Source of the DNA: Terripilifer ovatus
Lineage (GTDB): Bacteria > Pseudomonadota > Alphaproteobacteria > Rhizobiales > Beijerinckiaceae
Length of the DNA stretch: 64,000 nt
Direction: 5' to 3'
Assembly (NCBI GenBank): GCA_029222685.1
Contig: JARHVB010000086.1
Span: 186,001 to 250,000, forward strand
A program made the position numbers and the translations under genes. The notes beneath the pieces are model-generated. The model was not told the DNA's origin and did not search any database. It saw nothing but the letters and a program-made list of their open reading frames with translations. The number at the start of each line of letters is the position of its first letter. Positions within the stretch are counted from its first letter, which is position 1. Of the stretch, positions 1-64,000 are shown piece by piece.

Positions 1-1
1 C

Positions 2-724
2 CTGCCCTCCTCCTATCTCTCCAAGGTGCTCGACAGTAGCGAAGGCGGCAAACCGCATCAGATGACCTGGATCGGCCGGCTCGCCGCTTTCCGCGGCTAC
101 GGCGTGGTGTGGACCGACGTGCCGGTGAAGAACTTCGCCGAGGCCAGGGAACGCGCCGTCTCCATGGGCGCGGAAGGCCCGACGGGGCTTGCAGCGGTCA
201 CGATGTCGGCGCTGAACGCGCTCGGCGGATCGAAGTTCAACATCGTGAAGGGCTATTCCGGCAATGCCGACCAGGGGCTCGCCATGCAGCGCGGCGAGAT
301 CCAGGGGTCGGGTTCGCTGAGCTGGGAATATATCGACAGCCTCGACTGGGTGAAGCAGGGCAAGATCCGCTTCATCTTCAACATCGGCCTGTCACGCTAT
401 CATCGCATTCCCGACGTGCCGACCGTCACCGAACTGATCGACAACGAGGACGACAAGGCAGTGGTGCGGCTGATCGCCAGCAGCACCGAGATCGGCCGCG
501 CTTTCGTCGGCCCGCCCGGCATTCCGCAAGACCGCACGGAGATCCTGCGGCAGGCCTTCACCGCGATGATCGGCAACCAGGAGTTTCGCGACGACGCGGA
601 GAAGTTGAAACTCGAACTCGAGCCGCAGACCGGCGCCGAAATGCAGAAGCTGGTGACCTCGGCGATGAATACGTCGCAGAAGGTCATCGATCGCACGCGT
701 GACTTCATGCCCGGCCTGAAATGA
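2..724 (+). CDS. TctC/Bug-like solute-binding protein, 5' partial
   Basis: The frame is open from the first bases of the window, so the N-terminus and any signal peptide lie upstream; about 240 residues are visible. It resembles periplasmic binding proteins of tripartite tricarboxylate transporters in a divergent branch: YSGNADQGLAMQRGEIQG matches the conserved substrate-loop segment and PPGIPQDRTEILRQAF the usual C-terminal signature. A relative with the equivalent YPGSAEINFAVEKGEVDG lies at 58426-59472. No TctA/TctB membrane partners are in the window, so it would be an orphan receptor unless they lie upstream. A 37-base gap leads to the next binding protein, suggesting one transcript. Substrate unknown. 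Confidence 0.75.
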   Translation: MPSSYLSKVLDSSEGGKPHQMTWIGRLAAFRGYGVVWTDVPVKNFAEARERAVSMGAEGPTGLAAVTMSALNALGGSKFNIVKGYSGNADQGLAMQRGEIQGSGSLSWEYIDSLDWVKQGKIRFIFNIGLSRYHRIPDVPTVTELIDNEDDKAVVRLIASSTEIGRAFVGPPGIPQDRTEILRQAFTAMIGNQEFRDDAEKLKLELEPQTGAEMQKLVTSAMNTSQKVIDRTRDFMPGLK

Positions 725-761
725 CAGGCAGGAACGCCGGCACAAACACGACAGGTGAAAC

Positions 762-1760
762 ATGATCCATCGCGCCCTCTTTGCAACCCTCCTCGGCATT
801 TCCTTGTGTACGGTATCCGTCGCGCAGGCAGCGACAAAGCTGGTCATCGGAACCGTTCCCAATATCGGTGACGGGCCGATCATCTGCGCCATCGAAAAGG
901 GCTATTTCAGGGAACAGGACATCGACGTCGAGCTGGTCTCGTTCCGCACAGCCTCGGATATGACGCCGATGGTCGTGCGCGGCGACATTCCGATCATGGG
1001 CGGCGGCGTCAGCGTGTCCTATTTCAACGGCGTCGCGCAGGGCATGCCGCTGCGCTATTTCCTCAGCCGGGCGCAGGCGCGTGTGCATCACAAGATCATC
1101 CTGCGCAAGGGGCTCAACGCGAAGGTGAAATCGATCGCCGATCTGAAGGGCCTGAAGATCGCCACGACGGCCGCCGGGGGTTTTTCGGAATATGAACTGG
1201 GCAAGGCGCTGGAAACGGCGGGCCTGAGCCTCGACGATGTCGACACCAAGCCGCTCGCCATGCCGCAGACGCTCGCCGCCATGGTGAACGGCGCGGTCGA
1301 CGCCGCCGTCCTGCTGCCGCCATTCGACACCGGCGCCCTGCGCGATGGCGCGACGACGCTCGTGACACTCGACGACATCGTCAAGCCCACCATGGAAGTG
1401 AGCGGCCTCATCTACAATACCGACTGGGCCGCAAAGAACAGGGACCTGCTCGAACGGTTCACCATGGCCTATATCAAGGGCGGCCGATATTTCCTCGAAG
1501 GGGCGCGCCATGGCGCCAACCGCGACGAGATCATCGACTATTTCCTGAAATATGCGCCGGTGAAAACCAGGGCGATCTTCGCCGAGACCGACTGGTCCGA
1601 GGTGAACCCAGACGGCAAGATCAACACGGCCTCCCTGCTCGACCAGGAAGAGTTCTACATCAAGCGCGGCTACCTGAAGACCAAGTCGCCAATGGAAAAG
1701 CTGGCCGACGAGGACACGGTGGCGCGTGCGCTGAAGCGGCTGGAGAATGGCGGACGTTGA
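762..1760 (+). CDS. NMT1/SsuA-type ABC substrate-binding protein
   Basis: A 332-residue exported protein with a signal peptide (hydrophobic residues about 5-20, then AQAATK). After cleavage it opens with KLVIGTVPNIGDGPIICAIE, the typical start of NMT1/SsuA/TauA binding proteins for nitrate, sulfonate or thiamine-precursor-like ligands; the glycine-rich GDIPIMGGGVS and later DAAVLLPPFDTGALRDGA segments fit the two-lobed fold. The ATG at 762 follows a weak GACAGGTG ribosome site. No ABC permease or ATPase gene is adjacent, so the partner is unknown. Its stop overlaps the next reading frame by 4 bases. Together with the preceding TctC-like protein and the SDR at 2431 it looks like part of an uptake/catabolic module; ligand unknown. 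Confidence 0.8.
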   Translation: MIHRALFATLLGISLCTVSVAQAATKLVIGTVPNIGDGPIICAIEKGYFREQDIDVELVSFRTASDMTPMVVRGDIPIMGGGVSVSYFNGVAQGMPLRYFLSRAQARVHHKIILRKGLNAKVKSIADLKGLKIATTAAGGFSEYELGKALETAGLSLDDVDTKPLAMPQTLAAMVNGAVDAAVLLPPFDTGALRDGATTLVTLDDIVKPTMEVSGLIYNTDWAAKNRDLLERFTMAYIKGGRYFLEGARHGANRDEIIDYFLKYAPVKTRAIFAETDWSEVNPDGKINTASLLDQEEFYIKRGYLKTKSPMEKLADEDTVARALKRLENGGR

Positions 1761-2401
1761 CTGGGTTCTTGGAAGGACTGGGCCGTTTCGCGCTGCCGAT
1801 GCGGCCCGCTTCGCACCATCGCTGGCTGGCCTATGCACTCCTGGCGATCGGCGTCTCTGGTCTCGTCCAAGCTCACACCTGGCACGAATGGTACGCCCCG
1901 ATAGCCACCCTCTCCTGGCTCGCCATCATAATCGGCACTTTGCTTGGCCTGAGTGTGCCGATGATGATGTTGTTGGGTGTCTCGACCTTGCAAGTTCCCG
2001 GCGTTGTTCAAAGCAGCGTTCTCGCTAGCGCCGGCCCTCAAAGGCATCTCACCGAGACAACCTATGTCGCCACACACATTCATTATCCCTTACTGCTGGC
2101 GGCGGCGGGCATCATTCTCGCAGCTTTCTATCATTACCTGCCGCGCCTCGCGGGATACAGATACAACGAATATCTCGGTGGAGCTCACTTCTGGATGACC
2201 TTCATCGGACTCGTGATGATGTTCATGCCGGAAAATGTCCCATTTCATTTCCTGCTGATCCCTAGGCGCTACCTCGACTATCCTGAAACCTTTTTGATGT
2301 GGCAAAGATGGTGGTGGTACGGCCTCTGCCTGGTCGCGCTCGGCGGCTTGATCTTCGCATACATCCTCGTCGATACTTACCGACGGAAACGGCCGGTCTG
2401 A
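1757..2401 (+). CDS. C-terminal half of cytochrome c oxidase subunit I-like membrane protein
   Basis: About 214 residues with roughly five hydrophobic segments. The core THIHYPLLLAAAG followed by FYHYLPRLAGYRYNEYLGG, HFWMTFIGL and IPRRYLDYPETF matches subunit I of haem-copper oxidases from about helix VII onward: the H-I-H pair corresponds to the helix X ligands of the two haems (usually HFH), and PRRYxDYP is a strong subunit I signature. The N-terminal half, with the other haem ligand and most of the copper-B site, is absent. Translation may start at TTG 1757, overlapping the previous stop, or ATG 1799. Codon use is less GC-rich at third positions than in neighbours. It may be a decaying fragment or a free-standing half-subunit; no frameshift is visible. 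Confidence 0.6.
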   Translation: MTGFLEGLGRFALPMRPASHHRWLAYALLAIGVSGLVQAHTWHEWYAPIATLSWLAIIIGTLLGLSVPMMMLLGVSTLQVPGVVQSSVLASAGPQRHLTETTYVATHIHYPLLLAAAGIILAAFYHYLPRLAGYRYNEYLGGAHFWMTFIGLVMMFMPENVPFHFLLIPRRYLDYPETFLMWQRWWWYGLCLVALGGLIFAYILVDTYRRKRPV

Positions 2402-2430
2402 CGATCGCGCCGAAGCAAGAGGTAGGAAAC

Positions 2431-3189
2431 ATGGCTCGTCTGGACGGCAAAGTCGCTATCGTTACCGGCGCGGCGCAAGGCATCGGCGCGTCCTATGCCA
2501 AGGCGCTGGCCAAGGAAGGCGCATCGGTCTGCGTTGCCGATATTGACGATCCGGCCGGCACGGTTGCCGCCATCAATGCGGCAGGAGGCCAGGCGCTCGG
2601 CGTCAATGTCGATGTATCGTCCGCCGCGTCGGTCAGGCAGATGATCGACAAGACCGTCGCGGCCTTCGGGGGCGTGCATATCCTCGTCAACAATGCCGCC
2701 GTCTTCGGCAAGCTGGCGCTGAAACCGTTCGAGGAGATTTCGTCCGATGAATGGGACAAGGTCATGGCGGTCAACATCCGCGGCGTGTTCGAATGCTGCA
2801 AGGCGGCGACGCCGCAGATGCGGGCGCAGAAATACGGCAAGATCGTCAATATCGCCTCGGGCACGGTCTACAAGGGCACGCCAATGCTGCTGCATTATGT
2901 GACGTCGAAGGGCGCCATCGTGGCGCTGACGCGGGCCATGGCGCGCGAGCTCGGCGGTGCCGGCATCGGCGTCAACTGCATCGCGCCAGGCCTGACCATG
3001 AGCGACAACGTGAAGAGCAATACGGACTGGGCCGAACCGCTGATCAACGGCATCAATGCGTCTCGCGCCATCAAGCGCGATCAGCAGCCGGATGATCTAC
3101 TTGGCACCCTGATTTTCCTCAGTTCGCCGGACAGCGACTTCCTCACCGGGCAGACCATCGTCGTCGATGGCGGCTCCGTCATGCACTAG
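2431..3189 (+). CDS. SDR family NAD(P)-dependent oxidoreductase
   Basis: A 252-residue classical short-chain dehydrogenase. Visible are the cofactor motif TGAAQGIG (about residues 12-19), the NNAA motif (NILVNNAA-like, ILVNNAAVFG), the catalytic serine in NIASGT, and YVTSK as the YxxxK active site, ending with the usual TGQTIVVDGGS. The start at ATG 2431 is chosen because AGAGGTAGG lies 5-12 bases upstream and the protein then begins at the conserved beta-strand. It is 29 bases behind the oxidase-like frame and probably in the same transcript. The substrate is not evident. Its last 93 bases are antisense to the 3' end of the exporter gene at 3097-5106. Confidence 0.88.
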   Translation: MARLDGKVAIVTGAAQGIGASYAKALAKEGASVCVADIDDPAGTVAAINAAGGQALGVNVDVSSAASVRQMIDKTVAAFGGVHILVNNAAVFGKLALKPFEEISSDEWDKVMAVNIRGVFECCKAATPQMRAQKYGKIVNIASGTVYKGTPMLLHYVTSKGAIVALTRAMARELGGAGIGVNCIAPGLTMSDNVKSNTDWAEPLINGINASRAIKRDQQPDDLLGTLIFLSSPDSDFLTGQTIVVDGGSVMH

Positions 3190-5106
3190 TCCTTCCTGCA
3201 CAAGGCTGGCGAGGTCGCCGCCGATGGCCACATGCACGGGCTTGCCTTCGGCCGCTTCGGCGCGGCGCAAGGTTTCCTGCGCGGCGTCGACCTCGCGCTG
3301 GCGGTTCCACAGGGCGTTGTAGACGCCGCCCGCCGCCAGCAATTGCTCATGGCGGCCGCGTTCGACGATCTGACCCGCGTCGAGCACCAGAATCTCGTCC
3401 GCATTGATGATGGTCGACAGGCGATGCGCGATCACCAGGGTGGTGCGATCCTTCACGACCAGTTCGAGCGCGCTCTGGATTTCGCGTTCGGTGAAGGAAT
3501 CGAGCGCCGAGGTCGCCTCATCGAGCATCAGGATCGGCGGTGCCTTGAGAATGGTGCGGGCGATGGCGACGCGCTGCTTCTCGCCGCCCGAAAGCTTTAG
3601 TCCGCGCTCGCCGACCTGCGCCTTGTAGCCGCCGGGCACCATGCGGATGAAGCTGTCGATCTGGGCAAGCCGCGCAGCCTCCTCCACTTCCTCGTCGGTC
3701 GCATCCCAGCGGCCGTAGCGGATGTTGTAGGCGATGGTGTCGTTGAAGAGCACCGTGTCCTGGGGGACCATGCCGACCTGCTGGCGCAGCGAGACTTGCG
3801 TCACATCGGCGATATTCTGGCCATCGATGAGAATGCGGCCCGACTGCGGCTCGTAGAAGCGGAAGATCAGCCGCGAGATCGTCGACTTGCCGGCGCCCGA
3901 GGGGCCGACGACGGCCACCGTCTTGCCGGCCGGCACCTCGAACGACACGCCTTTGAGAATGGGCCGCGCCGGATCGTAGGCGAAATGCACATTCTCGAAA
4001 CGGATGCCGCCCTGGCTGACGACCAGCGGCCTGGCGTCGGGCTTGTCCTTGATCTCGGGATTCTGCGCCAGAACGTCGAACATCTGCTCGATGTCGATGA
4101 CCGCCTGGCGGATTTCGCGATAGACCATGCCCATGAAATTCAGCGGCTGATAGAGCTGGATCATCAGGCCGTTGAGCAAAACGAAATCGCCGATCGTGTT
4201 GGTGCCGTTGCGGATGCCGATGACGCACAGGATCATGATGACGGAGAGCGAGACGGCAAAGATGAACCCCTGGCCGGAATTGAGCACGGCCAGCGAGATA
4301 TAGCTGGAAATGCTGTTCCTCTCGTAACGCGCCATGGACTTGTCGTAGCGCACCGCCTCGCGGGCTTCGGCGCTGAAATATTTCACGGTCTCGAAATTCA
4401 ACAGCGAGTCGATCGCCTTCACATTGGCGTCGGTATCGCTCTCGTTCATGTCGCGGCGGATGTTGATGCGCCAGTTGGTAGCGACGGTGGTGAACCAGAG
4501 ATAGACGACGATCATCACCAGAACCGTGATCATATAGCGCCAGTCGAAGGCGAAATAGAACACGCCCAGGATCATCGCGAATTCGACGACGGTCGGCACG
4601 CCGGTCAGCATGCTCATGCGGACGATCTGCTGGATGGCCTCGCGGCCGCGCTCGAGCACGCGGGTCAGGCCGCCCGTCTTGCGCTCGAGATGAAAGCGCA
4701 GCGACAGATTGTGCAGATGAACGAAGACTTCGTTGGCGATGCGCCGCACCGCATGCATCGAGACGGCGGCAAACAGCGCATCGCGTCCCTGGGTGAAGAA
4801 TTGCATGAAGCTGCGCAGCAGGCCGTAGATCACGCATATGGCGATGGGGCCGGCGAGAATGGCCGGCAGCGGCACATGGGCGCTTGTCGGGTCGGTGAGG
4901 CTGTCGGTCGCCCATTTGAACGAATAGGGCACCAGGATCGTGACGACCTTGGCCGCGAACAGCAACCCCATCGCGCCGATGACGCGCAGTTTCAGATCGA
5001 CTCGATCCTTTGGCCAGACATAGGGCCAGAGGTGCCGAACGGTTTCGGCGAGCGTGGCTTCACGGCGCGCGGGCTCGCGCGGCGGCTGGTTCATTGGAGG
5101 CGTCAT
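3097..5106 (-). CDS. atm1: ABC transporter ATP-binding/permease protein, Atm1 (heavy-metal exporter) type
   Basis: A 669-residue half-transporter: six-helix membrane domain (about residues 30-330) and a C-terminal nucleotide-binding domain with Walker A GPSGAGKST, signature LSGGEKQR, Walker B ILMLDEATSALD and H-loop IAHRLST. KTGGLTRVLERG and NFETVKYFSAEAREA in the membrane half are characteristic of the Atm1/HmtA group, which exports glutathione-linked sulfur or metal compounds needed for Fe-S assembly or metal tolerance. ATG 5106 is chosen over upstream starts because the family N-terminus is short and a CAGGTC-like site precedes it. The last 31 residues are encoded antisense to the SDR gene and look like a non-homologous extension. 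Confidence 0.88.
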   Translation of the reverse strand: MTPPMNQPPREPARREATLAETVRHLWPYVWPKDRVDLKLRVIGAMGLLFAAKVVTILVPYSFKWATDSLTDPTSAHVPLPAILAGPIAICVIYGLLRSFMQFFTQGRDALFAAVSMHAVRRIANEVFVHLHNLSLRFHLERKTGGLTRVLERGREAIQQIVRMSMLTGVPTVVEFAMILGVFYFAFDWRYMITVLVMIVVYLWFTTVATNWRINIRRDMNESDTDANVKAIDSLLNFETVKYFSAEAREAVRYDKSMARYERNSISSYISLAVLNSGQGFIFAVSLSVIMILCVIGIRNGTNTIGDFVLLNGLMIQLYQPLNFMGMVYREIRQAVIDIEQMFDVLAQNPEIKDKPDARPLVVSQGGIRFENVHFAYDPARPILKGVSFEVPAGKTVAVVGPSGAGKSTISRLIFRFYEPQSGRILIDGQNIADVTQVSLRQQVGMVPQDTVLFNDTIAYNIRYGRWDATDEEVEEAARLAQIDSFIRMVPGGYKAQVGERGLKLSGGEKQRVAIARTILKAPPILMLDEATSALDSFTEREIQSALELVVKDRTTLVIAHRLSTIINADEILVLDAGQIVERGRHEQLLAAGGVYNALWNRQREVDAAQETLRRAEAAEGKPVHVAIGGDLASLVQEGLVHDGAAIDDDGLPGEEVAVRRTEENQGAK

Positions 5107-5253
5107 GACCTGATCTTGCGGCGTCCTGGAACGATCGGCCCCGGAACTACATTCGATTGTTATGATTCCATATAGGCCGATTGGGCGGAAATTACACGCC
5201 ACACAATGGAATAGCCGCAATGCCCGGTGGAAAGCGGCTTTCAGGCCTCAGGG

Positions 5254-6438
5254 TCAAGGCTTGGCGTTGGGCATGACCAGGACCTGCCCCGGGTAGATCA
5301 GGCGGGGATTGCGGATCTGCGCCGTATTGGCGTCGTAGATCTGGGTATAGCGCACGCCCTGGCCGAGCATGACGCGGCTGATGCGCCAGAGGCTGTCGCC
5401 ACGCTCGACCTTGGCCGTACGAAGCTCTGGCACCACGGCATCCGTCGCCGCGTTCCGCACCGGCGCTCCGGCATCGCTCTTCGGCGTGAATGCGGCGGCG
5501 ACCTGGGACTTCTGCGCCGGCTCCGTCGCCGCCGGATAGGCGAAGGCGACCTCGGACCGCGCCAGCACCTTGCCGTCGTCGGGCGAAACCAGATCGGCGC
5601 GCACGGCGTAATTGCCGGCCGACATGCCCTTTTCGACCGTGACGGACCAGCGGCCGTCCGGCGCCACTTTCACCGCGGCGACGAAGGCATCGTTGAGGTA
5701 CAGCCGGATCTGCGCCCCCGCCGCGCCCGTGCCCGACGCAAAGAAAGCGCCGCCCTGCTGCGCTTCGACGGAGCGGATTGAAACCGTGCCGGGAGCCATG
5801 ACGGCGGCTATGGGTTTCGCATCGGAGAGCACCTGCGTCGGCTTGCCGGGCTCGGCAAGAGCCACCACGACGTCCTTGGAGCCGCGCTCGGGCACCACAA
5901 CGGCGACAGTCTGATCGGACAGGAGTTCCCCCTTGCCGACAGCACGCAGCGACAACAGATGATCGCCCGGCGGCAGCGGCGTCGCGATGATGACGAACTG
6001 GCCGGCGGCATCAGCCTCGGCCTCGCCCACCGGCTTGCCGGAGGCCAGTAGGATGACTTTCGATTTCGGTTCCGCCCGGCCGGCGGCGACCGCTTCCCCC
6101 GTCGGTTCGACGCGCACGACGTCGAATTGCGGCTTGATGGCAGCGGCAATCTGCGGCGCTGCCGGCGTTTCGACTGTCGCAGGAGCTGCCGGCGTCGGAC
6201 TTGCAGGCGTCGGACTTGCAGGCGTCGGACTTGCAGGCGTCGAGCTTGCAGGCGTCGGGCTTGCTGGCATCTCGCGCGCAATCCCGGCCGGCGCTGGACC
6301 GGCCGGCTTCGTCTCGGGAAGGTGATGCCAGACATTCCAGCCGATCACTACGCTAGCGGTCGCCGCAAGCGCCGCGCCGATGACGTAAAGAACCGTATTC
6401 GACAGACCCAACATGAGCTTAACCAGTTGAACAATCAT
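5254..6438 (-). CDS. LysM domain envelope protein with Pro-rich spacer
   Basis: 394 residues: an N-terminal membrane anchor (about 15-33), a Pro/Ala/Thr/Ser spacer built of tandem PASPT units (about 55-95), two Ig-like or carboxypeptidase-regulatory-like beta repeats (about 110-320; GRAEPKSKVILLASGKPVG and GTGAAGAQIRLYLNDAFV are parallel), and a C-terminal LysM module (about 343-390) with GDSLWRISRVMLGQG and YPGQVLVMP. LysM binds peptidoglycan, so the protein probably stands on the inner membrane and contacts the cell wall. This layout is common in Hyphomicrobiales, often next to LOG genes as here (divergent, 6633). Exact role unknown. Confidence 0.8.
   Translation of the reverse strand: MIVQLVKLMLGLSNTVLYVIGAALAATASVVIGWNVWHHLPETKPAGPAPAGIAREMPASPTPASSTPASPTPASPTPASPTPAAPATVETPAAPQIAAAIKPQFDVVRVEPTGEAVAAGRAEPKSKVILLASGKPVGEAEADAAGQFVIIATPLPPGDHLLSLRAVGKGELLSDQTVAVVVPERGSKDVVVALAEPGKPTQVLSDAKPIAAVMAPGTVSIRSVEAQQGGAFFASGTGAAGAQIRLYLNDAFVAAVKVAPDGRWSVTVEKGMSAGNYAVRADLVSPDDGKVLARSEVAFAYPAATEPAQKSQVAAAFTPKSDAGAPVRNAATDAVVPELRTAKVERGDSLWRISRVMLGQGVRYTQIYDANTAQIRNPRLIYPGQVLVMPNAKP
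6191..6265 (-). repeat. Five tandem 15-bp repeats coding the PASPT spacer
   Basis: Five consecutive copies of GGCGTCGGACTTGCA (plus-strand sense). The first three are identical, the fourth and fifth differ by one or two bases. Each encodes one five-residue PTPAS unit of the spacer, so changes in copy number keep the frame and only alter the distance between membrane anchor and wall-binding module. Confidence 0.95.
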
Positions 6439-6632
6439 CCCATTCTACCCGCCCTCGGGCAAATAGGCCATGTTTTTAGTCCGAAAGCCCCGACCTTCCC
6501 TGGGAATTGCCGCGGGCTCCGTTTTTGCCAAGACCAGCATCCCATTTTCGCGCGATGCTTCCGTCGCACGCATGCAAAGCCGCGGCCATACTCTGCCTTG
6601 ACCCCGCCGCAACCGCACGCCAAAAGCCCGAT

Positions 6633-7235
6633 ATGAGCAAGATTCACAACGTATGCGTTTATTGCGGCTCCTCGATGGGAACCGATCCTGTTTTTGCAGA
6701 GGCAGCCCGCAGCCTCGCCGTCGAAATGGTGAAAGCCGGCATGGGCCTCGTCTATGGCGGCGGCAGCCATGGCCTGATGGGCATTCTCGCCAAGTCCGTG
6801 TTCGAGGCCGGCGGCCATGTCACCGGCATCATTCCGGACTTCCTCGACGTGCGCGAACGCCGTTTCAAAGAAGCCCAGGAGCTTATCGTCGTGCCCGACA
6901 TGCATACGCGCAAGCGCATGATGTTCGAGAAGGCCGATGCTTTCGTCGCCCTGCCGGGCGGTATCGGCACCCTGGAAGAGCTGGTCGAACAGCTCACCTG
7001 GGTCCAGCTCGATCGCCATAACAAGCCGGTCGTTCTCGCGGATGTCGGCGGCTTCTGGCGGCCGCTGCTCGACCTGTTCGCCCATATGCGCGCTAACGGA
7101 TTCATCCGGCGGGAACTCGAAGTGCGTTATCAGGTCGCCGAGAAGATCACCGATGTGGTGCCGATCCTTGTTGCCGCGAGCGACATCGCCGAGCGTGCCG
7201 GAGTCGAGAGCGCGAATTTGACTTCGCGGCTCTAG
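6633..7235 (+). CDS. LOG family protein (cytokinin riboside 5'-monophosphate phosphoribohydrolase type)
   Basis: A 200-residue Rossmann-like protein with the two LOG signatures, GGGSHGLMG (about residues 42-50) and PGGIGTLEEL (about 107-116), plus CVYCGSS at the N-terminus. The family hydrolyses nucleoside 5'-monophosphates, releasing a free base and ribose phosphate; in plants and some bacteria the base is a cytokinin. ATG 6633 is chosen because MSKIHNVCVYCGSS is the conserved beginning. Cytosolic. It lies divergent from the LysM gene. Cytokinin specificity cannot be inferred from motifs alone. Confidence 0.88.
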   Translation: MSKIHNVCVYCGSSMGTDPVFAEAARSLAVEMVKAGMGLVYGGGSHGLMGILAKSVFEAGGHVTGIIPDFLDVRERRFKEAQELIVVPDMHTRKRMMFEKADAFVALPGGIGTLEELVEQLTWVQLDRHNKPVVLADVGGFWRPLLDLFAHMRANGFIRRELEVRYQVAEKITDVVPILVAASDIAERAGVESANLTSRL

Positions 7236-7291
7236 CACGCGAATCTATCATAAAATTAGGGTTGGATACGTCGAGAAGAGGAGTCATCGAT

Positions 7292-7657
7292 ATGATGTTT
7301 GCCTATAGCGACATCTCGAAATATTGCGCGGTCGGCGCTCTCGCCGCCGTGGCTCTGGCGGCGAGTATCGGCGACAGCTTCGCCCAGCGTGCGCGGGCGC
7401 CTGGCTCGCCGGGCCGCATCACGTTGGAAAACAAGCGCGCTGCGACGCTGACGGAATTGAAGATCATCGGCAAGGAAGGCGCTGCGGCCGAGCGGGTCAT
7501 CGCCACCAATCTCGCCCCCGGCAAGAAGATCACCGTGACCCTGCCGGCGCGCATCGGCTGCATTTTCGATCTCGCCGGCACGTATGACGACGATTCAACG
7601 ATCGAGGTCGCCGACTCCAATCTCTGCAAGGACAAGGCGCTGCGACTGGTGGAGTGA
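7292..7657 (+). CDS. Small exported hypothetical protein
   Basis: 121 residues with a signal peptide ending near GDSFAQRA, then a compact beta-rich domain (RITLENKRAATLTELKII and NLAPGKKITVTLP) with two cysteines (GCIF and NLCKD) that could form a disulfide. ATG 7292 is preceded by AGAGGAG at an 8-base spacing. The middle resembles small periplasmic proteins that decorate the envelope, but I do not recognise a named family. It stands alone between LOG and the convergent cimA gene. Confidence 0.7.
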   Translation: MMFAYSDISKYCAVGALAAVALAASIGDSFAQRARAPGSPGRITLENKRAATLTELKIIGKEGAAAERVIATNLAPGKKITVTLPARIGCIFDLAGTYDDDSTIEVADSNLCKDKALRLVE

Positions 7658-7717
7658 GATAGATGCAGTCGGCAATCGGTATTAGGTGCCCGGAAAAGGA
7701 ACCAACTGCCCACTGCC

Positions 7718-9321
<1,604 letters not shown>

Positions 9322-9325
<4 letters not shown>

Positions 9326-9813
9326 TGCGTCGTCTCCAGGACCAGGGGTTTCTTCATCGTCGTATTGGCGAGCCAGACGCCGACCCGTTCGATGCTGTTG
9401 CGCTGGTTGGCCTCATAGCCCCGCTTGCGGAAGAATTCGAAGGCCGTGTCGCTTGCCTCGACCGTCATCTCCTTGACGCCGCGCGCTGCGGCCAGGCGTT
9501 CCAGCGCATCGCAAAGCGCGCTGGCAACACCGCTGCGCGCCGCGGCCGAATGCACATAGAGCATTTCGATGGTGCCCTTCTCGAGCATGGCAAAGCCTGC
9601 GACCTCGCCATCAAGCTCGGCAAGGATGGTGAGGCCGCGCGCCAGCTTGGCGCCGAACTTCTGTTCATCCTCGGCGCTGGCGATCCAGGCGGTGCGCTGT
9701 TCCTCGTCGTAATCATCCTGCGTCAATTCCTCGATGCTGTCGACATAGACATCGACCAGCGCCGGCAGGTCCGTCGGCAGGATGGGGCGTAAGGTGGGGG
9801 CTTGAGCGGTCAT
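9322..9813 (-). CDS. GNAT family N-acetyltransferase
   Basis: 163 residues with a GNAT fold: LRPILPTDLPALVDVYVDSI at the N-terminus, the acetyl-CoA-binding loop in VHSAAARSGVASALCDAL (a variant of the R/Q-x-x-G-x-G/A motif) and the C-terminal FEFFRKRGYE strand-helix. Its substrate is unknown. The stop/start overlap with cimA (ATGA) indicates translational coupling. The gene begins just beside a paired REP-like palindromic element. Confidence 0.8.
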
Positions 9814-9842
9814 GGCGCCGGCCTCCTGTACACACGCCGGGT

Positions 9843-9955
9843 GTCATTCCCGCCAAGCGAAGCGCAGAGCGGGAATCCAGGGGCAACGTGACAGCTCAAG
9901 GTAGGGCCCTTGACTCCTGCCTTCCCGCTCGCGCCTGCGGCGCGTCGGGAATGAC
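9843..9955. repeat. Paired REP-like palindromes (locus A)
   Basis: Two inverted units, 9843-9881 (forward) and about 9910-9955 (reverse). Each is an imperfect hairpin with TTCCCG at one foot and CGGGAA at the other, flanked by a CCAGGAGTCAAGGG-like tail on the second unit. The same two units occur at 60991-61105. They lie between the starts and ends of minus-strand genes cysS and the GNAT gene, so a transcript from either would fold through them. Confidence 0.85.
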
Positions 9956-9979
9956 AAAGGTTGCGGCTGGCACGCGACA

Positions 9980-11371
9980 TCACCGCTTCACCTCCCATGT
10001 GGTGACCAGCTTGCCGGTCGCGGGGTCCTTCCCGTCCATGATCTGGATGCCCATGGCGACGAGCTCGTCGCGGATGCGGTCGGACTCGGCCCAGTTCCTG
10101 GCTTCGCGGGCGGCGATGCGGGCATCGATACGCTTTTGGACGGCATCACGCTGCGTCTCGTCCAAGGCGCTTTCAGCATTCTCCCGGCCGGAGCGATACG
10201 TCGATCCGTCAAAACCCAGGAGCGACAGGGATGCGGCAAGAGCAGCAAGGTCGCCGCTCTTAGACAAGCGATGGAGTTCGGCGATCACAAGCGAGGTGTT
10301 GAGGTCATCAGACAGCGCTTCGATGACGGACGGCGATGGTTCCGAAGCGGACGCTTCGCGCGTCGCAGCAAACCAGTCATCAAGAGTCGCTTCGGCTTCC
10401 TGCAGGCTGCGAAGCGTCCAGTCGATCGGCTGACGATAATGCGTCTTCAGCATGGCGAGCCGCAACACCTGGCCGTCCCACTTGCGGCCGCCGAACTCCT
10501 CCGTCTCCAGCAGTTCGTTGATCGTCACGAAGTTCCCAAGGCTCTTGGACATCTTCTCGCCCTCGACCTGCAGGAAGCCGTTGTGCATCCACACATTGGC
10601 CATAACGTTGTGGCCGAAGGCGCAGCGCGACTGGGCGATTTCGTTTTCGTGATGCGGGAAGACGAGATCGATACCGCCGCCGTGGATGTCGAACACTTCA
10701 CCGAGATGTTTCCACGACATGGCGCTGCACTCGATGTGCCAGCCGGGACGGCCCCTGCCCCAGGGCGAATCCCAGCCGGGCTCTTCCGGCTTCGAGGGCT
10801 TCCACAACACGAAATCCATGTCGCCCTTTTTATAGGGTGCCACATCGACCCGCGCGCCGGCGATCATCTCGTCGAGCGGCCGGCGCGACAGGCGTCCGTA
10901 GTCGGCCATCGATGGCACCGAGAACAGCACATGGCCGTCGGCCGCATAGGCATGATTGCCGGCGATCAGCTTTTCGATGATCGCAATCATCGCGGCGATA
11001 TGCTCGGTCGCGCGTGGCTGCACATCCGGCTCGAGGCAGCCCAGCGCCTTCACATCGTGCTGGAAGATGGCGTTGGTCTCTTCGGTCAACTGACGGATGG
11101 TGATGCCGCGCTCGGCGGCGCGCGCGTTGATCTTGTCGTCGACGTCGGTGATGTTGCGGACATAGGTCACATGCGCCTTGCCGTAGAGACGGCGCAGCAG
11201 CCGGTAGAGCACGTCGAACACGATGACCGGCCGGGCATTGCCGATATGGGCGAAGTCGTAGACCGTCGGCCCGCAGACATACACGCGCACGTTGGCCGGA
11301 TCGATCGGGAGGAACTCTTCCTTCGATCGGGTCAGCGTGTTGTAGAGGCGCAGCGATGATGTGTTCGGCAT
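9980..11371 (-). CDS. cysS: Cysteinyl-tRNA synthetase
   Basis: 463 residues, a class I aminoacyl-tRNA synthetase that charges tRNA-Cys. The N-terminus reads [17 protein letters not shown], followed by [17 protein letters not shown] with the first zinc-ligand cysteine and the HIGH-equivalent [12 protein letters not shown] and [15 protein letters not shown] provide further zinc/active-site residues, and KMSKSLGNF is the KMSKS loop. The anticodon-binding tail (about 350-463) ends in [18 protein letters not shown]. Complete and intact. Confidence 0.97.
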
Positions 11372-11629
11372 AAGTTTCCCTCCAGCCGCTGGCCGGGAGG
11401 CTTTGTCGTTTCAATGCGCGAAAAGACGGCTCCAGCCAGCGGGTGGGCTAGCGAATAATGATCCGGCAGGTGCAGGAGTGGAGCAACATGGCCGGCACCA
11501 TGATGGAGGCGGCCCGTCCCGTCAAGCAGCGGAGACGCCGGAATATCGATATTTACGCCGCAGGTTAAGCGAATTTTCACATGGTCGGGCCATAGTCTGC
11601 GCAGTTTCCCGATTCTGGCGGCCTTGGTT

Positions 11630-11980
11630 ATGCGCAAGCTGTTTTCCCTCGCGGATCTGTTTTCCATGGACAGTCCGATCCCTCCGATCGTCCTGCCGCT
11701 GGCGGCGGTACTGATCGCCTGGGCGGCGGTTCGCGGGCCTGCCAATGCCGGCGAAAGCAAGTCGTTCGTTATTGCAGCGCAGGATGGCTATGGCGTCAGC
11801 GAGTGCATCGCCGCACGCACGGATTGCGGCCGGGTCGTCGCCGACGCGTGGTGCGAAGGCCACGGCCTCGGCAAGGCGACGGCTTACGGTTCTGCGGACG
11901 ACGTGACCGGCTCGACTGACGTCAAACTGGCTGCCTCCGCGCCGCCGCGCGGCTCGGTGATCATCACCTGCGGCGAATGA
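11630..11980 (+). CDS. Small secreted Cys-containing hypothetical protein
   Basis: 116 residues. A hydrophobic N-terminus (about 17-34, VLPLAAVLIAWAAV) ending near ANAGES suggests export. The mature part contains YGVSECIAARTDCGRVVAD and AWCEGHGLGKATAYG, and ends with VIITCGE, giving four cysteines able to pair. The sequence looks like a conserved alphaproteobacterial exported protein of unknown function. ATG 11630 begins in a region with no clear ribosome site; the gene is convergent with creA. Confidence 0.65.
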   Translation: MRKLFSLADLFSMDSPIPPIVLPLAAVLIAWAAVRGPANAGESKSFVIAAQDGYGVSECIAARTDCGRVVADAWCEGHGLGKATAYGSADDVTGSTDVKLAASAPPRGSVIITCGE

Positions 11981-11998
11981 CTCGAGCGTCTCTTTGGC

Positions 11999-12514
11999 TC
12001 AGTCCTTGAGATAGTCGCCGCATTTCGGCGTGTCGGTCTGTGCGCCCCAGGGCATGACGGGAACGGTCGAGGTCGAGTTCTTCGGACTGCCTTCGATCAA
12101 ACGATCAGAATAGACCATATAGACCAGCACGTTGCGCTTGGCGTCGCAGCCGCGCACGATCTGCAGCTTCTTGAAGATCAGTGAACGGCGCTCGGTGAAC
12201 ACCACATCGCCCTGCTCGAATTTACCCTGAAACTTGATCGGGCCGTATTGACGGCAGGCGAGGGAGACGTCCGACGTCTCTTCGGCGACGCCGAACATGC
12301 CCTTCAGGCCGCCCTTTTCCGGCACCGTATAGTGACAGGCCACGCCATCGACGACGGAATCATCGATCGCATAGGTCGCCAGCTTGTCGTTGGGCGTCAA
12401 AAATTTGAAAACTGTGGATTTGCGGAAGATAAGTTCCGGCTCGCCTGCGGCCTGCGCAGCGCTTCCCAGCCCGATCCCGGCGATCAGGGCGACTATTCCT
12501 GCAATTCTCAACAT
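11999..12514 (-). CDS. creA: CreA family periplasmic protein
   Basis: 171 residues with a signal peptide (LRIAGIVALIAGIGLGSAAQA). The mature part carries CreA features: VFKFLTPNDKL, IDDSVVDGVACHYTVPEKGG, EETSDVSLACRQYGPI, and FKKLQIVRGCDAKRNVLVY. CreA proteins are widespread, exported and of unknown function. ATG 12514 follows a good GGAGG site; an upstream in-frame start would bury the signal peptide. Stands alone on the minus strand. Confidence 0.85.
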   Translation of the reverse strand: MLRIAGIVALIAGIGLGSAAQAAGEPELIFRKSTVFKFLTPNDKLATYAIDDSVVDGVACHYTVPEKGGLKGMFGVAEETSDVSLACRQYGPIKFQGKFEQGDVVFTERRSLIFKKLQIVRGCDAKRNVLVYMVYSDRLIEGSPKNSTSTVPVMPWGAQTDTPKCGDYLKD

Positions 12515-12678
12515 TCCAGCCTCCGAAACAGCCACGTATATGGGGTTGCCGACTATAGCTGCAATGTTTGGCCGCATTTGTTGCCATCAAGCGGTCAAGA
12601 AGATAACCAAAATTCGGAGTGTGAAGGTTAATCTGGCCGGTGCGTGACGAATCAGCGCCCGGCTCTTTGAAAGCGGCC

Positions 12679-13908
12679 ATGCTGAAGAAGATACGGACCG
12701 GTCTCGAGCATGTCCGGCGGCACGTTGGCCGGACGGCACGAGTGTTTGCGCCGGCAACTCAAAAGCTGACATTCCGTCTCGCAATCGCTACCGCAGGTGC
12801 TGCGGCCTGCGCGGTTCCCGCCTTCGCGCAAGCTATCGATTGCCGCGCCCTGCAAGCCCAGATTGCCCGCGCCGGCCAGGCAAGCGCCTCCGGCGCCGGC
12901 CGTTATCTGGCCGCCGCCAACCGGCAGCGCTCCGAGATTGACCGCACCGCCGCCTATGCCCGGTCGATCGGCTGCGGCCAACGGCAATTCCTGTTCTTCG
13001 GCTCGCCGCCACCGCCGCAATGCGGCCCGCTGGAAGCCCGCCTCAGTGCCATGCGCGCCAACCTCGGCAATCTTCAGGCGCAGGTGCAGATGGCGAGCGG
13101 CGGCAACCGCGCCGAACTCGTCGCCCGCTATAACGCCTATTGCACCCAGCAGGCGGCCGTGCAGCAGCCGCGGTCTTTCTTCGACCAATTGTTCGGTGGG
13201 CCGCAGCAATACGAGCGCATGCCGATCCCGGATGATGGCGCGCCGATCGATCCGGATGCCGACGAGAACCGGTCGCGCGGCGGCGGTTCGACGGCAATCT
13301 GCGTGCGCACCTGTGACGGCGGTTTCTTCCCGGTCAGCTATTCCATCGGCGGCCGCGACCTCGACAGCTTTGCCGATCTCTGCAAAGCGCTATGCCCAAA
13401 TGCCGACACCGCCGTCTATCGCTATACCAACGGCGGCGATATCAACGATGCCGTCAGCTCCAGCGGCGCCAGCTATACAGAGCTCAAGAACGCCGGGAAA
13501 TTCCGCAAGACCTTCGATCCCACCTGCACCTGCAAACCGGCCAATAAATCCTGGTCGGAAGTGCTGGATCAGGCCGAAAGCCTGCTCGGTAGCAAGAGCA
13601 AAGATATGATCGTGACCCCGGAGAAGGCGGAGGAATTGTCGCGGCCCAAGGCCACACCGGTTCGACAAACCCGCGCCGGCACGCCTGCGGCGACACCCGC
13701 AGTGGCGCAGCCTGCCGCGGCCGACATCGAGAAGAGTGATGCGGCGACCGGAGAACAGGCCCCGACCGCCGGCGGCCAGTCGGCCGGCATCACCGGCGGC
13801 AATGCGACGGCGAGCAAGGCTTATGGCGTCGCCGACGGCGTGAAGGTGGAAGCCCAGGGTCCCAAGGGCGTGAAGCGCAAGGTCCGCATCGTCGGGCCGA
13901 CGCTGTAG
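12679..13908 (+). CDS. DUF2865 domain exported protein
   Basis: About 409 residues. The signal region LAIATAGAAACAVPAFAQA is followed by IDCRALQAQIARAG, a helical segment, and the DUF2865 core with AICVRTCDGGFFPVSYS, CKALCPNADTAVYRY and CTCKPANKSWSEVLDQAE. Several conserved cysteines suggest disulfides in the periplasm. The C-terminal 100 residues are Ala/Pro/Thr/Gly-rich low complexity, ending with basic KRKVRIVGPTL. GTG 12640 is an alternative start; ATG 12679 leaves a basic N-terminus before the signal. Function unknown; the family is typical of Hyphomicrobiales. Confidence 0.8.
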   Translation: MLKKIRTGLEHVRRHVGRTARVFAPATQKLTFRLAIATAGAAACAVPAFAQAIDCRALQAQIARAGQASASGAGRYLAAANRQRSEIDRTAAYARSIGCGQRQFLFFGSPPPPQCGPLEARLSAMRANLGNLQAQVQMASGGNRAELVARYNAYCTQQAAVQQPRSFFDQLFGGPQQYERMPIPDDGAPIDPDADENRSRGGGSTAICVRTCDGGFFPVSYSIGGRDLDSFADLCKALCPNADTAVYRYTNGGDINDAVSSSGASYTELKNAGKFRKTFDPTCTCKPANKSWSEVLDQAESLLGSKSKDMIVTPEKAEELSRPKATPVRQTRAGTPAATPAVAQPAAADIEKSDAATGEQAPTAGGQSAGITGGNATASKAYGVADGVKVEAQGPKGVKRKVRIVGPTL

Positions 13909-13929
13909 GCCGCGGCGTTAACGGATTCA

Positions 13930-14805
13930 TCACAGCCAGATCTGCCCCGCGTCGGCGCCGGAGCGATAGGTGCGCGCCGTCTGCTCCTGATTGCGGTTGA
14001 CCAACGGCCGTCCGAACATCGCATGGGTCATGCTGCGGACCTCATGATCGATGGTGAAGAGCACGTCGCCGGTGTCGAGATCGACGATGTTCTCGAAGCG
14101 ATATTGGTGCTGGCTGCTCTCTTCCGAGATCAGCCCGCGCGCGCCGAGCTGGCGATAGGGACCGGAAAAATCGGCGATGTAGATCTGGATATGATGCGGC
14201 GGACACGGCGCCGGGCTTTCAGACGTTTCACGGAAATACAGCGCCTGGCCGGGGCCGCAGGCGATGCGGGCGAAAGCGCCGCGTTCGTCCGCCCCTTGGT
14301 TGCATTGCGCATCGAAAATCTGTTCGTAGAAGCGGACGATGCGCGGCAGGCTGCCTCCCGGCGCATCGAATTCCACATAGGCCATGCCGGTCCGCATCTG
14401 GCCGAACCGGGCGGGATCGGGCTCATGGCAGCGGATGCGATTGCCCCACGGGCATGTGGTCTCGACCGCCTCGTTGGTTTCGCGCCACGAGAAGCGCGTG
14501 CCCGAGAGATCGCCGCTGACCTTCTTCAGGCGCTCGAGCAAAGCGGCGCGGTCGGGGACCACAAGGCCGGTCAGAGTGCGCGGCGCGTAGGCTGCCTCGC
14601 CGGTCGGAAGGTGAAACTGGCTCTGGCCGACATTGACCCACATATTGTCGACGCCCGTCATCAGATAGGGATCACGCGTCAGGCCCAGCCCGGAGATATA
14701 AAAGAGCGTCGCCAGTTTCTGATCGGGAACGCGCAGATTGACGTGGCCGATGTCGACGATATTGCCCAGGTCCTCGCTGGCGCGGTTGAATGTGCGCTGG
14801 CTCAT
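13930..14805 (-). CDS. VOC (glyoxalase/extradiol dioxygenase-like) protein
   Basis: 291 residues. NIVDIGHVNLRVPDQKLATL begins a vicinal-oxygen-chelate module, with a histidine (GHVNL) at the usual metal-ligand position; a second module begins near GMAYVEFDAPGG and includes HHIQIYIADF and, near the end, LFTIDHEVRSMTH. This two-module size suits a ring-cleavage or glyoxalase-like enzyme. ATG 14805 follows GGGAGG. It is near other oxygenase genes (15280-18801), which suggests aromatic or related catabolism, but the substrate is not readable. Confidence 0.75.
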   Translation of the reverse strand: MSQRTFNRASEDLGNIVDIGHVNLRVPDQKLATLFYISGLGLTRDPYLMTGVDNMWVNVGQSQFHLPTGEAAYAPRTLTGLVVPDRAALLERLKKVSGDLSGTRFSWRETNEAVETTCPWGNRIRCHEPDPARFGQMRTGMAYVEFDAPGGSLPRIVRFYEQIFDAQCNQGADERGAFARIACGPGQALYFRETSESPAPCPPHHIQIYIADFSGPYRQLGARGLISEESSQHQYRFENIVDLDTGDVLFTIDHEVRSMTHAMFGRPLVNRNQEQTARTYRSGADAGQIWL

Positions 14806-15038
14806 ATTGGCCTCCCTGACTGCTCGGACGGTTGATTGAGCAAGGCTGGTCAAAACTAGTCCTGCCGGTTCCGGTGCGCAAGCGAGCACAACCTCAACTG
14901 TGGGACGTTATTTCCCCTGCTGCGACATTTTGGTGCTTCGCCTGATTTTTGAGCAGCTTCGGGCGAAAGAGCAAAACAACAGCAGCGTTTGCTGCAAGTT
15001 CACGCAGGACCAGAATTTCACTTTAGGGCCGTTCGAAC
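14806..15038. other. Intergenic region before the small transcription unit
   Basis: No convincing gene. It holds the promoter region of the minus-strand VOC gene and short inverted repeats (CAGCAGCGTTTGCTG near 14980-14995). Lower GC than neighbouring genes. Confidence 0.5.
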
Positions 15039-15044
15039 TACACT
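15017..15044 (+). promoter_or_regulatory. Possible sigma-70-type promoter of the small transcription unit
   Basis: TTCACT (15017-15022) and TACACT (15039-15044) are separated by 16 bases and resemble -35 and -10 boxes. Transcription would begin near 15050, just before the long Shine-Dalgarno sequence. Weak match to consensus; inferred by position. Confidence 0.35.
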
Positions 15045-15064
15045 ATGTGAGTCGTCAACAACCG

Positions 15065-15078
15065 AAAGGAGGTGATCC
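15065..15078 (+). promoter_or_regulatory. Extended Shine-Dalgarno, 14 bases complementary to the 16S 3' tail
   Basis: AAAGGAGGTGATCC is the exact reverse complement of the 16S rRNA 3' end (GGATCACCTCCTTT). Ordinary sites in this window match 4-6 bases. A GTG lies one base after it (15080), seven bases from GGAGG, which is ideal spacing. Confidence 0.85.
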
Positions 15079-15079
15079 A

Positions 15080-15157
15080 GTGTCTCATTGTCAGTTATCG
15101 CAGTCGCCGGTTTCCGAGATCTGGACTCTTGCTTGCGTGGAGTTCCGCCCCGCGTGA
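15080..15157 (+). CDS. Putative 25-residue peptide
   Basis: GTG start seven bases after GGAGG, reading MSHCQLSQSPVSEIWTLACV then EFRPA and TGA. The ideal ribosome site is the main evidence for translation. Two cysteines and one tryptophan; no recognisable family. Other frames are also open over the same bases, so the coding frame is uncertain and the unit could instead work as RNA. Confidence 0.4.
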   Translation: MSHCQLSQSPVSEIWTLACVEFRPA

Positions 15158-15233
15158 GCGGCGCTAAGGTCTATCATATCAAGGGTTTCCCTGAGATGTG
15201 ACGTGGGTCATACCGGCCGCGGTCGAGACAATG

Positions 15234-15266
15234 GAAGGGCCATCGCGAGGTGGCCCTTCTTGTTTT
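15234..15266 (+). terminator. Rho-independent terminator
   Basis: Nine-base-pair stem GAAGGGCCA (15234-15242) with TGGCCCTTC (15251-15259), eight-base loop, then TTGTTTT. It ends the small plus-strand unit just before the stop of the convergent dioxygenase gene. Confidence 0.85.
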
Positions 15267-15279
15267 GGAAATACCTCGC

Positions 15280-16149
15280 TTACACCAGCAACGGCGCGTC
15301 GCCGGCGACCGTGGTGCGATGCAGGACGCGGCGCTCGTTCTGCATGTCATATTCCATCGCCCGGTGCATGGTGCAGCGGTTGTCCCACATGACGAGGTCG
15401 CCAAGCCGCCATTTGTGCCGATAGGTGAAGGCTGGCCGGGTCGCAAACTCGGTCAGTTCGGCGATCAGCGCCTTGCTCTTTTCATAATCCATGCCTTCGA
15501 CATAGGCGATGTGGGAGCCCAAAAGCAGGGCGCGGCGACCGTCGGCGAGCCGGCGCACCAGCGGCTGGCGCACTGGCGGATTGGCCTTGCGGATCGCCTC
15601 GGGCCGCGACGGCAGGTTGTTGCGCCGGCGCGTCTCCTCGAAATCGTGGACGACAACGAGATGTTCGATCTCGGCTTTCTTCGCCGCCGGCAGCGCATCG
15701 AAGGCAAGGCCGGTATGGGCGAACATGGTGTCGCCGCCGGCTTTCGGAATTTCGCGCGAGAACAGAAGCGACGCCTTGCTGAGGATGGGCCGGTATGACG
15801 AATCCGTGTGCCAGTCGCTGGTGCCGAGCCAGAAGGATTTGTGGCCGGCATCGTCGATCGGCTTGATGCGATTGCTGTCGCGCTCGACGTTCGACACGCG
15901 CAGCACTGTGGGCAGGCCGCTCGCCTGATCCTTGGGATCGGGAAAGTCCTCGAGCTTGCCGAACCATTTGCTGAATTCGACATGCTGCGCATCGGTGAAA
16001 TTCTGGCCGCGCAGAACGACGACACCGTGTTTCTCGAACGCATCTTCCCAGATCTTGAAGCTTTCGGCCGTCAATGGCTGGGAGAGATCGAGATTGATGA
16101 TTGCCGCGCCAAATCCGGTCTGGAACGGACACACCTCGGGTTTTGACAT
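15280..16149 (-). CDS. TauD/TfdA family 2-oxoglutarate-dependent dioxygenase
   Basis: 289 residues, standard family length. The Fe(II) facial triad is visible: WHTDSSY gives His and Asp, and MHRAMEYD the distal His, followed by RRVLHRTTV with the Arg that binds 2-oxoglutarate. Family members hydroxylate taurine, 2,4-D-type ethers, carnitine precursors and similar compounds. ATG 16149 follows AAGGAGGAAACC. It diverges from the Rieske oxygenase at 16276 and may share its promoter region. Substrate unknown; neighbours suggest a xenobiotic or phenolic ether. Confidence 0.85.
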   Translation of the reverse strand: MSKPEVCPFQTGFGAAIINLDLSQPLTAESFKIWEDAFEKHGVVVLRGQNFTDAQHVEFSKWFGKLEDFPDPKDQASGLPTVLRVSNVERDSNRIKPIDDAGHKSFWLGTSDWHTDSSYRPILSKASLLFSREIPKAGGDTMFAHTGLAFDALPAAKKAEIEHLVVVHDFEETRRRNNLPSRPEAIRKANPPVRQPLVRRLADGRRALLLGSHIAYVEGMDYEKSKALIAELTEFATRPAFTYRHKWRLGDLVMWDNRCTMHRAMEYDMQNERRVLHRTTVAGDAPLLV

Positions 16150-16275
16150 AAGGTTTCCTCCTTGTCCGGTTTCTAGCATGACAAAATGCGATTTTGAACG
16201 GTTGACGACGTTTGCCTTGCCGCGCTGCCTAGCCTAATTATTTCAAACTCAAGAAAAACATAGGGTTGAAACGCC

Positions 16276-17319
16276 ATGTTGCTGCCGAACCACTGGTACA
16301 TCGCGGGTTTTCGCACCGAGATCACGGAGAAGCCGGTGCGCCGCGTCGTCGCCGGCAAGCCCGTCGTTCTCTACCGCACGCGCGACGGCCAGGCGGCGGC
16401 GCTGGAAGACCGCTGCGCCCATCGACATGTGCCGCTGTCCATGGGCAGCGTCTGCGACGACGGTACGATCCAGTGTCTTTATCACGGCATCCGCTACAGC
16501 ACGGACGGCAAGGCGGTGTTCATCCCTGAACAGACGCGCATTCCCGCCATCGCCAGGGTTCGCAGCTATGCCGTCGCCGAGAAAGGCCCATGGCTATGGG
16601 TGTTCATGGGCGATGCGGCGCTGGCGGATGTGGCCACCATCCAGTCCTATCCGTGGTTCGAACGCGAAGGCTGGAAACATCGCACCGGCTTCCTGCACGT
16701 GAAATGCAACTACAAGCTAATCGTCGACAACCTGCTGAACATGGCCCACCTGCCCTATGTGCATCCCAATACCATCGGCAGCGAGGGCGTCGTCAAAGAC
16801 GCGAAAGTGAACGTCACACGCAGCGGCGACAGCGTGCGCCTTGCCCGCAGGATGTATGACATCGAGCCGCCGCCGACCTACAAGCAGGCGGGCGGCTTCG
16901 AGGGCAATGTCAATCGCTGGCAGACGATCGACTTTTTCGCGCCCTGCTATTTCGAGTTCCACACCGGCGTGATCGAGGCCGGACACGAGATTCCCGAGCC
17001 CGGCACGCATACGCCGCGCAGCAATGTGCGCGTGCTCGACCGCCACACCATGCATGCCGTCGTGCCTGAGAGCGAAACCAGCACGAGTTATTTCGTCGGC
17101 TTCGCCTACGACCCCAACGACATGGACGAGCGCCTCGCCGACTTCGTCTTCGACAGCACGTTCCGCACCTTCAAAGAAGACGTGGAAGTGCTGGAGGGCC
17201 AGCAGATGAACATGGACACCATGGAGCCGGCGCCCTTCCTCGACATCGTCTCCGACAGCGCCGGCCTGCAGGCCATGCGCATCCTCGACGAGTTGGAGAC
17301 GCGGCAGGCGGCGAATTGA
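16276..17319 (+). CDS. Rieske non-haem iron oxygenase, vanillate O-demethylase (VanA)-like
   Basis: 347 residues. The Rieske [2Fe-2S] ligands are in CAHRHVPLS and CLYHGIRYS (C-x-H...C-x-x-H, about residues 47-72). The catalytic iron site is NLLNMAHLPYVHPNTIG (Asn/Asp, His, His). Size and order match the single-component oxygenase subunits of the vanillate demethylase/phenoxybenzoate dioxygenase group, which need a separate reductase; none is adjacent. It is divergent from the TauD-type gene and convergent with the Bug protein gene. O-demethylation or ring hydroxylation is plausible, but the exact substrate is not readable. Confidence 0.85.
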   Translation: MLLPNHWYIAGFRTEITEKPVRRVVAGKPVVLYRTRDGQAAALEDRCAHRHVPLSMGSVCDDGTIQCLYHGIRYSTDGKAVFIPEQTRIPAIARVRSYAVAEKGPWLWVFMGDAALADVATIQSYPWFEREGWKHRTGFLHVKCNYKLIVDNLLNMAHLPYVHPNTIGSEGVVKDAKVNVTRSGDSVRLARRMYDIEPPPTYKQAGGFEGNVNRWQTIDFFAPCYFEFHTGVIEAGHEIPEPGTHTPRSNVRVLDRHTMHAVVPESETSTSYFVGFAYDPNDMDERLADFVFDSTFRTFKEDVEVLEGQQMNMDTMEPAPFLDIVSDSAGLQAMRILDELETRQAAN

Positions 17320-17326
17320 ATCCTGT

Positions 17327-18322
17327 TTACTGCGCTTCCATCTGCGCCAGCTTGACGAGATCGGCCCATTTGGCGATCTCCTCCAGTTGCAGGCGCTTGA
17401 GATCGTCCGGGGTTCCCGGAAACGGATCAGCGCCGGCAGAATGCAGGAACTGCTTCGTATCGTCCATGGCGAGAATCTGCTGGAACCAGCCGTTCAGTTT
17501 CTGAACCACGGGTTCCGGCGTTCCCGCCGGCGCAAAAGCTGCAAACCACGAGGTCCGCTCGACGCCCGGCAGGCCACCCTCGATGAGGGTCGGCACGTCG
17601 GGCAGAACGGACGAGCGGGTCGGCGTGCTCACCGCGAGGATGCGCAGCCGGCCCTGCTGCGCCTGACCGATAGCGGCCGCGGAATCCATGAACATGAAAT
17701 CCAGGGCGCCGGACAGGAGATCGTTGGTCGGGCTTCCCGTGCCGCGATACATGACCTGGGTCGCATCGAATTTGCCGACATATTTCATCATCTCGGACAG
17801 AACGATCGGCGTACCCCCGATGGCACCGTAGCTGGTCTTGCCGTTCTGCGTCTTCGCATGTTCGACCAGATCCTTCACCGTTTTAATCGGGCGCTCCGCA
17901 TTGACCACCAGCACGAAGGGAAACGACGCCAGCGGGCTGATGGGCGCCAGTTCCTTGACCGGATCGTACCCGAGGTTTTTGAAAAGATGGACGTTGTAGG
18001 ATGCCGGCCCGCCGGTCGAGATCACCAGAGTGTAACCGTCGGGCTTGGCGCGCGCGACCGCCTGGACAGCCAGATTGCCGCCGGCGCCGGTCTTATTTTC
18101 GACGATCACCGGCCTGCCGGACAGTGCGCGAAGCTTCTCCGCGAAGAACCGGATGGAAATGTCGGCGCCGCCGCCCGGCGGGAAGCCGCAAAAGACACGG
18201 ATTTCCTTCGACGGATAGTCCTGCGCCAGCGCCGGAAGACTGCCAAGCGAAACGGATACGGCAAGTGCTGCAATGACGCGACCGATGGCGCCTCGGCGAC
18301 ACGGGATGATGCGCTCGAGCAT
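17327..18322 (-). CDS. Bug family (TTT) solute-binding protein
   Basis: 331 residues with a signal peptide (IAALAVSVSLGSLPALAQ). The mature protein has the full Bug pattern: YPSKEIRVFCGFPPGGGADI, GAGGNLAVQAVARAKPDGYT, a YRGTGSPTNDLLSGALDFMF substrate loop and FAPAGTPEPVVQKLN. These bind carboxylates or aromatic acids for TctAB transporters or for sensing. ATG 18322 follows GGGAGGAAC. There are no TctA/TctB genes nearby, so it is an orphan receptor beside two oxygenases. Probably cotranscribed after the VOC gene at 18382-18801. Confidence 0.92.
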   Translation of the reverse strand: MLERIIPCRRGAIGRVIAALAVSVSLGSLPALAQDYPSKEIRVFCGFPPGGGADISIRFFAEKLRALSGRPVIVENKTGAGGNLAVQAVARAKPDGYTLVISTGGPASYNVHLFKNLGYDPVKELAPISPLASFPFVLVVNAERPIKTVKDLVEHAKTQNGKTSYGAIGGTPIVLSEMMKYVGKFDATQVMYRGTGSPTNDLLSGALDFMFMDSAAAIGQAQQGRLRILAVSTPTRSSVLPDVPTLIEGGLPGVERTSWFAAFAPAGTPEPVVQKLNGWFQQILAMDDTKQFLHSAGADPFPGTPDDLKRLQLEEIAKWADLVKLAQMEAQ

Positions 18323-18381
18323 GGGTTCCTCCCTCATGCATGCGACGGCGAAATGTGAATTATTGTCTTTGGAGCGCGCCT

Positions 18382-18801
18382 TCAGACGGGCGCTTTCTCC
18401 TTGGCCGGCTCAGCCGATGCCTTGCTCCTGGTGTAGCCGTTCTCCGACAGGTCGAAGAGAATCCCTTCGGGATCGCAACCGCGCAGTTCCGCGAAAGCCC
18501 TGGTGGACGGCCGCTTCTGTGGTTCTTCGACACCGGCAGCTTTGATCCTGCCGGAGATCGCTTCCATGTTGTCGACGCTGAAGCCGAAATGATTGATGCC
18601 GTGCGCCACCTCGCCCTTGAGGCGCTGCGGCAGGACCGCCAAGGTCAGATGGCCATCGCTCAGGAAAACCGCCGCTCCCTCGGTTTCCGTCGCGACTGTC
18701 CTGTGCAGGACATCCATCTCGAAGACCGACTCGTAAAACGCAGCGACTTTTTCAACATCGCGAACGAACACTGCAAGATGACGTATCATCGGACGAGACA
18801 T
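18382..18801 (-). CDS. VOC family protein (glyoxalase-like)
   Basis: 139 residues, a single vicinal-oxygen-chelate module pair: MIRHLAVFVRDVEKVAAFYE at the start, the GINHFGFSVDNMEAI histidine segment in the middle, and LRGCDPEGILFDLSENGY near the end with the acidic ligand. ATG 18801 has GGGAGG upstream. Likely a lyase or dioxygenase-like enzyme in the same catabolic set as the Rieske and TauD-type genes. It is on the same strand as, and upstream of, the Bug gene. Confidence 0.8.
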   Translation of the reverse strand: MSRPMIRHLAVFVRDVEKVAAFYESVFEMDVLHRTVATETEGAAVFLSDGHLTLAVLPQRLKGEVAHGINHFGFSVDNMEAISGRIKAAGVEEPQKRPSTRAFAELRGCDPEGILFDLSENGYTRSKASAEPAKEKAPV

Positions 18802-18924
18802 ACAACCTCCCACGTTGACCGGTTTTAAAACGGCTATGGGGAGGAGCATAGCCGTTCTGGCCAGTTCTTCAATTGTTTCGCACAGATGTGCGCGAAGTGG
18901 GCGGCGACCTACGAGAACGCCCGC

Positions 18925-20697
18925 CTACTCCTCGAAGCGCTCCGCCCCGCCCGTCGGCTTTTTAGGCGCGATAGTCAGGTCAGGCGCCAGCGCCGGCGCG
19001 CCGGAATCGCGGAAGCGGTTGACGATCGGGTAGCGGCGGTCGCGGCCGAAGTTCTTCTTCGTCACCTTGACGCCGGGGGCCGACTGGCGGCGCTTGTATT
19101 CGGCGATATACAGCAGCCGCTCGACCTTCTTCACGGTCTCCAGGTCATGCCCCTTGGCGACGATGTCGGAGACACGCATTTCCTTTTCGACAAGGCATTC
19201 CAGCACGTCGTCGAGCACGTCATAGGGCGGCAGCGAATCCTGGTCCTTCTGGTTTTCGCGCAGTTCCGCCGTCGGCGGCTTGGTGATGATATTGTCGGGC
19301 ATGACCGCACCGGCCGGGCCCAGCCCGCCCTCGGGCTTCCAGCGGTTGCGCAGGGTGCAGAGTCGGAAGACCTGCATCTTGTAGAGGTCCTTGATCGGAT
19401 TGAAGCCGCCGTTCATATCGCCATAGATGGTGGCGTAGCCGACCGACATTTCCGATTTGTTGCCGGTGGTCACGAGCATGGGACCGAATTTGTTCGACAC
19501 CGACATCAGCAGGGTGCCGCGCGCGCGCGACTGCAGATTCTCTTCGGTCGTATCGCGTTCCCTGCCGGCAAACAGCGGTTTCAATACCTGCTCGAGGCCT
19601 TCGACGGCCGGCGCAATCGACAGAATGTCATAGCGCACGCCCAGCGCCTGCGCGCAGCCCTGGGCATCGGCGAGCGACTCGTTCGACGTGTAGCGGAACG
19701 GCAGCATGATGCAGTGGACCCGCTCGGCGCCTAAGGCATCAACGGCAAGCGCCGCGCAGAGCGCTGAATCGATGCCGCCGGACAGGCCCATAACGACTCC
19801 GGGAAAGCGGTTCTTGTTGACGTAGTCGCGCAGGCCGACCATGCAGGCGATATAGTCCGCCTCGTCGCCCTCCGGCACAACCGCGCGCGGACCTCCGGCG
19901 CAGCGCCAGCCATCGTTGCCGCGCTGCCAGACGGAGACGGCGATATCTTCCTTGAAGGCCGGCATCTGAAACGCCAGCGAGCGATCGGCGTTCAGTGCGA
20001 ACGAGCCGCCGTCGAATACCAGTTCGTCCTGGCCGCCGACCTGGTTGAGATAAATGAGCGGCAGGCCGCTTTCGGTCACCCGGGCGACGGCGATGCCGAT
20101 GCGCTCCTCGTGCTTGCCGCGCCAATAGGGCGAGCCGTTGGGCGAGAGCAGTATTTCCGCGCCGGTTTCGGCAAGGCATTCGACGATCTCATCGGTCCAG
20201 ATGTCTTCGCAGATCGGCAGGCCGAGGCGGACGCCGCGAAACACGATGGGGCCCGGCAGCGGACCCGGCTGGAAAACGCGCTTTTCGTCGAAGACGCCGT
20301 AGTTCGGCAGATCGACCTTGAAACGCACCGCCTCGATGCGGCCCCTGTCGAGCAGGGCGTAGGCATTGTGCAGATTGCCGTTCTCATTCCAGGGCAGACC
20401 GACAAGCGCGGCGGGGCCGCCATCGGCGGTCTCGCGCGCCAGTTCTTCCAAAGTGGCGCGGCAGGCCTCCTGGAACGCCGGCTTGAGGACCAGATCCTCG
20501 GGCGTGTAGCCGGCCAGAAACAATTCGGAAAACAGCACCAGATCGGCGCCGAGCTGCCTGGCTTGCGAGCGCGCGTTGCGGATGCGCTCGGCATTGCCGG
20601 CGATATCGCCGACGATGCAATCGATCTGCGCGAGCGCGATGGTGAGTTGGTCGACCGGACGATCTGCCGGAACATTGGATAGGGTCATGCTGAGCAT
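18925..20697 (-). CDS. nadE: Glutamine-dependent NAD+ synthetase
   Basis: 590 residues in two domains: an N-terminal nitrilase-like glutaminase (about 18-270; SELFLAGYTPEDL glutamate, KVDLPNYGVFDEKRVF lysine, GLPICEDIW cysteine) that supplies ammonia, and a C-terminal synthetase (about 300-570) with the PP-loop GLSGGIDSAL. It amidates deamido-NAD+ in the last step of NAD synthesis. Start at 20697 or three codons later. The C-terminal tail APALAPDLTIAPKKPTGG is poorly conserved-looking. Complete. Confidence 0.95.
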   Translation of the reverse strand: MLSMTLSNVPADRPVDQLTIALAQIDCIVGDIAGNAERIRNARSQARQLGADLVLFSELFLAGYTPEDLVLKPAFQEACRATLEELARETADGGPAALVGLPWNENGNLHNAYALLDRGRIEAVRFKVDLPNYGVFDEKRVFQPGPLPGPIVFRGVRLGLPICEDIWTDEIVECLAETGAEILLSPNGSPYWRGKHEERIGIAVARVTESGLPLIYLNQVGGQDELVFDGGSFALNADRSLAFQMPAFKEDIAVSVWQRGNDGWRCAGGPRAVVPEGDEADYIACMVGLRDYVNKNRFPGVVMGLSGGIDSALCAALAVDALGAERVHCIMLPFRYTSNESLADAQGCAQALGVRYDILSIAPAVEGLEQVLKPLFAGRERDTTEENLQSRARGTLLMSVSNKFGPMLVTTGNKSEMSVGYATIYGDMNGGFNPIKDLYKMQVFRLCTLRNRWKPEGGLGPAGAVMPDNIITKPPTAELRENQKDQDSLPPYDVLDDVLECLVEKEMRVSDIVAKGHDLETVKKVERLLYIAEYKRRQSAPGVKVTKKNFGRDRRYPIVNRFRDSGAPALAPDLTIAPKKPTGGAERFEE

Positions 20698-20797
20698 TTA
20701 ACGCGGCTGAATAGGGCGGGCAATGGCAGCCTTGGCGCCGAAACTGCTTGAAGAACAGGCGTCCTGGGCTAAATGGGGGTCACGCACACACAAAGAG

Positions 20798-22027
20798 ATG
20801 GCCATGTCCGCGGTATCTTCCCCCGCCTCGCTCCAATCACCGCAGATGCAACCCGCAGTCGTCGCGACTGTCGCGCTCGTCTTTGCGGTGCTGCTGGCGC
20901 GAATCGGCGTCACCGCCGGCTGGCAGACGGCGGCTCTTTACGTGGTCGGCCTGCTGTTCGGACTGGTGCTGTACTACGCCTCGTTCGGATTTACCGCCGC
21001 CTTCCGGGTGATGATTTCGGACCGGCGCAGCGCCGGCATCCGGGCGCAGATGCTGATGCTGGCCATCGCCTGCACCCTGTTTTTCCCGGTTCTGGCGGCA
21101 GGCTCGGCCTTCGGCGTTCCGGTCGGTGGTTTCGTGTTTCCCATCGGCCTGCCCGTTCTCCTCGGCTCGTTCATGTTCGGCATCGGCATGCAATTGGGCG
21201 GCGGCTGCGGCTCGGGCACTTTGTTCACCACCGGCGGCGGCAACACCCGCATGCTGCTGACGCTGATTTTCTTCATCGCCGGCTCGATGGCGGGCTTCGC
21301 GCATCTGCCCTGGTGGGAAAGCATGCCCCACTTTGCCCCGGTCTCGATCGTCGATCGCCTCGGCTGGCCGGCCTCGCTGGCGCTCAGCCTGGCGATTTTC
21401 GGCGGCATCTGGCTGGCGGCTCGCCGGCTCGAGATCGGCCGGCACGGCCGGCTGGCGCCGATCACGGCCTGGCGCGACAGCGAGCGGCAGCGGCCGTTTC
21501 TGGCCCGCCATTGGCCGCTCGTGGCGGGCGCCATCGGCCTCGCAGTGCTGAATTTCGCAACCCTTTGCCTGGCTGGCCGGCCGTGGGGCATCACGGCGGC
21601 CTTTCCGCTCTGGGGCGCCAGCGCCCTGCAGGGGCTCGGCGTCGGTGTCGCCGACTGGCCGTCCTGGGCCGACCCCGGCAATCGGGCCTGGCTCGCCGGC
21701 GGCGTATTGGCAGACATCACCTCGGTCATGGATATCGGCCTCATGCTAGGTGCTGCCCTGGCAGCCGGCCTCTCCGGCCATTTCCGGCCCGGCTGGCGGG
21801 TGCCGCTCAGGCACATCGCAGCCAGCGTCATCGGCGGCCTGCTGATGGGTTATGGCGCGCGCCTCGCCTACGGCTGCAATATCGGCGCCTATTTCAGCGG
21901 TATCGCTTCGGGAAGCCTGCACGGCTGGGTCTGGATCGTCTTGGCGCTGGCCGGCAACTGGTGCGGCACCTGGCTGCGGCCCCTGTTTCATATGGAAGTC
22001 GAACGCACAGCGCCTTCTTCCTGCTGA
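20798..22027 (+). CDS. YeeE/YedE family membrane transporter (sulfur-compound uptake)
   Basis: About 409 residues with many membrane segments and the two YeeE/YedE cores: QLGGGCGSGTLFTTGGGNTR in the first half and LAYGCNIGAYFSGIASGSLH in the second, each with the conserved cysteine thought to relay thiosulfate or related sulfur. Such proteins import thiosulfate or sulfur species; no TsuB/TusA-like sulfur carrier is adjacent. ATG 20798 is chosen by position; ATG 20723 and 20804 are possible. Divergent from nadE. Confidence 0.85.
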   Translation: MAMSAVSSPASLQSPQMQPAVVATVALVFAVLLARIGVTAGWQTAALYVVGLLFGLVLYYASFGFTAAFRVMISDRRSAGIRAQMLMLAIACTLFFPVLAAGSAFGVPVGGFVFPIGLPVLLGSFMFGIGMQLGGGCGSGTLFTTGGGNTRMLLTLIFFIAGSMAGFAHLPWWESMPHFAPVSIVDRLGWPASLALSLAIFGGIWLAARRLEIGRHGRLAPITAWRDSERQRPFLARHWPLVAGAIGLAVLNFATLCLAGRPWGITAAFPLWGASALQGLGVGVADWPSWADPGNRAWLAGGVLADITSVMDIGLMLGAALAAGLSGHFRPGWRVPLRHIAASVIGGLLMGYGARLAYGCNIGAYFSGIASGSLHGWVWIVLALAGNWCGTWLRPLFHMEVERTAPSSC

Positions 22028-22218
22028 ACTTTCGATCGATTCCAGACACAACTGTTGCTGAAGCGCAACGCCCGTCTTTTGCTTGCCTCATCAAGTAGAT
22101 GTGAGGGAAAATCCGGTTGCATTTGCAGTTATGGTTGATGAGAATGCGGCACGATTGGGGCGACTCAATTGGACCCGTCAATTGATAACCACGCCGCATT
22201 GATCGAGGAATTTCCCTG

Positions 22219-22800
22219 ATGAGACGTTCATTAACCGCCGCAGCGGCAGCCGTTGCCGGACTTATGCTTCTTGCTCCCGGTGTCCGCGCCCAGGAGACGT
22301 CCGCGTCCTTTTTCTCGGCCATGTTCCAGAATGCCCCGGCCGGCCGGCCGCAGGCCAGCGCCATTCCGCGCGAGGTCGTCTCGTTCAGCAGTAAATACGC
22401 GCCCGGCACGATCCTGATTTCGACATCCGAGCGGCGCCTTTATTTTGTCATGCCCGATGGACAGGCCATCCGCTACGGCGTCGGCGTCGGCCGCCCCGGT
22501 TTCGAGTGGTCCGGCACCAAGATCGTTTCCCAGAAGCGCGAATGGCCGGATTGGACGCCGCCGGCGCAAATGCTGAAGCGCCGTCCTGATCTGCCGCGTC
22601 ACATGAAGGGCGGCCTCGACAATCCGCTCGGCGCCCGCGCCATGTACCTCGGCTCCTCGCTGTACCGCATCCACGGTTCCAACGAGCCCAATACAATCGG
22701 CCAGGCCGTTTCGTCCGGCTGTATCCGCATGACCAACGAAGACGTGACCGACTTGTTCGAGCGCGTCCGGGTCGGCACCCGCGTGGTCGTTATCCGCTAA
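22219..22800 (+). CDS. L,D-transpeptidase (YkuD/ErfK type)
   Basis: 193 residues with a signal peptide ([20 protein letters not shown]). The YkuD domain (about 60-190) contains [12 protein letters not shown] and [16 protein letters not shown], the His and Cys active-site motif (HGxxx...SxGC(I/V)R). It forms L,D (3-3) crosslinks in peptidoglycan or attaches proteins to it, in the periplasm. The ribosome site GAGGA lies nine bases ahead. A strong terminator follows. Confidence 0.92.
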
Positions 22801-22825
22801 GGCATTTGGTTCAAACAGCTTTTGG

Positions 22826-22856
22826 AAAAGCCGGGGAAACCCGGCTTTTTCATTTT
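22826..22856 (+). terminator. Rho-independent terminator after the L,D-transpeptidase
   Basis: Ten-base-pair stem AAAAGCCGGG (22826-22835) with CCCGGCTTTT (22840-22849), a GAAA tetraloop, then a T-rich tail. Confidence 0.92.
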
Positions 22857-22951
22857 ATGATCACACAGACGCGATCCGCCCTGTTGTTCGTCCCCTGCCG
22901 GCTATATATGGTGGGCTATATCGCCAGAGCGTTTTCGAGCGACATGGATTG

Positions 22952-23989
22952 ATGAATATCGCGACGAGCAACAAAGATATCGCGAAGGCCTCCTCCGCCC
23001 TGATCGATCCGTTCGGGCGGGCGGTGACCTATATCCGTGTTTCGGTGACGGACCGTTGCGATTTCCGCTGCGTCTACTGCATGTCCGAAGACATGCATTT
23101 TCTGCCCAAGAGCGATCTGCTGACCTTGGAGGAGCTCGACCGGCTCTGCGCCGCCTTCGTCGCCAAGGGCACCCGCAAGATCCGCGTGACCGGCGGCGAA
23201 CCGCTGGTCCGGCGCGGGATCATGACCCTGTTCCGTTCGCTGTCGCGCCATCTCGGTTCCGGCGCGCTCGACGAATTGACCGTCACCACCAACGGATCGC
23301 AACTGGCGCGCTTCGCCGGCGAACTGGCCGATTGCGGCATACGGCGCATCAATGTCTCGCTCGATACGCTGGATCCGGACAAATTCCGCAAGATCACCCG
23401 CTGGGGCGACCTGTCGAAAGTCCTGGCCGGCATCGACGCTGCCCAGGCCGCCGGGCTCGACGTGAAGCTCAACGCGGTGGCACTTGCCGGCGTCAACGAA
23501 GACGAATTCGTTCCGATGATCGAATGGGCGCACGGCCGTGGCATCGATCTGACCTTCATCGAGGTCATGCCGCTCGGCGAAATCGAAGGCCAGCGGGCCG
23601 ATCAATATCTGCCCCTGAACAAGGTCCGCGCCGGCCTGATGGACCGGTTCACCCTGCAGGACAGCGATTACCGTACCGGCGGCCCGGCGCGCTACGTGAC
23701 CTTGAAAGAGACCGGCGGCCGGCTCGGTTTCATCACGCCGCTGACCCATAATTTCTGCGAGAGCTGCAACCGCGTGCGCATCACCTGCACCGGCACGCTC
23801 TATATGTGCCTCGGCCAGGAAGACGCCGCCGATCTGCGCGGCCCGTTGCGTGCGTCGGAGACGGATGGCCCGCTCAACGACGCCATCGAACGGGCGATCT
23901 TGCGCAAGCCGAAGGGCCATGACTTCATCATCGACCGCACGACGCGCCTGCCCGCGGTCGGCCGGCACATGAGCGTCACCGGGGGCTAG
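22952..23989 (+). CDS. moaA: GTP 3',8-cyclase
   Basis: 345 residues. The radical-SAM cluster motif is CDFRCVYC (about 35-42); the second [4Fe-4S] site is formed by [20 protein letters not shown] near 270, and the protein ends in the functional GG dipeptide. It converts GTP to 3',8-cyclo-7,8-dihydro-GTP, the first step of molybdenum cofactor synthesis. ATG 22952 is chosen; a TTG one codon before is possible. No other moa genes are adjacent. Confidence 0.95.
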
Positions 23990-24158
23990 GCCCGTCGCCG
24001 CACCGCGCTGTCGGTTCGCGATGCTTTTCTGCGACAAAAGGTGAAGACCAGGCCATTCCGTTCGATTGGCGTGGCGCACACCCCGGTGCTATCAAGCGGC
24101 TGCAGAGTTGCCCGCACAACCGGCAGCGGAGCGATTCTCCGCGACATTGGGGACGTCT

Positions 24159-24698
24159 ATGGAAGGATTGCTGCGATTCAGCAGTTGGGTCGATGCCCTC
24201 AACGAACGCATCGGCTGGATATGCGATTACCTGATCCTGATCGTCTGCTTCGTCTCCGCCGGCAATGCGATGATGCGCTATCTTTTCAGCTACAGCTCGA
24301 ACGCGTTCCTTGAAATCCAGTGGTACATGTTCGGCGCGGTCGTGCTGCTGGGGGCGTCCTACACGCTCAAGCGCAACGAACATGTGCGGGTCGATGTCAT
24401 CTATTCGAACCTGAGCGAGCGCCGCCGCCTGATCGTCGACGCCGTCGGCTTCCTCTGCTTCATGCTGCCGGTGACGATCTTCATCATCTATCTCAGCGTT
24501 CCGGTGTTCCTGCGGTCCTTCGCCAGCGGGGAAGTCTCGATGAACGCCGGTGGGCTCATCCTCTGGCCGGCCAAACTGCTGGTGCCGCTGGGCTTCAGTC
24601 TGCTCACCCTGCAGGGCATATCGGAACTGATCAAACGCTTCGCGGCGCTCGAAGGCGTCATTGAAATTGAAACCAAATACGAAAAGCCGCTGCAATAA
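24159..24698 (+). CDS. dctQ: TRAP transporter small permease (DctQ type)
   Basis: 179 residues with four membrane segments. ICDYLILIVCFVSAGNAMMR, EIQWYMFGAVVLLGASYTLK and NEHVRVDVIY are hallmarks of DctQ subunits (the 'E-x-Q-W...G...HVRVDV' pattern). The ATG at 24159 gives the normal length. It forms the membrane complex with DctM (24737) and receives substrate from the TRAP binding protein encoded convergently at 26201-27295. Confidence 0.92.
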   Translation: MEGLLRFSSWVDALNERIGWICDYLILIVCFVSAGNAMMRYLFSYSSNAFLEIQWYMFGAVVLLGASYTLKRNEHVRVDVIYSNLSERRRLIVDAVGFLCFMLPVTIFIIYLSVPVFLRSFASGEVSMNAGGLILWPAKLLVPLGFSLLTLQGISELIKRFAALEGVIEIETKYEKPLQ

Positions 24699-24736
24699 TC
24701 GGCTCTGTGATGTCCGACCCGGGGAATATCTGATCC

Positions 24737-26137
24737 ATGTTTTCACACGGCATAATGCCGCCGCTGATGTTCGCCGGCATGATCTGCTTCATGCTGATCG
24801 GGTTTCCGGTCGCCTTCTCGCTCGGCGCGGTCGGCATGTTCTTCGGCCTGCTGGGCATCGCGACCGGCCATTTCGATGCCAGCTTCCTGCAGGCGCTGCC
24901 GTTCCGCATTCACGGCATCATCAGCAACGAATTGCTGCTGGCGATTCCATTTTTCACCTTCATGGGCGCATTGCTTGAGCGCTGTGGTCTTGCCGAAGAT
25001 CTGCTCGAGGGAACCGGCCAGCTTTTCGGGCCGCTGCCCGGCGGTCTTGCCGTCGCGGTCATCCTGGTCGGCGCCATCCTCGGGGCGATCACCGGCACGG
25101 TCGCCGCTTCCGTCATCGCCATGGGCGTGATCTCGCTGCCGGTGATGATGCGGTACGGCTACGATATGAAGGTGACGACGGGCGTCATCGCCGCATCGGG
25201 CACGATCACGCAATTGATCCCGCCCTCGCTGGTGCTGGTCGTGCTCGCCGACCAGCTCGGCAAATCCGTCGGCGACATGTATCTGGGCGCCATTGGCCCG
25301 TCGATTCTGCAGATCGCCATCTTCCTGCTCTACATTCTGGCGCTGGCGATCCTGCGGCCCAATTCGATGCCGCCGATCCCGGTCGAGGCGCGCGAGCCGA
25401 TGGGCTGGCGTCTCATCAACCGTGTGCTGTGGGGGATGATCCCTTCGATCGTGCTGATCTTCCTGGTACTCGGCACGATCTTCTACGGACTGGCCACGCC
25501 GACGGAAGCCGGCGCCATGGGCGCCGTCGGCGCGATGGCGCTGGCGGCCCTGCACCGGCGGTTGACATGGCCACTGGTGCGCCAGGCCATGGCGTCGACT
25601 ATGACGTTGACATCGATGGTAGTGTTCATCCTGATCGGCTCGACCGTGTTCAGCCTGGTGTTCCAGGGCATGGACGGCGGCCGCTGGATCGAGAGCATGA
25701 TGGCTGGCCTGCCCGGCGGTCAGATCGGCTTCCTGGTCTTCGTCAACATCTTCATCTTCTTCCTGGCGTTCTTTCTCGATTTCTTCGAGATCGCCTTCAT
25801 CGTCATCCCGCTGCTGGCGCCGGTCGCCGCCAAGCTCGGCATCGATCTCATCTGGTTCGGCGTGCTGCTCTGCGTGAACATGCAGACGTCGTTCATGCAT
25901 CCTCCGTTCGGCTTCGCACTGTTCTATCTGCGCGGCATCGCGCCGCCATCAGTCAAGAGTTCCGAGATCTACTGGGGCGCGATCCCCTGGGTGCTGATGC
26001 AGATCATCCTCGTGGTGATCGTCATCGCCTGGCCCGAGTCTGTCACCTACTGGCTCGACAAGGGTCCCAAGGTCGATCCGAACTCGATCAAGATCGAGAT
26101 CCCGATCAACGACACGCTGGCGCCGCTGAAGTTTTAA
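24737..26137 (+). CDS. dctM: TRAP transporter large permease (DctM type)
   Basis: 466 residues, about 12 membrane segments. Conserved signs are GFPVAFSLGAVGM at the start, the AITGTVAASVIAMGVISLPV glycine-rich stretch, IPPSLVLVVLADQLG, GLATPTEAGAMGAVGAMA and MHPPFGFALFYLRG. Sodium-driven import of an organic acid or other small solute. 38 bases after dctQ. Length is a little above average with a long C-terminal segment PINDTLAPLKF typical of the TAXI/DctP-unlike 'mannitol/chloroaromatic' branch. Confidence 0.92.
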   Translation: MFSHGIMPPLMFAGMICFMLIGFPVAFSLGAVGMFFGLLGIATGHFDASFLQALPFRIHGIISNELLLAIPFFTFMGALLERCGLAEDLLEGTGQLFGPLPGGLAVAVILVGAILGAITGTVAASVIAMGVISLPVMMRYGYDMKVTTGVIAASGTITQLIPPSLVLVVLADQLGKSVGDMYLGAIGPSILQIAIFLLYILALAILRPNSMPPIPVEAREPMGWRLINRVLWGMIPSIVLIFLVLGTIFYGLATPTEAGAMGAVGAMALAALHRRLTWPLVRQAMASTMTLTSMVVFILIGSTVFSLVFQGMDGGRWIESMMAGLPGGQIGFLVFVNIFIFFLAFFLDFFEIAFIVIPLLAPVAAKLGIDLIWFGVLLCVNMQTSFMHPPFGFALFYLRGIAPPSVKSSEIYWGAIPWVLMQIILVVIVIAWPESVTYWLDKGPKVDPNSIKIEIPINDTLAPLKF

Positions 26138-26152
26138 GCGACGCTCATATCA

Positions 26153-26186
26153 AAAGGCCCCGGATGCGATCCGGGGCCTTTCGTTT
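26153..26186 (+). terminator. Rho-independent terminator after dctM
   Basis: Eleven-base-pair stem AAAGGCCCCGG (26153-26163) with CCGGGGCCTTT (26171-26181), loop ATGCGAT, short T-rich tail. It separates dctQM from the convergent dctP gene and could work for both strands. Confidence 0.88.
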
Positions 26187-26200
26187 GCGATCGAAAACCT

Positions 26201-27352
<1,152 letters not shown>

Positions 27353-27495
27353 TTACCGAGTGAATGCGACCGAAGATAGTCAAATTTGCCCGGTTTGACC
27401 AATGCTTGTCCAAAAATACGGCTTGCTCTATCCGACAGGCTGGGCAGATTGCGCAGAGTCGGAAGGCATTAGACTTTAGAACAAGGAGCGGACGC

Positions 27496-28365
27496 ATGCA
27501 GGTGGCATTCCTCGGTCTTGGCGTCATGGGCTATCCCATGGCCGGTCATCTCAAGGCCAAAGGCGGTCATGACGTCACGGTCTACAACCGTACCGGCGCG
27601 AAGGCGCAGAAATGGGCCGGCGAGCATGGCGGCAAGGCGGCGGCGACGCCGGCCGAGGCGGCGAAGGGACAGGATATCGTCTTCGCCTGCGTCGGCAATG
27701 ACGACGACTTGCGCTCGGTGACGCTTGGACCGCAAGGCGCGTTCGCCGGCATGAAGAAAGGCGCGCTGTTCGTCGATCACACCACGGCTTCGGCGGATGT
27801 CGCGCGCGAGCTGCATGGCAAGGCCAAGGAACTCGGCGTCGATTTTATCGACGCACCGGTGTCCGGCGGCCAGGCCGGCGCCGAAAACGGCGTGCTGACC
27901 GTGATGTGCGGCGGCGAGGCTGCCGCCTATGCCCGCGCCGAACCGGCGATCGCGGCCTTCGCCCGCTCGTGCCGGCTGATGGGCGGGCCGGGCGCCGGGC
28001 AGTTGACGAAAATGGTCAATCAGATCTGCATCGCCGGCCTTGTGCAGGGACTGGCGGAAGGCATCGCCTTCGCCCAGAAGGCCGGGCTTGACGCCGCGGC
28101 CGTCATCGACGTGATCTCGAAAGGCGCGGCGCAATCCTGGCAGATGGAGAACCGCTACAAGACGATGATCGAAGGCAAGTTCGATTTCGGCTTCGCCGTC
28201 GACTGGATGCGCAAGGACCTGTCGATCTGCCTCGCCGAGGCCCGCAACAACGGCGCGCATCTCCCCGTCGCCGCCCTCGTCGACCAGTTCTATTCCGATG
28301 TGCAGGCCATGGGCGGCAACCGCTGGGACACGTCGAGCCTGCTGGCGCGCCTCAACAAGCCCTGA
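27496..28365 (+). CDS. 3-hydroxyisobutyrate dehydrogenase-family oxidoreductase
   Basis: 289 residues, typical length. The N-terminal Rossmann motif is FLGLGVMGYPMAGHLKAKG; the substrate motif DAPVSGGQAGAENGVLTVMC and the catalytic-lysine region GAGQLTKMVNQICIAG follow, then KDLSICLAEARNNGAHLPV. It oxidises or reduces a beta-hydroxyacid such as 3-hydroxyisobutyrate or tartronate semialdehyde with NAD(P). ATG 27496 follows AAGGAGCGG. Divergent from dctP; a role with the TRAP substrate is possible. Confidence 0.9.
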   Translation: MQVAFLGLGVMGYPMAGHLKAKGGHDVTVYNRTGAKAQKWAGEHGGKAAATPAEAAKGQDIVFACVGNDDDLRSVTLGPQGAFAGMKKGALFVDHTTASADVARELHGKAKELGVDFIDAPVSGGQAGAENGVLTVMCGGEAAAYARAEPAIAAFARSCRLMGGPGAGQLTKMVNQICIAGLVQGLAEGIAFAQKAGLDAAAVIDVISKGAAQSWQMENRYKTMIEGKFDFGFAVDWMRKDLSICLAEARNNGAHLPVAALVDQFYSDVQAMGGNRWDTSSLLARLNKP

Positions 28366-28389
28366 TGCCTCCACGAACCACAGTTATCG

Positions 28390-28427
28390 AGGAACGGTCC
28401 GGATATGGACCGTTCCTTTCGCATTTT
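28390..28427 (+). terminator. Rho-independent terminator
   Basis: Eleven-base-pair stem AGGAACGGTCC (28390-28400) with GGACCGTTCCT (28407-28417), loop GGATAT, followed by TTCGCATTTT. Lies between two convergent genes. Confidence 0.85.
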
Positions 28428-28441
28428 CAGGGCGGCGAATC

Positions 28442-31102
28442 TCAGCGGCAGATCTTGCCGATGGGGCAGGCCCGCTGCAATTGCTGCTGCTGACGCTGCT
28501 GCAGTTGCATTTGCTGCTGGCGCTGCTGCAACTGCTGGCGCTGCATCATCTGCTGTTGCTGCTGGACGCGCTGCTGCATCTGCAGCTGTTGCTGCTGTTG
28601 TTGCTGCTGCTGGCGCTGCATCTGCAGTTGCATCTGCTGCTGGCGTTGCTGCAGCAACTGCTGCTGGCGCGATTGCTCCTGTTGCTGCTGCTGGCGCTTC
28701 TGCAACTGCTCCTGCTGGCGCTGCTGTTGCTGCATGATGCGCTGCTGCGACTGTTCCTGCAGTTTCTGACGCTGCTGCAGTTGCAATTGCTCGCGCTGGC
28801 GTTGTTCCAGCAGGCGCTGTTGGGTCTGGTTCTGCTGCAACTGATTTCGTTGCAATTGGAGCTGGTCGCGTTGCTGTTGCGCCTTGAGGCGTTCCTGCGT
28901 CTGCTCCTGCCGCTGCTGTTTTTGCTGCAACTGCTGTTGCTGCTTCAATTGCAATTGCTGTTGCTGCATCTGCAATTGCTGCTGGCGCTGCTGCTGCAGC
29001 AGTTGTTGCTGTTGCTGCCCGACATTCGGCAGGCCGCTGCCTGCAGGCCGTCCCGGCTGAACGCCCTGCAGCGGCTGCACCTGAGGCAGACCCTGCCCCG
29101 GCGTGGTGCGCCCGCCCGGCAATTGGTTCTGCTGACCAAGTCCTTGCGGTCGGCCGAGTCCTTGCGGTTGACCGAACCCTTGCGGTTGACCGGTGCCTTG
29201 AGGTCGGCCCAGCCCCTGAGGCTGGCCCGGTTGGACTTGCGGCAGCGTCTGACCGCCCGGAAGCACACCGGTTCTCGGCGGTTGCAGCGGTTGTCCGGGC
29301 AGTTGAGAATTGCCGGGAAGCTGCGGGCCGCCCGGACGGCCGGTTTGCGGGGGCTGGCCCGGTAGCCTCGTTCCTGGCTGGGTCAGAAGCTGCTGGGAGC
29401 CGCCTTTGACCACGACGGGCGCGGTGCGGACCGGCGCGCCGGTTCCCGGTTGCAGCCGGATCGGCTGGGCTCCGAGCACACCTGCGGGCGCGGCGACCGG
29501 CGGAAGGAACGGCGGACGGCCGCCCGGCCCTCCTCCTGGGCCGCCCGGACGCGGTCCCGCACCCGGCGGCAGGCCCTGCGGCGGATTGCGATTGCCCGAA
29601 CGGTTGATGATGCGGCCTGCAACAATGCCGGCGGCGAGCGCAGCCGGGATCGCAACATATGGCACGATGGACGCGCCCGGCGGCGGCCGGCGGTCTTCGT
29701 AGATCAGCGGCGCCGGCGGGGCGACAACATAGGCCGGCGGGCGCACCCAGGCCGGAGCCACGACGATTTCCGGCTCGGCGAGGTAATAGTCTTCGTCATC
29801 CGAAAACACGGGCGGCGGCGGCGGCCGCCACCAGCGCGGCGGCGGCGCATAGAAAACCTGGGCCGGGAGCGGCGGCACGCCCGGGTCGTAGAACAGCGGC
29901 TGCGGCTGCTCGAAATAGATGACCTCATCGGGCTCCGGCGGGCCGAAATCATAGTCGATGGCGGCGAAGCTTGGTGGCGGCTCCAGCGCGGCCGACAGGC
30001 GCGACAGCCGGCGGCGTGCATCGGCCGCGTGCGGGCCTTTCGAATAGCGTTGCAGATAGGACCAATAGGCGTTGGGCGTATTGACCAGCAGGGTCCGTCG
30101 CCATGTCAACGCCTCGCGCCGGGCGGCCAGCATGCCGCGCACGTTGCGCGCGTAGGGGCTGCTGGGATAGGCCCGCAGAAAACTTTCGTAACCGGCAAGG
30201 GTGTCGCGCTCCAGCGCCGCGGCGTAGGCCTGTTCGACCGGCAGTTCGCCCAGCGGCCGGACGCGCCGTTGCGCCATCTGCTCGGGCGTCACATCCGGCG
30301 GCGGCGCGTCGGGACCGCGCTCCAGCAAGACCAGCGGCGGGGCGATCTTCGAGGAATGCCACGGAACCTGGGCGCCATTGGTCAATTCAGCCACCCTGCC
30401 GCGCACGCGGGTCATGATCTCGTTCACGTCGAGACCGGGCTGGCGGATCATTTCGGCAATCGCCTGGGCATAGGGACCGTAAGGCGGCTTGGCGGCAGGT
30501 GCGACCTCGCCCGGACCGGCATTAAAACCGATCAGCGAACCGGGGTCCGGATCGACGAGGGCGAGGCCCGGCGCGAGTGGCTGCCCTTCCTTTGCAAACG
30601 GTCCGGCATGGGCGAGATCAAGGAGGATGATCTTGCCGCGATTCTGCAGGCCCTGCAGCGGCCGCAGCAGATCGGAAATGCGGACGGCATTCAACGCCAG
30701 ATCGCTCTCGCGCGCGACGCGCGCGCCCGGCGGCACCAGATAGTTTTCACCCTCCGATTGCAGACCGTAGCCCGACAGATAGACAGCAGCGACCGCACCC
30801 GGACCTGCCGCGGCGATCTTTTCGAGAAACTCACGATAGGAAGCGCGGAAGGTTTCGCCGTCGAGATTGCGGGCACCGGTCACATCGAAGCCGGCAGCCT
30901 TGAAGGCATCGGCCACGAGCGCTGCATCGTTCGCCGATGTCGCCAGCGGCGCTTCCGTATAATTGTCATTGCCGATGACGAAAGCAAAGCGCGCTTCGGC
31001 AGCCTGCGATGGGGGAAGCTGAGCGGGAGCCTGGGCGGGTGCAGGCGCTGCAAACCCTGCAGCAAAACCGAACGCCAATAACAGAGCCCACAAATTGCGC
31101 AT
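28442..31102 (-). CDS. Caspase-fold (peptidase C14) protein lacking the catalytic dyad, Gln-rich tail
   Basis: 886 residues: signal peptide (1-24), caspase-like domain (about 37-265), linker with short Pro-rich segments (about 270-470), a hydrophobic patch (AAIPAALAAGIVAGR-like, about 485-500), a Gly/Pro/Gln region and a Gln-rich tail (about 690-886). The domain begins FAFVIGNDNYTEAPL, as in bacterial C14 proteins, but where the catalytic histidine sits in a YxGHG motif this protein reads YLSGYG, and where the cysteine sits in LDACR it reads LLDLAHAGPF. Both catalytic residues are therefore replaced; known pseudo-orthocaspases show similar losses. It is likely an exported binding or scaffold protein rather than a protease. 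Confidence 0.85.
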   Translation of the reverse strand: MRNLWALLLAFGFAAGFAAPAPAQAPAQLPPSQAAEARFAFVIGNDNYTEAPLATSANDAALVADAFKAAGFDVTGARNLDGETFRASYREFLEKIAAAGPGAVAAVYLSGYGLQSEGENYLVPPGARVARESDLALNAVRISDLLRPLQGLQNRGKIILLDLAHAGPFAKEGQPLAPGLALVDPDPGSLIGFNAGPGEVAPAAKPPYGPYAQAIAEMIRQPGLDVNEIMTRVRGRVAELTNGAQVPWHSSKIAPPLVLLERGPDAPPPDVTPEQMAQRRVRPLGELPVEQAYAAALERDTLAGYESFLRAYPSSPYARNVRGMLAARREALTWRRTLLVNTPNAYWSYLQRYSKGPHAADARRRLSRLSAALEPPPSFAAIDYDFGPPEPDEVIYFEQPQPLFYDPGVPPLPAQVFYAPPPRWWRPPPPPVFSDDEDYYLAEPEIVVAPAWVRPPAYVVAPPAPLIYEDRRPPPGASIVPYVAIPAALAAGIVAGRIINRSGNRNPPQGLPPGAGPRPGGPGGGPGGRPPFLPPVAAPAGVLGAQPIRLQPGTGAPVRTAPVVVKGGSQQLLTQPGTRLPGQPPQTGRPGGPQLPGNSQLPGQPLQPPRTGVLPGGQTLPQVQPGQPQGLGRPQGTGQPQGFGQPQGLGRPQGLGQQNQLPGGRTTPGQGLPQVQPLQGVQPGRPAGSGLPNVGQQQQQLLQQQRQQQLQMQQQQLQLKQQQQLQQKQQRQEQTQERLKAQQQRDQLQLQRNQLQQNQTQQRLLEQRQREQLQLQQRQKLQEQSQQRIMQQQQRQQEQLQKRQQQQQEQSRQQQLLQQRQQQMQLQMQRQQQQQQQQQLQMQQRVQQQQQMMQRQQLQQRQQQMQLQQRQQQQLQRACPIGKICR
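28445..29035 (-). repeat. Gln-rich low-complexity coding repeat
   Basis: About 590 bases dominated by CAG and CAA codons, with interspersed Leu, Arg and Met, coding the tail of the caspase-like protein. Irregular rather than a fixed-length tandem repeat. Predicted to be helical or coiled-coil, or to self-associate. Confidence 0.9.
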
Positions 31103-31303
31103 TCAGCTTCCTCCAGCAAATCGGTCCCACGTCGCGCCGGCCATACCACACTGTTTCAGATGACCAGCCGATGAACGGCAATTTCAACGTGTCACGAAAA
31201 CGGTCGTTTCAGCCAATCCACTGCAGAAATAACGCGCCAGATCAGGCGCGAAGTCAAGGGTTTGTTCCCTGTTTGTTCGGATCCGCCCTTTCGATTGTCA
31301 GCT

Positions 31304-31981
31304 TCAGATCAGCCGCGCGATTTCGGCGCGCAACACCGGGAGCACCTCTTCCTCGAACCAGGGATTGCGCTTCAGCCAGCCGCTGTTGCGCCAGGATGGA
31401 TGCGGCAGGGCGATGACCTTCGGCGTCACGGCGAAACCCTCACGCCAATTCTGCACGAGTTCGGTCATGCCCCCGGACGGCGACGGCGGCAGGCCCAGAC
31501 GCGCCCGGTGCCAGGTCTGGGCGTAGATGCCGATGGTGAGAATCGTCTCGATCTGCGGCATCGCCGCCATCAGCGCCGCATGCCAGTGCCTCCCGCATTC
31601 CCGGCGTGGCGGGAGATCGCCCTTCTTGGCATCGTGGCCGGGAAAGCAGAAGCCCATCGGCACGATGGCGATGCGCCGCTCGTCGTAAAACGTCGTCTTG
31701 TCGACGTTCATCCAGGCCCGCAACCGGTCTCCGGAGGCATCGGTGAACGGCAGGCCGGAGGCGTGCACGCGGACGCCCGGCGCCTGGCTGGCGACGAGCA
31801 GCCGCGCTGTCGATGAGGCACGCAGCACCGGCCGCGGCTCATGCGGGAGCGGACGGCCTTCGGGTTGATCGTGGCAGATCCGGCAGGCGCGGACCCTGGC
31901 CACCAGACGGTCGAGCGTCCGCGCGGCAGAAGGACCGGCATCAGCAGGCAGGCTCGTGTCAGACGTGGAGGATATTGCCAT
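31304..31981 (-). CDS. Uracil-DNA glycosylase superfamily protein
   Basis: 225 residues. LLVASQAPGVRVHASGLPF matches the UDG motif A (G-x-x-P-G) and ALPHPSWRNSGWL the C-terminal motif B (H-P-S). CRICHD near the N-terminus and GFCFPGHDAKKGDLPPRREC suggest cysteine ligands, though not clearly the four of an Fe-S family-4 enzyme. This uncharacterised branch is probably a base-excision or nucleotide-hydrolysing enzyme. Its start overlaps the end of the MBL gene by 23 bases, so both are on one transcript. Confidence 0.85.
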   Translation of the reverse strand: MAISSTSDTSLPADAGPSAARTLDRLVARVRACRICHDQPEGRPLPHEPRPVLRASSTARLLVASQAPGVRVHASGLPFTDASGDRLRAWMNVDKTTFYDERRIAIVPMGFCFPGHDAKKGDLPPRRECGRHWHAALMAAMPQIETILTIGIYAQTWHRARLGLPPSPSGGMTELVQNWREGFAVTPKVIALPHPSWRNSGWLKRNPWFEEEVLPVLRAEIARLI

Positions 31982-32702
31982 CTTCAGCGATCTGGAGCCC
32001 GGCCGCCGCTATCTCATCGCGCCGCGCCAGCGCCGTCGCGCCCATGTGGGTCACCATGATGCGGCGGGCATTGAGTTTCGGAAGATTGGCCTTCAGCGTC
32101 GGCCAGTCGATATGGTTGGGGATCGGCTTGTCGCCGGAATAGCATTCGACGATGAAGAGGTCGGCGCGGTCGGAAATCCGCACGAGGTTTTCGACCCAGG
32201 CAGTATCACCGGAATAGGCGAAGACTTTCGTGCCATTGTCGACGCGCAGTGCCGTGGCTATGGCTCCGGATGGATGTTTCACTTCCAGCGCCGACACCTG
32301 AAAGCCGGGTATTTCTTTGGCTTCGCCCGGTCCCATTTCGACGATCGTGAGCGGATACGACCAGCGATTGGCCCACATGCCTGGAAACAGCGCCTCGGAT
32401 GCCATTTCGAGGCGGGCGCGCAGACCTTTCGGCCCCAGGATCGTCAATGGCTTGGTGCGGGCGGAAACGAACTGGCATTCGAGCAGCAGAAACGGCAGGC
32501 CGCCGAAATGATCGCCATGGAGATGGCTGATCGCCACGGCGTCGATATCCACCGTCGCGAGACCGAGCCGGTTCCAGGCGACGAGCGCAGAGGCGCCGAA
32601 ATCGACCACCAGCGTATGGCCGCCACTGTCGAGCCTGAAACACGTATTTGAACGGCCGCCGCTTCCGAAGGCATCCCCGCTGCCGACGACCGTCAATTGC
32701 AT
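31959..32702 (-). CDS. MBL-fold metal-dependent hydrolase
   Basis: 247 residues of the RNase Z-like/PhnP-like group: MQLTVVGSGDAFGSGGRSNT, the metal motif SHLHGDHFGG, DKP- and FAYSGDTAWV (Asp ligand) and IMVTHMGA (final His). Substrates in this group include cyclic phosphodiesters and tRNA ends, but the specific one is not evident. ATG 32702 has AAAGGGAAA upstream; an upstream in-frame start would add about 30 residues. It is the first gene of a two-gene unit with the UDG-like gene. Confidence 0.85.
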   Translation of the reverse strand: MQLTVVGSGDAFGSGGRSNTCFRLDSGGHTLVVDFGASALVAWNRLGLATVDIDAVAISHLHGDHFGGLPFLLLECQFVSARTKPLTILGPKGLRARLEMASEALFPGMWANRWSYPLTIVEMGPGEAKEIPGFQVSALEVKHPSGAIATALRVDNGTKVFAYSGDTAWVENLVRISDRADLFIVECYSGDKPIPNHIDWPTLKANLPKLNARRIMVTHMGATALARRDEIAAAGLQIAEDGNILHV

Positions 32703-33146
32703 CTGTTTCCCTTTGGCGACCGGCGCGCCCTCGGGCCTGACGCCATGTTCATGTGCCGTGCGAATATCTTTCAACTGGTCCGATGAAAACATAAATTTTC
32801 CAGTTCCTGGATTTCCGGTTCCTGAATTTGCAGTGCTGTGGACGGCGGCGGGAATCCTTCCGGAAAAGAAGCCATTTCGCCTAAAATTAAAACGCCGCAC
32901 TGTGCCGAAACGCACATTTTTCTCAAAAAATTGTGCGTCGGCGTGCATTTTCAAGTGAAGCCAATATCGGCCCGCATGTAGAAAATGTCTTTTTATCAGA
33001 TGCCTAAAGGCACCGTTCCGGTCCGATTGCAAATCGAAGCGGCTGGCCGAGATGCGATAATCTGTCCTTGCGGCCATCGCTAGGCCGAAATGAGGCAACC
33101 AATTCAATTTGCAAAATCAGGCGAACGTTAAGTTTTTTGATTGAAA
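32703..33146. other. AT-richer divergent intergenic region
   Basis: 444 bases without a convincing gene, between the minus-strand MBL gene and the plus-strand kinase. It is lower in GC than its neighbours, has an imperfect direct repeat GTTCCTG...GTTCCTG (about 32802-32823) and runs of T/A. It probably holds promoters for both sides. If translation of the MBL gene starts earlier, its first 30 codons would fall here. Confidence 0.5.
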
Positions 33147-34748
33147 ATGCCCGAACCGCGAAATGCGGGCGTTCCAGTCAGATGCGTTGAGTTCATGCGT
33201 CAGGTCACCGCCGAAATGATCGAACGAGGCCGTGGCCTCGATCCGAGAACTGCTCAGCAGCGGCGCGAAATCGCGTCGAAAATCCGCGAGACCCGAGAAC
33301 GCATCACCTCCTCGGGTTCCGGCCACCGGGCCTTCGACCTCGAACTCATGCGCCAGTTCGCGCAGTCGCGGAAGGCCGCCATTCCGGCGATGATGGGGCT
33401 CGCCATCGTCATCGCGGTCGTCGCCAATATCTGGGTGCCGCCGATTCGCATCCTCGGCTGGATCACCTTCGTCGCCAGCGCCTCTGCCTTGAGCTACGGC
33501 ATGGCGATGAAGTTTCTGGCCGATGGCGAGCCGGAGACGCGGCTGCATGGCTGGCAGCGCCGCTTCGTCATTGTCGAGACATTGCAGGGTTTCGCCTGGG
33601 CCGCGATCGTCGTCATCCTGATGCCGGTGGCTGACGAGAGCGCACGCATGTTCGTGCTGTTCGTGCTGCTGCTGGTGGCGGCGATGAGCGCGATGCTGTC
33701 CGCGCCGTTGCTGATGGCGGTTTATTGCGGCCTTCTGCCGGTGACGATCGCCATCATCGTCTTCATGCAGACGACAATCGGCGTGGGCGCCCTGCCACTG
33801 ACCATCATGGCAGCAGCGACGCCCGTCTATTTCGCCATCCTGGCCAAGCGGCTCTACACCTCCAATCTCAAATCGCTGTCGCTGGCGATGGAGAAAGATG
33901 ATCTCATCGCCGAACTGGAAACGGCGAAGCTGAATTCCGACGAAGCGCGGCGGCGCGCCGAAGAGGCCAATCTCGCCAAGTCGCGCTTTCTCGCCACCAT
34001 GAGCCACGAGTTGCGGACGCCGCTCAACGCCATCCTCGGCTTTTCCGAGGTGATGAAGGGCGAACTGTTCGGCAGCCACAGCGTCCAGGCCTATCGTGAA
34101 TATTCCAACGACATCCATTCCAGCGGCGAACACCTGCTGAAACTGATCAACGAGATTCTCGATCTCTCCAGAGTCGAGGCCGGCCGCGTCGAACTGCGCG
34201 AGGAATCGATCGCCATCGCCCATATCGTCGAGGATTGCCAGCATCTGCTGAGCCTGCGCGCCAAGAAGCGCGAGATCACCGTCATCAATACGATCGAACC
34301 CAATCTGCCGCGCATCTGGGCCGACGAGCGCGCCATCCGCCAGGTGACCCTCAACCTGCTGACCAACGCCATCAAATTCACGCCGCAAGGCGGGCAGGTT
34401 ACCATCAAGGTCGGCTGGACGGCGGCGGGCGGCCAGTACATTTCAATCCGCGACACCGGCCCCGGCATTCCAGCCGACGAAATCCCCGTCGTGCTGTCAT
34501 CATTCGGGCGCGGCTCGATGGCGCAGAAGAACGCCGAGGAAGGCACCGGCCTCGGCCTGCCCATCGTCAAAGGGCTGGTGGAACTGCACGGCGGCACCTT
34601 CATGCTCAAGTCGGAAGTGCGTGTCGGCACGGAAGTGATCGTCATCTTCCCGCCAGAGCGCATCATGGACGCGCTGCCGCATCTCAGCGTCGCCAGCGAC
34701 GATACAAAGCCCGCCCCACGCAAATTTGTCCGGCGACCGGCGGCGTGA
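33147..34748 (+). CDS. Membrane sensor histidine kinase
   Basis: About 533 residues. A membrane module with about five hydrophobic helices (about 65-235) replaces a periplasmic sensor; then a short coiled coil, the HisKA phosphoacceptor SHELRTPLNAILGFSEVM (about 287), and the ATPase with LLTNAIKF (N box), DTGPGIP (G1) and GTGLGLPIVKGLVELHGG (G2). The HisKA sequence is close to PleC/DivJ/PdhS-type kinases of alphaproteobacteria, which control cell cycle and polarity. No response regulator is adjacent. Start could be ATG 33147 or ATG 33195; neither has a clear ribosome site. Confidence 0.88.
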   Translation: MPEPRNAGVPVRCVEFMRQVTAEMIERGRGLDPRTAQQRREIASKIRETRERITSSGSGHRAFDLELMRQFAQSRKAAIPAMMGLAIVIAVVANIWVPPIRILGWITFVASASALSYGMAMKFLADGEPETRLHGWQRRFVIVETLQGFAWAAIVVILMPVADESARMFVLFVLLLVAAMSAMLSAPLLMAVYCGLLPVTIAIIVFMQTTIGVGALPLTIMAAATPVYFAILAKRLYTSNLKSLSLAMEKDDLIAELETAKLNSDEARRRAEEANLAKSRFLATMSHELRTPLNAILGFSEVMKGELFGSHSVQAYREYSNDIHSSGEHLLKLINEILDLSRVEAGRVELREESIAIAHIVEDCQHLLSLRAKKREITVINTIEPNLPRIWADERAIRQVTLNLLTNAIKFTPQGGQVTIKVGWTAAGGQYISIRDTGPGIPADEIPVVLSSFGRGSMAQKNAEEGTGLGLPIVKGLVELHGGTFMLKSEVRVGTEVIVIFPPERIMDALPHLSVASDDTKPAPRKFVRRPAA

Positions 34749-34841
34749 CTTCGTGGCGCGCTTGCGCCGCCACATTCGCCGGATACAGTCGGCGTCCGCG
34801 ATCGGAGCCGTTTTGGTGGACGAGCGGAAACCTGGTGCCTC

Positions 34842-36410
34842 ATGTCCCCCATCGCTGCTTCCCGCGTCGCCCTGCTGGCCGCTGCCCTCTCGTTCTTCCC
34901 CGCCAGCCTCGCCAGCGTTTCGGCCCAGACGGCCGGGACGCCTGAAGGCGCAAGACAGAGCCAGAGCCAGGGCCGCCCGGCCGGTCCGGGCGGACGCCCG
35001 GCGGAGACGGCGGAACGGCCCCCGGAACTGAAGCCCCTGCCCGCCGACCGCACCACCACCCATAAATTGCAGATCGGCGGCAAGACCCTCGAATTCACCG
35101 CGACAGCCGGGACCATCCGCCTGTCGGATGCACAGAGCGGGCGCGGTATCGCCGATATCGCCTTCATCGCCTACCAGCTTCCGCAAGCCGACAAGAAGAC
35201 GAGGCCGGTGACCTTCGCCTTCAACGGCGGGCCAGGCTATGCGTCGGGCTGGCTCAATCTCGGCGCGCTTGGACCGTGGCGGTTGCGCATGGACCCCGAG
35301 GCCGCCTTCCCCAGCGCCGATCCCGTGCCGGTGGACAATGCCGAGAGCTGGCTCGAATTCACCGATCTCGTGTTTCTCGATCCGGCCGGCACCGGCTACA
35401 GCCGCGTACTGGGCGGCGACGACGTGCGCAAACGGCTGTGGAGCGTCGACGGCGACATCAATTCGCTGGCGACCACGATCCGGCGCTGGGTCGAGGCCAA
35501 CGACCGCGTGCAGTCACCGAAATATCTGGCCGGCGAAAGCTACGGCGGCTTTCGCGCGCCGAAGATCGCCCATGAGCTGACCACCGACCAGGGCGTCAGC
35601 GTGAACGGCCTGGTGCTGATCTCGCCGGTGCTCGACTTCCGCCGCTTCAATGCGCGCTCGAACGTTCTCACCTATGTGGCCGGCCTGCCGTCGATGGCGG
35701 CGACCGCACGGGAGGCCAAAGGCCCGGTCGACCGCGCCAGGCTGCGCGATGTGGAAGACTATGCCCGCGGCGAATTCCTCACCGATCTCATGCGCGGGGT
35801 AAAAGACGCAGGCGCGCAGGCACGGCTGACGCAGCGCGTCACCGAGCTCACCGGCCTCGACCCGGCCTTCGTGACGCGGCGCCAGGGGCGCATCACCGCG
35901 TCCATGTTCGCGTCCGAACTCGGTCGCAACGAGGGCAAGGTTGCCAGCGCCTATGACGGCAGCGTGCTGGGTCTCGATCCGTTTCCCGGCTCGGCGCGCT
36001 CCGACGCCGACGACCAGATGCGGCTCGGCCTGCACGCGCCGATCACCCAGGCCATGGTCGACCTCTACCGCAACCGCCTCGGCTGGGTGGTCGAGAACGG
36101 CCGCTATCAGTTCATGAGCGAGCAGGCGGGGCGGCAATGGGACTGGGGCAATCGGCAGCAGGAAGCGGTGGGCGACCTGTCGCGCACCCTGGCGCTCGAC
36201 CCGCACCTGCGCGTGCTGATCGCCCACGGGCTCACCGACCTGGTGACGCCCTATTTCGAGACCCAGATGGTGCTCGACCAGATGCCGGAGATCGGCGCGC
36301 CGGAACGGCTGCGCTTCGAGGTCCTTACCGGCGGCCATATGTTCTATGCCCGCGACGACTCGCGGAAACGCTTCCGTGACGATGTTCGCAGTATGATGGT
36401 CGCGCCGTGA
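34842..36410 (+). CDS. Serine carboxypeptidase, peptidase family S10
   Basis: 522 residues with a signal peptide (LLAAALSFFPASLASVSAQ). An alpha/beta-hydrolase with the oxyanion FNGGPGYASGW, the nucleophile in AGESYGGFR, the Asp in AHGLTDLVTPYF and the His in GGHMFYARDD. S10 enzymes remove C-terminal residues at acidic pH. Secreted or periplasmic. The first gene of a plus-strand series that runs to 41073 with exported and membrane proteins; a 96-base gap precedes the next gene. Confidence 0.9.
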   Translation: MSPIAASRVALLAAALSFFPASLASVSAQTAGTPEGARQSQSQGRPAGPGGRPAETAERPPELKPLPADRTTTHKLQIGGKTLEFTATAGTIRLSDAQSGRGIADIAFIAYQLPQADKKTRPVTFAFNGGPGYASGWLNLGALGPWRLRMDPEAAFPSADPVPVDNAESWLEFTDLVFLDPAGTGYSRVLGGDDVRKRLWSVDGDINSLATTIRRWVEANDRVQSPKYLAGESYGGFRAPKIAHELTTDQGVSVNGLVLISPVLDFRRFNARSNVLTYVAGLPSMAATAREAKGPVDRARLRDVEDYARGEFLTDLMRGVKDAGAQARLTQRVTELTGLDPAFVTRRQGRITASMFASELGRNEGKVASAYDGSVLGLDPFPGSARSDADDQMRLGLHAPITQAMVDLYRNRLGWVVENGRYQFMSEQAGRQWDWGNRQQEAVGDLSRTLALDPHLRVLIAHGLTDLVTPYFETQMVLDQMPEIGAPERLRFEVLTGGHMFYARDDSRKRFRDDVRSMMVAP

Positions 36411-36506
36411 CGTTGCGCACGGCGGGGCTGGCGCAGGGCCTACTCTTGGGGCATCATAAGCCATAGAAAAGCTTGCTGATTCCCGCAGTCACGTCTCGAG
36501 GTAAGC

Positions 36507-37385
36507 ATGCAACGTCGCGAATTCATGATCGGCGCCGCCTCCATGGCAGGCGCCGCTGCCGTCTCCCCGGCCGTTTCGTCCGCCTTTGCTGCGATGCCCA
36601 CGCCCTATGACAAGGAGGCGATGCCGCCGCTGACCAATCGCGACGCCTATATCGCCTGGATGGTGAAGAACCGCGGCGAGGATCCGAAGTTTCTCGGCGA
36701 GCGCTGGAGCCGCTACGGGGCTTTGATGGCCAACAAGGATTTGTGGGACAAGCGCAACCAGCGCGCCTTTCTGCTGGCGCCGCGCGAGGATTTCGTGCTC
36801 GCCAAGAATCTCGGCCGCGCCTACGACCATGCCTTCCTCGATATCGACTATGGCGTGACGATTTCCGGCCCCCACCTCGTCGCCCGCATGACCAGCACGA
36901 TCGACGTGAAGGACGGCGAAAAGGTGCTCGAGATCGGCACCGGCTCCGGCTACCAGTCGTCCTATCTCGCCTATCTCACCGACAAGGTGTGGACGATCGA
37001 GATCATCAAGCCTTTGGCCGAGCGGACGCGAGCCACCTACGACGACCTGATCGGCAAGGGCTATAGCGAGTTCAAGGGCATCACCAGCAAGAATTCCGAC
37101 GGCTATTACGGCTGGGAGGACGCCGGCCCGTTCGACAAGATCATCGTCACCTGCGGCATCGACCACATTCCGCCGCCGCTGCTGCAGCAGTTGAAGTCCG
37201 GCGGCGTCATGGTCATCCCCGTCGGTCCGCCGGGCGCCCAGCGCGTGCTGAAGGTCGCCAAGGAGAAGGCTGCCGACGGCACGATCAACGTCACCCGCTC
37301 CGATATCTACGGCGGCAAGATCGTGCCCTTCGTGCCGTTCACCAAGCTGGAAGGCGAGGCGATCAAGGGAACGCACAACCAGTGA
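36507..37385 (+). CDS. Tat-exported protein-L-isoaspartate methyltransferase-like protein
   Basis: 292 residues. The N-terminus QRREFMIGAASMAGAAAVSP is a strong twin-arginine signal. The rest is a PIMT fold: YGVTISGPHLVARM (usually TISQP..VA.M), the SAM motif EIGTGSGYQSSYLA, and FDKIIVTCGIDHIPPPLLQQ with the LKSGGVMVIPVG strand. The family methylates isoaspartyl residues in aged proteins in the cytosol using SAM. A Tat signal is unexpected because SAM is not known to be free in the periplasm. The next gene begins 4 bases before its stop. Could also be a non-methylating relative. Confidence 0.8.
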   Translation: MQRREFMIGAASMAGAAAVSPAVSSAFAAMPTPYDKEAMPPLTNRDAYIAWMVKNRGEDPKFLGERWSRYGALMANKDLWDKRNQRAFLLAPREDFVLAKNLGRAYDHAFLDIDYGVTISGPHLVARMTSTIDVKDGEKVLEIGTGSGYQSSYLAYLTDKVWTIEIIKPLAERTRATYDDLIGKGYSEFKGITSKNSDGYYGWEDAGPFDKIIVTCGIDHIPPPLLQQLKSGGVMVIPVGPPGAQRVLKVAKEKAADGTINVTRSDIYGGKIVPFVPFTKLEGEAIKGTHNQ

Positions 37386-40045
37386 ACGCCCCCGCAGCGG
37401 GCGGGGCCGACCTGACCGAACGCCCGAGCATCGCGCTCTATGTTTCCATCGGGCTGGTGGCCGGCGCGGTGATCGCCTTGCAGATCGCCATCATGCGCGT
37501 CTTCTCGGTGGGAAGCTGGGCGCATTTCGGCTCGCTCGTGGTGAGTCTCGCCATGCTCGGCTTCGGCCTCACCAGCGCGGTGATGTGCGTGTCCAAGAGC
37601 TGGTTCGAGCGTCACTGGCGCGGACTGGCGACGACCGCGCTGATGCTGTTTGGTCCGCTCGCCGTGGGCTCCAACCTGCTGGCACAGCAATATCCGTTCA
37701 ACGCCATCTTCATCGTCTCCGATCCGGTGCAGAAATGGCGGCTGGCGCTGAACTTCGTGCTTTACCTGTTGCCGTTCCTGGCCGGCGCGCTGTTTCTCGG
37801 CGTGGTCTTCCTGAAGGCGCAGCGCAGTTTCAACCGCGTCTACTTTGCCGATCTCGCGGGCTCCGGCGCCTGCGGTCTCGTTACGCTCGGCAGCATGTAT
37901 CTGCTGCGCCCCGACGACATGATCGTGGCACCGCTGGTGCTGTGGCTCTGCGGGTCGGTGCTCTGGTTTGCCGCCCAGCACAGCATGCGCAACATCATGC
38001 TTGTGTGCATCGTTGCGGCGGCGGCGCTCGGCGCGCATCTGGGACTTCCCGCCCTGACCGGCATTCCGAAGCTGGCGGTGTCCGATTACAAGGGCGTCGC
38101 CTATGCGCGCAAATTTCCCGATGCGAAGAAGGTGTTCGAGAGCCGCTCGCCGTTCGGTTTCATCGAAGTCTATGCGAGCTCCTATCTGCATTTCGCGCCC
38201 GGCCTGTCGGACAATGCGGCATTCAACCTGCCGCAAATGCCGGCCAATGCCTATCTCGGCCTTTACATCGACGGCGAAGGCCCAAGCGGCATCATCCGCG
38301 ACCTGCCGAAGGACCAGGTCGCCTACTTCCGCTATCTGCCGATGTTCTATCCCTATGTGCTGAAGCAGAATCCGGACACGTTCATCGCCCAGTTCGGCGG
38401 CGGCATCTCGACCTCGCTGGCGATTGCCTCGGGCTCGAAGACCGTGACGGTGGCGGAGGGCAATCGCGCGCTGCTCGATGCCTTCCGCACCGACAAGACG
38501 CTGATGGATTTCACCGGCGACATCCTGCGCAAGCCGAATGTCTCCGTCGTCGATTATGACGGCCGCCTCTACGTGGCCGGCGTGCGCGACCGCTTCGACA
38601 TCATCGATCTCAGCCTGGCGGATTCGGCCGGCCTTTCGAATCCCGGCGGCTTCGCCATCGTCGAGAAATATGCCTATACGCGCGAGGCGATGGTCCACTA
38701 CATGCAGGCGCTCAAGCGCGACGGCATTCTCGCCGTCACCTTGTGGAACAAGGAAGAACCGCCAAAGTCCATCCTCAAACTTTATGCGACCATGGCGGCC
38801 GCCGCGCGGCGCGCCGACTCAGGCGACATCGCCGACAAGTTCTTCGTCGTCTCGAGCTACCTGTCGACGGCGACCGTGCTCTACAAGCGCGACGGTTTTT
38901 CAGGCGCCGAGATCGACAAGCTGCGGTCGCATACGAAGGCGATGTCGTTCGACGAGATCTATTCGCCCGGATTTACGCCCGACATCACCGACGCCGATCA
39001 ACTGCTGGACGACTACCGCAACCAGATTTTCGGCAGCGGGGCGATCGACGCGACGGTGCCGAACGATCCGCCGCCAACGGAAGCAACCGCCGGCGATCCG
39101 CCCGCCGATCTGCCGCCCGACATGCCGATCGATCCGCCACCGCCGGAAACCGCAAAGCCGTCCGTGCTGCCGGCGACCGCGCTGGGACGCCTCGCCTGGC
39201 AGGCGCTGGTCAAAGGCACATGGCCGGAGATCGCACAGAAGTATGTGTTCGACACGCGCATCCTCACCAATGCGCAGCCTTACTTCGCCGCCTATGTGAA
39301 GCCACAGGATCTGCCGCGCGTCACCGACCGGCTCGAGCTGCTGCAGGACGAATGGGGCTATCTGCTGATCTGGGCGACGCTCGGCGTCGCCTGTATCGCC
39401 GCCATGTCACTGGTGTTGCTCCCGGTCATCTTCGGCTGGCGGGCGATCTTCAGCCATTATCCCGGCAAGACGCTGACGATCGTCTATTTCGCCTGTCTCG
39501 GCCTCGGCTACATCATGGTCGAGGTCGGCCTGATCGCCCATTTCATCCTGGCGCTCGGCAATGCGACGATATCGGCCTCCGTGCTCATCACCGGCATGCT
39601 GATCTTCTCCGGGCTTGGCAGTTTCGTTTCAGAGCGAGTCCTGCCGGTGGCGCGCCGCGTCATGCCGGCGGTCTTTCTGGCCATCGGCCTCATCCTGATC
39701 GGCTATGGCCTGTTCATCGACCGCGCCCTCGACGCCGTCGGCGCCCTGCCCTATCTGGCGCGGCTCGGCTGGTGCTTCGCCCTGATTTCGGTGCCCGCCT
39801 TTCTCATGGGCTTCCCGATGCCGGCCGCCATGACGACCCTGGGACGGATTGGCAAGGATCACATGTTCGTGTGGGCCTGGGGCATCAACGGCTGTTTTTC
39901 GGTGATTGGCGCGGCACTTGTGCCGGTCCTTGCCACTTCCTTTGGCCTGGCGACGGTGCTCACCGTCAGCGGCGTCGCCTATCTGGTTGCCATTCCGGCT
40001 TTCTTTGCGGTACTGCGGCCGCTGCAACGGGAACGGCTCGCTTGA
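37382..40045 (+). CDS. Membrane-fused spermidine synthase-like protein
   Basis: 887 residues: about six membrane helices (about 15-210), a soluble spermidine-synthase/SAM-type domain (about 300-540) with FGGGISTSLAIASGSKTVTV, VAEGNRAL and IIDLSLADS, a Pro-rich insert (about 557-600), and about six more membrane helices (about 645-885). GTG start overlaps the preceding stop (GTGA), so translation is coupled to the isoaspartyl-methyltransferase-like gene. Such integral-membrane spermidine synthase-like proteins are poorly characterised; aminopropyl transfer is not assured. Confidence 0.8.
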   Translation: MNAPAAGGADLTERPSIALYVSIGLVAGAVIALQIAIMRVFSVGSWAHFGSLVVSLAMLGFGLTSAVMCVSKSWFERHWRGLATTALMLFGPLAVGSNLLAQQYPFNAIFIVSDPVQKWRLALNFVLYLLPFLAGALFLGVVFLKAQRSFNRVYFADLAGSGACGLVTLGSMYLLRPDDMIVAPLVLWLCGSVLWFAAQHSMRNIMLVCIVAAAALGAHLGLPALTGIPKLAVSDYKGVAYARKFPDAKKVFESRSPFGFIEVYASSYLHFAPGLSDNAAFNLPQMPANAYLGLYIDGEGPSGIIRDLPKDQVAYFRYLPMFYPYVLKQNPDTFIAQFGGGISTSLAIASGSKTVTVAEGNRALLDAFRTDKTLMDFTGDILRKPNVSVVDYDGRLYVAGVRDRFDIIDLSLADSAGLSNPGGFAIVEKYAYTREAMVHYMQALKRDGILAVTLWNKEEPPKSILKLYATMAAAARRADSGDIADKFFVVSSYLSTATVLYKRDGFSGAEIDKLRSHTKAMSFDEIYSPGFTPDITDADQLLDDYRNQIFGSGAIDATVPNDPPPTEATAGDPPADLPPDMPIDPPPPETAKPSVLPATALGRLAWQALVKGTWPEIAQKYVFDTRILTNAQPYFAAYVKPQDLPRVTDRLELLQDEWGYLLIWATLGVACIAAMSLVLLPVIFGWRAIFSHYPGKTLTIVYFACLGLGYIMVEVGLIAHFILALGNATISASVLITGMLIFSGLGSFVSERVLPVARRVMPAVFLAIGLILIGYGLFIDRALDAVGALPYLARLGWCFALISVPAFLMGFPMPAAMTTLGRIGKDHMFVWAWGINGCFSVIGAALVPVLATSFGLATVLTVSGVAYLVAIPAFFAVLRPLQRERLA

Positions 40046-40071
40046 CGAAGGTTGGCTTGAAAAACGCTCGC

Positions 40072-41073
40072 ATGGAATTGTCGCGCCGCGACATGACACG
40101 ATTGCTATTGGCTGGAGCGCCTCTCCTCACGGCCAAGGATGCGCTGGCGCAGAGCCGTCGGCAGCAACAAACCGCGCCCGCCGCCAAAACGCCAAACGCG
40201 AAAATGCCTGCCGGACGCACGACGATCGTCGAATTCCTCGCCTCGCCGTTTCCCTATGACGGCCGGGTGCCGGACCGCGACACGCCTTTCTACGACGCGA
40301 CCAAGGACGGACGGCGCGGCCACACATCGCCGCGCGGCGGCTTCTATCCCGAAAGCCCGACCTATACGGACCGGCGCGTGCTGCTGCACATCGGCGCCGG
40401 CTTCGACAGTTCAAAGCCCGCGGCGCTGGTCGTCTATCTGCACGGCAATCGCGCCACCCTGGTGCGCGATGTGCGCAATCGCCAGAGGGTGCCGGCGCAA
40501 TTCGATGCGTCGGGCATCAACGGCGTGCTGGTGGCGCCGCAATTCGCCCTGGACGCGCTGGATTCAAGCGCCGGGCATTTCTGGGAGCCGAACTTCTTCA
40601 CCGACTTCCTCAACGAGGCCGCTTCGCGTCTCGGCGAAATGACGAAGATGAGCGGATCGGTGTTTCGCTCCATGCCGATCGTGCTGGTCGCCTACAGCGG
40701 CGGGTACAATCCGGCGGCTTACGCCCTGCAGATCGGCGGCGCGGCCGGGCGCATGCATGGCGTCATCCTGCTCGATGCGCTGTTCGGCGAGCACGAGCGT
40801 TTCGTCAACTGGTTGGTCAACAAGCGCAACGATGCCTTCTTTATCAGCGCCTATGGCCCAGCCTCGCGCGCCCAGAACGCCACGATGAAGCGCATGCTGG
40901 CTGCGCGGGGTCTAGGCCCGCGCGATGGCCGGCCTACTGTCCTATCTCCCGGCAGCATCTGGTTTCTTGATGCCGGCAACGTCGAGCACAATGATTTCGT
41001 CACCAAGGCCTGGGTGCCGGACCCGTTGAAAGTGCTGCTGTCGCAGATCCCCGAGTTCAGGCGCCAGCGATAA
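40072..41073 (+). CDS. Exported alpha/beta-hydrolase-like protein
   Basis: 333 residues. The N-terminus LSRRDMTRLLLAGAPLLT looks like a twin-arginine signal. The body has AALVVYLHGNRATLV (oxyanion region of an alpha/beta hydrolase), MPIVLVAYSGGYNPAA (nucleophile elbow, SGG) and GNVEHNDFVTKAWVPDPL (candidate catalytic His). A polysaccharide or ester substrate is possible but unassigned. It follows the spermidine-synthase-like gene by 26 bases; a TTG at 40042 is an alternative start. Last of the 34842-41073 plus-strand set. Confidence 0.75.
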   Translation: MELSRRDMTRLLLAGAPLLTAKDALAQSRRQQQTAPAAKTPNAKMPAGRTTIVEFLASPFPYDGRVPDRDTPFYDATKDGRRGHTSPRGGFYPESPTYTDRRVLLHIGAGFDSSKPAALVVYLHGNRATLVRDVRNRQRVPAQFDASGINGVLVAPQFALDALDSSAGHFWEPNFFTDFLNEAASRLGEMTKMSGSVFRSMPIVLVAYSGGYNPAAYALQIGGAAGRMHGVILLDALFGEHERFVNWLVNKRNDAFFISAYGPASRAQNATMKRMLAARGLGPRDGRPTVLSPGSIWFLDAGNVEHNDFVTKAWVPDPLKVLLSQIPEFRRQR

Positions 41074-41092
41074 TCAGCCGGGGCGAATTGCC

Positions 41093-42103
41093 TTACGCGA
41101 CGTCCACGGTCACGCCCCGGTTATCATTCAGATGATCGTAGTTCTTGCGAATGGCCCTGCCATAGAGTTCCGCATAGGTGATGGGTTCGTATTTCTTCGG
41201 ACTCTGCTCGGATATGAACACGTCCATCGTGTCGACGACATATTCGGAATTCGGGCTGAAGAAGAAGGGAATGCTGTAGCGCTCCTTGCCGGTATTGTTG
41301 GTGACCCGGTGCGGCGTGGAAATGAAGACGTCGTTTGTCCAGCGCTGCAGGAGATCTCCTGTGTTGACGAGGAAACAATCCGGCAGCACCGGCGCCCGAA
41401 TCCAGTCTTTTCCCTTCGGTCGAATCTCCAGGCCCGGCACCTTGGTCGGCGCGAGGATCGTCATGAAACCGAAATCGGTGTGCGGCGCGATCCCGAATTC
41501 ATTGTTGCCGACGATCTTCTGATCCGGATAGTGCGCGAGACGCAGACTGATCTGCGGATCGGCAAAAGGCGTCCGGAAATACTCCATAGACACGCCGAAT
41601 GCCGCGGCGAAGCCTTCCACCAGCCGCTTCGCCAGCGCCTCCACGACGCCTGTGTAACCCAATAGAGATTCGCGGAACGATGGCAGGTTTTCCGGCCACT
41701 TGTTCAGGCCGCGAAACGGCTTTTTCGCCACCACGTCCGGATCTGCGGGATCGCGCTCCCGCATGATGAAATAGGATTCATTCAAATTCGGCTTGGTATT
41801 GTTGTTGAGTGTCTCGGTCCGCAAGGTGCTGCCTTTAAAAGGCATGAAACCGATATTGTTGCTGTCGACCTTCAGCTTCAATTTGTCGTCTTCGGGCTGC
41901 GAAAAGAAGGCTTCTGCCGCCGCGAAAACACCATCGACCATATCCTGCCGGACACCATGATTTCGTATGAAGAAAAACCCGTAGTCCCTGCTGGCGTCCC
42001 GGATTTGATGTCCGATTGCTTCCGGCTTTCCTTCGAAGAGCGGCACAAGATCGATAATCGGAATGGAACCCAGGGACGTTCCCGTTTGCGATGTATCTGC
42101 CAT
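41093..42103 (-). CDS. Isopenicillin N synthase-like 2OG-Fe(II) oxygenase (first paralogue)
   Basis: 336 residues. N-terminal DIOX_N helix (IPIIDLVPLFEGKPEAI), then the Fe(II) triad in APHTDFGFMTIL (His, Asp) and STPHRV (distal His), with ERYSIPFF giving the R-x-S that holds 2-oxoglutarate. DYGFFFIRNHGV is the family marker. Members hydroxylate, desaturate or cyclise amino acids, nucleobases and similar molecules. Last gene of a minus-strand operon led by livH; a paralogue lies at 43305-44306 with an aminotransferase between them. Confidence 0.88.
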   Translation of the reverse strand: MADTSQTGTSLGSIPIIDLVPLFEGKPEAIGHQIRDASRDYGFFFIRNHGVRQDMVDGVFAAAEAFFSQPEDDKLKLKVDSNNIGFMPFKGSTLRTETLNNNTKPNLNESYFIMRERDPADPDVVAKKPFRGLNKWPENLPSFRESLLGYTGVVEALAKRLVEGFAAAFGVSMEYFRTPFADPQISLRLAHYPDQKIVGNNEFGIAPHTDFGFMTILAPTKVPGLEIRPKGKDWIRAPVLPDCFLVNTGDLLQRWTNDVFISTPHRVTNNTGKERYSIPFFFSPNSEYVVDTMDVFISEQSPKKYEPITYAELYGRAIRKNYDHLNDNRGVTVDVA

Positions 42104-42131
42104 GGCTCAACCTCGGTGACAAAGTGGGGAC

Positions 42132-43262
42132 TCAGAACAGTTTCATGGCTGCAGGCCTTGTCCTGGCATGCTGGACTGCCTCGGGGAGCCGGGCGCAGAA
42201 TTCGTCAGCCCAGAGTTCCGGCACCGATGTGCTGACCTTGATGAAGCGGTCACCAAACCGCGGCGTATGATATACGCCCTGCCGTATCATGATGTTGTGC
42301 TCCTGCATGGCCGCAACGAGCGCCTCGGGCTGGATACCCGCCTGGATGCATTCCACGACAAGAAAATTGCCGTTTGACGGATACACCGGCACGTGGAGGC
42401 CAAGCTCTTCCGCTGCTGTCTTGATTTTCTGCTGGTTCCGGCGCTGCACCCGTTGCACGTCGGGAAACCAGCTATCCTTTACCTCAAGACCTGCCATCGC
42501 AGCGCGTTGCGAGATCACATTGGAACCCAGATTATTAGGCGGTGCTGCTGCCAGCCTGGCGATGAGATCCGGCACGCCGAGCACGGCGCCGATGCGCAGG
42601 CCGGCCAGGCCGAGCCATTTGGAAAAACTGTAGATCGTCAACGTTCCTTCCGGATAGAAGTTGGCGGCAAGCGTGTGACCTTCGGCAAAGTGCCTGTAGG
42701 TGCAATCGTGGATGATGATGGCGTCGTGCCTGCGTGCGATCTGCGCGATGTCTTTCATCTCGTCGGCGGCGATGCATGTCCCAAGCGGGTTGTTGGGATC
42801 GACCAGATAGATGACCTTCATACGCCCGTCGGCAACCTCTTCGAGCTGTGCTGCGGCCAGTCTGTAGTTGCGGACGGGATCATAGATGGGAATCTCGACA
42901 ACTTCGGCACCGATGGCGCGCGCAAAGGACGGCGGCCACTTCCATCCGGGATCGGTCGTAACGAACCGGTCTCCCGCGGCCAGGAATGTATGGCAGACAT
43001 GATAGAGCGCTTCCACGCCGCCATCCGTCACCATGGCGACGGCCTCGGGCAGCCCTATGTCCGCGACGATGGCGGAACGCAAATCCTCGAAGCCCAGAGG
43101 CGGAGCGTAAATCCGGAATTCATCGGCGGCGATGCAGTCAATCATCGCCTGCCGCACGGCGTCCGGCAAAGGATGATGGTTGGTATTCTGCCCCATCCAC
43201 CTGAGTCCAGGCGTGTTGACGAGACGGTCGAAATACCGGTTCCGGATCTCGAAATCATTCAT
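42132..43262 (-). CDS. PLP-dependent class I/II aminotransferase
   Basis: 376 residues, fold type I. The PLP lysine is in SFSKWLGLAGLRIGAVLG; YLVDPNNPLGT gives the conserved asparagine and proline, VTDGGVEALYHVC the N-terminal glycine-rich loop and DCTYRHFAEG the aspartate/tyrosine that hold the cofactor. C-terminal arginine near FGDRFIKVSTS probably binds a carboxylate. Transaminates an amino acid to a keto acid, substrate unknown. It sits between two 2OG oxygenases and after the liv genes, indicating degradation of an imported amino-acid-like compound. Confidence 0.9.
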   Translation of the reverse strand: MNDFEIRNRYFDRLVNTPGLRWMGQNTNHHPLPDAVRQAMIDCIAADEFRIYAPPLGFEDLRSAIVADIGLPEAVAMVTDGGVEALYHVCHTFLAAGDRFVTTDPGWKWPPSFARAIGAEVVEIPIYDPVRNYRLAAAQLEEVADGRMKVIYLVDPNNPLGTCIAADEMKDIAQIARRHDAIIIHDCTYRHFAEGHTLAANFYPEGTLTIYSFSKWLGLAGLRIGAVLGVPDLIARLAAAPPNNLGSNVISQRAAMAGLEVKDSWFPDVQRVQRRNQQKIKTAAEELGLHVPVYPSNGNFLVVECIQAGIQPEALVAAMQEHNIMIRQGVYHTPRFGDRFIKVSTSVPELWADEFCARLPEAVQHARTRPAAMKLF

Positions 43263-43304
43263 GGCGACTCTCGCGAGCAGGCGCGTGTCTCGGAACTGTC
43301 ATCG

Positions 43305-44306
43305 CTAGGCGGTCTCGACAGTCATGTTCTGCGCTTTCAGGTGTTTCGACAGATAGAATTCACCGAACTTGACCGGCGGGTATTTCTCCGCTTCCGCCTC
43401 ACCGTAGAAAGCGCGAATGCACCGGATTTCGGCATTGGCGTTGGGGTTATGGAAGAAAGGAATGCTGAGCCTGCCGATGTGAGCATATTCGGCAGGAGGA
43501 TTTGCGACGCGATGGGGATTGGACACCCATTTGTCGTTGGTCCACCGCATCATCAGATCGCCGATGTTGCAGATGAACGCGTTCGGAAGCGGATGAACAT
43601 CGACCCAGCCTCCGTTGCGCAATTTGACCTGCAATCCCCCCGGCACATCGTCGCCGGTCAGGATCGTCAGCGTGCCATAGTCGGTGTGCTCGCCTGCCCT
43701 GAGCTGGCCCGCCTGTGGCGCTTCGCTCTGCGGCGGATAATAGATCGTCCGCATCGTGCTGGTATGGTGATCGAGCTTGTCGTCGAAATAATGATCGTCG
43801 AGGCCCAGAGCTCTGGCAAAAAGCTGCAGGATATGAAGCGACAGGCGCTCCATCTCGCGATAGTAAGCCTCTGCGGCGGCGGCGAAGCCCGCGGGCGTGT
43901 GCGGCCATGTATTGCGACGGAAGAAATAGCGTTCCGCCAGGGCGCCGCGAACGTCATCGGGCGCTTCATCGATCGGACCCATCGCGAAACTTTCCTGCAG
44001 GTCCGGCGGTGTTTCCTTGCCTGTCGAATAGGCAAGACCGCGGCTGCAGACGTGGCTGTAGCCGCGGCTGATCCTTTCGACAGGCTGAGGAACTTTCTCC
44101 TTCTCCGCAAGCGGCAGGGCGAAGTATTCCCGCGCATTTCTGCGCAGGGCCTCGATCGTCGCATCGGCAACGCCGTGGCCGACGACGGTAAAAAAACCGA
44201 TGTCCTCGCAGGCAGCACGAATGGCTTCGGCGACTTTCTGACGTCCCTCTTCACCGCCTGAAAACGAAGGGCTCAGATCAATGACCGGTACGTTCTCCAT
44301 GGTCAT
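43305..44306 (-). CDS. Isopenicillin N synthase-like 2OG-Fe(II) oxygenase (second paralogue)
   Basis: 333 residues. VIDLSPSFSGGEEGRQKVAE leads the N-terminal helix, CEDIGFFTVVGHGV follows; the triad is in EHTDYGTLTILTGDD and SNPHRV, with GRLSIPFF as the 2-oxoglutarate arginine. The related oxygenase at 41093 shares layout but not close sequence, so they probably act on different steps. ATG 44306 has GGGAGG upstream. Part of the liv-led operon. Confidence 0.88.
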   Translation of the reverse strand: MTMENVPVIDLSPSFSGGEEGRQKVAEAIRAACEDIGFFTVVGHGVADATIEALRRNAREYFALPLAEKEKVPQPVERISRGYSHVCSRGLAYSTGKETPPDLQESFAMGPIDEAPDDVRGALAERYFFRRNTWPHTPAGFAAAAEAYYREMERLSLHILQLFARALGLDDHYFDDKLDHHTSTMRTIYYPPQSEAPQAGQLRAGEHTDYGTLTILTGDDVPGGLQVKLRNGGWVDVHPLPNAFICNIGDLMMRWTNDKWVSNPHRVANPPAEYAHIGRLSIPFFHNPNANAEIRCIRAFYGEAEAEKYPPVKFGEFYLSKHLKAQNMTVETA

Positions 44307-44322
44307 GTTCGTGTCCTCCCGC

Positions 44323-45456
44323 CTATTGCTTGCTGATTTTGGTGGCTTCCAGAACAGCGCTGTCGCCGTTCTGCCATTTCACCAGGAACATATTGAAATT
44401 ATAGCCTTGGCCTTTCTGGTCGAACTTGTAGTTGCCCATGATGCCGGTGTAATCCGTTGCCGCCAGCGCCTTGCGCAAGGCTTCCGGCTCAGTGCTGTTG
44501 GCGCGCTTGATCGCGTCCATCAGAATATGCGCGGTATTGTATCCGGCCGCGGAAAACTTGGTCGGCGCTTCTTTGAAGGCCTTTTTATATCCTTCCGTGA
44601 ACGTCTTGTTTGCGGCGTCATCGATGCCGGGCACCCATTCGAGAATGCCGATCACATTGTTGGTAAATGCGCCCACAAGCTTCGCCCAGGGCTCGGTGCA
44701 AAAGGCGCCCTCTCCCATGATCGGGCCGTTGAAGCCGATCTGGCGCGCCTGCGAGGTGAGGTTGCCCGCGTTCTGAAACCCACCCACGGAGAAGACCGCA
44801 TCTGCGCCTGCCGCGCGGGCCTTCGTCAGATATTCCGTGAGATCAGTTTGCGCCCGGTCGAAAAACTCCGTTGCAACGACGGTGGCGCCCAGGGCCTTGA
44901 AGGCTTCGCCATAGGCCGGCGCCGCCGAGCGCCCCCAATCATCCGAGGTGACGACGAAAGCGACCTTCTTGGCCTTCGTCACTTCCATCAATGTCTTTCC
45001 AAGGGACATGCCGTTCAGCTTGGTCGTCGTCGTCGCACGAAAGAACCAGGGATTACCTTCCTCGGTCAGCCGCTCCGCAGTGGAAACACCGGTGATCAGG
45101 GGACGATTGTATTTCCGGATGGTTTCGGCGACCGCTCCCGTCGCCGAACTGCAACTGGCGCCCAGCAGAGCGACCACGTTGTCCTTTGTCAGCAATTTCT
45201 CCGCCGCGCTGACCGATTGCGCGGGGTTGCAGGCGCCATCCTCGGAAAGGACCTTGACCTTCTTGCCGAGCAGGCCGCCGGCGGCGTTGATCTCATCGGC
45301 AGCGAGTCGCGCACCGTTGAGATTGCTCTGGCCGTCGAGCGCAAGCCCTCCGCTCAGGGGATAGATCGTGCCGATCACGATCTCGTCGTCTGCATGCGCC
45401 GGCAGGGCGAGCAGGGTGCAGGCAAGCAGCAGAGTGGAAAAACGCATAGAAACCAT
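44323..45456 (-). CDS. livK: Branched-chain amino-acid-type ABC substrate-binding protein (LivK type)
   Basis: 377 residues with a signal peptide (MRFSTLLLACTLLALPAHAD), then IVIGTIYPLSGGLALDGQSN, a Leu/Ile/Val-type periplasmic receptor opening (family Peripla_BP_6). LLGASCSSATGAVAETIRKY and AFVVTSDDWGRSAAPAYGEA are typical of receptors for amino acids, amides and aromatic acids. ATG 45456 is chosen because CAGGAG lies 7 bases upstream; a start at 45474 would overlap livF. Directly follows the LivFGMH transporter genes and feeds them. Confidence 0.92.
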   Translation of the reverse strand: MVSMRFSTLLLACTLLALPAHADDEIVIGTIYPLSGGLALDGQSNLNGARLAADEINAAGGLLGKKVKVLSEDGACNPAQSVSAAEKLLTKDNVVALLGASCSSATGAVAETIRKYNRPLITGVSTAERLTEEGNPWFFRATTTTKLNGMSLGKTLMEVTKAKKVAFVVTSDDWGRSAAPAYGEAFKALGATVVATEFFDRAQTDLTEYLTKARAAGADAVFSVGGFQNAGNLTSQARQIGFNGPIMGEGAFCTEPWAKLVGAFTNNVIGILEWVPGIDDAANKTFTEGYKKAFKEAPTKFSAAGYNTAHILMDAIKRANSTEPEALRKALAATDYTGIMGNYKFDQKGQGYNFNMFLVKWQNGDSAVLEATKISKQ

Positions 45457-45470
45457 GGCGAAGCTCCTGT

Positions 45471-46235
45471 TCATCTTGTGGTAGCTAAAGGGTCCTTGGC
45501 TAAAGGGTCCTGTATCAATCGGCCTTGCTTTTCTTCGCCGAGATAGGCGCGTTTCACATCCGGATCCTGTAACAGATCGCGTGCGCGGCCCTGCTTGGCG
45601 ATGCTGCCGTTCTCGAGAACGAAGGCCCGGTCCGCATGAGGGAGCGCGAGCGCCGCACTCTGCTCAACCATGAGAATCGATGTTCCATCGCGATGAATGG
45701 CGCGGATAACGTCGATCACCTGCTCGACGACGAGCGGCGCCAGTCCGAGATTGGGTTCGTCCAGCATCAGCAGCTTGGGCCGCGACATCAAGGCGCGGCC
45801 GATCGCAACCATCTGCTGCTCGCCGCCCGAGAGCGTCCCGCAGACTTGCTTTCTGCGTTCGAGCACTTTCGGGAAGATTGCGTAAACGCGATCGATGTCT
45901 CGGGCGACTTCCTTTGTGTCCTTTCGCCCGAACGCCCCCAGCCGCAGATGTTCCTGAACGGTGATATGGGGCCATATCTTGCGCTCCTCGGGGCAGTGAG
46001 CAATTCCGGCACGGACAATCTGCGCGCATGAGGCGCGTTCGATCGGCTGGCCGTTGAAGATAACCCGCCCCTCGTATGGCGGCGTCAATCCGGAGATGGC
46101 CCGCAGCAACGTCGTCTTCCCGGCCCCATTGGCGCCAATGAGGGCAACGAATTCTCCTGCCGCTATGGTCAGGGAAATCTGCCGCAAGGCCACGACCCCG
46201 CCGTAGCGGCAGCTCAGGGATTCAACCGACAGCAT
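45471..46235 (-). CDS. livF: Branched-chain amino-acid-type ABC transporter ATPase (LivF type)
   Basis: 254 residues. Walker A is GANGAGKTTL, the signature is LSGGEQQMVAIGRAL, Walker B is LLMLDEPNLGLAP, H-loop near LMVEQSAALAL. LivF-type ATPases end in a short tail; here a direct duplication in DNA adds DPLAKDPLATTR. The last bases overlap a possible start of the receptor gene. Energises import with LivG. Confidence 0.93.
   Translation of the reverse strand: MLSVESLSCRYGGVVALRQISLTIAAGEFVALIGANGAGKTTLLRAISGLTPPYEGRVIFNGQPIERASCAQIVRAGIAHCPEERKIWPHITVQEHLRLGAFGRKDTKEVARDIDRVYAIFPKVLERRKQVCGTLSGGEQQMVAIGRALMSRPKLLMLDEPNLGLAPLVVEQVIDVIRAIHRDGTSILMVEQSAALALPHADRAFVLENGSIAKQGRARDLLQDPDVKRAYLGEEKQGRLIQDPLAKDPLATTR
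45484..45513 (-). repeat. 15-bp tandem duplication at the 3' end of livF
   Basis: GCTAAAGGGTCCTTG at 45484-45498 is followed directly by GCTAAAGGGTCCTGT at 45499-45513 (13 of 15 bases identical). In the coding sense it repeats DPLA-K/T near the C-terminus, in frame. Confidence 0.85.
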
Positions 46236-46998
46236 CGGTCACCCATTCGCGTCCGAGATAGGCCTTGATCACATCACGGTTCTGGCTGACAGCCTCCGGC
46301 GTACCCTCCGCGATCTTCTCGCCATGATGAACGACGACGATCTGATCCGACACCCCCATCACGACATTCATGTTGTGCTCGACCAGGACGATAGTGATCT
46401 TCTGCTTTTGCAATCGGCGCACCAATGTCGAGAACCGCGACGATTCCTCTGCATTCAAGCCGCTGGACGGCTCGTCCAGCAGCAACAGGCGCGGGCGTGC
46501 CGCCAATCCGACCGCGATTTCCAGCAACCGCTGCTCGCCGTAGGACAGCTCCTGCGCGAGATATTCGGATTTGCTGTGCAGGCCGACCATTTCGAGAATG
46601 TCGGCAACTTCCAAGACCGAGTTCTTGACGAAGGCCGCGACCTCGGCCTTGCCGGTCAGGACGCTGAAGAGGCTCGGCTGGAAATTGTTCAGCAGGCCGA
46701 TGCGCACGCATTCCATGACCGTCAGCGCCGGAAACACTTCGGTTTTCTGGAACGTCCGGATCAGGCCGTGTTTTGCGATCCTGTGCGGCAACAGCCCCGT
46801 AACAACAGAGCCGGCAAACCTGACCTGCCCTGCCGTCGGCTTTTGAAAGCCGGTCACGATGTTGAAAAGCGTCGTTTTGCCCGCGCCATTGGGGCCGATC
46901 ACACTGACGACCTGTCCCTCCGGCACCGAAAACGAGATGCCTTTCAGAGCCGCGATGCCGCCGAAATTCATAAAGATGTTGTCGACGTCAAGCAGCAT
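46222..46998 (-). CDS. livG: Branched-chain amino-acid-type ABC transporter ATPase (LivG type)
   Basis: 258 residues. Walker A GPNGAGKTTLFNIVTGF, signature LSYGEQRLLEIA, Walker B LLLLDEPSSGLNA and IVLVEHNMNVVMG. ATG 46998 gives the normal start MLLDVDNIFMNFGGI; an upstream in-frame stretch lacks family sequence. It overlaps livM by 11 bases and livF by 14. Confidence 0.93.
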   Translation of the reverse strand: MLLDVDNIFMNFGGIAALKGISFSVPEGQVVSVIGPNGAGKTTLFNIVTGFQKPTAGQVRFAGSVVTGLLPHRIAKHGLIRTFQKTEVFPALTVMECVRIGLLNNFQPSLFSVLTGKAEVAAFVKNSVLEVADILEMVGLHSKSEYLAQELSYGEQRLLEIAVGLAARPRLLLLDEPSSGLNAEESSRFSTLVRRLQKQKITIVLVEHNMNVVMGVSDQIVVVHHGEKIAEGTPEAVSQNRDVIKAYLGREWVTDAVG

Positions 46999-47992
46999 GG
47001 TCGCGGCTCCGCAGACGCAGAAAGGCCGGACGCAGCCAGCGTGACCACAATTCGACAATACCGTTGGGGAAAGCCAGCACGGTTGCCAGCAGGACGACGC
47101 CCACAAGAACCAGTCGGTATTGCGCGACGACGCGCAGATATTCGGGCAGGAACGTGAAGGCTATGGCGCCGACGATCGGCCCGAGGATCGTCGCCTTGCC
47201 GCCGATCACCACCATCACCAGCATCGTCACGGTGTAGGAAAAAAAGAACAGGTCGGGACTGACGAAGCCTGTGTAGTGGGCATAGAGAGAGCCCGCGATG
47301 CCGGCGAAGAATGCGCCAACGACGAAAGCGATCATCGCATGGCGAAACGCGCTGACCCCGACGGACTCGCCCAGGTTTTCGTTTTCCCGCAATGCCAGCA
47401 ATCCCCAGCCGATGGGGGAATGGACGATGCGCGCGACCGTCCAGACGCAGATGGCTGCGCCACCGACGGCCAGGAAATAGAAGGCGGTCTTGGATGCGAA
47501 GTCGATCGTGCCGACGCCGGGGATCGTGATGACCGGAGCCGCAATGCCCGGCAATCCCATTTGCCCGCGCGTCAGGTCCACCGCGTTCACGGCGATCAGA
47601 CGCATGATTTCAACAAATGCCAGCGACGTAATAACGAAACGATGACCCCGAACCTTGAGGAAAAGAGAGCCGACGCAGATCGCGGCAATTGCGCTTACGA
47701 TTCCGGCTGCGGGCAAGCCAACCCACATCGAAAACTTGAAATTCATAAAGAGCAGCGCGGACGTATAGGCGCCGATGCCGAAGAAGGCTGCGTGAGCGAG
47801 GGACAGAAGCCCTCCATAGCCCATGATCAGTGAAAGGCTCGACGAAAGGATTACGAAGATCGCCGAGACGATCAGCAGATGCAATTCGTACCCCGTCAGG
47901 CCGATGAACGGCAAAGCGACGAGGACAGCCGCAAGGACCGGCCAGCGCAGGAACAATCCGGTGCGCGGATCAAGATTTCTTGAAAAGGCCAT
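46988..47992 (-). CDS. livM: Branched-chain amino-acid-type ABC permease (LivM type)
   Basis: 334 residues, about nine membrane helices. LIMGYGGLLSLAHAAFFGIG is the conserved LivM/LivH motif (GyxGxxSLahaaf.GiG), and GVSAFRHAMIAFVVGAFFAG fits the permease core with EAA-like loop. Overlaps both neighbours on the minus strand. Together with livH it forms the pore. Confidence 0.93.
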   Translation of the reverse strand: MAFSRNLDPRTGLFLRWPVLAAVLVALPFIGLTGYELHLLIVSAIFVILSSSLSLIMGYGGLLSLAHAAFFGIGAYTSALLFMNFKFSMWVGLPAAGIVSAIAAICVGSLFLKVRGHRFVITSLAFVEIMRLIAVNAVDLTRGQMGLPGIAAPVITIPGVGTIDFASKTAFYFLAVGGAAICVWTVARIVHSPIGWGLLALRENENLGESVGVSAFRHAMIAFVVGAFFAGIAGSLYAHYTGFVSPDLFFFSYTVTMLVMVVIGGKATILGPIVGAIAFTFLPEYLRVVAQYRLVLVGVVLLATVLAFPNGIVELWSRWLRPAFLRLRSRDHAA

Positions 47993-48830
47993 CGGGACGA
48001 TACAGCATGATAATGATCACGAGGACGAAGCCGATTGCGTCTTTATAGGCCGAGGAGACAACCGTCCCCAGACTTTCGGCAACGCCTAAAAAGATCCCGC
48101 CGACGATGCTGCCGGGAATGCTGCCAAGACCTCCAAGGATGACGACAATAAAAGCTTTGAGCGATTCCGTCGCGCCCATGGCCGGCTGAACAAAGAAGAT
48201 CGCGCCGAGAAGCGCGCCTCCCAATGCGGCGAGGCCGGCGCCCAGGGCGAAGGTGATGCCGCGCATGCGATCGATCGGAATGGCGACCAGGGCCGCCGCC
48301 TCCGTCTGCTGGAACGTCGCGCGCATCGCCGTTCCGTAGAGCGTGTGATTCAGGAACACATACATCAACACAAGCGTCGCTGCGGTGACGGCGACGGCGA
48401 AAAGCCGCGCTTCCGTCGTGAAGATCGGACCTAACTGCAGGGGAAAAGCCGAAAACGATGTCGGAATGGCCTGTGGCTGCGGCCCGAAGAAAATGAGCGC
48501 GCCATTCTGCAGGATCAGGCCAAGGCCGATCGTCGCAAGAACGCTGGACATCGCCGACTTCAGGCGCAACTGCCGGAACACCACGCGCTCGAGAAGAAAC
48601 CCGAGACCTGTCACGACCGCAACGGAAACCGGCACAGCGACGAGATAAGGGGCATTGAGCTTCGCGGCGATGAAATAAGTGATGCAGCCGCCCAGCATGT
48701 AAAATTCGCCATGGGCGAAATTGGCGATGTTCATGATGCCGAAGATCATCGTCATGCCGATCGCCACCAACGCGTAGCTCATCCCGATAAGCAGGCCGTT
48801 GAAGACGAACTGGGGAAGAAGATCGAGCAT
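47970..48830 (-). CDS. livH: Branched-chain amino-acid-type ABC permease (LivH type)
   Basis: 286 residues, about eight membrane helices. FNGLLIGMSYALVAIGMTMI, IMNIANFAHGEFYMLGGC and GLGSIPGSIVGGIFLGVAES are typical LivH motifs. First gene of a minus-strand operon of at least eight genes (livH-M-G-F-K, oxygenase, aminotransferase, oxygenase). Its start at 48830 faces the SDR gene at 48943 across a 112-base divergent promoter. Confidence 0.93.
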   Translation of the reverse strand: MLDLLPQFVFNGLLIGMSYALVAIGMTMIFGIMNIANFAHGEFYMLGGCITYFIAAKLNAPYLVAVPVSVAVVTGLGFLLERVVFRQLRLKSAMSSVLATIGLGLILQNGALIFFGPQPQAIPTSFSAFPLQLGPIFTTEARLFAVAVTAATLVLMYVFLNHTLYGTAMRATFQQTEAAALVAIPIDRMRGITFALGAGLAALGGALLGAIFFVQPAMGATESLKAFIVVILGGLGSIPGSIVGGIFLGVAESLGTVVSSAYKDAIGFVLVIIIMLYRPDGLFKKS

Positions 48831-48856
48831 TCGTGCGATCCAGCCGATTTGATTTC

Positions 48857-48926
48857 TGTACGCTAGAAGGATTTTTGCATGGACACAAGCCTAAATTTGC
48901 GTACATTAAATCGTAGTATGCGCACA
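48857..48926. promoter_or_regulatory. Divergent promoter with inverted repeats, candidate GntR operator
   Basis: TGTACGC (48857-48863) and GCGTACA (48899-48905) are perfect inverse copies 35 bases apart, followed by GTATGCGCACA (48916-48926). They lie between the livH operon and the SDR/GntR operon, where a GntR (VanR/FCD) regulator encoded at 49764 would be expected to bind. The match to any known operator consensus is not shown. Confidence 0.4.
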
Positions 48927-48942
48927 TGTTAGGCAGAGCGAC

Positions 48943-49731
48943 ATGAATCTGGGATATGAAGGCAAAGTCGTCGTCGTCACCGCGGGAAGCGGCGGCCTTG
49001 GCAGATCGATCGCGGAAGAATTTGCGTCGGAAGGAGCGACGGTCGTCATCGCGGCCCGCAACAAGGAGCGGTTGCAAGCAGCCGCCGACCAGATCGCTGC
49101 AAAGACGGGTGTCACACCGTTGATCCAGCTTGCGGACTGCACGGTGGAAAGCGACATCGCGGCCTTGGTCGCCGACACCGTTTCGCGGTGCGGCCGCATC
49201 GACGTGATGCTGTGCAATTCCGTCGGGCCGCGCACAGCGCCGTTCGAAGATATGACCGACGCACTATGGCGCGAGGCTTTCGAGACAAAGATACTGGCGC
49301 AGATCCGCTGCGCGCGTGAGGCCTTTCGGGTGATGAAGGAACAGCGCTCGGGCTGCATCCTCTTCATGGCCGGAACACACGGCCGGCAACCGCGCACGTA
49401 TTCCGTCACGGCAGGCGTTTCCAATGCAGCGCTCATCAACGCCAGCAAGGTTTTGGCCGAGGCTGCGGCGCCCTATGATATCCGCGTCAACGTCATCAAT
49501 CCCGGTCCGATCGAGACGGAGCGGATGGTCTATCTGGTGAAGGAGAAAGCGACCGAGCTTGGAATTTCAGAGCCGGCCGCGAAACGCATCCTCGCCGACG
49601 TGACTTTGCTCAAACGCTTCGGCCTGCCGGAAGAGGTCGCAGCCGCGGTGGTGTTTCTCGCCTCCGCCCGCGCCAGTTTCGTGACGGGAACGATGCTGGA
49701 CATCGATGGCGGACAAGTGCAAGCGATCTAG
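48943..49731 (+). CDS. SDR-fold protein with altered catalytic site
   Basis: 262 residues with the SDR cofactor motif TAGSGGLGRSI (about 12-22) and the end TGTMLDIDGGQVQ. Where the active-site tyrosine and lysine (YxxxK) precede AAL, this protein reads AGVSNAALIN, so Tyr is Ala and Lys is Asn; the usual serine position is also altered (MAGTHGR). It may be a divergent-site SDR or an NAD(P)-binding partner protein. ATG 48943 has a GGCAGAGCG region upstream. First gene of the plus-strand arm of the island. Confidence 0.8.
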   Translation: MNLGYEGKVVVVTAGSGGLGRSIAEEFASEGATVVIAARNKERLQAAADQIAAKTGVTPLIQLADCTVESDIAALVADTVSRCGRIDVMLCNSVGPRTAPFEDMTDALWREAFETKILAQIRCAREAFRVMKEQRSGCILFMAGTHGRQPRTYSVTAGVSNAALINASKVLAEAAAPYDIRVNVINPGPIETERMVYLVKEKATELGISEPAAKRILADVTLLKRFGLPEEVAAAVVFLASARASFVTGTMLDIDGGQVQAI

Positions 49732-49763
49732 GCGGAGTGGGCGCGGCAAAGCATAAGGTCTTG

Positions 49764-50498
49764 ATGATGGTGCAAGCAAAAAAGACTACGGTGTCTGTCA
49801 AAGCGGCCGTGAAGACCCGCAATACCAGGGGCGAGGAATTGCGGGCTATCCTTGAAGAGGCGATCATTCAGGGTGAGTATCCGCCGGGTGCGCGCCTGGA
49901 AGAGCAGGAACTGGCCGAACGTTATAAGATGTCGCGCACGCCTGTGCGCGAGACGTTGCGGCTTCTCGCCTCCACGGGCCTCGTCGAGATGCGGGCGCGG
50001 CAAGGCGCCGTGGTGGCAACGCTGCCCATTCCAAAATTGATCGAGATGTTTCAGGTCATGGCCGAACTGGAGGGATTGTGCGCGAGACTGGCCGCGCGGC
50101 GTTGCCTTCCCCAGAAGCTGCGCGAGATCGAGGAACATCACAGGGCTTGCGCGGACGGCGTGGGCGCGAACGATCCGGAAGCCTTCTATGCCGCGGATCG
50201 CGTTTTTCACGATTCGATCTACGAGGCGTCCGGCAGCCAGTTCCTGCAGGAATCGGTGCGAACCCTTCGCAATCGCGTGTCGCCGTACCGGCGCTACGTG
50301 ACCTATCAGCCTGGCCGGATGCTTGAGTCGGTCCGCGAGCACGAACTGGTCGTCGATGCCATACGCCGCGGCGATGGCGAAGAGGCGCATCGTGCGATGC
50401 GCGATCATGTCAATCTTCTGGGCGACCGGTTTGCCGACTTTGTTTCATCGCTGCCCTTCGGCATGGGCCACGCCGAGACAAAACTCATCGCCTCATAG
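49764..50498 (+). CDS. GntR family transcriptional regulator (FCD/VanR-like)
   Basis: 244 residues. N-terminal winged helix (about 20-85) with GEYPPGARLEEQELAERYKM and SRTPVRETLRLLASTGLVE; C-terminal all-helical FCD ligand domain (about 95-230) with FHDSIYEASGSQFLQ (candidate metal His), VREHELVVDAIRRGD and AHRAMRDHVN. Such regulators respond to carboxylic or amino-acid ligands and usually repress adjacent catabolic genes. Probably controls both arms of the 41-52.6 kb island. ATG 49764 (or 49767) has AAGGTC upstream. Confidence 0.9.
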   Translation: MMVQAKKTTVSVKAAVKTRNTRGEELRAILEEAIIQGEYPPGARLEEQELAERYKMSRTPVRETLRLLASTGLVEMRARQGAVVATLPIPKLIEMFQVMAELEGLCARLAARRCLPQKLREIEEHHRACADGVGANDPEAFYAADRVFHDSIYEASGSQFLQESVRTLRNRVSPYRRYVTYQPGRMLESVREHELVVDAIRRGDGEEAHRAMRDHVNLLGDRFADFVSSLPFGMGHAETKLIAS

Positions 50499-50510
50499 GA
50501 AAGATCGGCC

Positions 50511-51398
50511 ATGAGCTATGCGACAACTGCCGACGGCGTGCGCCTCTACACCGAAGAAACCGGTTCGGGTACACCGATCGTTTTCGTCCATGAATTCGGC
50601 GACAACTATCACTCCTGGGATCATCAGGTCGAGTTTTTCTCCCGCCGCTACCGCTGCATTACCTTTGCGGCGCGCGGCTATCCGCCGTCGGACGTGCCGC
50701 AGAATGTCGATGCTTATTCGCAGGCGCTTGCCATGCAGGATATTCTTGCCGTCATGGACCATCACGAGGTGCCGCGCGCGCATGTCATCGGGTGCTCGAT
50801 GGGCGGGTTCGCGGCGCTGCATTTCGGTTTGAACCATCCCGACCGGGCGCTTTCGCTGGTGGCCGCCGGAGCCGGCTATGGTGCCGAAAAGGCGCATGAA
50901 CAGTATTTCCGCGATGTCTCGAACCAGGTCGCCGAGCGGTTTGAAACCCTGGGCAGCAAGGCATTCTCGAGCATCTACGGCTCGGGTGCTTCGCGCGTTC
51001 AGTACCAGAACAAGAACCCCGCCGGCTGGCAGCGCTTCATCGCGCGCCTGGCGCAACATGATTCGCGCGGCGCGGCCAATACGATGCGTGGCGTCCAGGC
51101 GCGCCGTCCGTCGCTCTATGATCTCGAGGCCGGGTTCCGGAACATGGCGGTGCCGACCCTTATCGTGGTCGGCGACGAAGACGATCATTGCCTGCAGCCC
51201 GGCATTTTTCTCAAGCGCACCATTCCGGCCAGCGGCCTCATGGTCGTGCCGAAGAGCGGCCATGCCGTCAATCTGGAAGAGCCGACAGTCTTCAATCAGG
51301 CGGTCGCCGAATTTCTTGCGATGGTCGAAGCGGGCCGCTGGGCTCCGCGCGATCCGCGCGCCAGAGCCGAGCAGATCATGCAGGTCGGCGCGCCATGA
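50511..51398 (+). CDS. Alpha/beta hydrolase
   Basis: 295 residues. IVFVHEFGDNYHSWDHQ carries the oxyanion region, IGCSMGGFAAL the nucleophile elbow (Ser in GCSMG), GDEDDH the acid and SGHAVNLEEP the His. This form is seen in hydrolases of lactone, carbamate or ring-opened intermediates. It overlaps the next gene by 4 bases (ATGA), so it is translationally coupled to the amidohydrolase. Substrate not evident. Confidence 0.88.
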   Translation: MSYATTADGVRLYTEETGSGTPIVFVHEFGDNYHSWDHQVEFFSRRYRCITFAARGYPPSDVPQNVDAYSQALAMQDILAVMDHHEVPRAHVIGCSMGGFAALHFGLNHPDRALSLVAAGAGYGAEKAHEQYFRDVSNQVAERFETLGSKAFSSIYGSGASRVQYQNKNPAGWQRFIARLAQHDSRGAANTMRGVQARRPSLYDLEAGFRNMAVPTLIVVGDEDDHCLQPGIFLKRTIPASGLMVVPKSGHAVNLEEPTVFNQAVAEFLAMVEAGRWAPRDPRARAEQIMQVGAP

Positions 51399-52642
51399 CT
51401 CGTTTCGGCCGGATCGCCGCCTGCATCGACGAAGACCGGCTCTGGCAGCGACACGAGGATCTTGCCCGCTTCGGTGCGACGGAGCGCGGCGGCGTCAACC
51501 GGCAAGCCTTGTCCGAGGCCGATTTCGCGGCGCAGCGACAGCTCATCGCCTGGGCGCAGGCGCTCGATCTGTCGCCGTCCGCGGATGCGGCGGGCAATCT
51601 GTTCCTGCGGATGGAAGGGCGCGACAACAACCTGCCGCCGGTGCTTTCGGGCTCGCATATCGACTCACAGCCGACGGGCGGCAAATACGACGGTACCTTC
51701 GGCGTGCTGGCCGGGCTCGAGGTCGTTGCCGCCATGCGCGAGGCGCACGTACAGCCGCTCCGGCCTCTCGATATCGTCGCGTGGATGAATGAAGAAGGGT
51801 CTCGCTTCGCCCCCGGCATGATGGGGTCGGAGGCTTTCGCCGGCGTCCGCCCTTTGCAAACGATTCTGGACGTCAAAGACGGCGCGGGCATATCCGTCGC
51901 CGAAGCCCTCAAACATCGTCTCGACCTGCCGCAAAGACCGCTGGGATTCCCGATCGCCGCCTTCATCGAGGCGCACATCGAGCAGGGACCGGAACTGGAA
52001 ATCACGCAGCGCCAGATCGGCACCGTCACCGGCATCCAGGGCAAGAAGACGTTCAGCGTCTCGATCCTGGGCGAGGAAGGCCATGCCGGAACGACGCCGC
52101 GGCGCGTCCGGAAAGATGCATTGGCGAGTGCCGCCGGCATCATCCACGCGCTTCATCGCGAAATCCGCGACGATGAAGATCAGGTCCGTTTCACGATCGG
52201 GCGTTTGACGGTCGTCCCCAATGCGCCATCTGTCATACCAGGACGAGTCACGTTTTCCGTTGACCTCCGGCATCCGCTGCAATCATCTCTCGAAGCCTTC
52301 GGCCAGCGGCTCGTCGAGATCGTGGAAAGTTCGGCGGCGCCGTGTACGGCGACGATCGAACGGCTGGTCGACGCGCCCTCGCTTGTCTTTCCTGCCGCCA
52401 TTCAGGATCTCATCAGGGACAGCGCGTCAAAACTCGGCATATCGAACATGGATATGCCATCGGCAGCGGGCCATGACGCGCGCAATGTCCATGTCGTCGC
52501 CCCCTCCGGAATGATCTTCATACCCTGCGAAAAGGGCATCAGCCATAACGAGGCGGAGGCCGTGTCGCGGGCGGACCTCGCTGCCGGAGCAAGAGTTCTT
52601 GCCGAAGTGCTGGCCCAGCTCACCGACATGACCGAGATCTGA
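51395..52642 (+). CDS. Zn-dependent amidohydrolase of the N-carbamoyl-L-amino-acid hydrolase/allantoate family (M20-like)
   Basis: 415 residues. Metal ligands and hinge motifs are visible in LSGSHIDSQPTGGKYDGTFG (His, Asp), MNEEGSRFAPGMMGSEAFAG (Glu), FIEAHIEQGPELE (His) and SAAGHDARN (His). The family cleaves N-carbamoyl amino acids, allantoate or ureidoglycolate-like ureido compounds, releasing ammonia and CO2. ATG 51395 overlaps the hydrolase stop. Its presence suggests the imported compound carries a ureido, carbamoyl or amide group. Confidence 0.88.
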   Translation: MTRFGRIAACIDEDRLWQRHEDLARFGATERGGVNRQALSEADFAAQRQLIAWAQALDLSPSADAAGNLFLRMEGRDNNLPPVLSGSHIDSQPTGGKYDGTFGVLAGLEVVAAMREAHVQPLRPLDIVAWMNEEGSRFAPGMMGSEAFAGVRPLQTILDVKDGAGISVAEALKHRLDLPQRPLGFPIAAFIEAHIEQGPELEITQRQIGTVTGIQGKKTFSVSILGEEGHAGTTPRRVRKDALASAAGIIHALHREIRDDEDQVRFTIGRLTVVPNAPSVIPGRVTFSVDLRHPLQSSLEAFGQRLVEIVESSAAPCTATIERLVDAPSLVFPAAIQDLIRDSASKLGISNMDMPSAAGHDARNVHVVAPSGMIFIPCEKGISHNEAEAVSRADLAAGARVLAEVLAQLTDMTEI

Positions 52643-52650
52643 TTAGCGCC

Positions 52651-53820
52651 TCATTTCGCCGTAACGCGGCCCGTTTCATCCGCGCGGAAGGTTCCTGATG
52701 TCTTGCCGCCGAGGCTGCCGTTGCGCAGCCAGTCGAGCGAGGCCCGGTGCAGCACCCGGCGCTGCTTTTCCCAGACGACGAAATGGGTCGCGGCGGCAAT
52801 ACCGAGGAACACCTTCTGGGCCGCGCCGAGATCGGCGAAGAGATCGACATTGGATTTCGTCAACTCGTCCTGCTCGCCGACCATGAGCAATGTCGGCACG
52901 GTGATCTTCTTCGCCGCATTGGCATTCCAGCCCCAATAGGTGCGCGTCGGCGCGCGCAGGGCGCCGCTGCCCCAGGTGGCGGCGAGCGGATCGGCCGGGC
53001 CGTTCAGCGCCCATATATAATCGGGCATGCCCGGCTCGATGGTGTCGGGAAATTTCGATGTGCCGAGCCAGCGCTGATCGATGCCGACGGCGCGCGTCTG
53101 GATCGTCACCGGCACGCCGGCCTTCGGCAAGGGCGGCGCCGTGTCGGGATTTTTGCGGTTGTAGTTGGACGAGGCCAGAATGACGTAGCGGTCGACCTTC
53201 TGGGGAAAGCGCGAAACGAACGTGCCGGTCCTGATGCCGCCGCCCGACCAGCCAATGAGGGAAATCTTGTCGACCTTGCGTAGCTTGCGGATGTAGTCGA
53301 CGACGGCGTTCACATCCGCCGTCTCGCTGTCGGAGTTGACCAGTTCGAACTTGTATTTCGGCTCGCAGACGTCCGGCAGCGTCTTCGGTATCAGCAATTT
53401 CTGCTGCGCCGGCGACAGATTGCACGGATCGTCCATCATCGGATGGCCGGAGCGGCCATAGCCGGTCATGTCCATGGCGAAGACATCGAAGCCGGCGCGG
53501 GCGAGAAATTCCATCCAGCTATAGTCGCGATAGGGCACGTCGAAAGCGAGCGTCGAGGGCGAATAGCCGCCGTGGACGAAGAGCACGACCTTGCGATCGA
53601 AGGCCTCGCCCTGCCCGGCCTCGAGCAATTTCGCGCCGATCTTTTCGCGCACGAACAGATCGATCTTCTGGCCGGCGATGGCGGGCACGGTCGAGGTGTG
53701 ATCGATGAGACGGTCGATGGTCAGGAGATTGCCCGATTGCGCATCCGCCGCCATCGGCAGGCTGGACATTGCCATCGCCGCCGACGCCAGCATTCCCCGC
53801 GTGAAATCGATCATCCGCAT
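52651..53820 (-). CDS. Exported alpha/beta hydrolase
   Basis: 389 residues with a signal peptide (MLASAAMAMSSLPMAADAQ). VVLFVHGGYSPSTLAFDVPY (HG oxyanion), MDMTGYGRSG, the nucleophile LIGWSGGGIRTG, LLMVGEQDELTKS (acid) and AAATHFVVWEKQ (His) form a full triad. Extended cap loops with two extra cysteines. Start ATG 53820 follows GGGAGGAG. Periplasmic esterase or similar; unrelated in operon terms to the island. Confidence 0.88.
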   Translation of the reverse strand: MRMIDFTRGMLASAAMAMSSLPMAADAQSGNLLTIDRLIDHTSTVPAIAGQKIDLFVREKIGAKLLEAGQGEAFDRKVVLFVHGGYSPSTLAFDVPYRDYSWMEFLARAGFDVFAMDMTGYGRSGHPMMDDPCNLSPAQQKLLIPKTLPDVCEPKYKFELVNSDSETADVNAVVDYIRKLRKVDKISLIGWSGGGIRTGTFVSRFPQKVDRYVILASSNYNRKNPDTAPPLPKAGVPVTIQTRAVGIDQRWLGTSKFPDTIEPGMPDYIWALNGPADPLAATWGSGALRAPTRTYWGWNANAAKKITVPTLLMVGEQDELTKSNVDLFADLGAAQKVFLGIAAATHFVVWEKQRRVLHRASLDWLRNGSLGGKTSGTFRADETGRVTAK

Positions 53821-53886
53821 GTGCTCCTCCCGCCGTTGCAGCGAAGCTTAGTGGGTCTTTGCAGAAGCGTCGATACGCCAGTCCGC

Positions 53887-54915
53887 CTAATTCGGCTTGG
53901 AAGCCACCTTGGCCTGTTCGAACGTCGCCATGTCGTTATGGCAGGCGACGGCCGCCTTGATCAGGCCGACGGCGAGCGCGGCGCCGCTGCCTTCGCCGAG
54001 CCGCATGCCGAGATCGAGCAGCGGCTTCTTGCCGAGACGGCTGAGCACTTCGCCATGAGCGCCCTCGGACGAGAGATGGCCGGCGATGCAATGATCGATG
54101 CTGGACGGATCGAGCGCATGCAGGATGGCGGCGGCCGCCGTCACCACATAGCCGTCGAGCACGACGGGAATGCGCTCCATCCGCGCCGCCATGATGGCGC
54201 CGGCCAGCGCGCAGATTTCGCGGCCGCCGACCCGGCGCATGACTTCCAGCGGATCGCGCAGATGGGCCTTGTGCAGGGCCACTGCCTTCTCGACGGCGGC
54301 GGCCTTGCGGTTCAGCCCGGCATCATCGACGCCGGTGCCGCGCCCGACCCAGTCGCGCGCTTCGCCGCCATAGAGCGCGTGGTAGATGGCGGCGGCGATG
54401 GTGGTGTTGGCGATGCCCATTTCGCCCAGGCAGAGCAGGTCGGCGCCGCCCGCGATCGCCTCCATGCCGAAGGCGAAGGTCGCGGCGGCCGCCTTTTCAT
54501 CCAGAGCCGCCTCCTGCGTGATGTCGCCGGTGGGAATATCGAGCGCCAGGTCGAACACTTTTAGTCCGATGTCGTAGGTGGCGCAGATCTGGTTGATCGC
54601 CGCGCCGCCGGCGGCGAAGGTCTCCAGCATCTGCCGCGTCACCGCCTGCGGATAGGCGGAGACGCCCTGCGCCGCGACGCCGTGATTGGCGGCGAACACC
54701 GCCACCATCGGGCGCAATACGGCCGGCTGCGAGCGGCCCTGCCAGGCGGCCAGCCATTCGACGATCTCCTCCATGCGGCCGAGCGCGCCGGCGGGCTTCA
54801 CCAGCTCCTGATCCCGCGCGCGCACGATGTCGACGCAGGTGTCGGAGGCCTGGGGCATTTGCGGCAGCAGCGCGCGGATATCGTCGAAGGGAAGGCCGGT
54901 GGGCGTATGGGACAT
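53887..54915 (-). CDS. cobT: Nicotinate-nucleotide-dimethylbenzimidazole phosphoribosyltransferase
   Basis: 342 residues, normal length. [50 protein letters not shown] and [17 protein letters not shown] are conserved, and the catalytic Glu is near the C-terminus ([17 protein letters not shown]). It makes alpha-ribazole phosphate for the lower ligand of vitamin B12. ATG 54915 lies in a 103-base divergent gap with cobS; no B12 riboswitch fold was seen there. Confidence 0.95.
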
Positions 54916-55018
54916 GTGGGATTCCAATTACGCGCCGGATGTAGCCGGTCGCAGGCGCGAATGCAAAAGAACGTCCACAACCGCTCGACAAGCCGTTTCC
55001 GGCAGCCGATGCTGCGCC

Positions 55019-55822
55019 ATGATCGACTTCAAAGCTTTCGCCGCGGACCTTCTCGCCTGCCTGCGGTTCTACTCGCGCCTGCCGGTGCCGTCCCTCGCCT
55101 TCGAGGCCGACCCGCACATCATGCCGGATTTTTCGCGTATCGCCCGGGTGCTGCCGGTGGCCGGCGTGATCATCGCCCTTCCGGCCACCGTGGTGCTGGC
55201 CATCGCCAGTGCCGCCGGGATTCCGGCCCTGCCGGCGAGCGGCCTGGCGCTGGCGGCGCTGGTGGCGACCACCGGGGCTTTCCATGAGGACGGACTGGCC
55301 GATACCGCCGACGGCTTCGGCGGCGGCACGACGCGCGCGCGCAAGCTGGACATCATGAAGGACAGCCGCATCGGCACCTACGGCGGCGCGGCGCTGGTGC
55401 TGTCGCTTGGCCTGCGCTGGAGCGGCCTCGCCGCCCTCATCGACATGCGCGGCACCGAGGCGGCCCTCCTGATCCTGATCGCCGCCGCCGCTTTCTCCCG
55501 CCCCCTTGGACTGACGCCGCTGTTCGCGCTCCCGCCCGCCCGGACGGATGGCGCGGCGCAGGCGGCCGGTCCGCTGCCGGCGGACGCCTACATCCTCTCT
55601 GTGGCCGGCGGCGCGGCGATCGCGCTTCTGCTGACGCTGGCGCATGTCGATCTCGGCGATACGGCATTAGGCCTCTGGCTGACCGCAAGCGCAACCGCCT
55701 TCGCCGGCGCCCTCTCCGTCACGGCGCTGTCCTACCGCCAGATCGGCGGTCAGACCGGCGACGTCGCAGGCGCCACCCAGCAGGTGGCCGAAATCGTCTT
55801 TCTTCTGGTTTTTCTGACATGA
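55019..55822 (+). CDS. cobS: Adenosylcobinamide-GDP ribazoletransferase
   Basis: 267 residues, a membrane protein with about six helices. [29 protein letters not shown] (metal-binding acidic cluster) and [18 protein letters not shown] are diagnostic. It joins GDP-cobinamide with alpha-ribazole in the last step of cobalamin synthesis. Divergent from cobT with which it completes the lower-ligand assembly. The aspartic protease gene follows 43 bases later. Confidence 0.93.
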
Positions 55823-55865
55823 GTCGCCATTTGAAGTCTGCAGACCCGAACCGGATGACCGCTCG

Positions 55866-56558
55866 ATGAAGTTCGCCGCCTTCCTGATCTTTCTGGCGCT
55901 GGCGATGGCCGCTGGCACCTCGCTGTTCGGCGACCGGCTGATTTTCGGGCTGTCGCCCGGCGCCTTCGCCGCCGTGCTCGCCCTGTCCGCCTTCGCGCTC
56001 CTCAACCTCTCCTGGTATCTGGCGACCCATCGCGGCCGGTTCGGCACGACGGTGCTGCAGATCATCGCCTGGATCGGCATATTCGCCGTCGTCATGGGCG
56101 GCTACACCTACCGGCAGGAATTTGCCGGCGTGGCGACGCGGATGCTCGACGAACTGGTTCCCGGCCGGACGATCGAATCCGCGCCCGGCGAAGCCGTGGC
56201 GGTGCGCCGGCGCGACGGCCATTTCGCCTTCGAGGCCGTGGTCAACGGCAAGCCCCTGACCATGATGTTCGACACCGGCGCCTCCAGCGTGGTGCTGCGG
56301 GCGGAGGACGCCGCCCGGCTCGGCGTCGAAACGACCAAGCTCGCCTATTCGATCCCGGTGTCGACCGCCAACGGCACGGCGATGGCGGCGCCCTATACGA
56401 TCGACGCGATCACCGTCGGCAATATCACCGTGCGGCGGGTGCGCGGCCTGGTCGCACGCCCTGGCGCGCTGGGCGAGAGCCTGCTTGGGCAGTCGTTCCT
56501 GGACAAGCTCGCGGGCTATAGCGTCGAGAAGAACCGGCTGGTGTTGCGGGGAAGCTGA
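55866..56558 (+). CDS. Membrane-anchored clan AA retropepsin-like aspartic protease (TIGR02281 type)
   Basis: 230 residues. Two or three N-terminal membrane helices (about 3-65), then a soluble retropepsin-like domain (about 105-230) with the catalytic MMFDTGASSVVLRAEDAARL (Asp in DTG) and a C-terminal GESLLGQSFLDKLAGYS motif. Active as a dimer, on the periplasmic side. 43 bases after cobS and possibly cotranscribed. Confidence 0.92.
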   Translation: MKFAAFLIFLALAMAAGTSLFGDRLIFGLSPGAFAAVLALSAFALLNLSWYLATHRGRFGTTVLQIIAWIGIFAVVMGGYTYRQEFAGVATRMLDELVPGRTIESAPGEAVAVRRRDGHFAFEAVVNGKPLTMMFDTGASSVVLRAEDAARLGVETTKLAYSIPVSTANGTAMAAPYTIDAITVGNITVRRVRGLVARPGALGESLLGQSFLDKLAGYSVEKNRLVLRGS

Positions 56559-56576
56559 GCGCCGACTTCATGTATC

Positions 56577-56622
56577 GATTCAACTTCAGAATCTGATTCA
56601 AGTCGTTCAGACATTGATTCAA
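56577..56622 (+). repeat. Three GATTCAA heptamers
   Basis: GATTCAA occurs at 56577-56583, 56595-56601 and 56616-56622, all in the same orientation, spaced 18 and 21 bases, in the gap between convergent genes. May be a short decayed repeat; no known function. Confidence 0.6.
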
Positions 56623-56660
56623 CTTCGCGGCGCATGTGACTGGTTTTTGACTCTAATTCG

Positions 56661-57494
56661 TCAGTATCCCAACAGGCTGATGATGAACCGCGCCGACACA
56701 ACCAGCAGGAACAGGCCGAACGCGACCTCGAGCGTCCGCTTCGACATGGCATGCGCCAGCTTCACGCCGAACGGCGCGGTAAGCACGCTGATGGGGGCGA
56801 ACAGGACGATGCCGAGCAGCGAGATATAGCCGAGCGAGAACGGCGGCAGGCCTGCCTTGCCGAGACCGGAGAAAGCATAGCCGATAGCGCCGGGGATCGA
56901 GATCAGCACGCCCATGCCGGCCGAGGTCGACACCGCCTGGTGGATCGGCCGGTTGTAGAGCGTCATCATCATGGACGAGATCTGGCCGCCGCCGATGCCC
57001 ATCAGCGCCGACAGGATGCCGGTGATGAAGCCGTAGACGCGCATGAGCGGACCCTGCGGAAAATCATTGCCGAGCCGGAAGGGAAAGCCGCTGAGCAGCC
57101 TCATGCTGCTGAGGCCGGCGACCACCACGAAGACGATCTTGAACACTTCGGTCGGCACCCAGCGCGCCGCGAAAGCGCCGAGCGCCGTGCCGATGACGAC
57201 CGGCACGGCCCAGACGCGCAGCACCGACATGTCGACCTGGCCACGCGCCTTGTGCGCCCGGAACGAAGAGATCGAGGTGGGAATGATGATCGCCAGCGAG
57301 GTGCCGATGGCCAGCGGCGTGCGCACATCGTCCGGGACGCCGAGAATGCGGAAGATTTCATAAAGCACCGGGACGATGACGGCCCCGCCGCCGACCCCGA
57401 ACACCCCGGCGAGCAGGCCGGTAATGGCGCCCGCCGCTATCAAGGCTCCCGCCATGAAGGCGAATTCGTGCACCGACATTCCAAATATCGTCAT
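56661..57494 (-). CDS. TauE/SafE family sulfite/sulfonate exporter-like membrane protein
   Basis: 277 residues, about eight membrane helices in two repeats, with the paired motifs GVFGVGGGAVIVPVL and MGIGGGQISSMMM and QAVSTSAGMGVLISIPGAIG. The family is thought to export sulfite or sulfonates, or carry other organic acids. ATG 57494 gives a standard length. Confidence 0.9.
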   Translation of the reverse strand: MTIFGMSVHEFAFMAGALIAAGAITGLLAGVFGVGGGAVIVPVLYEIFRILGVPDDVRTPLAIGTSLAIIIPTSISSFRAHKARGQVDMSVLRVWAVPVVIGTALGAFAARWVPTEVFKIVFVVVAGLSSMRLLSGFPFRLGNDFPQGPLMRVYGFITGILSALMGIGGGQISSMMMTLYNRPIHQAVSTSAGMGVLISIPGAIGYAFSGLGKAGLPPFSLGYISLLGIVLFAPISVLTAPFGVKLAHAMSKRTLEVAFGLFLLVVSARFIISLLGY

Positions 57495-57709
57495 TCTACG
57501 TCCCCGGCCCGCTTTTATAGGCGGACCTTTGCTGCATCGCGGCGGCAGGCGCAAGGCAAAAGGCGGGGTCGAGGACGGCGGGGGGCACGGATTGCCTCTC
57601 ACGCGGATGTGAGACGACGTCCCCCACCCGGCTGATAAGACTCGTATGCCGATATTCGGCGCAGGCGATGGGGGATCGCCTGCATCATCACCGACTTGAG
57701 GAGGAGCCG

Positions 57710-58369
57710 ATGAAATTTTCAAACCGACTGATCTGTGCCGTCCTGCTGGCCTCACCGCTGGCCTTCGTCAATATCGCCTCGGCGCAAGCGCCGCAGATGA
57801 CATTTTTCGTCACCAGCACGGGCAGCGGCAAAGGCGCCGATCTCGGCGGTTTGGCCGGTGCCGACCAGCTCTGCCAGACTCGGGCGGCAGCGGCTGGCGC
57901 CGGTGCGCGCACCTGGCGCGCTTATCTGAGCACGACCGCTACGGCCGGCGGCACCGCCACGAATGCCCGCGACCGCATCGGCGCAGGTCCCTGGCACAAT
58001 GCCAAGGGCGAGTTGATCGCTCTTAATGTCGAAGAACTTCACACGGCCAACAAGATCACCAAGCAGACCGCGCTGACGGAAAAGGGTGAGGTCAATCCTG
58101 GACGTGGCGATCCAGTCAACCAGCACGATATCCTCACCGGCTCGACCCCGGACGGTCGCGCCATAACGGGAACCGCCGACACCACCTGCGGCAACTGGAC
58201 CAAGAGCGGCGAGGGCTCGGCCATGCTCGGCCATGCGGACCGGCTGGGATTGACCGACGACGCGCCGGCAAAGTCGTGGAATTCCTCGCATCCCTCGCGC
58301 GGCTGCAGCCAGGACAATCTGAAGAGCACCGGCGGCGCCGGGTTGCTGTATTGCTTCGCCGAGAAATGA
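57710..58369 (+). CDS. Exported Cys-rich protein, DUF1554/lectin-like
   Basis: 219 residues with a signal peptide (ICAVLLASPLAFVNIASAQ). The mature part, FFVTSTGSGKGADLGGLAGA then DQLCQTRAAAAGAGARTWRA, resembles the DUF1554 / C-type-lectin-like exported domain; TTCGNWTKSG, RGCSQDN and LLYCFAEK supply further cysteines for disulfides. ATG 57710 follows GAGGAGGAG. Function unknown; probably binds a surface or extracellular ligand. Confidence 0.7.
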   Translation: MKFSNRLICAVLLASPLAFVNIASAQAPQMTFFVTSTGSGKGADLGGLAGADQLCQTRAAAAGAGARTWRAYLSTTATAGGTATNARDRIGAGPWHNAKGELIALNVEELHTANKITKQTALTEKGEVNPGRGDPVNQHDILTGSTPDGRAITGTADTTCGNWTKSGEGSAMLGHADRLGLTDDAPAKSWNSSHPSRGCSQDNLKSTGGAGLLYCFAEK

Positions 58370-58425
58370 TGTGAGACTTTGGCGGCGGCCCTGGGCGGTC
58401 GCCGCCATATGCTCCGGCGGACGTC

Positions 58426-59472
58426 TTAATGTCTGCGCCCGGAATAGATCTCCTGCAATTTGTCCCGCGTCGCCTGATCGAGCGATCCGGCTGTCTCCAA
58501 TAGTTTCTCGACGACGGCCGGACCCGAGAACCGCACGGTCGATTTGCGCGCCGTCATGTCGGCAATGAATTCCGGGTCCTGCGCGGTTGCCGCGAAAGCG
58601 CTCTGCAGCGCCTTCAACCGCTGCGGATCGAGACCCGGCGGAGCGGCAAACGGCCGGCCGAATTCGGCCGAGGCGAAAACGATCGCCAGAAGCTTCTTCT
58701 GTTCCTGCGTCGTCGCAAGCTGCATGGCTGTCGGCACGCCCATGGCCGTCAATTCCGGATCGCCATTGATCGACAGTTGCAGGAGCACCCTCACCTTGTT
58801 CTCCACAAGCCAATCCGGCTTCTGGCTTTTCAGGCAGTCCCAGCACCAGCTCGATATCCCGTCCACCTCGCCCTTCTCGACTGCGAAGTTGATCTCGGCG
58901 CTGCCGGGATAGCCGTTGACGACTTTTATCTTGAGGCCGAGCAGCGCATCGATGGCAAACGGATAGCCTGCCGTGTTCGATCCGATGCCCGACGCCCCGA
59001 CGCTCATCCCGCGCGTCTTCAGGTCCTCCACGGAACGGACCGGCTTGTCGTGCCAGACGAGGACGATCGGCACGAAAGAGTCGAGACTGCCGAGCCAGCC
59101 GAATTTGAGCGGGTCGAATTTGACCGGCGTTCCGTTGAGCACCGGCGCGAAGGCGGTTCCGTGCTCGAACGCGCCGATCTCCGTGCCGTCCTTCGGCGCA
59201 AGATTATAGAGATAGTTCGCCAGAATCAGCCCACCGGCCCCCGGCATGTTGCGCACATTGATCGTGGGTGCGCCGGGAAGATGTTTCGGCAGATGGCGCG
59301 CCAGGGAGCGCGCATAAAGGTCGTATCCGCCGCCGGCGCTGGTGCCGACATTGATCACGAATATCTTGCCGGCGAATGAAACATCCTGCGCAGACGAGGC
59401 AGACATGGCCATGACAAGAATGGCCGTGGCATGCAGGAAAGCCAGGACCGGCCGGCGAACGAATGCAGGCAT
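58426..59472 (-). CDS. TctC/Bug-like solute-binding protein
   Basis: 348 residues with a signal peptide (AFLHATAILVMAMSASSAQ). It starts FAGKIFVINVGTSAGGGYDL and has MPGAGGLILANYLYNLAPKD and NGYPGSAEINFAVEKGEVDG. Two paired cysteines (SSWCWDCLK) are unusual for the family. It is the intact relative of the partial protein at 2-724. ATG 59472 follows GAGGGC. It follows a MetE-like gene (59507) by 34 bases on the same strand. Orphan: no TctA/TctB genes nearby. Confidence 0.85.
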   Translation of the reverse strand: MPAFVRRPVLAFLHATAILVMAMSASSAQDVSFAGKIFVINVGTSAGGGYDLYARSLARHLPKHLPGAPTINVRNMPGAGGLILANYLYNLAPKDGTEIGAFEHGTAFAPVLNGTPVKFDPLKFGWLGSLDSFVPIVLVWHDKPVRSVEDLKTRGMSVGASGIGSNTAGYPFAIDALLGLKIKVVNGYPGSAEINFAVEKGEVDGISSWCWDCLKSQKPDWLVENKVRVLLQLSINGDPELTAMGVPTAMQLATTQEQKKLLAIVFASAEFGRPFAAPPGLDPQRLKALQSAFAATAQDPEFIADMTARKSTVRFSGPAVVEKLLETAGSLDQATRDKLQEIYSGRRH

Positions 59473-59506
59473 GGGATTGCCCTCGACTTCAGAGAAGAGA
59501 CAGGCG

Positions 59507-60688
59507 TCAGTTCCAGACCGCGTCGGCAACCTTCTTGAGCTGCTCGAGCTTGCGCCATTGTTCGTCCTGCGAAATCGTCGGATGGCCAAAGCCGCCGAAG
59601 CCGCACTGCGGGCTGATGGCCAGTTGATCGCCGGGAATGAAGCGGGCGGCCTCGTCGATCCTGCGTTTGAGAAAATCCTCGGGTTCGATGTCCGACGATT
59701 TGGTCGTGACGATGCCGAGTACGGCGATATGGCCCTTGGGCATGTGTTTCAGCGGTTCGAAGCCGCCGGCCCGCTCACTGTCATATTCCAGCAGCCAGCG
59801 ATCGTGATTGAGCGAGTTGAACAGCTTTTCGGCAATCGCATCATAGGCGCCTTCGCGATGGAATTGCGGCGCCACCTTGCCGGTCCTGGGATCGCGCGTG
59901 CGCGCATTGCCACGGCAGAGATGGATGCCGAAAACGACATCGTCGAAGCCGTCGATGATCGCATTGTCGGCCTTGATGGACATATCCATATTGGCCTGCG
60001 GATCCTCGCCCCGCGCCTTCATGCGCTCCAGTGAGACATCGTCCACATAGGCCGTATAGCCCGGCGCATCGATCTGGATGTAGCGGCAGCCGGCATCGAC
60101 CAGGTCCTGGATCATCTGGCGGCTGATGGCGACCACGTCGGCCAGAAACGCCTCGCGATCGGCGTAGACCTTGCGCGAGTCCTCATAGGCGAAGCGCTGC
60201 ACGATGCGATCGGGACTGAGGATCGTCGCCTTGACCGGCTGTTTCGTATGCCGGTCGGCGAAGCGATATTCCTCGAGCGGGATGTTGCGCACGAGTTTGA
60301 GCTTCTCGACCACCGGCCGCCGCGTCAGGATTGCCGGACCGGCCGCGGCAAAATTCTGCTCGGCACGCGCCAGCACCTGTTCGGTGATGCCTGACAGCGC
60401 CTGCTGATACGACAATGCCTTTGGCACATCGAAGCCCGAGACCGAATGGCCGAAATTGTCCTGGAAGTTGCGCCGCCGCATCTCGCCGTCGGTGACGACG
60501 GGAAGGCCCATGCTCTCCTGCTTGCGAATGGTATCAATGATCGCTTCGTCCTGCACTCGCGACAGCTCGTCCTCGGAAAGCGATCCGGCTTCGAAGGCAC
60601 GAAACGCCTCCAGCAGTGCAGGCGGATTGACGAGACTGCCGATCTGGTCGACGCGAACAGTCCTGATGGTGTCGAGCACATCGCTCAT
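59507..60688 (-). CDS. MetE-like cobalamin-independent methionine synthase family protein (C-terminal domain type)
   Basis: 393 residues, one TIM barrel of the UROD/MetE fold rather than the two of full MetE. RVDQIGSLVNPPALLEAF, PVVTDGEMRRRNFQD, YIQIDAPGYTAYVDD, FGIHLCRGNARTRD (His and Cys zinc ligands) and ISPQCGFGGFG (third Cys ligand) are present, so a zinc methyl-transfer or related C-S/C-C chemistry is feasible. These short proteins are thought to use small methyl or sulfur donors rather than folate. Preceded by a good promoter (60757-60784) and a palindrome. Confidence 0.88.
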   Translation of the reverse strand: MSDVLDTIRTVRVDQIGSLVNPPALLEAFRAFEAGSLSEDELSRVQDEAIIDTIRKQESMGLPVVTDGEMRRRNFQDNFGHSVSGFDVPKALSYQQALSGITEQVLARAEQNFAAAGPAILTRRPVVEKLKLVRNIPLEEYRFADRHTKQPVKATILSPDRIVQRFAYEDSRKVYADREAFLADVVAISRQMIQDLVDAGCRYIQIDAPGYTAYVDDVSLERMKARGEDPQANMDMSIKADNAIIDGFDDVVFGIHLCRGNARTRDPRTGKVAPQFHREGAYDAIAEKLFNSLNHDRWLLEYDSERAGGFEPLKHMPKGHIAVLGIVTTKSSDIEPEDFLKRRIDEAARFIPGDQLAISPQCGFGGFGHPTISQDEQWRKLEQLKKVADAVWN

Positions 60689-60733
60689 GGCGTTCCTCCA
60701 AATTTATTGAGCAAAGCATGCGTCGAGGCAGCC

Positions 60734-60760
60734 TGCTTCGATTGTTTGTGCGTCGAAGCA
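60734..60760. promoter_or_regulatory. Palindromic operator candidate
   Basis: TGCTTCGA (60734-60741) and TCGAAGCA (60753-60760) are an exact inverted repeat with an 11-base centre. It overlaps the -10 box of the MetE-like gene's promoter, so a bound dimeric repressor would block it. Confidence 0.5.
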
Positions 60761-60784
60761 TAGACCCGGTCGAACACGTGTCAA
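60757..60784 (-). promoter_or_regulatory. Sigma-70-type promoter of the MetE-like gene
   Basis: On the minus strand TTGACA (60779-60784) and TATGCT (60757-60762) are separated by 16 bases, a perfect -35 and a 4/6 -10 match. Confidence 0.7.
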
Positions 60785-60990
60785 CGTGAGTGGTGATGCG
60801 AGGAATGGGCAATGGGCAAGATGATGCCCACTTGGACGTGCGCGAAAGAAACTGTACCTAAAGCTGACAGAAGGCTCTCCGAGCGCCCGCGGTATCAGAA
60901 GCCCGCATCCTGAGAGCCTGACTGAAAATGCACAGCCGTTCTGAAGGGTTTGTTATGCTGCCAGCGGCGGGCCGACATTATCCAGTTGGC
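60785..60990. other. Intergenic, no gene seen
   Basis: Part of a 518-base gap between the MetE-like gene and dusA. No convincing open frame with a ribosome site. The repeat pair at 60991-61105 occupies the middle of the gap. Confidence 0.5.
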
Positions 60991-61105
60991 TTCTGGATCC
61001 CCGCTCGCCTGGTGCGCAGACGTCGGGTATGACACTGCGGCGGCATGCTGCAACCAATGTCATTCCCGACGCGCGAAGCGCGAGCGGGAAGCCAGGAGTC
61101 AAGGG
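60991..61105. repeat. Paired REP-like palindromes (locus B)
   Basis: Units 60991-61033 (reverse) and 61059-61105 (forward), matching the two units at 9843-9955 in opposite overall orientation. The forward unit includes GTCATTCCCGACGCGCG and a GCGCGAGCGGGAA foot and the CCAGGAGTCAAGGGCTG tail. It lies in the gap between the MetE-like gene and dusA. Confidence 0.85.
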
Positions 61106-61206
61106 CTGTACCTTGCCGTGTATGAAGAGCCAGATTGTAGTGATTGCAGAGTGACGCCCCCGTCTTTCGAGACGCTCAGTCTCATGCTTCGCAGATATCC
61201 AGAGGC

Positions 61207-62205
61207 TCAAGCGGCAACGTAGCGCTCGCTGCCGCGCTCCACATGCGCGAGCGCCGCATGCAAGGTCTCAAGCCCTGCACCGCGCTTGACGCCTTCCATC
61301 GCAAGATGGCGCCGCCACAGGCGCGCGCCCGGCATGCCGGCGAACAGGCCGAGCAGATGGCGCGTCATGTCGGACAGCTTGATGCCTTCGGCCAGGCGCG
61401 CCGCGATATAGGGCTCGTAGACGGCAAGCGCCTCGAAGCCATCGTCCACCGGCGCCGCCTCGCCGAACAGCAGCGGATCGACATCGAGCAGCATGCCGGG
61501 ATTCTGATAGGCCTCGCGGCCGACCATGACGCCGTCGAGATGGCGCAACTGTTCGAGCGTTTCATCCATGCTGCGGATGCCGCCGTTGATGGAAATCTGC
61601 ATGTTCGGGAAATCGCGTTTCAACGCATGGACGATCGCGTAATCCAGCGGCGGCACGTCACGATTTTCCTTCGGCGACAGGCCTTTCAGCCAGGCCTTGC
61701 GGGCATGCACGATCAGCGCGTCGGCGCCGGCATTGCGTACGGCCTGCGCCATCGCCCACAGCGCCTCGCGCGGCTCCTGATCGTCGACGCCGATGCGGCA
61801 CTTCACCGTGACGGGAATGGAGACCGCGGCCTTCATCGCCGCAACCCCTTCGGCGACAAGCTCCGGCTCGCGCATGAGGCACGCGCCGAACGCGCCGTTC
61901 TGCACCCGGTCCGATGGGCAGCCGCAGTTCAGGTTGATCTCGTCGTAGCCGAAATCGGCGCCGATGGCGGCCGCGCGCGCCAGCGCATCGGGCTCGCTGC
62001 CGCCGAGTTGCAGGGCAACGGGATGCTCGCCTGCATCGAAGCCAAGCAGGCGATCCCTGGGTCCGAACAGAACCGCGCCGGTCGTCACCATCTCCGTATA
62101 GAGCAGCGCCCGGCGCGTCAGGACGCGATGGAAGGCCCGGCAGTGCCGGTCGGTCCAGTCCATCATGGGCGCCACTGAAAATCTATATGATTGATTTTGC
62201 TGCAT
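61207..62205 (-). CDS. dusA: tRNA-dihydrouridine synthase
   Basis: 332 residues, TIM barrel plus helical domain. FSVAPMMDWTDRHCRAFHRV starts the FMN site; LNCGCPSDRVQNGAFGACLM holds the catalytic cysteine; VIHARKAWLKGLSPKENR and NGGIRSMDET follow. It reduces uridines 20/20a of tRNA with FMN and NADPH. Start at 62205 has no strong ribosome site. Confidence 0.95.
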   Translation of the reverse strand: MQQNQSYRFSVAPMMDWTDRHCRAFHRVLTRRALLYTEMVTTGAVLFGPRDRLLGFDAGEHPVALQLGGSEPDALARAAAIGADFGYDEINLNCGCPSDRVQNGAFGACLMREPELVAEGVAAMKAAVSIPVTVKCRIGVDDQEPREALWAMAQAVRNAGADALIVHARKAWLKGLSPKENRDVPPLDYAIVHALKRDFPNMQISINGGIRSMDETLEQLRHLDGVMVGREAYQNPGMLLDVDPLLFGEAAPVDDGFEALAVYEPYIAARLAEGIKLSDMTRHLLGLFAGMPGARLWRRHLAMEGVKRGAGLETLHAALAHVERGSERYVAA

Positions 62206-62342
62206 TTTAGTACATTCAGATCATTATTGCTGTCGTGTGCACTCAATTTTGCGACGTCCTGCGCGGAGCGCACACGCCTTGGCTACCTTTAGCAGATTAA
62301 ATCGGGAGATCTGAAGGGAACGAGCGACAAAAAATACCAGTC

Positions 62343-62541
62343 GATCGCATTGTTCGTTTCGCAGGCGCGACGGCGATGCGGCAAGACGAAATCGTCCGGG
62401 TCAAGTGGAAGGACTTTGATGCGGCGTCACGAATGCTCCTCATTCGCGATCGCAGGGATCCACGGAAAAGACCGGCAACAAACAAAGATTCCGCTGCTCT
62501 ATATGTCGGGTTATGACGCCTGCAAGATTATCGAGGAGCCA
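62343..62541 (+). pseudogene. Remnant of a tyrosine-type site-specific integrase
   Basis: In one frame the DNA reads IVRFAGATAMRQDEIVRVKW then KDFDAASRMLLIRDRRDPRK; after a frameshift in the GGAAAAGACC region it continues KIPLLYMSGYDACKIIEEP. These match the catalytic-domain entry (with the R of R-x-x-E as MRQDE) of phage-type tyrosine integrases, in order, and the rest of the gene is missing. A decayed mobile element fragment, next to a lower-GC region. Confidence 0.75.
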
Positions 62542-62724
62542 TGACGATATTCGAACATCCGGAGGGCCGTATTTTTCCCTGCAATGGGCAGTCGGCGGGA
62601 GTATCAGAACCAGCCGCCATAGCGAACTTCGCTCCCTTGCGCTTTGTCATATGTAGCACGCCCCGCGAACGCTCCTTCGCAGTCGTCACGCTAGACATCT
62701 AAAGCGAGTTCCGTCTGGACGATC

Positions 62725-62738
62725 TTGACTCAAGTCAA
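62725..62738. promoter_or_regulatory. FNR/FixK-like palindrome 1
   Basis: TTGACTCAAGTCAA, TTGAC-N4-GTCAA symmetry, a variant of the TTGAT-N4-ATCAA site of the FNR/FixK family. Confidence 0.45.
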
Positions 62739-62759
62739 TGATCGCCGTTTGCGCTTTCT

Positions 62760-62773
62760 TTGATGCTGATCAA
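62760..62773. promoter_or_regulatory. FNR/FixK-like palindrome 2
   Basis: TTGATGCTGATCAA is a perfect TTGAT-N4-ATCAA site. Confidence 0.7.
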
Positions 62774-62855
62774 ATCAACGCGCCGCTGGGCAGAAGGCGT
62801 GCTGGGAAGCGAAGGCACAGGCTTTTGCGTTGCACAAAATACTTCTGCCGCCGTG

Positions 62856-62869
62856 TTGATGCAAATCAA
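62856..62869. promoter_or_regulatory. FNR/FixK-like palindrome 3
   Basis: TTGATGCAAATCAA is a second perfect TTGAT-N4-ATCAA site, about 101 bases before the E1 alpha ATG. If it is centred at -41.5 the transcript would start near 62904; an A+T-rich hexamer lies near 62891-62899. Confidence 0.7.
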
Positions 62870-62963
62870 ACGGGTTCCAGCGCAATCGTGAAATATTGCA
62901 TCAAGCGCGGCGAAGTTGATCGCCAATGCGAAATGGGAAAACGCTTGAGCAAGGAGAAGTAAA

Positions 62964-63932
62964 ATGCAGCTCAGCCGCGACGATCTCACCAATGCATACA
63001 CAAAGATGCGTACGATCCGCGTGTTCGAGGAACGTGTTCACAAGGAATTTGCAACCGGGCAGATTCCGGGATTCGTTCATCTCTATGCCGGCGAGGAAGC
63101 ATCCGCCATCGGCGTTTGCATGCAGCTCAATGGCGTTGATTACATCACCAGCACGCACCGTGGCCATGGTCATTGCATCGGCAAAGGCTGTGACGTTGGC
63201 GGTATGATGAAGGAAATCTACGGCCGGCAGGACGGGCTGTGCAAGGGCAAGGGCGGCTCAATGCATATCGCCGACGTCAGCAAGGGCATGCTCGGCGCCA
63301 ACGGCATTGTAGGCGGCGGTCCGCCGCTTGCCTGCGGCGCGGCCCTCGCGGCGAAGCAGCGCAAGACGGGCGGCGTGGCCGTCGCCTTTTTTGGAGACGG
63401 CGCGTTCAATCAGGGCACGACCCTTGAGGCGATGAACTTTGCCTCCGTCTATCAGCTGCCGGTTTTCTTCGTGCTTGAGGACAACGGCTACGCAGAAAGC
63501 ACGTCGAGCGATTGGTCGATCGGCGGACACAATCCGGTACTGCGCGCCAGAGGTTTCGGTATCCCTGGTGAGCGTGTCGACGGACACGACTTCTTTGCTG
63601 TCTACCGTGCAGCCAAGGAGGCAATCGACCGTATTCGCGAAGGTGGCGGTCCGCAATTCCTCCATATCGAATTCACGCGCTACTATGGACACTTCGAAGG
63701 CGATGCCATGACCTATCGTCCGCCGGGCGAGGTGACAGAGGAACGAAACTTCCTCGACTGTCTCAGCTTCTTCCGGGCTCGCGTCACAAGTGGTGGATTG
63801 CTTGAAAACAATGCGCTCGATCAGATTGATCGTAACATCACCCAACTGATCGACAAAACCGTAGCCGATGCGAAGGCCGCAGCGCCGCCACAGGCGAGCG
63901 AACTCACCACTGACGTTTACCAGAGTTATTGA
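62964..63932 (+). CDS. acoA: Thiamine-pyrophosphate-dependent dehydrogenase E1 alpha subunit (AcoA/PdhA type)
   Basis: 322 residues. The TPP motif is FFGDGAFNQGTTLEAMNFAS; RVFEERVHKEFATGQIPGF and STHRGHGHCIGKGCD are typical of E1 alpha of acetoin dehydrogenase and branched-chain 2-oxoacid dehydrogenases, and the GCDVGGMMKEIYGR segment fits AcoA. ATG 62964 follows AAGGAGAAG. With the beta subunit beginning at 63945 it forms the first component of a 2-oxoacid or acetoin cleavage complex; E2/E3 would lie beyond the window. The name acoA is by family resemblance. Confidence 0.85.
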   Translation: MQLSRDDLTNAYTKMRTIRVFEERVHKEFATGQIPGFVHLYAGEEASAIGVCMQLNGVDYITSTHRGHGHCIGKGCDVGGMMKEIYGRQDGLCKGKGGSMHIADVSKGMLGANGIVGGGPPLACGAALAAKQRKTGGVAVAFFGDGAFNQGTTLEAMNFASVYQLPVFFVLEDNGYAESTSSDWSIGGHNPVLRARGFGIPGERVDGHDFFAVYRAAKEAIDRIREGGGPQFLHIEFTRYYGHFEGDAMTYRPPGEVTEERNFLDCLSFFRARVTSGGLLENNALDQIDRNITQLIDKTVADAKAAAPPQASELTTDVYQSY

Positions 63933-63944
63933 GGGGCATGGTCA

Positions 63945-64000
63945 TGAGCAAGAAATCATTTCGTCAGGCACTCAACGAGGCGATGCGCCAGGAAATGGAG
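63945..64000 (+). CDS. acoB: E1 beta subunit of the same dehydrogenase, 3' partial
   Basis: Only the first codons are in the window: MSKKSFRQALNEAMRQEME, the usual beginning of E1 beta subunits of acetoin or 2-oxoacid dehydrogenases. ATG 63945 is preferred over 63939 because GAGGGGC sits seven bases before it. 12 bases after the alpha stop, clearly one operon. The gene runs out of the window. Confidence 0.8.

Follow-up and report, generated by a model that had tools for sequence, protein, structure and literature searches.

The twelve genes at 41093-52642 of the analysed window (the whole stretch of 64,000 nucleotides) are tentatively read, with a probability of about 0.4, as one local version of a modular catabolic system degrading a nucleobase-like, perhaps pyrimidine-type, nitrogen heterocycle. 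The system is centred on a core of an SDR oxidoreductase, an aminotransferase (AT), an alpha/beta hydrolase (ABH) and an M20 amidohydrolase, mostly together with a GntR regulator. Direct observation covers which genes are present, how closely they are packed, the conserved state of the core and the retained catalytic motifs.

Organization of the gene island

The ORFs of the window and the Pfam/NCBIfam matches agreed with the preliminary description, which had named these genes around one divergent gap (Table 1). The gap is 112 bp long and flanked by two arms. The minus arm comprises, in transcription order from the gap, livHMGF, the receptor gene, a 2OG oxygenase gene (OgB), AT and a second 2OG oxygenase gene (OgA), and the plus arm comprises SDR, GntR, ABH and the M20 carbamoylase-type amidohydrolase. 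According to the ORF coordinates, both arms are packed closely, with adjacent genes 5-42 bp apart or overlapping by 4-23 bp; overlaps of 4 bp were detected for receptor/livF and ABH/M20. The livG start was set at the ATG at 46998, the frame as listed opening with TTG at 47106. The gap contained a single weak sigma-70-like match (plus strand, 9/12 positions), the scan of 48600-49200 giving 1 match versus a mean of 0.3 (sd 0.6) in shuffled sequences.

Table 1. Features of the island in window coordinates.
Feature	Position	Strand	Basis
OgA, second 2OG-Fe(II) oxygenase, 336 aa; putative facial triad H208, D210, H265	41093..42103	-	Pfam DIOX_N + 2OG-FeII_Oxy
AT, PLP-dependent class I aminotransferase, core gene	42132..43262	-	Pfam Aminotran_1_2; NF004870
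OgB, 2OG-Fe(II) oxygenase	43305..44306	-	Pfam DIOX_N + 2OG-FeII_Oxy; nearest solved fold thymine 7-hydroxylase
LivK-type periplasmic receptor (SBP)	44323..45474	-	Peripla_BP_6, 264.5 bits
LivF ATPase	45471..46235	-	ABC_tran; top NCBIfam PRK11614 LivF 243.6 bits, under cut-off 441
LivG ATPase	46222..46998	-	ABC_tran + BCA_ABC_TP_C
LivM permease	46988..47992	-	BPD_transp_2
LivH permease	47970..48830	-	BPD_transp_2
Divergent intergenic region, 112 bp, presumed shared control region	48831..48942	.	sequence
SDR oxidoreductase	48943..49731	+	adh_short_C2
GntR/FCD-type regulator	49737..50498	+	Pfam GntR + FCD
ABH, alpha/beta hydrolase, core gene	50511..51398	+	Abhydrolase_1
M20 amidohydrolase, hydantoinase/carbamoylase family, core gene, mark GHDAR	51395..52642	+	Peptidase_M20; TIGR01879

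A recurrent core with interchangeable attachments

The conservation of the core was surveyed in 25 relatives retrieved with AT as the only query, each covered over at most ~10 kb to either side of AT. The searches also yielded a 93%-identical AT (P0121). M20 was present in 24 of them (in the 25th, the contig stops inside ABH), ABH and some SDR each in 24 and GntR homologues in 17. Since M20 lay near AT in 24/25 relatives versus two M20 matches in the whole 7.2-Mb genome of the window, that of the island included, the genes are grouped beyond chance. The pairwise identities of AT co-varied with those of M20 (r 0.836, reached by 0/2000 permutations, 23 loci), ABH (r 0.809) and GntR (r 0.729). 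The core was found in several bacterial families, and plasmids of Methylobacterium and of rhizobia associated with legumes carry it as well. The SDR of the island was 52-53% identical to that of the L109 and L110 clusters and about 30-35% identical to the commoner SDR type. The earlier claim of one catabolic unit for a nitrogen-containing compound was supported, as AT, SDR, ABH and M20 occur together in relatives.

That two unrelated operons merely happen to share a divergent promoter region is highly improbable, even though none of the mapped relatives contained a counterpart of OgA and AT lies on the opposite arm to ABH and M20. This reading is contradicted for AT, ABH and M20 by the relatives, in which ABH and M20 each accompanied AT in 24/25 cases, and for the importer and OgB by locus L013, with livG, livF, receptor, OgB, SDR, AT and ABH all on the same strand. 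Separate occurrence of homologous arms had been named at the outset as one finding that would speak against a single island. For the enzymes the arms did not occur so, AT being found with ABH and M20 in relatives and L013 mixing both arms on one strand.

An arrangement in two arms, the Liv importer and the pair of oxygenases had been regarded as defining, and this part of the preliminary description was not supported. OgB was present in 1/25 relatives, a close Liv system in 2/25 and OgA in 0/25 (it was the best match to no gene among the 30 mapped loci), and NMT1/THI5-type receptors were found in 18/25. Therefore, the importer and the oxygenases are interchangeable attachments on the core, and the two-arm form is a local rearrangement of one module. 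Core genes accompanied OgB relatives of at least 55% identity in 6/7 loci; among OgB relatives below 55%, AT at an identity of at least 50% was detected in 0/73.

The attached sets differed among loci and included 2OG oxygenases, an NtaA/DmoA-type FMN monooxygenase with a class II aldolase, an amidase, a cupin, enoyl-CoA hydratase-like and flavin oxidase-like proteins and a TRAP importer with a RutB-like hydrolase. Such variation would also be expected if the core were the shared final section of several pathways, processing one ring-opened intermediate, with substrates truly differing from locus to locus. This explanation seems quite unlikely, as it leaves the intermediate unnamed and the nucleoside context seen in two locus groups fits one substrate class.

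Conservation of the catalytic residues

The top structural match of OgB among solved folds was thymine 7-hydroxylase (T7H), with about 33% identity; OgA and OgB were 34.2% identical to each other. The metal and cosubstrate positions of T7H, as given in PMC4787775, are His214, Asp216, His271, Arg190, Tyr194, Arg286 and Ser288. Their counterparts in OgB, assigned by numbering offset and not by residue alignment, are H207, D209, H265, R186, Y190, R279 and S281, of which the first six were invariant in 30/30 aligned sequences and the last was S in 25 and T in 5. These Fe/2-oxoglutarate residues are presumably common to the wider family and not to T7H alone. The base-binding residues of T7H are Phe292, Tyr217, Asn294, Asn87 and Glu122; the mapping covered the first three, which correspond by offset to F285 (30/30), Y210 (28/30, F in 2) and N287 (30/30), which we likewise take not to be unique to T7H.

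AT exceeded the cut-off of NF004870 (PRK06225 aminotransferases; 479.2 versus 351 bits) and its predicted structure had a mean pLDDT of 91.3. Lys215 was located at the expected PLP site, and both K215 and K342 were found in 30/30 aligned sequences. The putative catalytic residues of ABH are S96, D222 or D224 and H251; D222 and H251 were conserved in 28/28 aligned sequences and S96 was invariant in the consensus. The top NCBIfam match of ABH was PcaD (96 bits, under the cut-off of 255.85). M20 matched the hydantoinase/carbamoylase model TIGR01879 (375.8 bits, cut-off 204) and the N-carbamoyl-beta-alanine amidohydrolase 8c46 (274.9 bits), and its R363 was present in 27/27 aligned sequences, the same position being C or I in the five solved relatives listed.

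Genomic context points to a possible nucleobase-like substrate

A nucleoside hydrolase was encoded in three loci (L108, L129 and L189), with UriH or RihC as the top NCBIfam model, under cut-off. On plasmids of Rhizobium CB3171 and CB3060 the order was BMP-type ABC importer, AT, SDR, ABH, M20, nucleoside phosphorylase and deoC, with a phosphopentomutase upstream on both (508.6, over the cut-off of 256, scanned in CB3171). The best model for the nucleoside phosphorylase was uridine phosphorylase (219 and 217 bits, under the cut-off of 280.3), and a thymidine phosphorylase was located nearby on the CB3060 plasmid (675, over the cut-off of 570.7). One representative of the NMT1/THI5-type receptors matched the pyrimidine-precursor proteins 3ix1 and THI5, a formylaminopyrimidine-binding protein being among its six PDB matches. 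These receptors, the nucleoside hydrolases, the uridine-phosphorylase-like enzyme with deoC and the thymidine phosphorylase point to a nucleobase-like heterocycle. The same reading is favoured by the T7H-like fold of OgB and by a RutF-like flavin reductase located after the core in L128. Of the two substrate types proposed earlier, the heterocyclic one fits these genes, and because of them an amino-acid-like compound is not favoured.

An unlikely alternative, also suggested in the preliminary description, is that the island degrades a hydantoin, a ureide or an N-carbamoyl amino acid. In this case M20 would release a free amino acid, AT would convert it to a keto acid and SDR to a hydroxy acid, and side-chain hydroxylation would fall to the 2OG oxygenases. 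This alternative is consistent with the TIGR01879 match of M20, with the Peripla_BP_6 receptor, whose PDB matches were for the most part receptors for branched-chain amino acids and amides, and with the allantoinase-like and RutB-like neighbours of the core in L109. The receptor remained under the cut-offs of PRK15404 (154.5 bits, cut-off 477) and UrtA TIGR03407 (89.7 bits, cut-off 492.75). However, none of the twelve proteins of the cluster was a hydantoinase, M20 did not reach the cut-off for allantoate deiminase AllC (TIGR03176, 256.5 versus 597.75 bits), and the NMT1/THI5 receptors, nucleoside phosphorylase, nucleoside hydrolase and thymidine phosphorylase of relatives are left unexplained.

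A substituted heteroaromatic compound, of the thiamine pyrimidine or vitamin B6-like type, is a still more doubtful substrate. Here, M20 would deformylate or deacylate an aminomethyl ring, AT would produce an aldehyde and SDR a lactone or acid, ABH would open the lactone, and a class II aldolase-type decarboxylase and an FMN monooxygenase would finish the ring. The formylaminopyrimidine-binding protein among the receptor matches agrees with it, as does the class II aldolase-family protein in 8/25 loci, which had the vitamin B6 enzyme Mlr6791 (2z7b, 56 bits) among its weaker PDB matches. A further hint is Lys342 of AT, in what we take to be the place of the carboxylate-binding Arg of aspartate aminotransferases, a position assigned by chain-end offset and not by residue alignment. 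The cluster in the window, however, lacks a class II aldolase and an NMT1 system, and the deoxyribose genes adjoining the core in rhizobia would not be accounted for.

Proposed working of the unit

For the degradation of a nucleobase-like heterocycle we infer the substrate, the step order, the regulation and the manner of ring opening from the gene set and its context. The receptor and LivHMGF would import the compound, and OgB, followed by OgA as a second step, may oxidise it; the site attacked could be a methyl group or a carbon of the ring, in a T7H-like manner. After ring opening, M20 would take a carbamoyl or similar N-acyl group off a carboxylate-bearing intermediate and AT would remove the freed amino group; SDR could oxidise or reduce a carbonyl, ABH might hydrolyse an ester, lactone or enamine intermediate, and GntR may respond to the compound itself or to one of its degradation products.

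A more specific version, possible though somewhat doubtful, is an undescribed route for pyrimidine nucleobases, in which a mobile SDR-AT-ABH-M20 core would be combined with oxidative attack by a 2OG oxygenase or FMN monooxygenase, then carbamoyl hydrolysis and transamination, and with interchangeable nucleoside/base importers. If true, it would add one more route to the few known and assign a degradative role in bacteria to a T7H-like oxygenase. The literature search gave no description matching the gene set, in line with the earlier statement that no described pathway has exactly this set, and such a recurrent core offers an entry point, open to experiment, into heterocycle catabolism that is still missing.

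Comparison with known systems

Resemblance to the Rut pathway lies in a weak RutD match of ABH (TIGR03611, 68.6 bits, cut-off 238.5 not reached) and in relatives, some with an FMN monooxygenase, one (L128) with a RutF-like flavin reductase after the core (241.7, cut-off 254.75) and one with a RutB-like hydrolase (120.2, cut-off 377.95). In contrast to Rut, Pfam revealed no luciferase-like protein, as RutA would be, among the twelve proteins of the cluster, the monooxygenase of relatives (L011 representative) scored 545 with NtaA/DmoA TIGR03860 versus 76 with RutA (cut-off 498.3), and the island has an additional aminotransferase and M20 enzyme.

M20 belongs to the family of the N-carbamoyl-beta-alanine amidohydrolase of the reductive pyrimidine pathway, in which a transaminase step would follow. 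A dihydropyrimidinase/hydantoinase had no match at the locus, the sole TIGR02033 match over cut-off in the genome lying on contig C18 and the window on C85, and we know of no role for ABH or 2OG oxygenases in that pathway. Hydantoinase/carbamoylase systems share the M20 type with the island, which differs in its additional AT, ABH, SDR and oxygenases. Vitamin B6 degradation in Mesorhizobium loti presumably resembles it in the logic of aminotransferase, SDR, decarboxylase and hydrolase, most steps being carried out, as we understand it, by gene families other than those of the island.

Fungal T7H is like OgB in fold and, by offset, in the metal and cosubstrate positions; it differs in that OgB, about 33% identical, sits in a putative degradation island, whereas T7H acts in nucleotide anabolism according to PMC4787775. 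HxnY of Aspergillus nidulans nicotinate use, whose role is unsettled in PMC9304392, is described there as a T7H-like 2OG oxygenase within an N-heterocycle gene cluster.

Organisation of the island

All genes named in the preliminary description, in which an uptake and degradation island for a nitrogen-containing compound had been proposed, were found in the window by ORF, Pfam and NCBIfam analysis. The twelve genes form two divergent arms separated by 112 bp, and within the arms neighbouring genes are spaced by gaps of 5–42 bp or overlap by 4–23 bp. The listed frame of the hydantoinase/carbamoylase-family amidohydrolase (M20) opens at 51188, inside the alpha/beta hydrolase (ABH) gene; since its best-scoring family matches begin at residue 79 or later, the start was set at the ATG at 51395. 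The island differs mildly in composition from its surroundings, with a GC content of 60.0% vs 62.4% for the window; only 1 of 105 overlapping segments of island length has a lower value. The genome is 7.2 Mb long and 99.4% complete.

Features of the island and its neighbourhood (window positions)
Feature	Position	Strand	Remarks
Importer arm, from centre outward: livH, livM, livG, livF, receptor, 2OG oxygenase OgB, aminotransferase (AT), 2OG oxygenase OgA	48830–41093	-	
SDR, GntR, ABH, M20	48943–52642	+	
Alpha/beta hydrolase	52651–53820	-	apparent signal sequence; convergent with M20; as tblastn query, best match to nothing in 30 mapped relative loci
Phosphoribosyltransferase DBI_PRT (CobT type) and CobS	53887–55822		cobalamin genes adjoining the island
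Long frame	37382–40045	+	multi-span membrane protein in appearance, by eye; no Pfam match at E 0.001
Long frame	40072–41073	+	no Pfam match at E 0.001
Rfam CC2171 Caulobacter sRNA match	15056–15257	+	76.4 bits, barely exceeding the gathering score of 75

Conserved core among aminotransferase relatives

With AT as the sole query, strong hits were obtained from 8 of 384 other class members (E up to 1e-90), 17 of 396 genomes of the order and 3 of 397 genomes drawn from the phylum (E up to 1e-100 for the last two sets). Three genomes were hit in both of the last two sets, and the searches yielded 25 genomes in total, all 25 loci being fetched. No match was found in 50 other genomes of the own genus (E up to 1e-60); the distribution is patchy.

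Among these 25 loci, which are partly kin (L105–L107; L131 with L134; L132 with L133), ABH was present in 24 (exception L109), an SDR of either of two types at ≥50% identity in 24 (exception L141), M20 in 24 and a related GntR in 17. The locus lacking M20, L104, has exactly the L013 sequence on the opposite strand and is represented by L013 in the locus map; its 5.9 kb contig ends inside ABH, which would hide M20. The commonest order was SDR-AT-ABH-M20 or AT-SDR-ABH-M20 on a single strand. In the window, AT is relocated to the importer arm and the SDR is of the L109/L110 type (52–53% identity). Upstream of the relatives' cores, TATACAA-type words were enriched (9 of 25 regions vs a shuffled mean of 0.4) and are a possible candidate for the GntR operator.

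Identity matrices were compared after removal of the near-relatives L106, L107, L133 and L134, with the window and OgB-found loci kept. Correlations were 0.836 for AT and M20 (23 loci), 0.809 for AT and ABH (23 loci), 0.729 for AT and GntR (19 loci) and 0.715 for ABH and M20 (22 loci), each with 0 of 2000 permutations. The AT–SDR correlation, in a set that takes in the window's other-type SDR, was weak (0.211, 22 loci, 25/2000). Common descent contributes to these values.

Interchangeable importers and attached enzymes

The genes around the core varied. Liv genes at ≥50% identity occurred in 2 of the 25 AT-found loci (L103, L104/L013) and NMT1/THI5-type receptors in 18; other loci carried Tct (L012, L136), TRAP (L109, L110) or sugar-type ABC importers (L108, L129, L143). 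Attached enzymes included a class II aldolase-family protein (8/25), amidase (7/25), an FMN monooxygenase of the NtaA/DmoA kind (6/25), cupin (5/25) and nucleoside hydrolase (2/25). OgB was present in one (L104/L013) and OgA in none of the 25.

The alignment search of genome contigs with OgB gave 230 encoding stretches. Among the best 80 of 230, seven relatives reached at least 55% identity, and the fetched stretches of six (L010, L011, L012, L013, L014 and L087) held core genes, with no AT or M20 seen there in L010 and no M20 in L011. In the seventh, L009, no core genes were seen; the fetched DNA runs out 937 bases away from the match. AT at ≥50% was found in 0 of the 73 loci below 55% in the same best 80 of 230; one of these, L044, held an M20 at 46%. 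OgB is therefore a real yet minority partner of the core. The L014 cluster carries a second 2OG oxygenase, closer to OgB (40.5%) than to OgA (29.4%).

There are 15 OgB-related matches in the genome, the island's two included. Another adjacent oxygenase pair (46% and 35% to OgB) lies on a different contig (L089; OgB-like at ~9.1 kb, OgA-like at ~10.1 kb), with no AT or M20 match nearby.

Plasmid relatives and hints to the substrate

AT was detected in 9 of 72,556 plasmid records (E up to 1e-60), six of which were fetched and mapped; one, Tistrella mobilis pTM2, has the same sequence as L105. On the plasmids of Rhizobium sp. CB3171 (pCB3171_2, L187) and CB3060 (pCB3060_2, L191), both of which are typed as conjugative, a BMP-type ABC importer is followed by AT-SDR-ABH-M20, a nucleoside phosphorylase and deoC. 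The best model for the phosphorylase was uridine phosphorylase (219 and 217 bits, under the cut-off of 280.3). A phosphopentomutase upstream of the core (508.6 bits vs 256; scanned in CB3171) and a thymidine phosphorylase downstream in CB3060 (675 vs 570.7) exceeded their cut-offs. These rhizobia come from Calliandra and Leucaena, and their core and deoxynucleoside genes are closely related; an IS701 transposase lies inside the importer part of CB3171.

Further hints towards a nucleobase-like substrate were a nucleoside hydrolase near the core in L108, L129 and Neorhizobium galegae (L189), an FMN monooxygenase with a nearby flavin reductase in Methylobacterium aquaticum, a flavin reductase close to RutF following the core in L128, and one NMT1 receptor whose PDB matches include the formylaminopyrimidine-binding protein and THI5. 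Against them count the NCBIfam matches of the NMT1 receptors, which are of the sulfonate/taurine type and far below cut-off, and the absence of nucleoside hydrolase or phosphorylase from the searched stretch of 23 of the 25 AT-found loci (L013 for L104). The neighbours in L138 (8-oxoguanine-deaminase-like) and L109 (allantoinase-like and RutB-like), all below curated cut-offs, likewise count against them, as purine- or hydantoin-like compounds would also be compatible with these genes.

Proposed route and comparison with known systems

The gene parts, their packing, core conservation and kept motifs are observed. In the proposed route, the compound would be imported and oxidised by OgB and OgA, followed by ring opening and carbamoyl removal by M20. 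AT would deaminate, the SDR would perform a redox step, ABH would hydrolyse and GntR would control the island. The window cluster holds no obvious ring-opening enzyme; the ring may be labile after oxidation, or the enzyme may be encoded elsewhere. A hydantoinase-family protein above the curated cut-off is encoded on another contig of the genome.

Among the literature results listed, none gave a fitting description of this gene combination, and one may exist. Luciferase-like monooxygenases and hydantoinases are both absent from the window cluster. By curated cut-offs, the island ABH differs from RutD of the Rut pathway and its M20 from the allantoate deiminase AllC. The island is best viewed as a modular catabolic island, and there is a moderate chance that it represents a new pyrimidine route.
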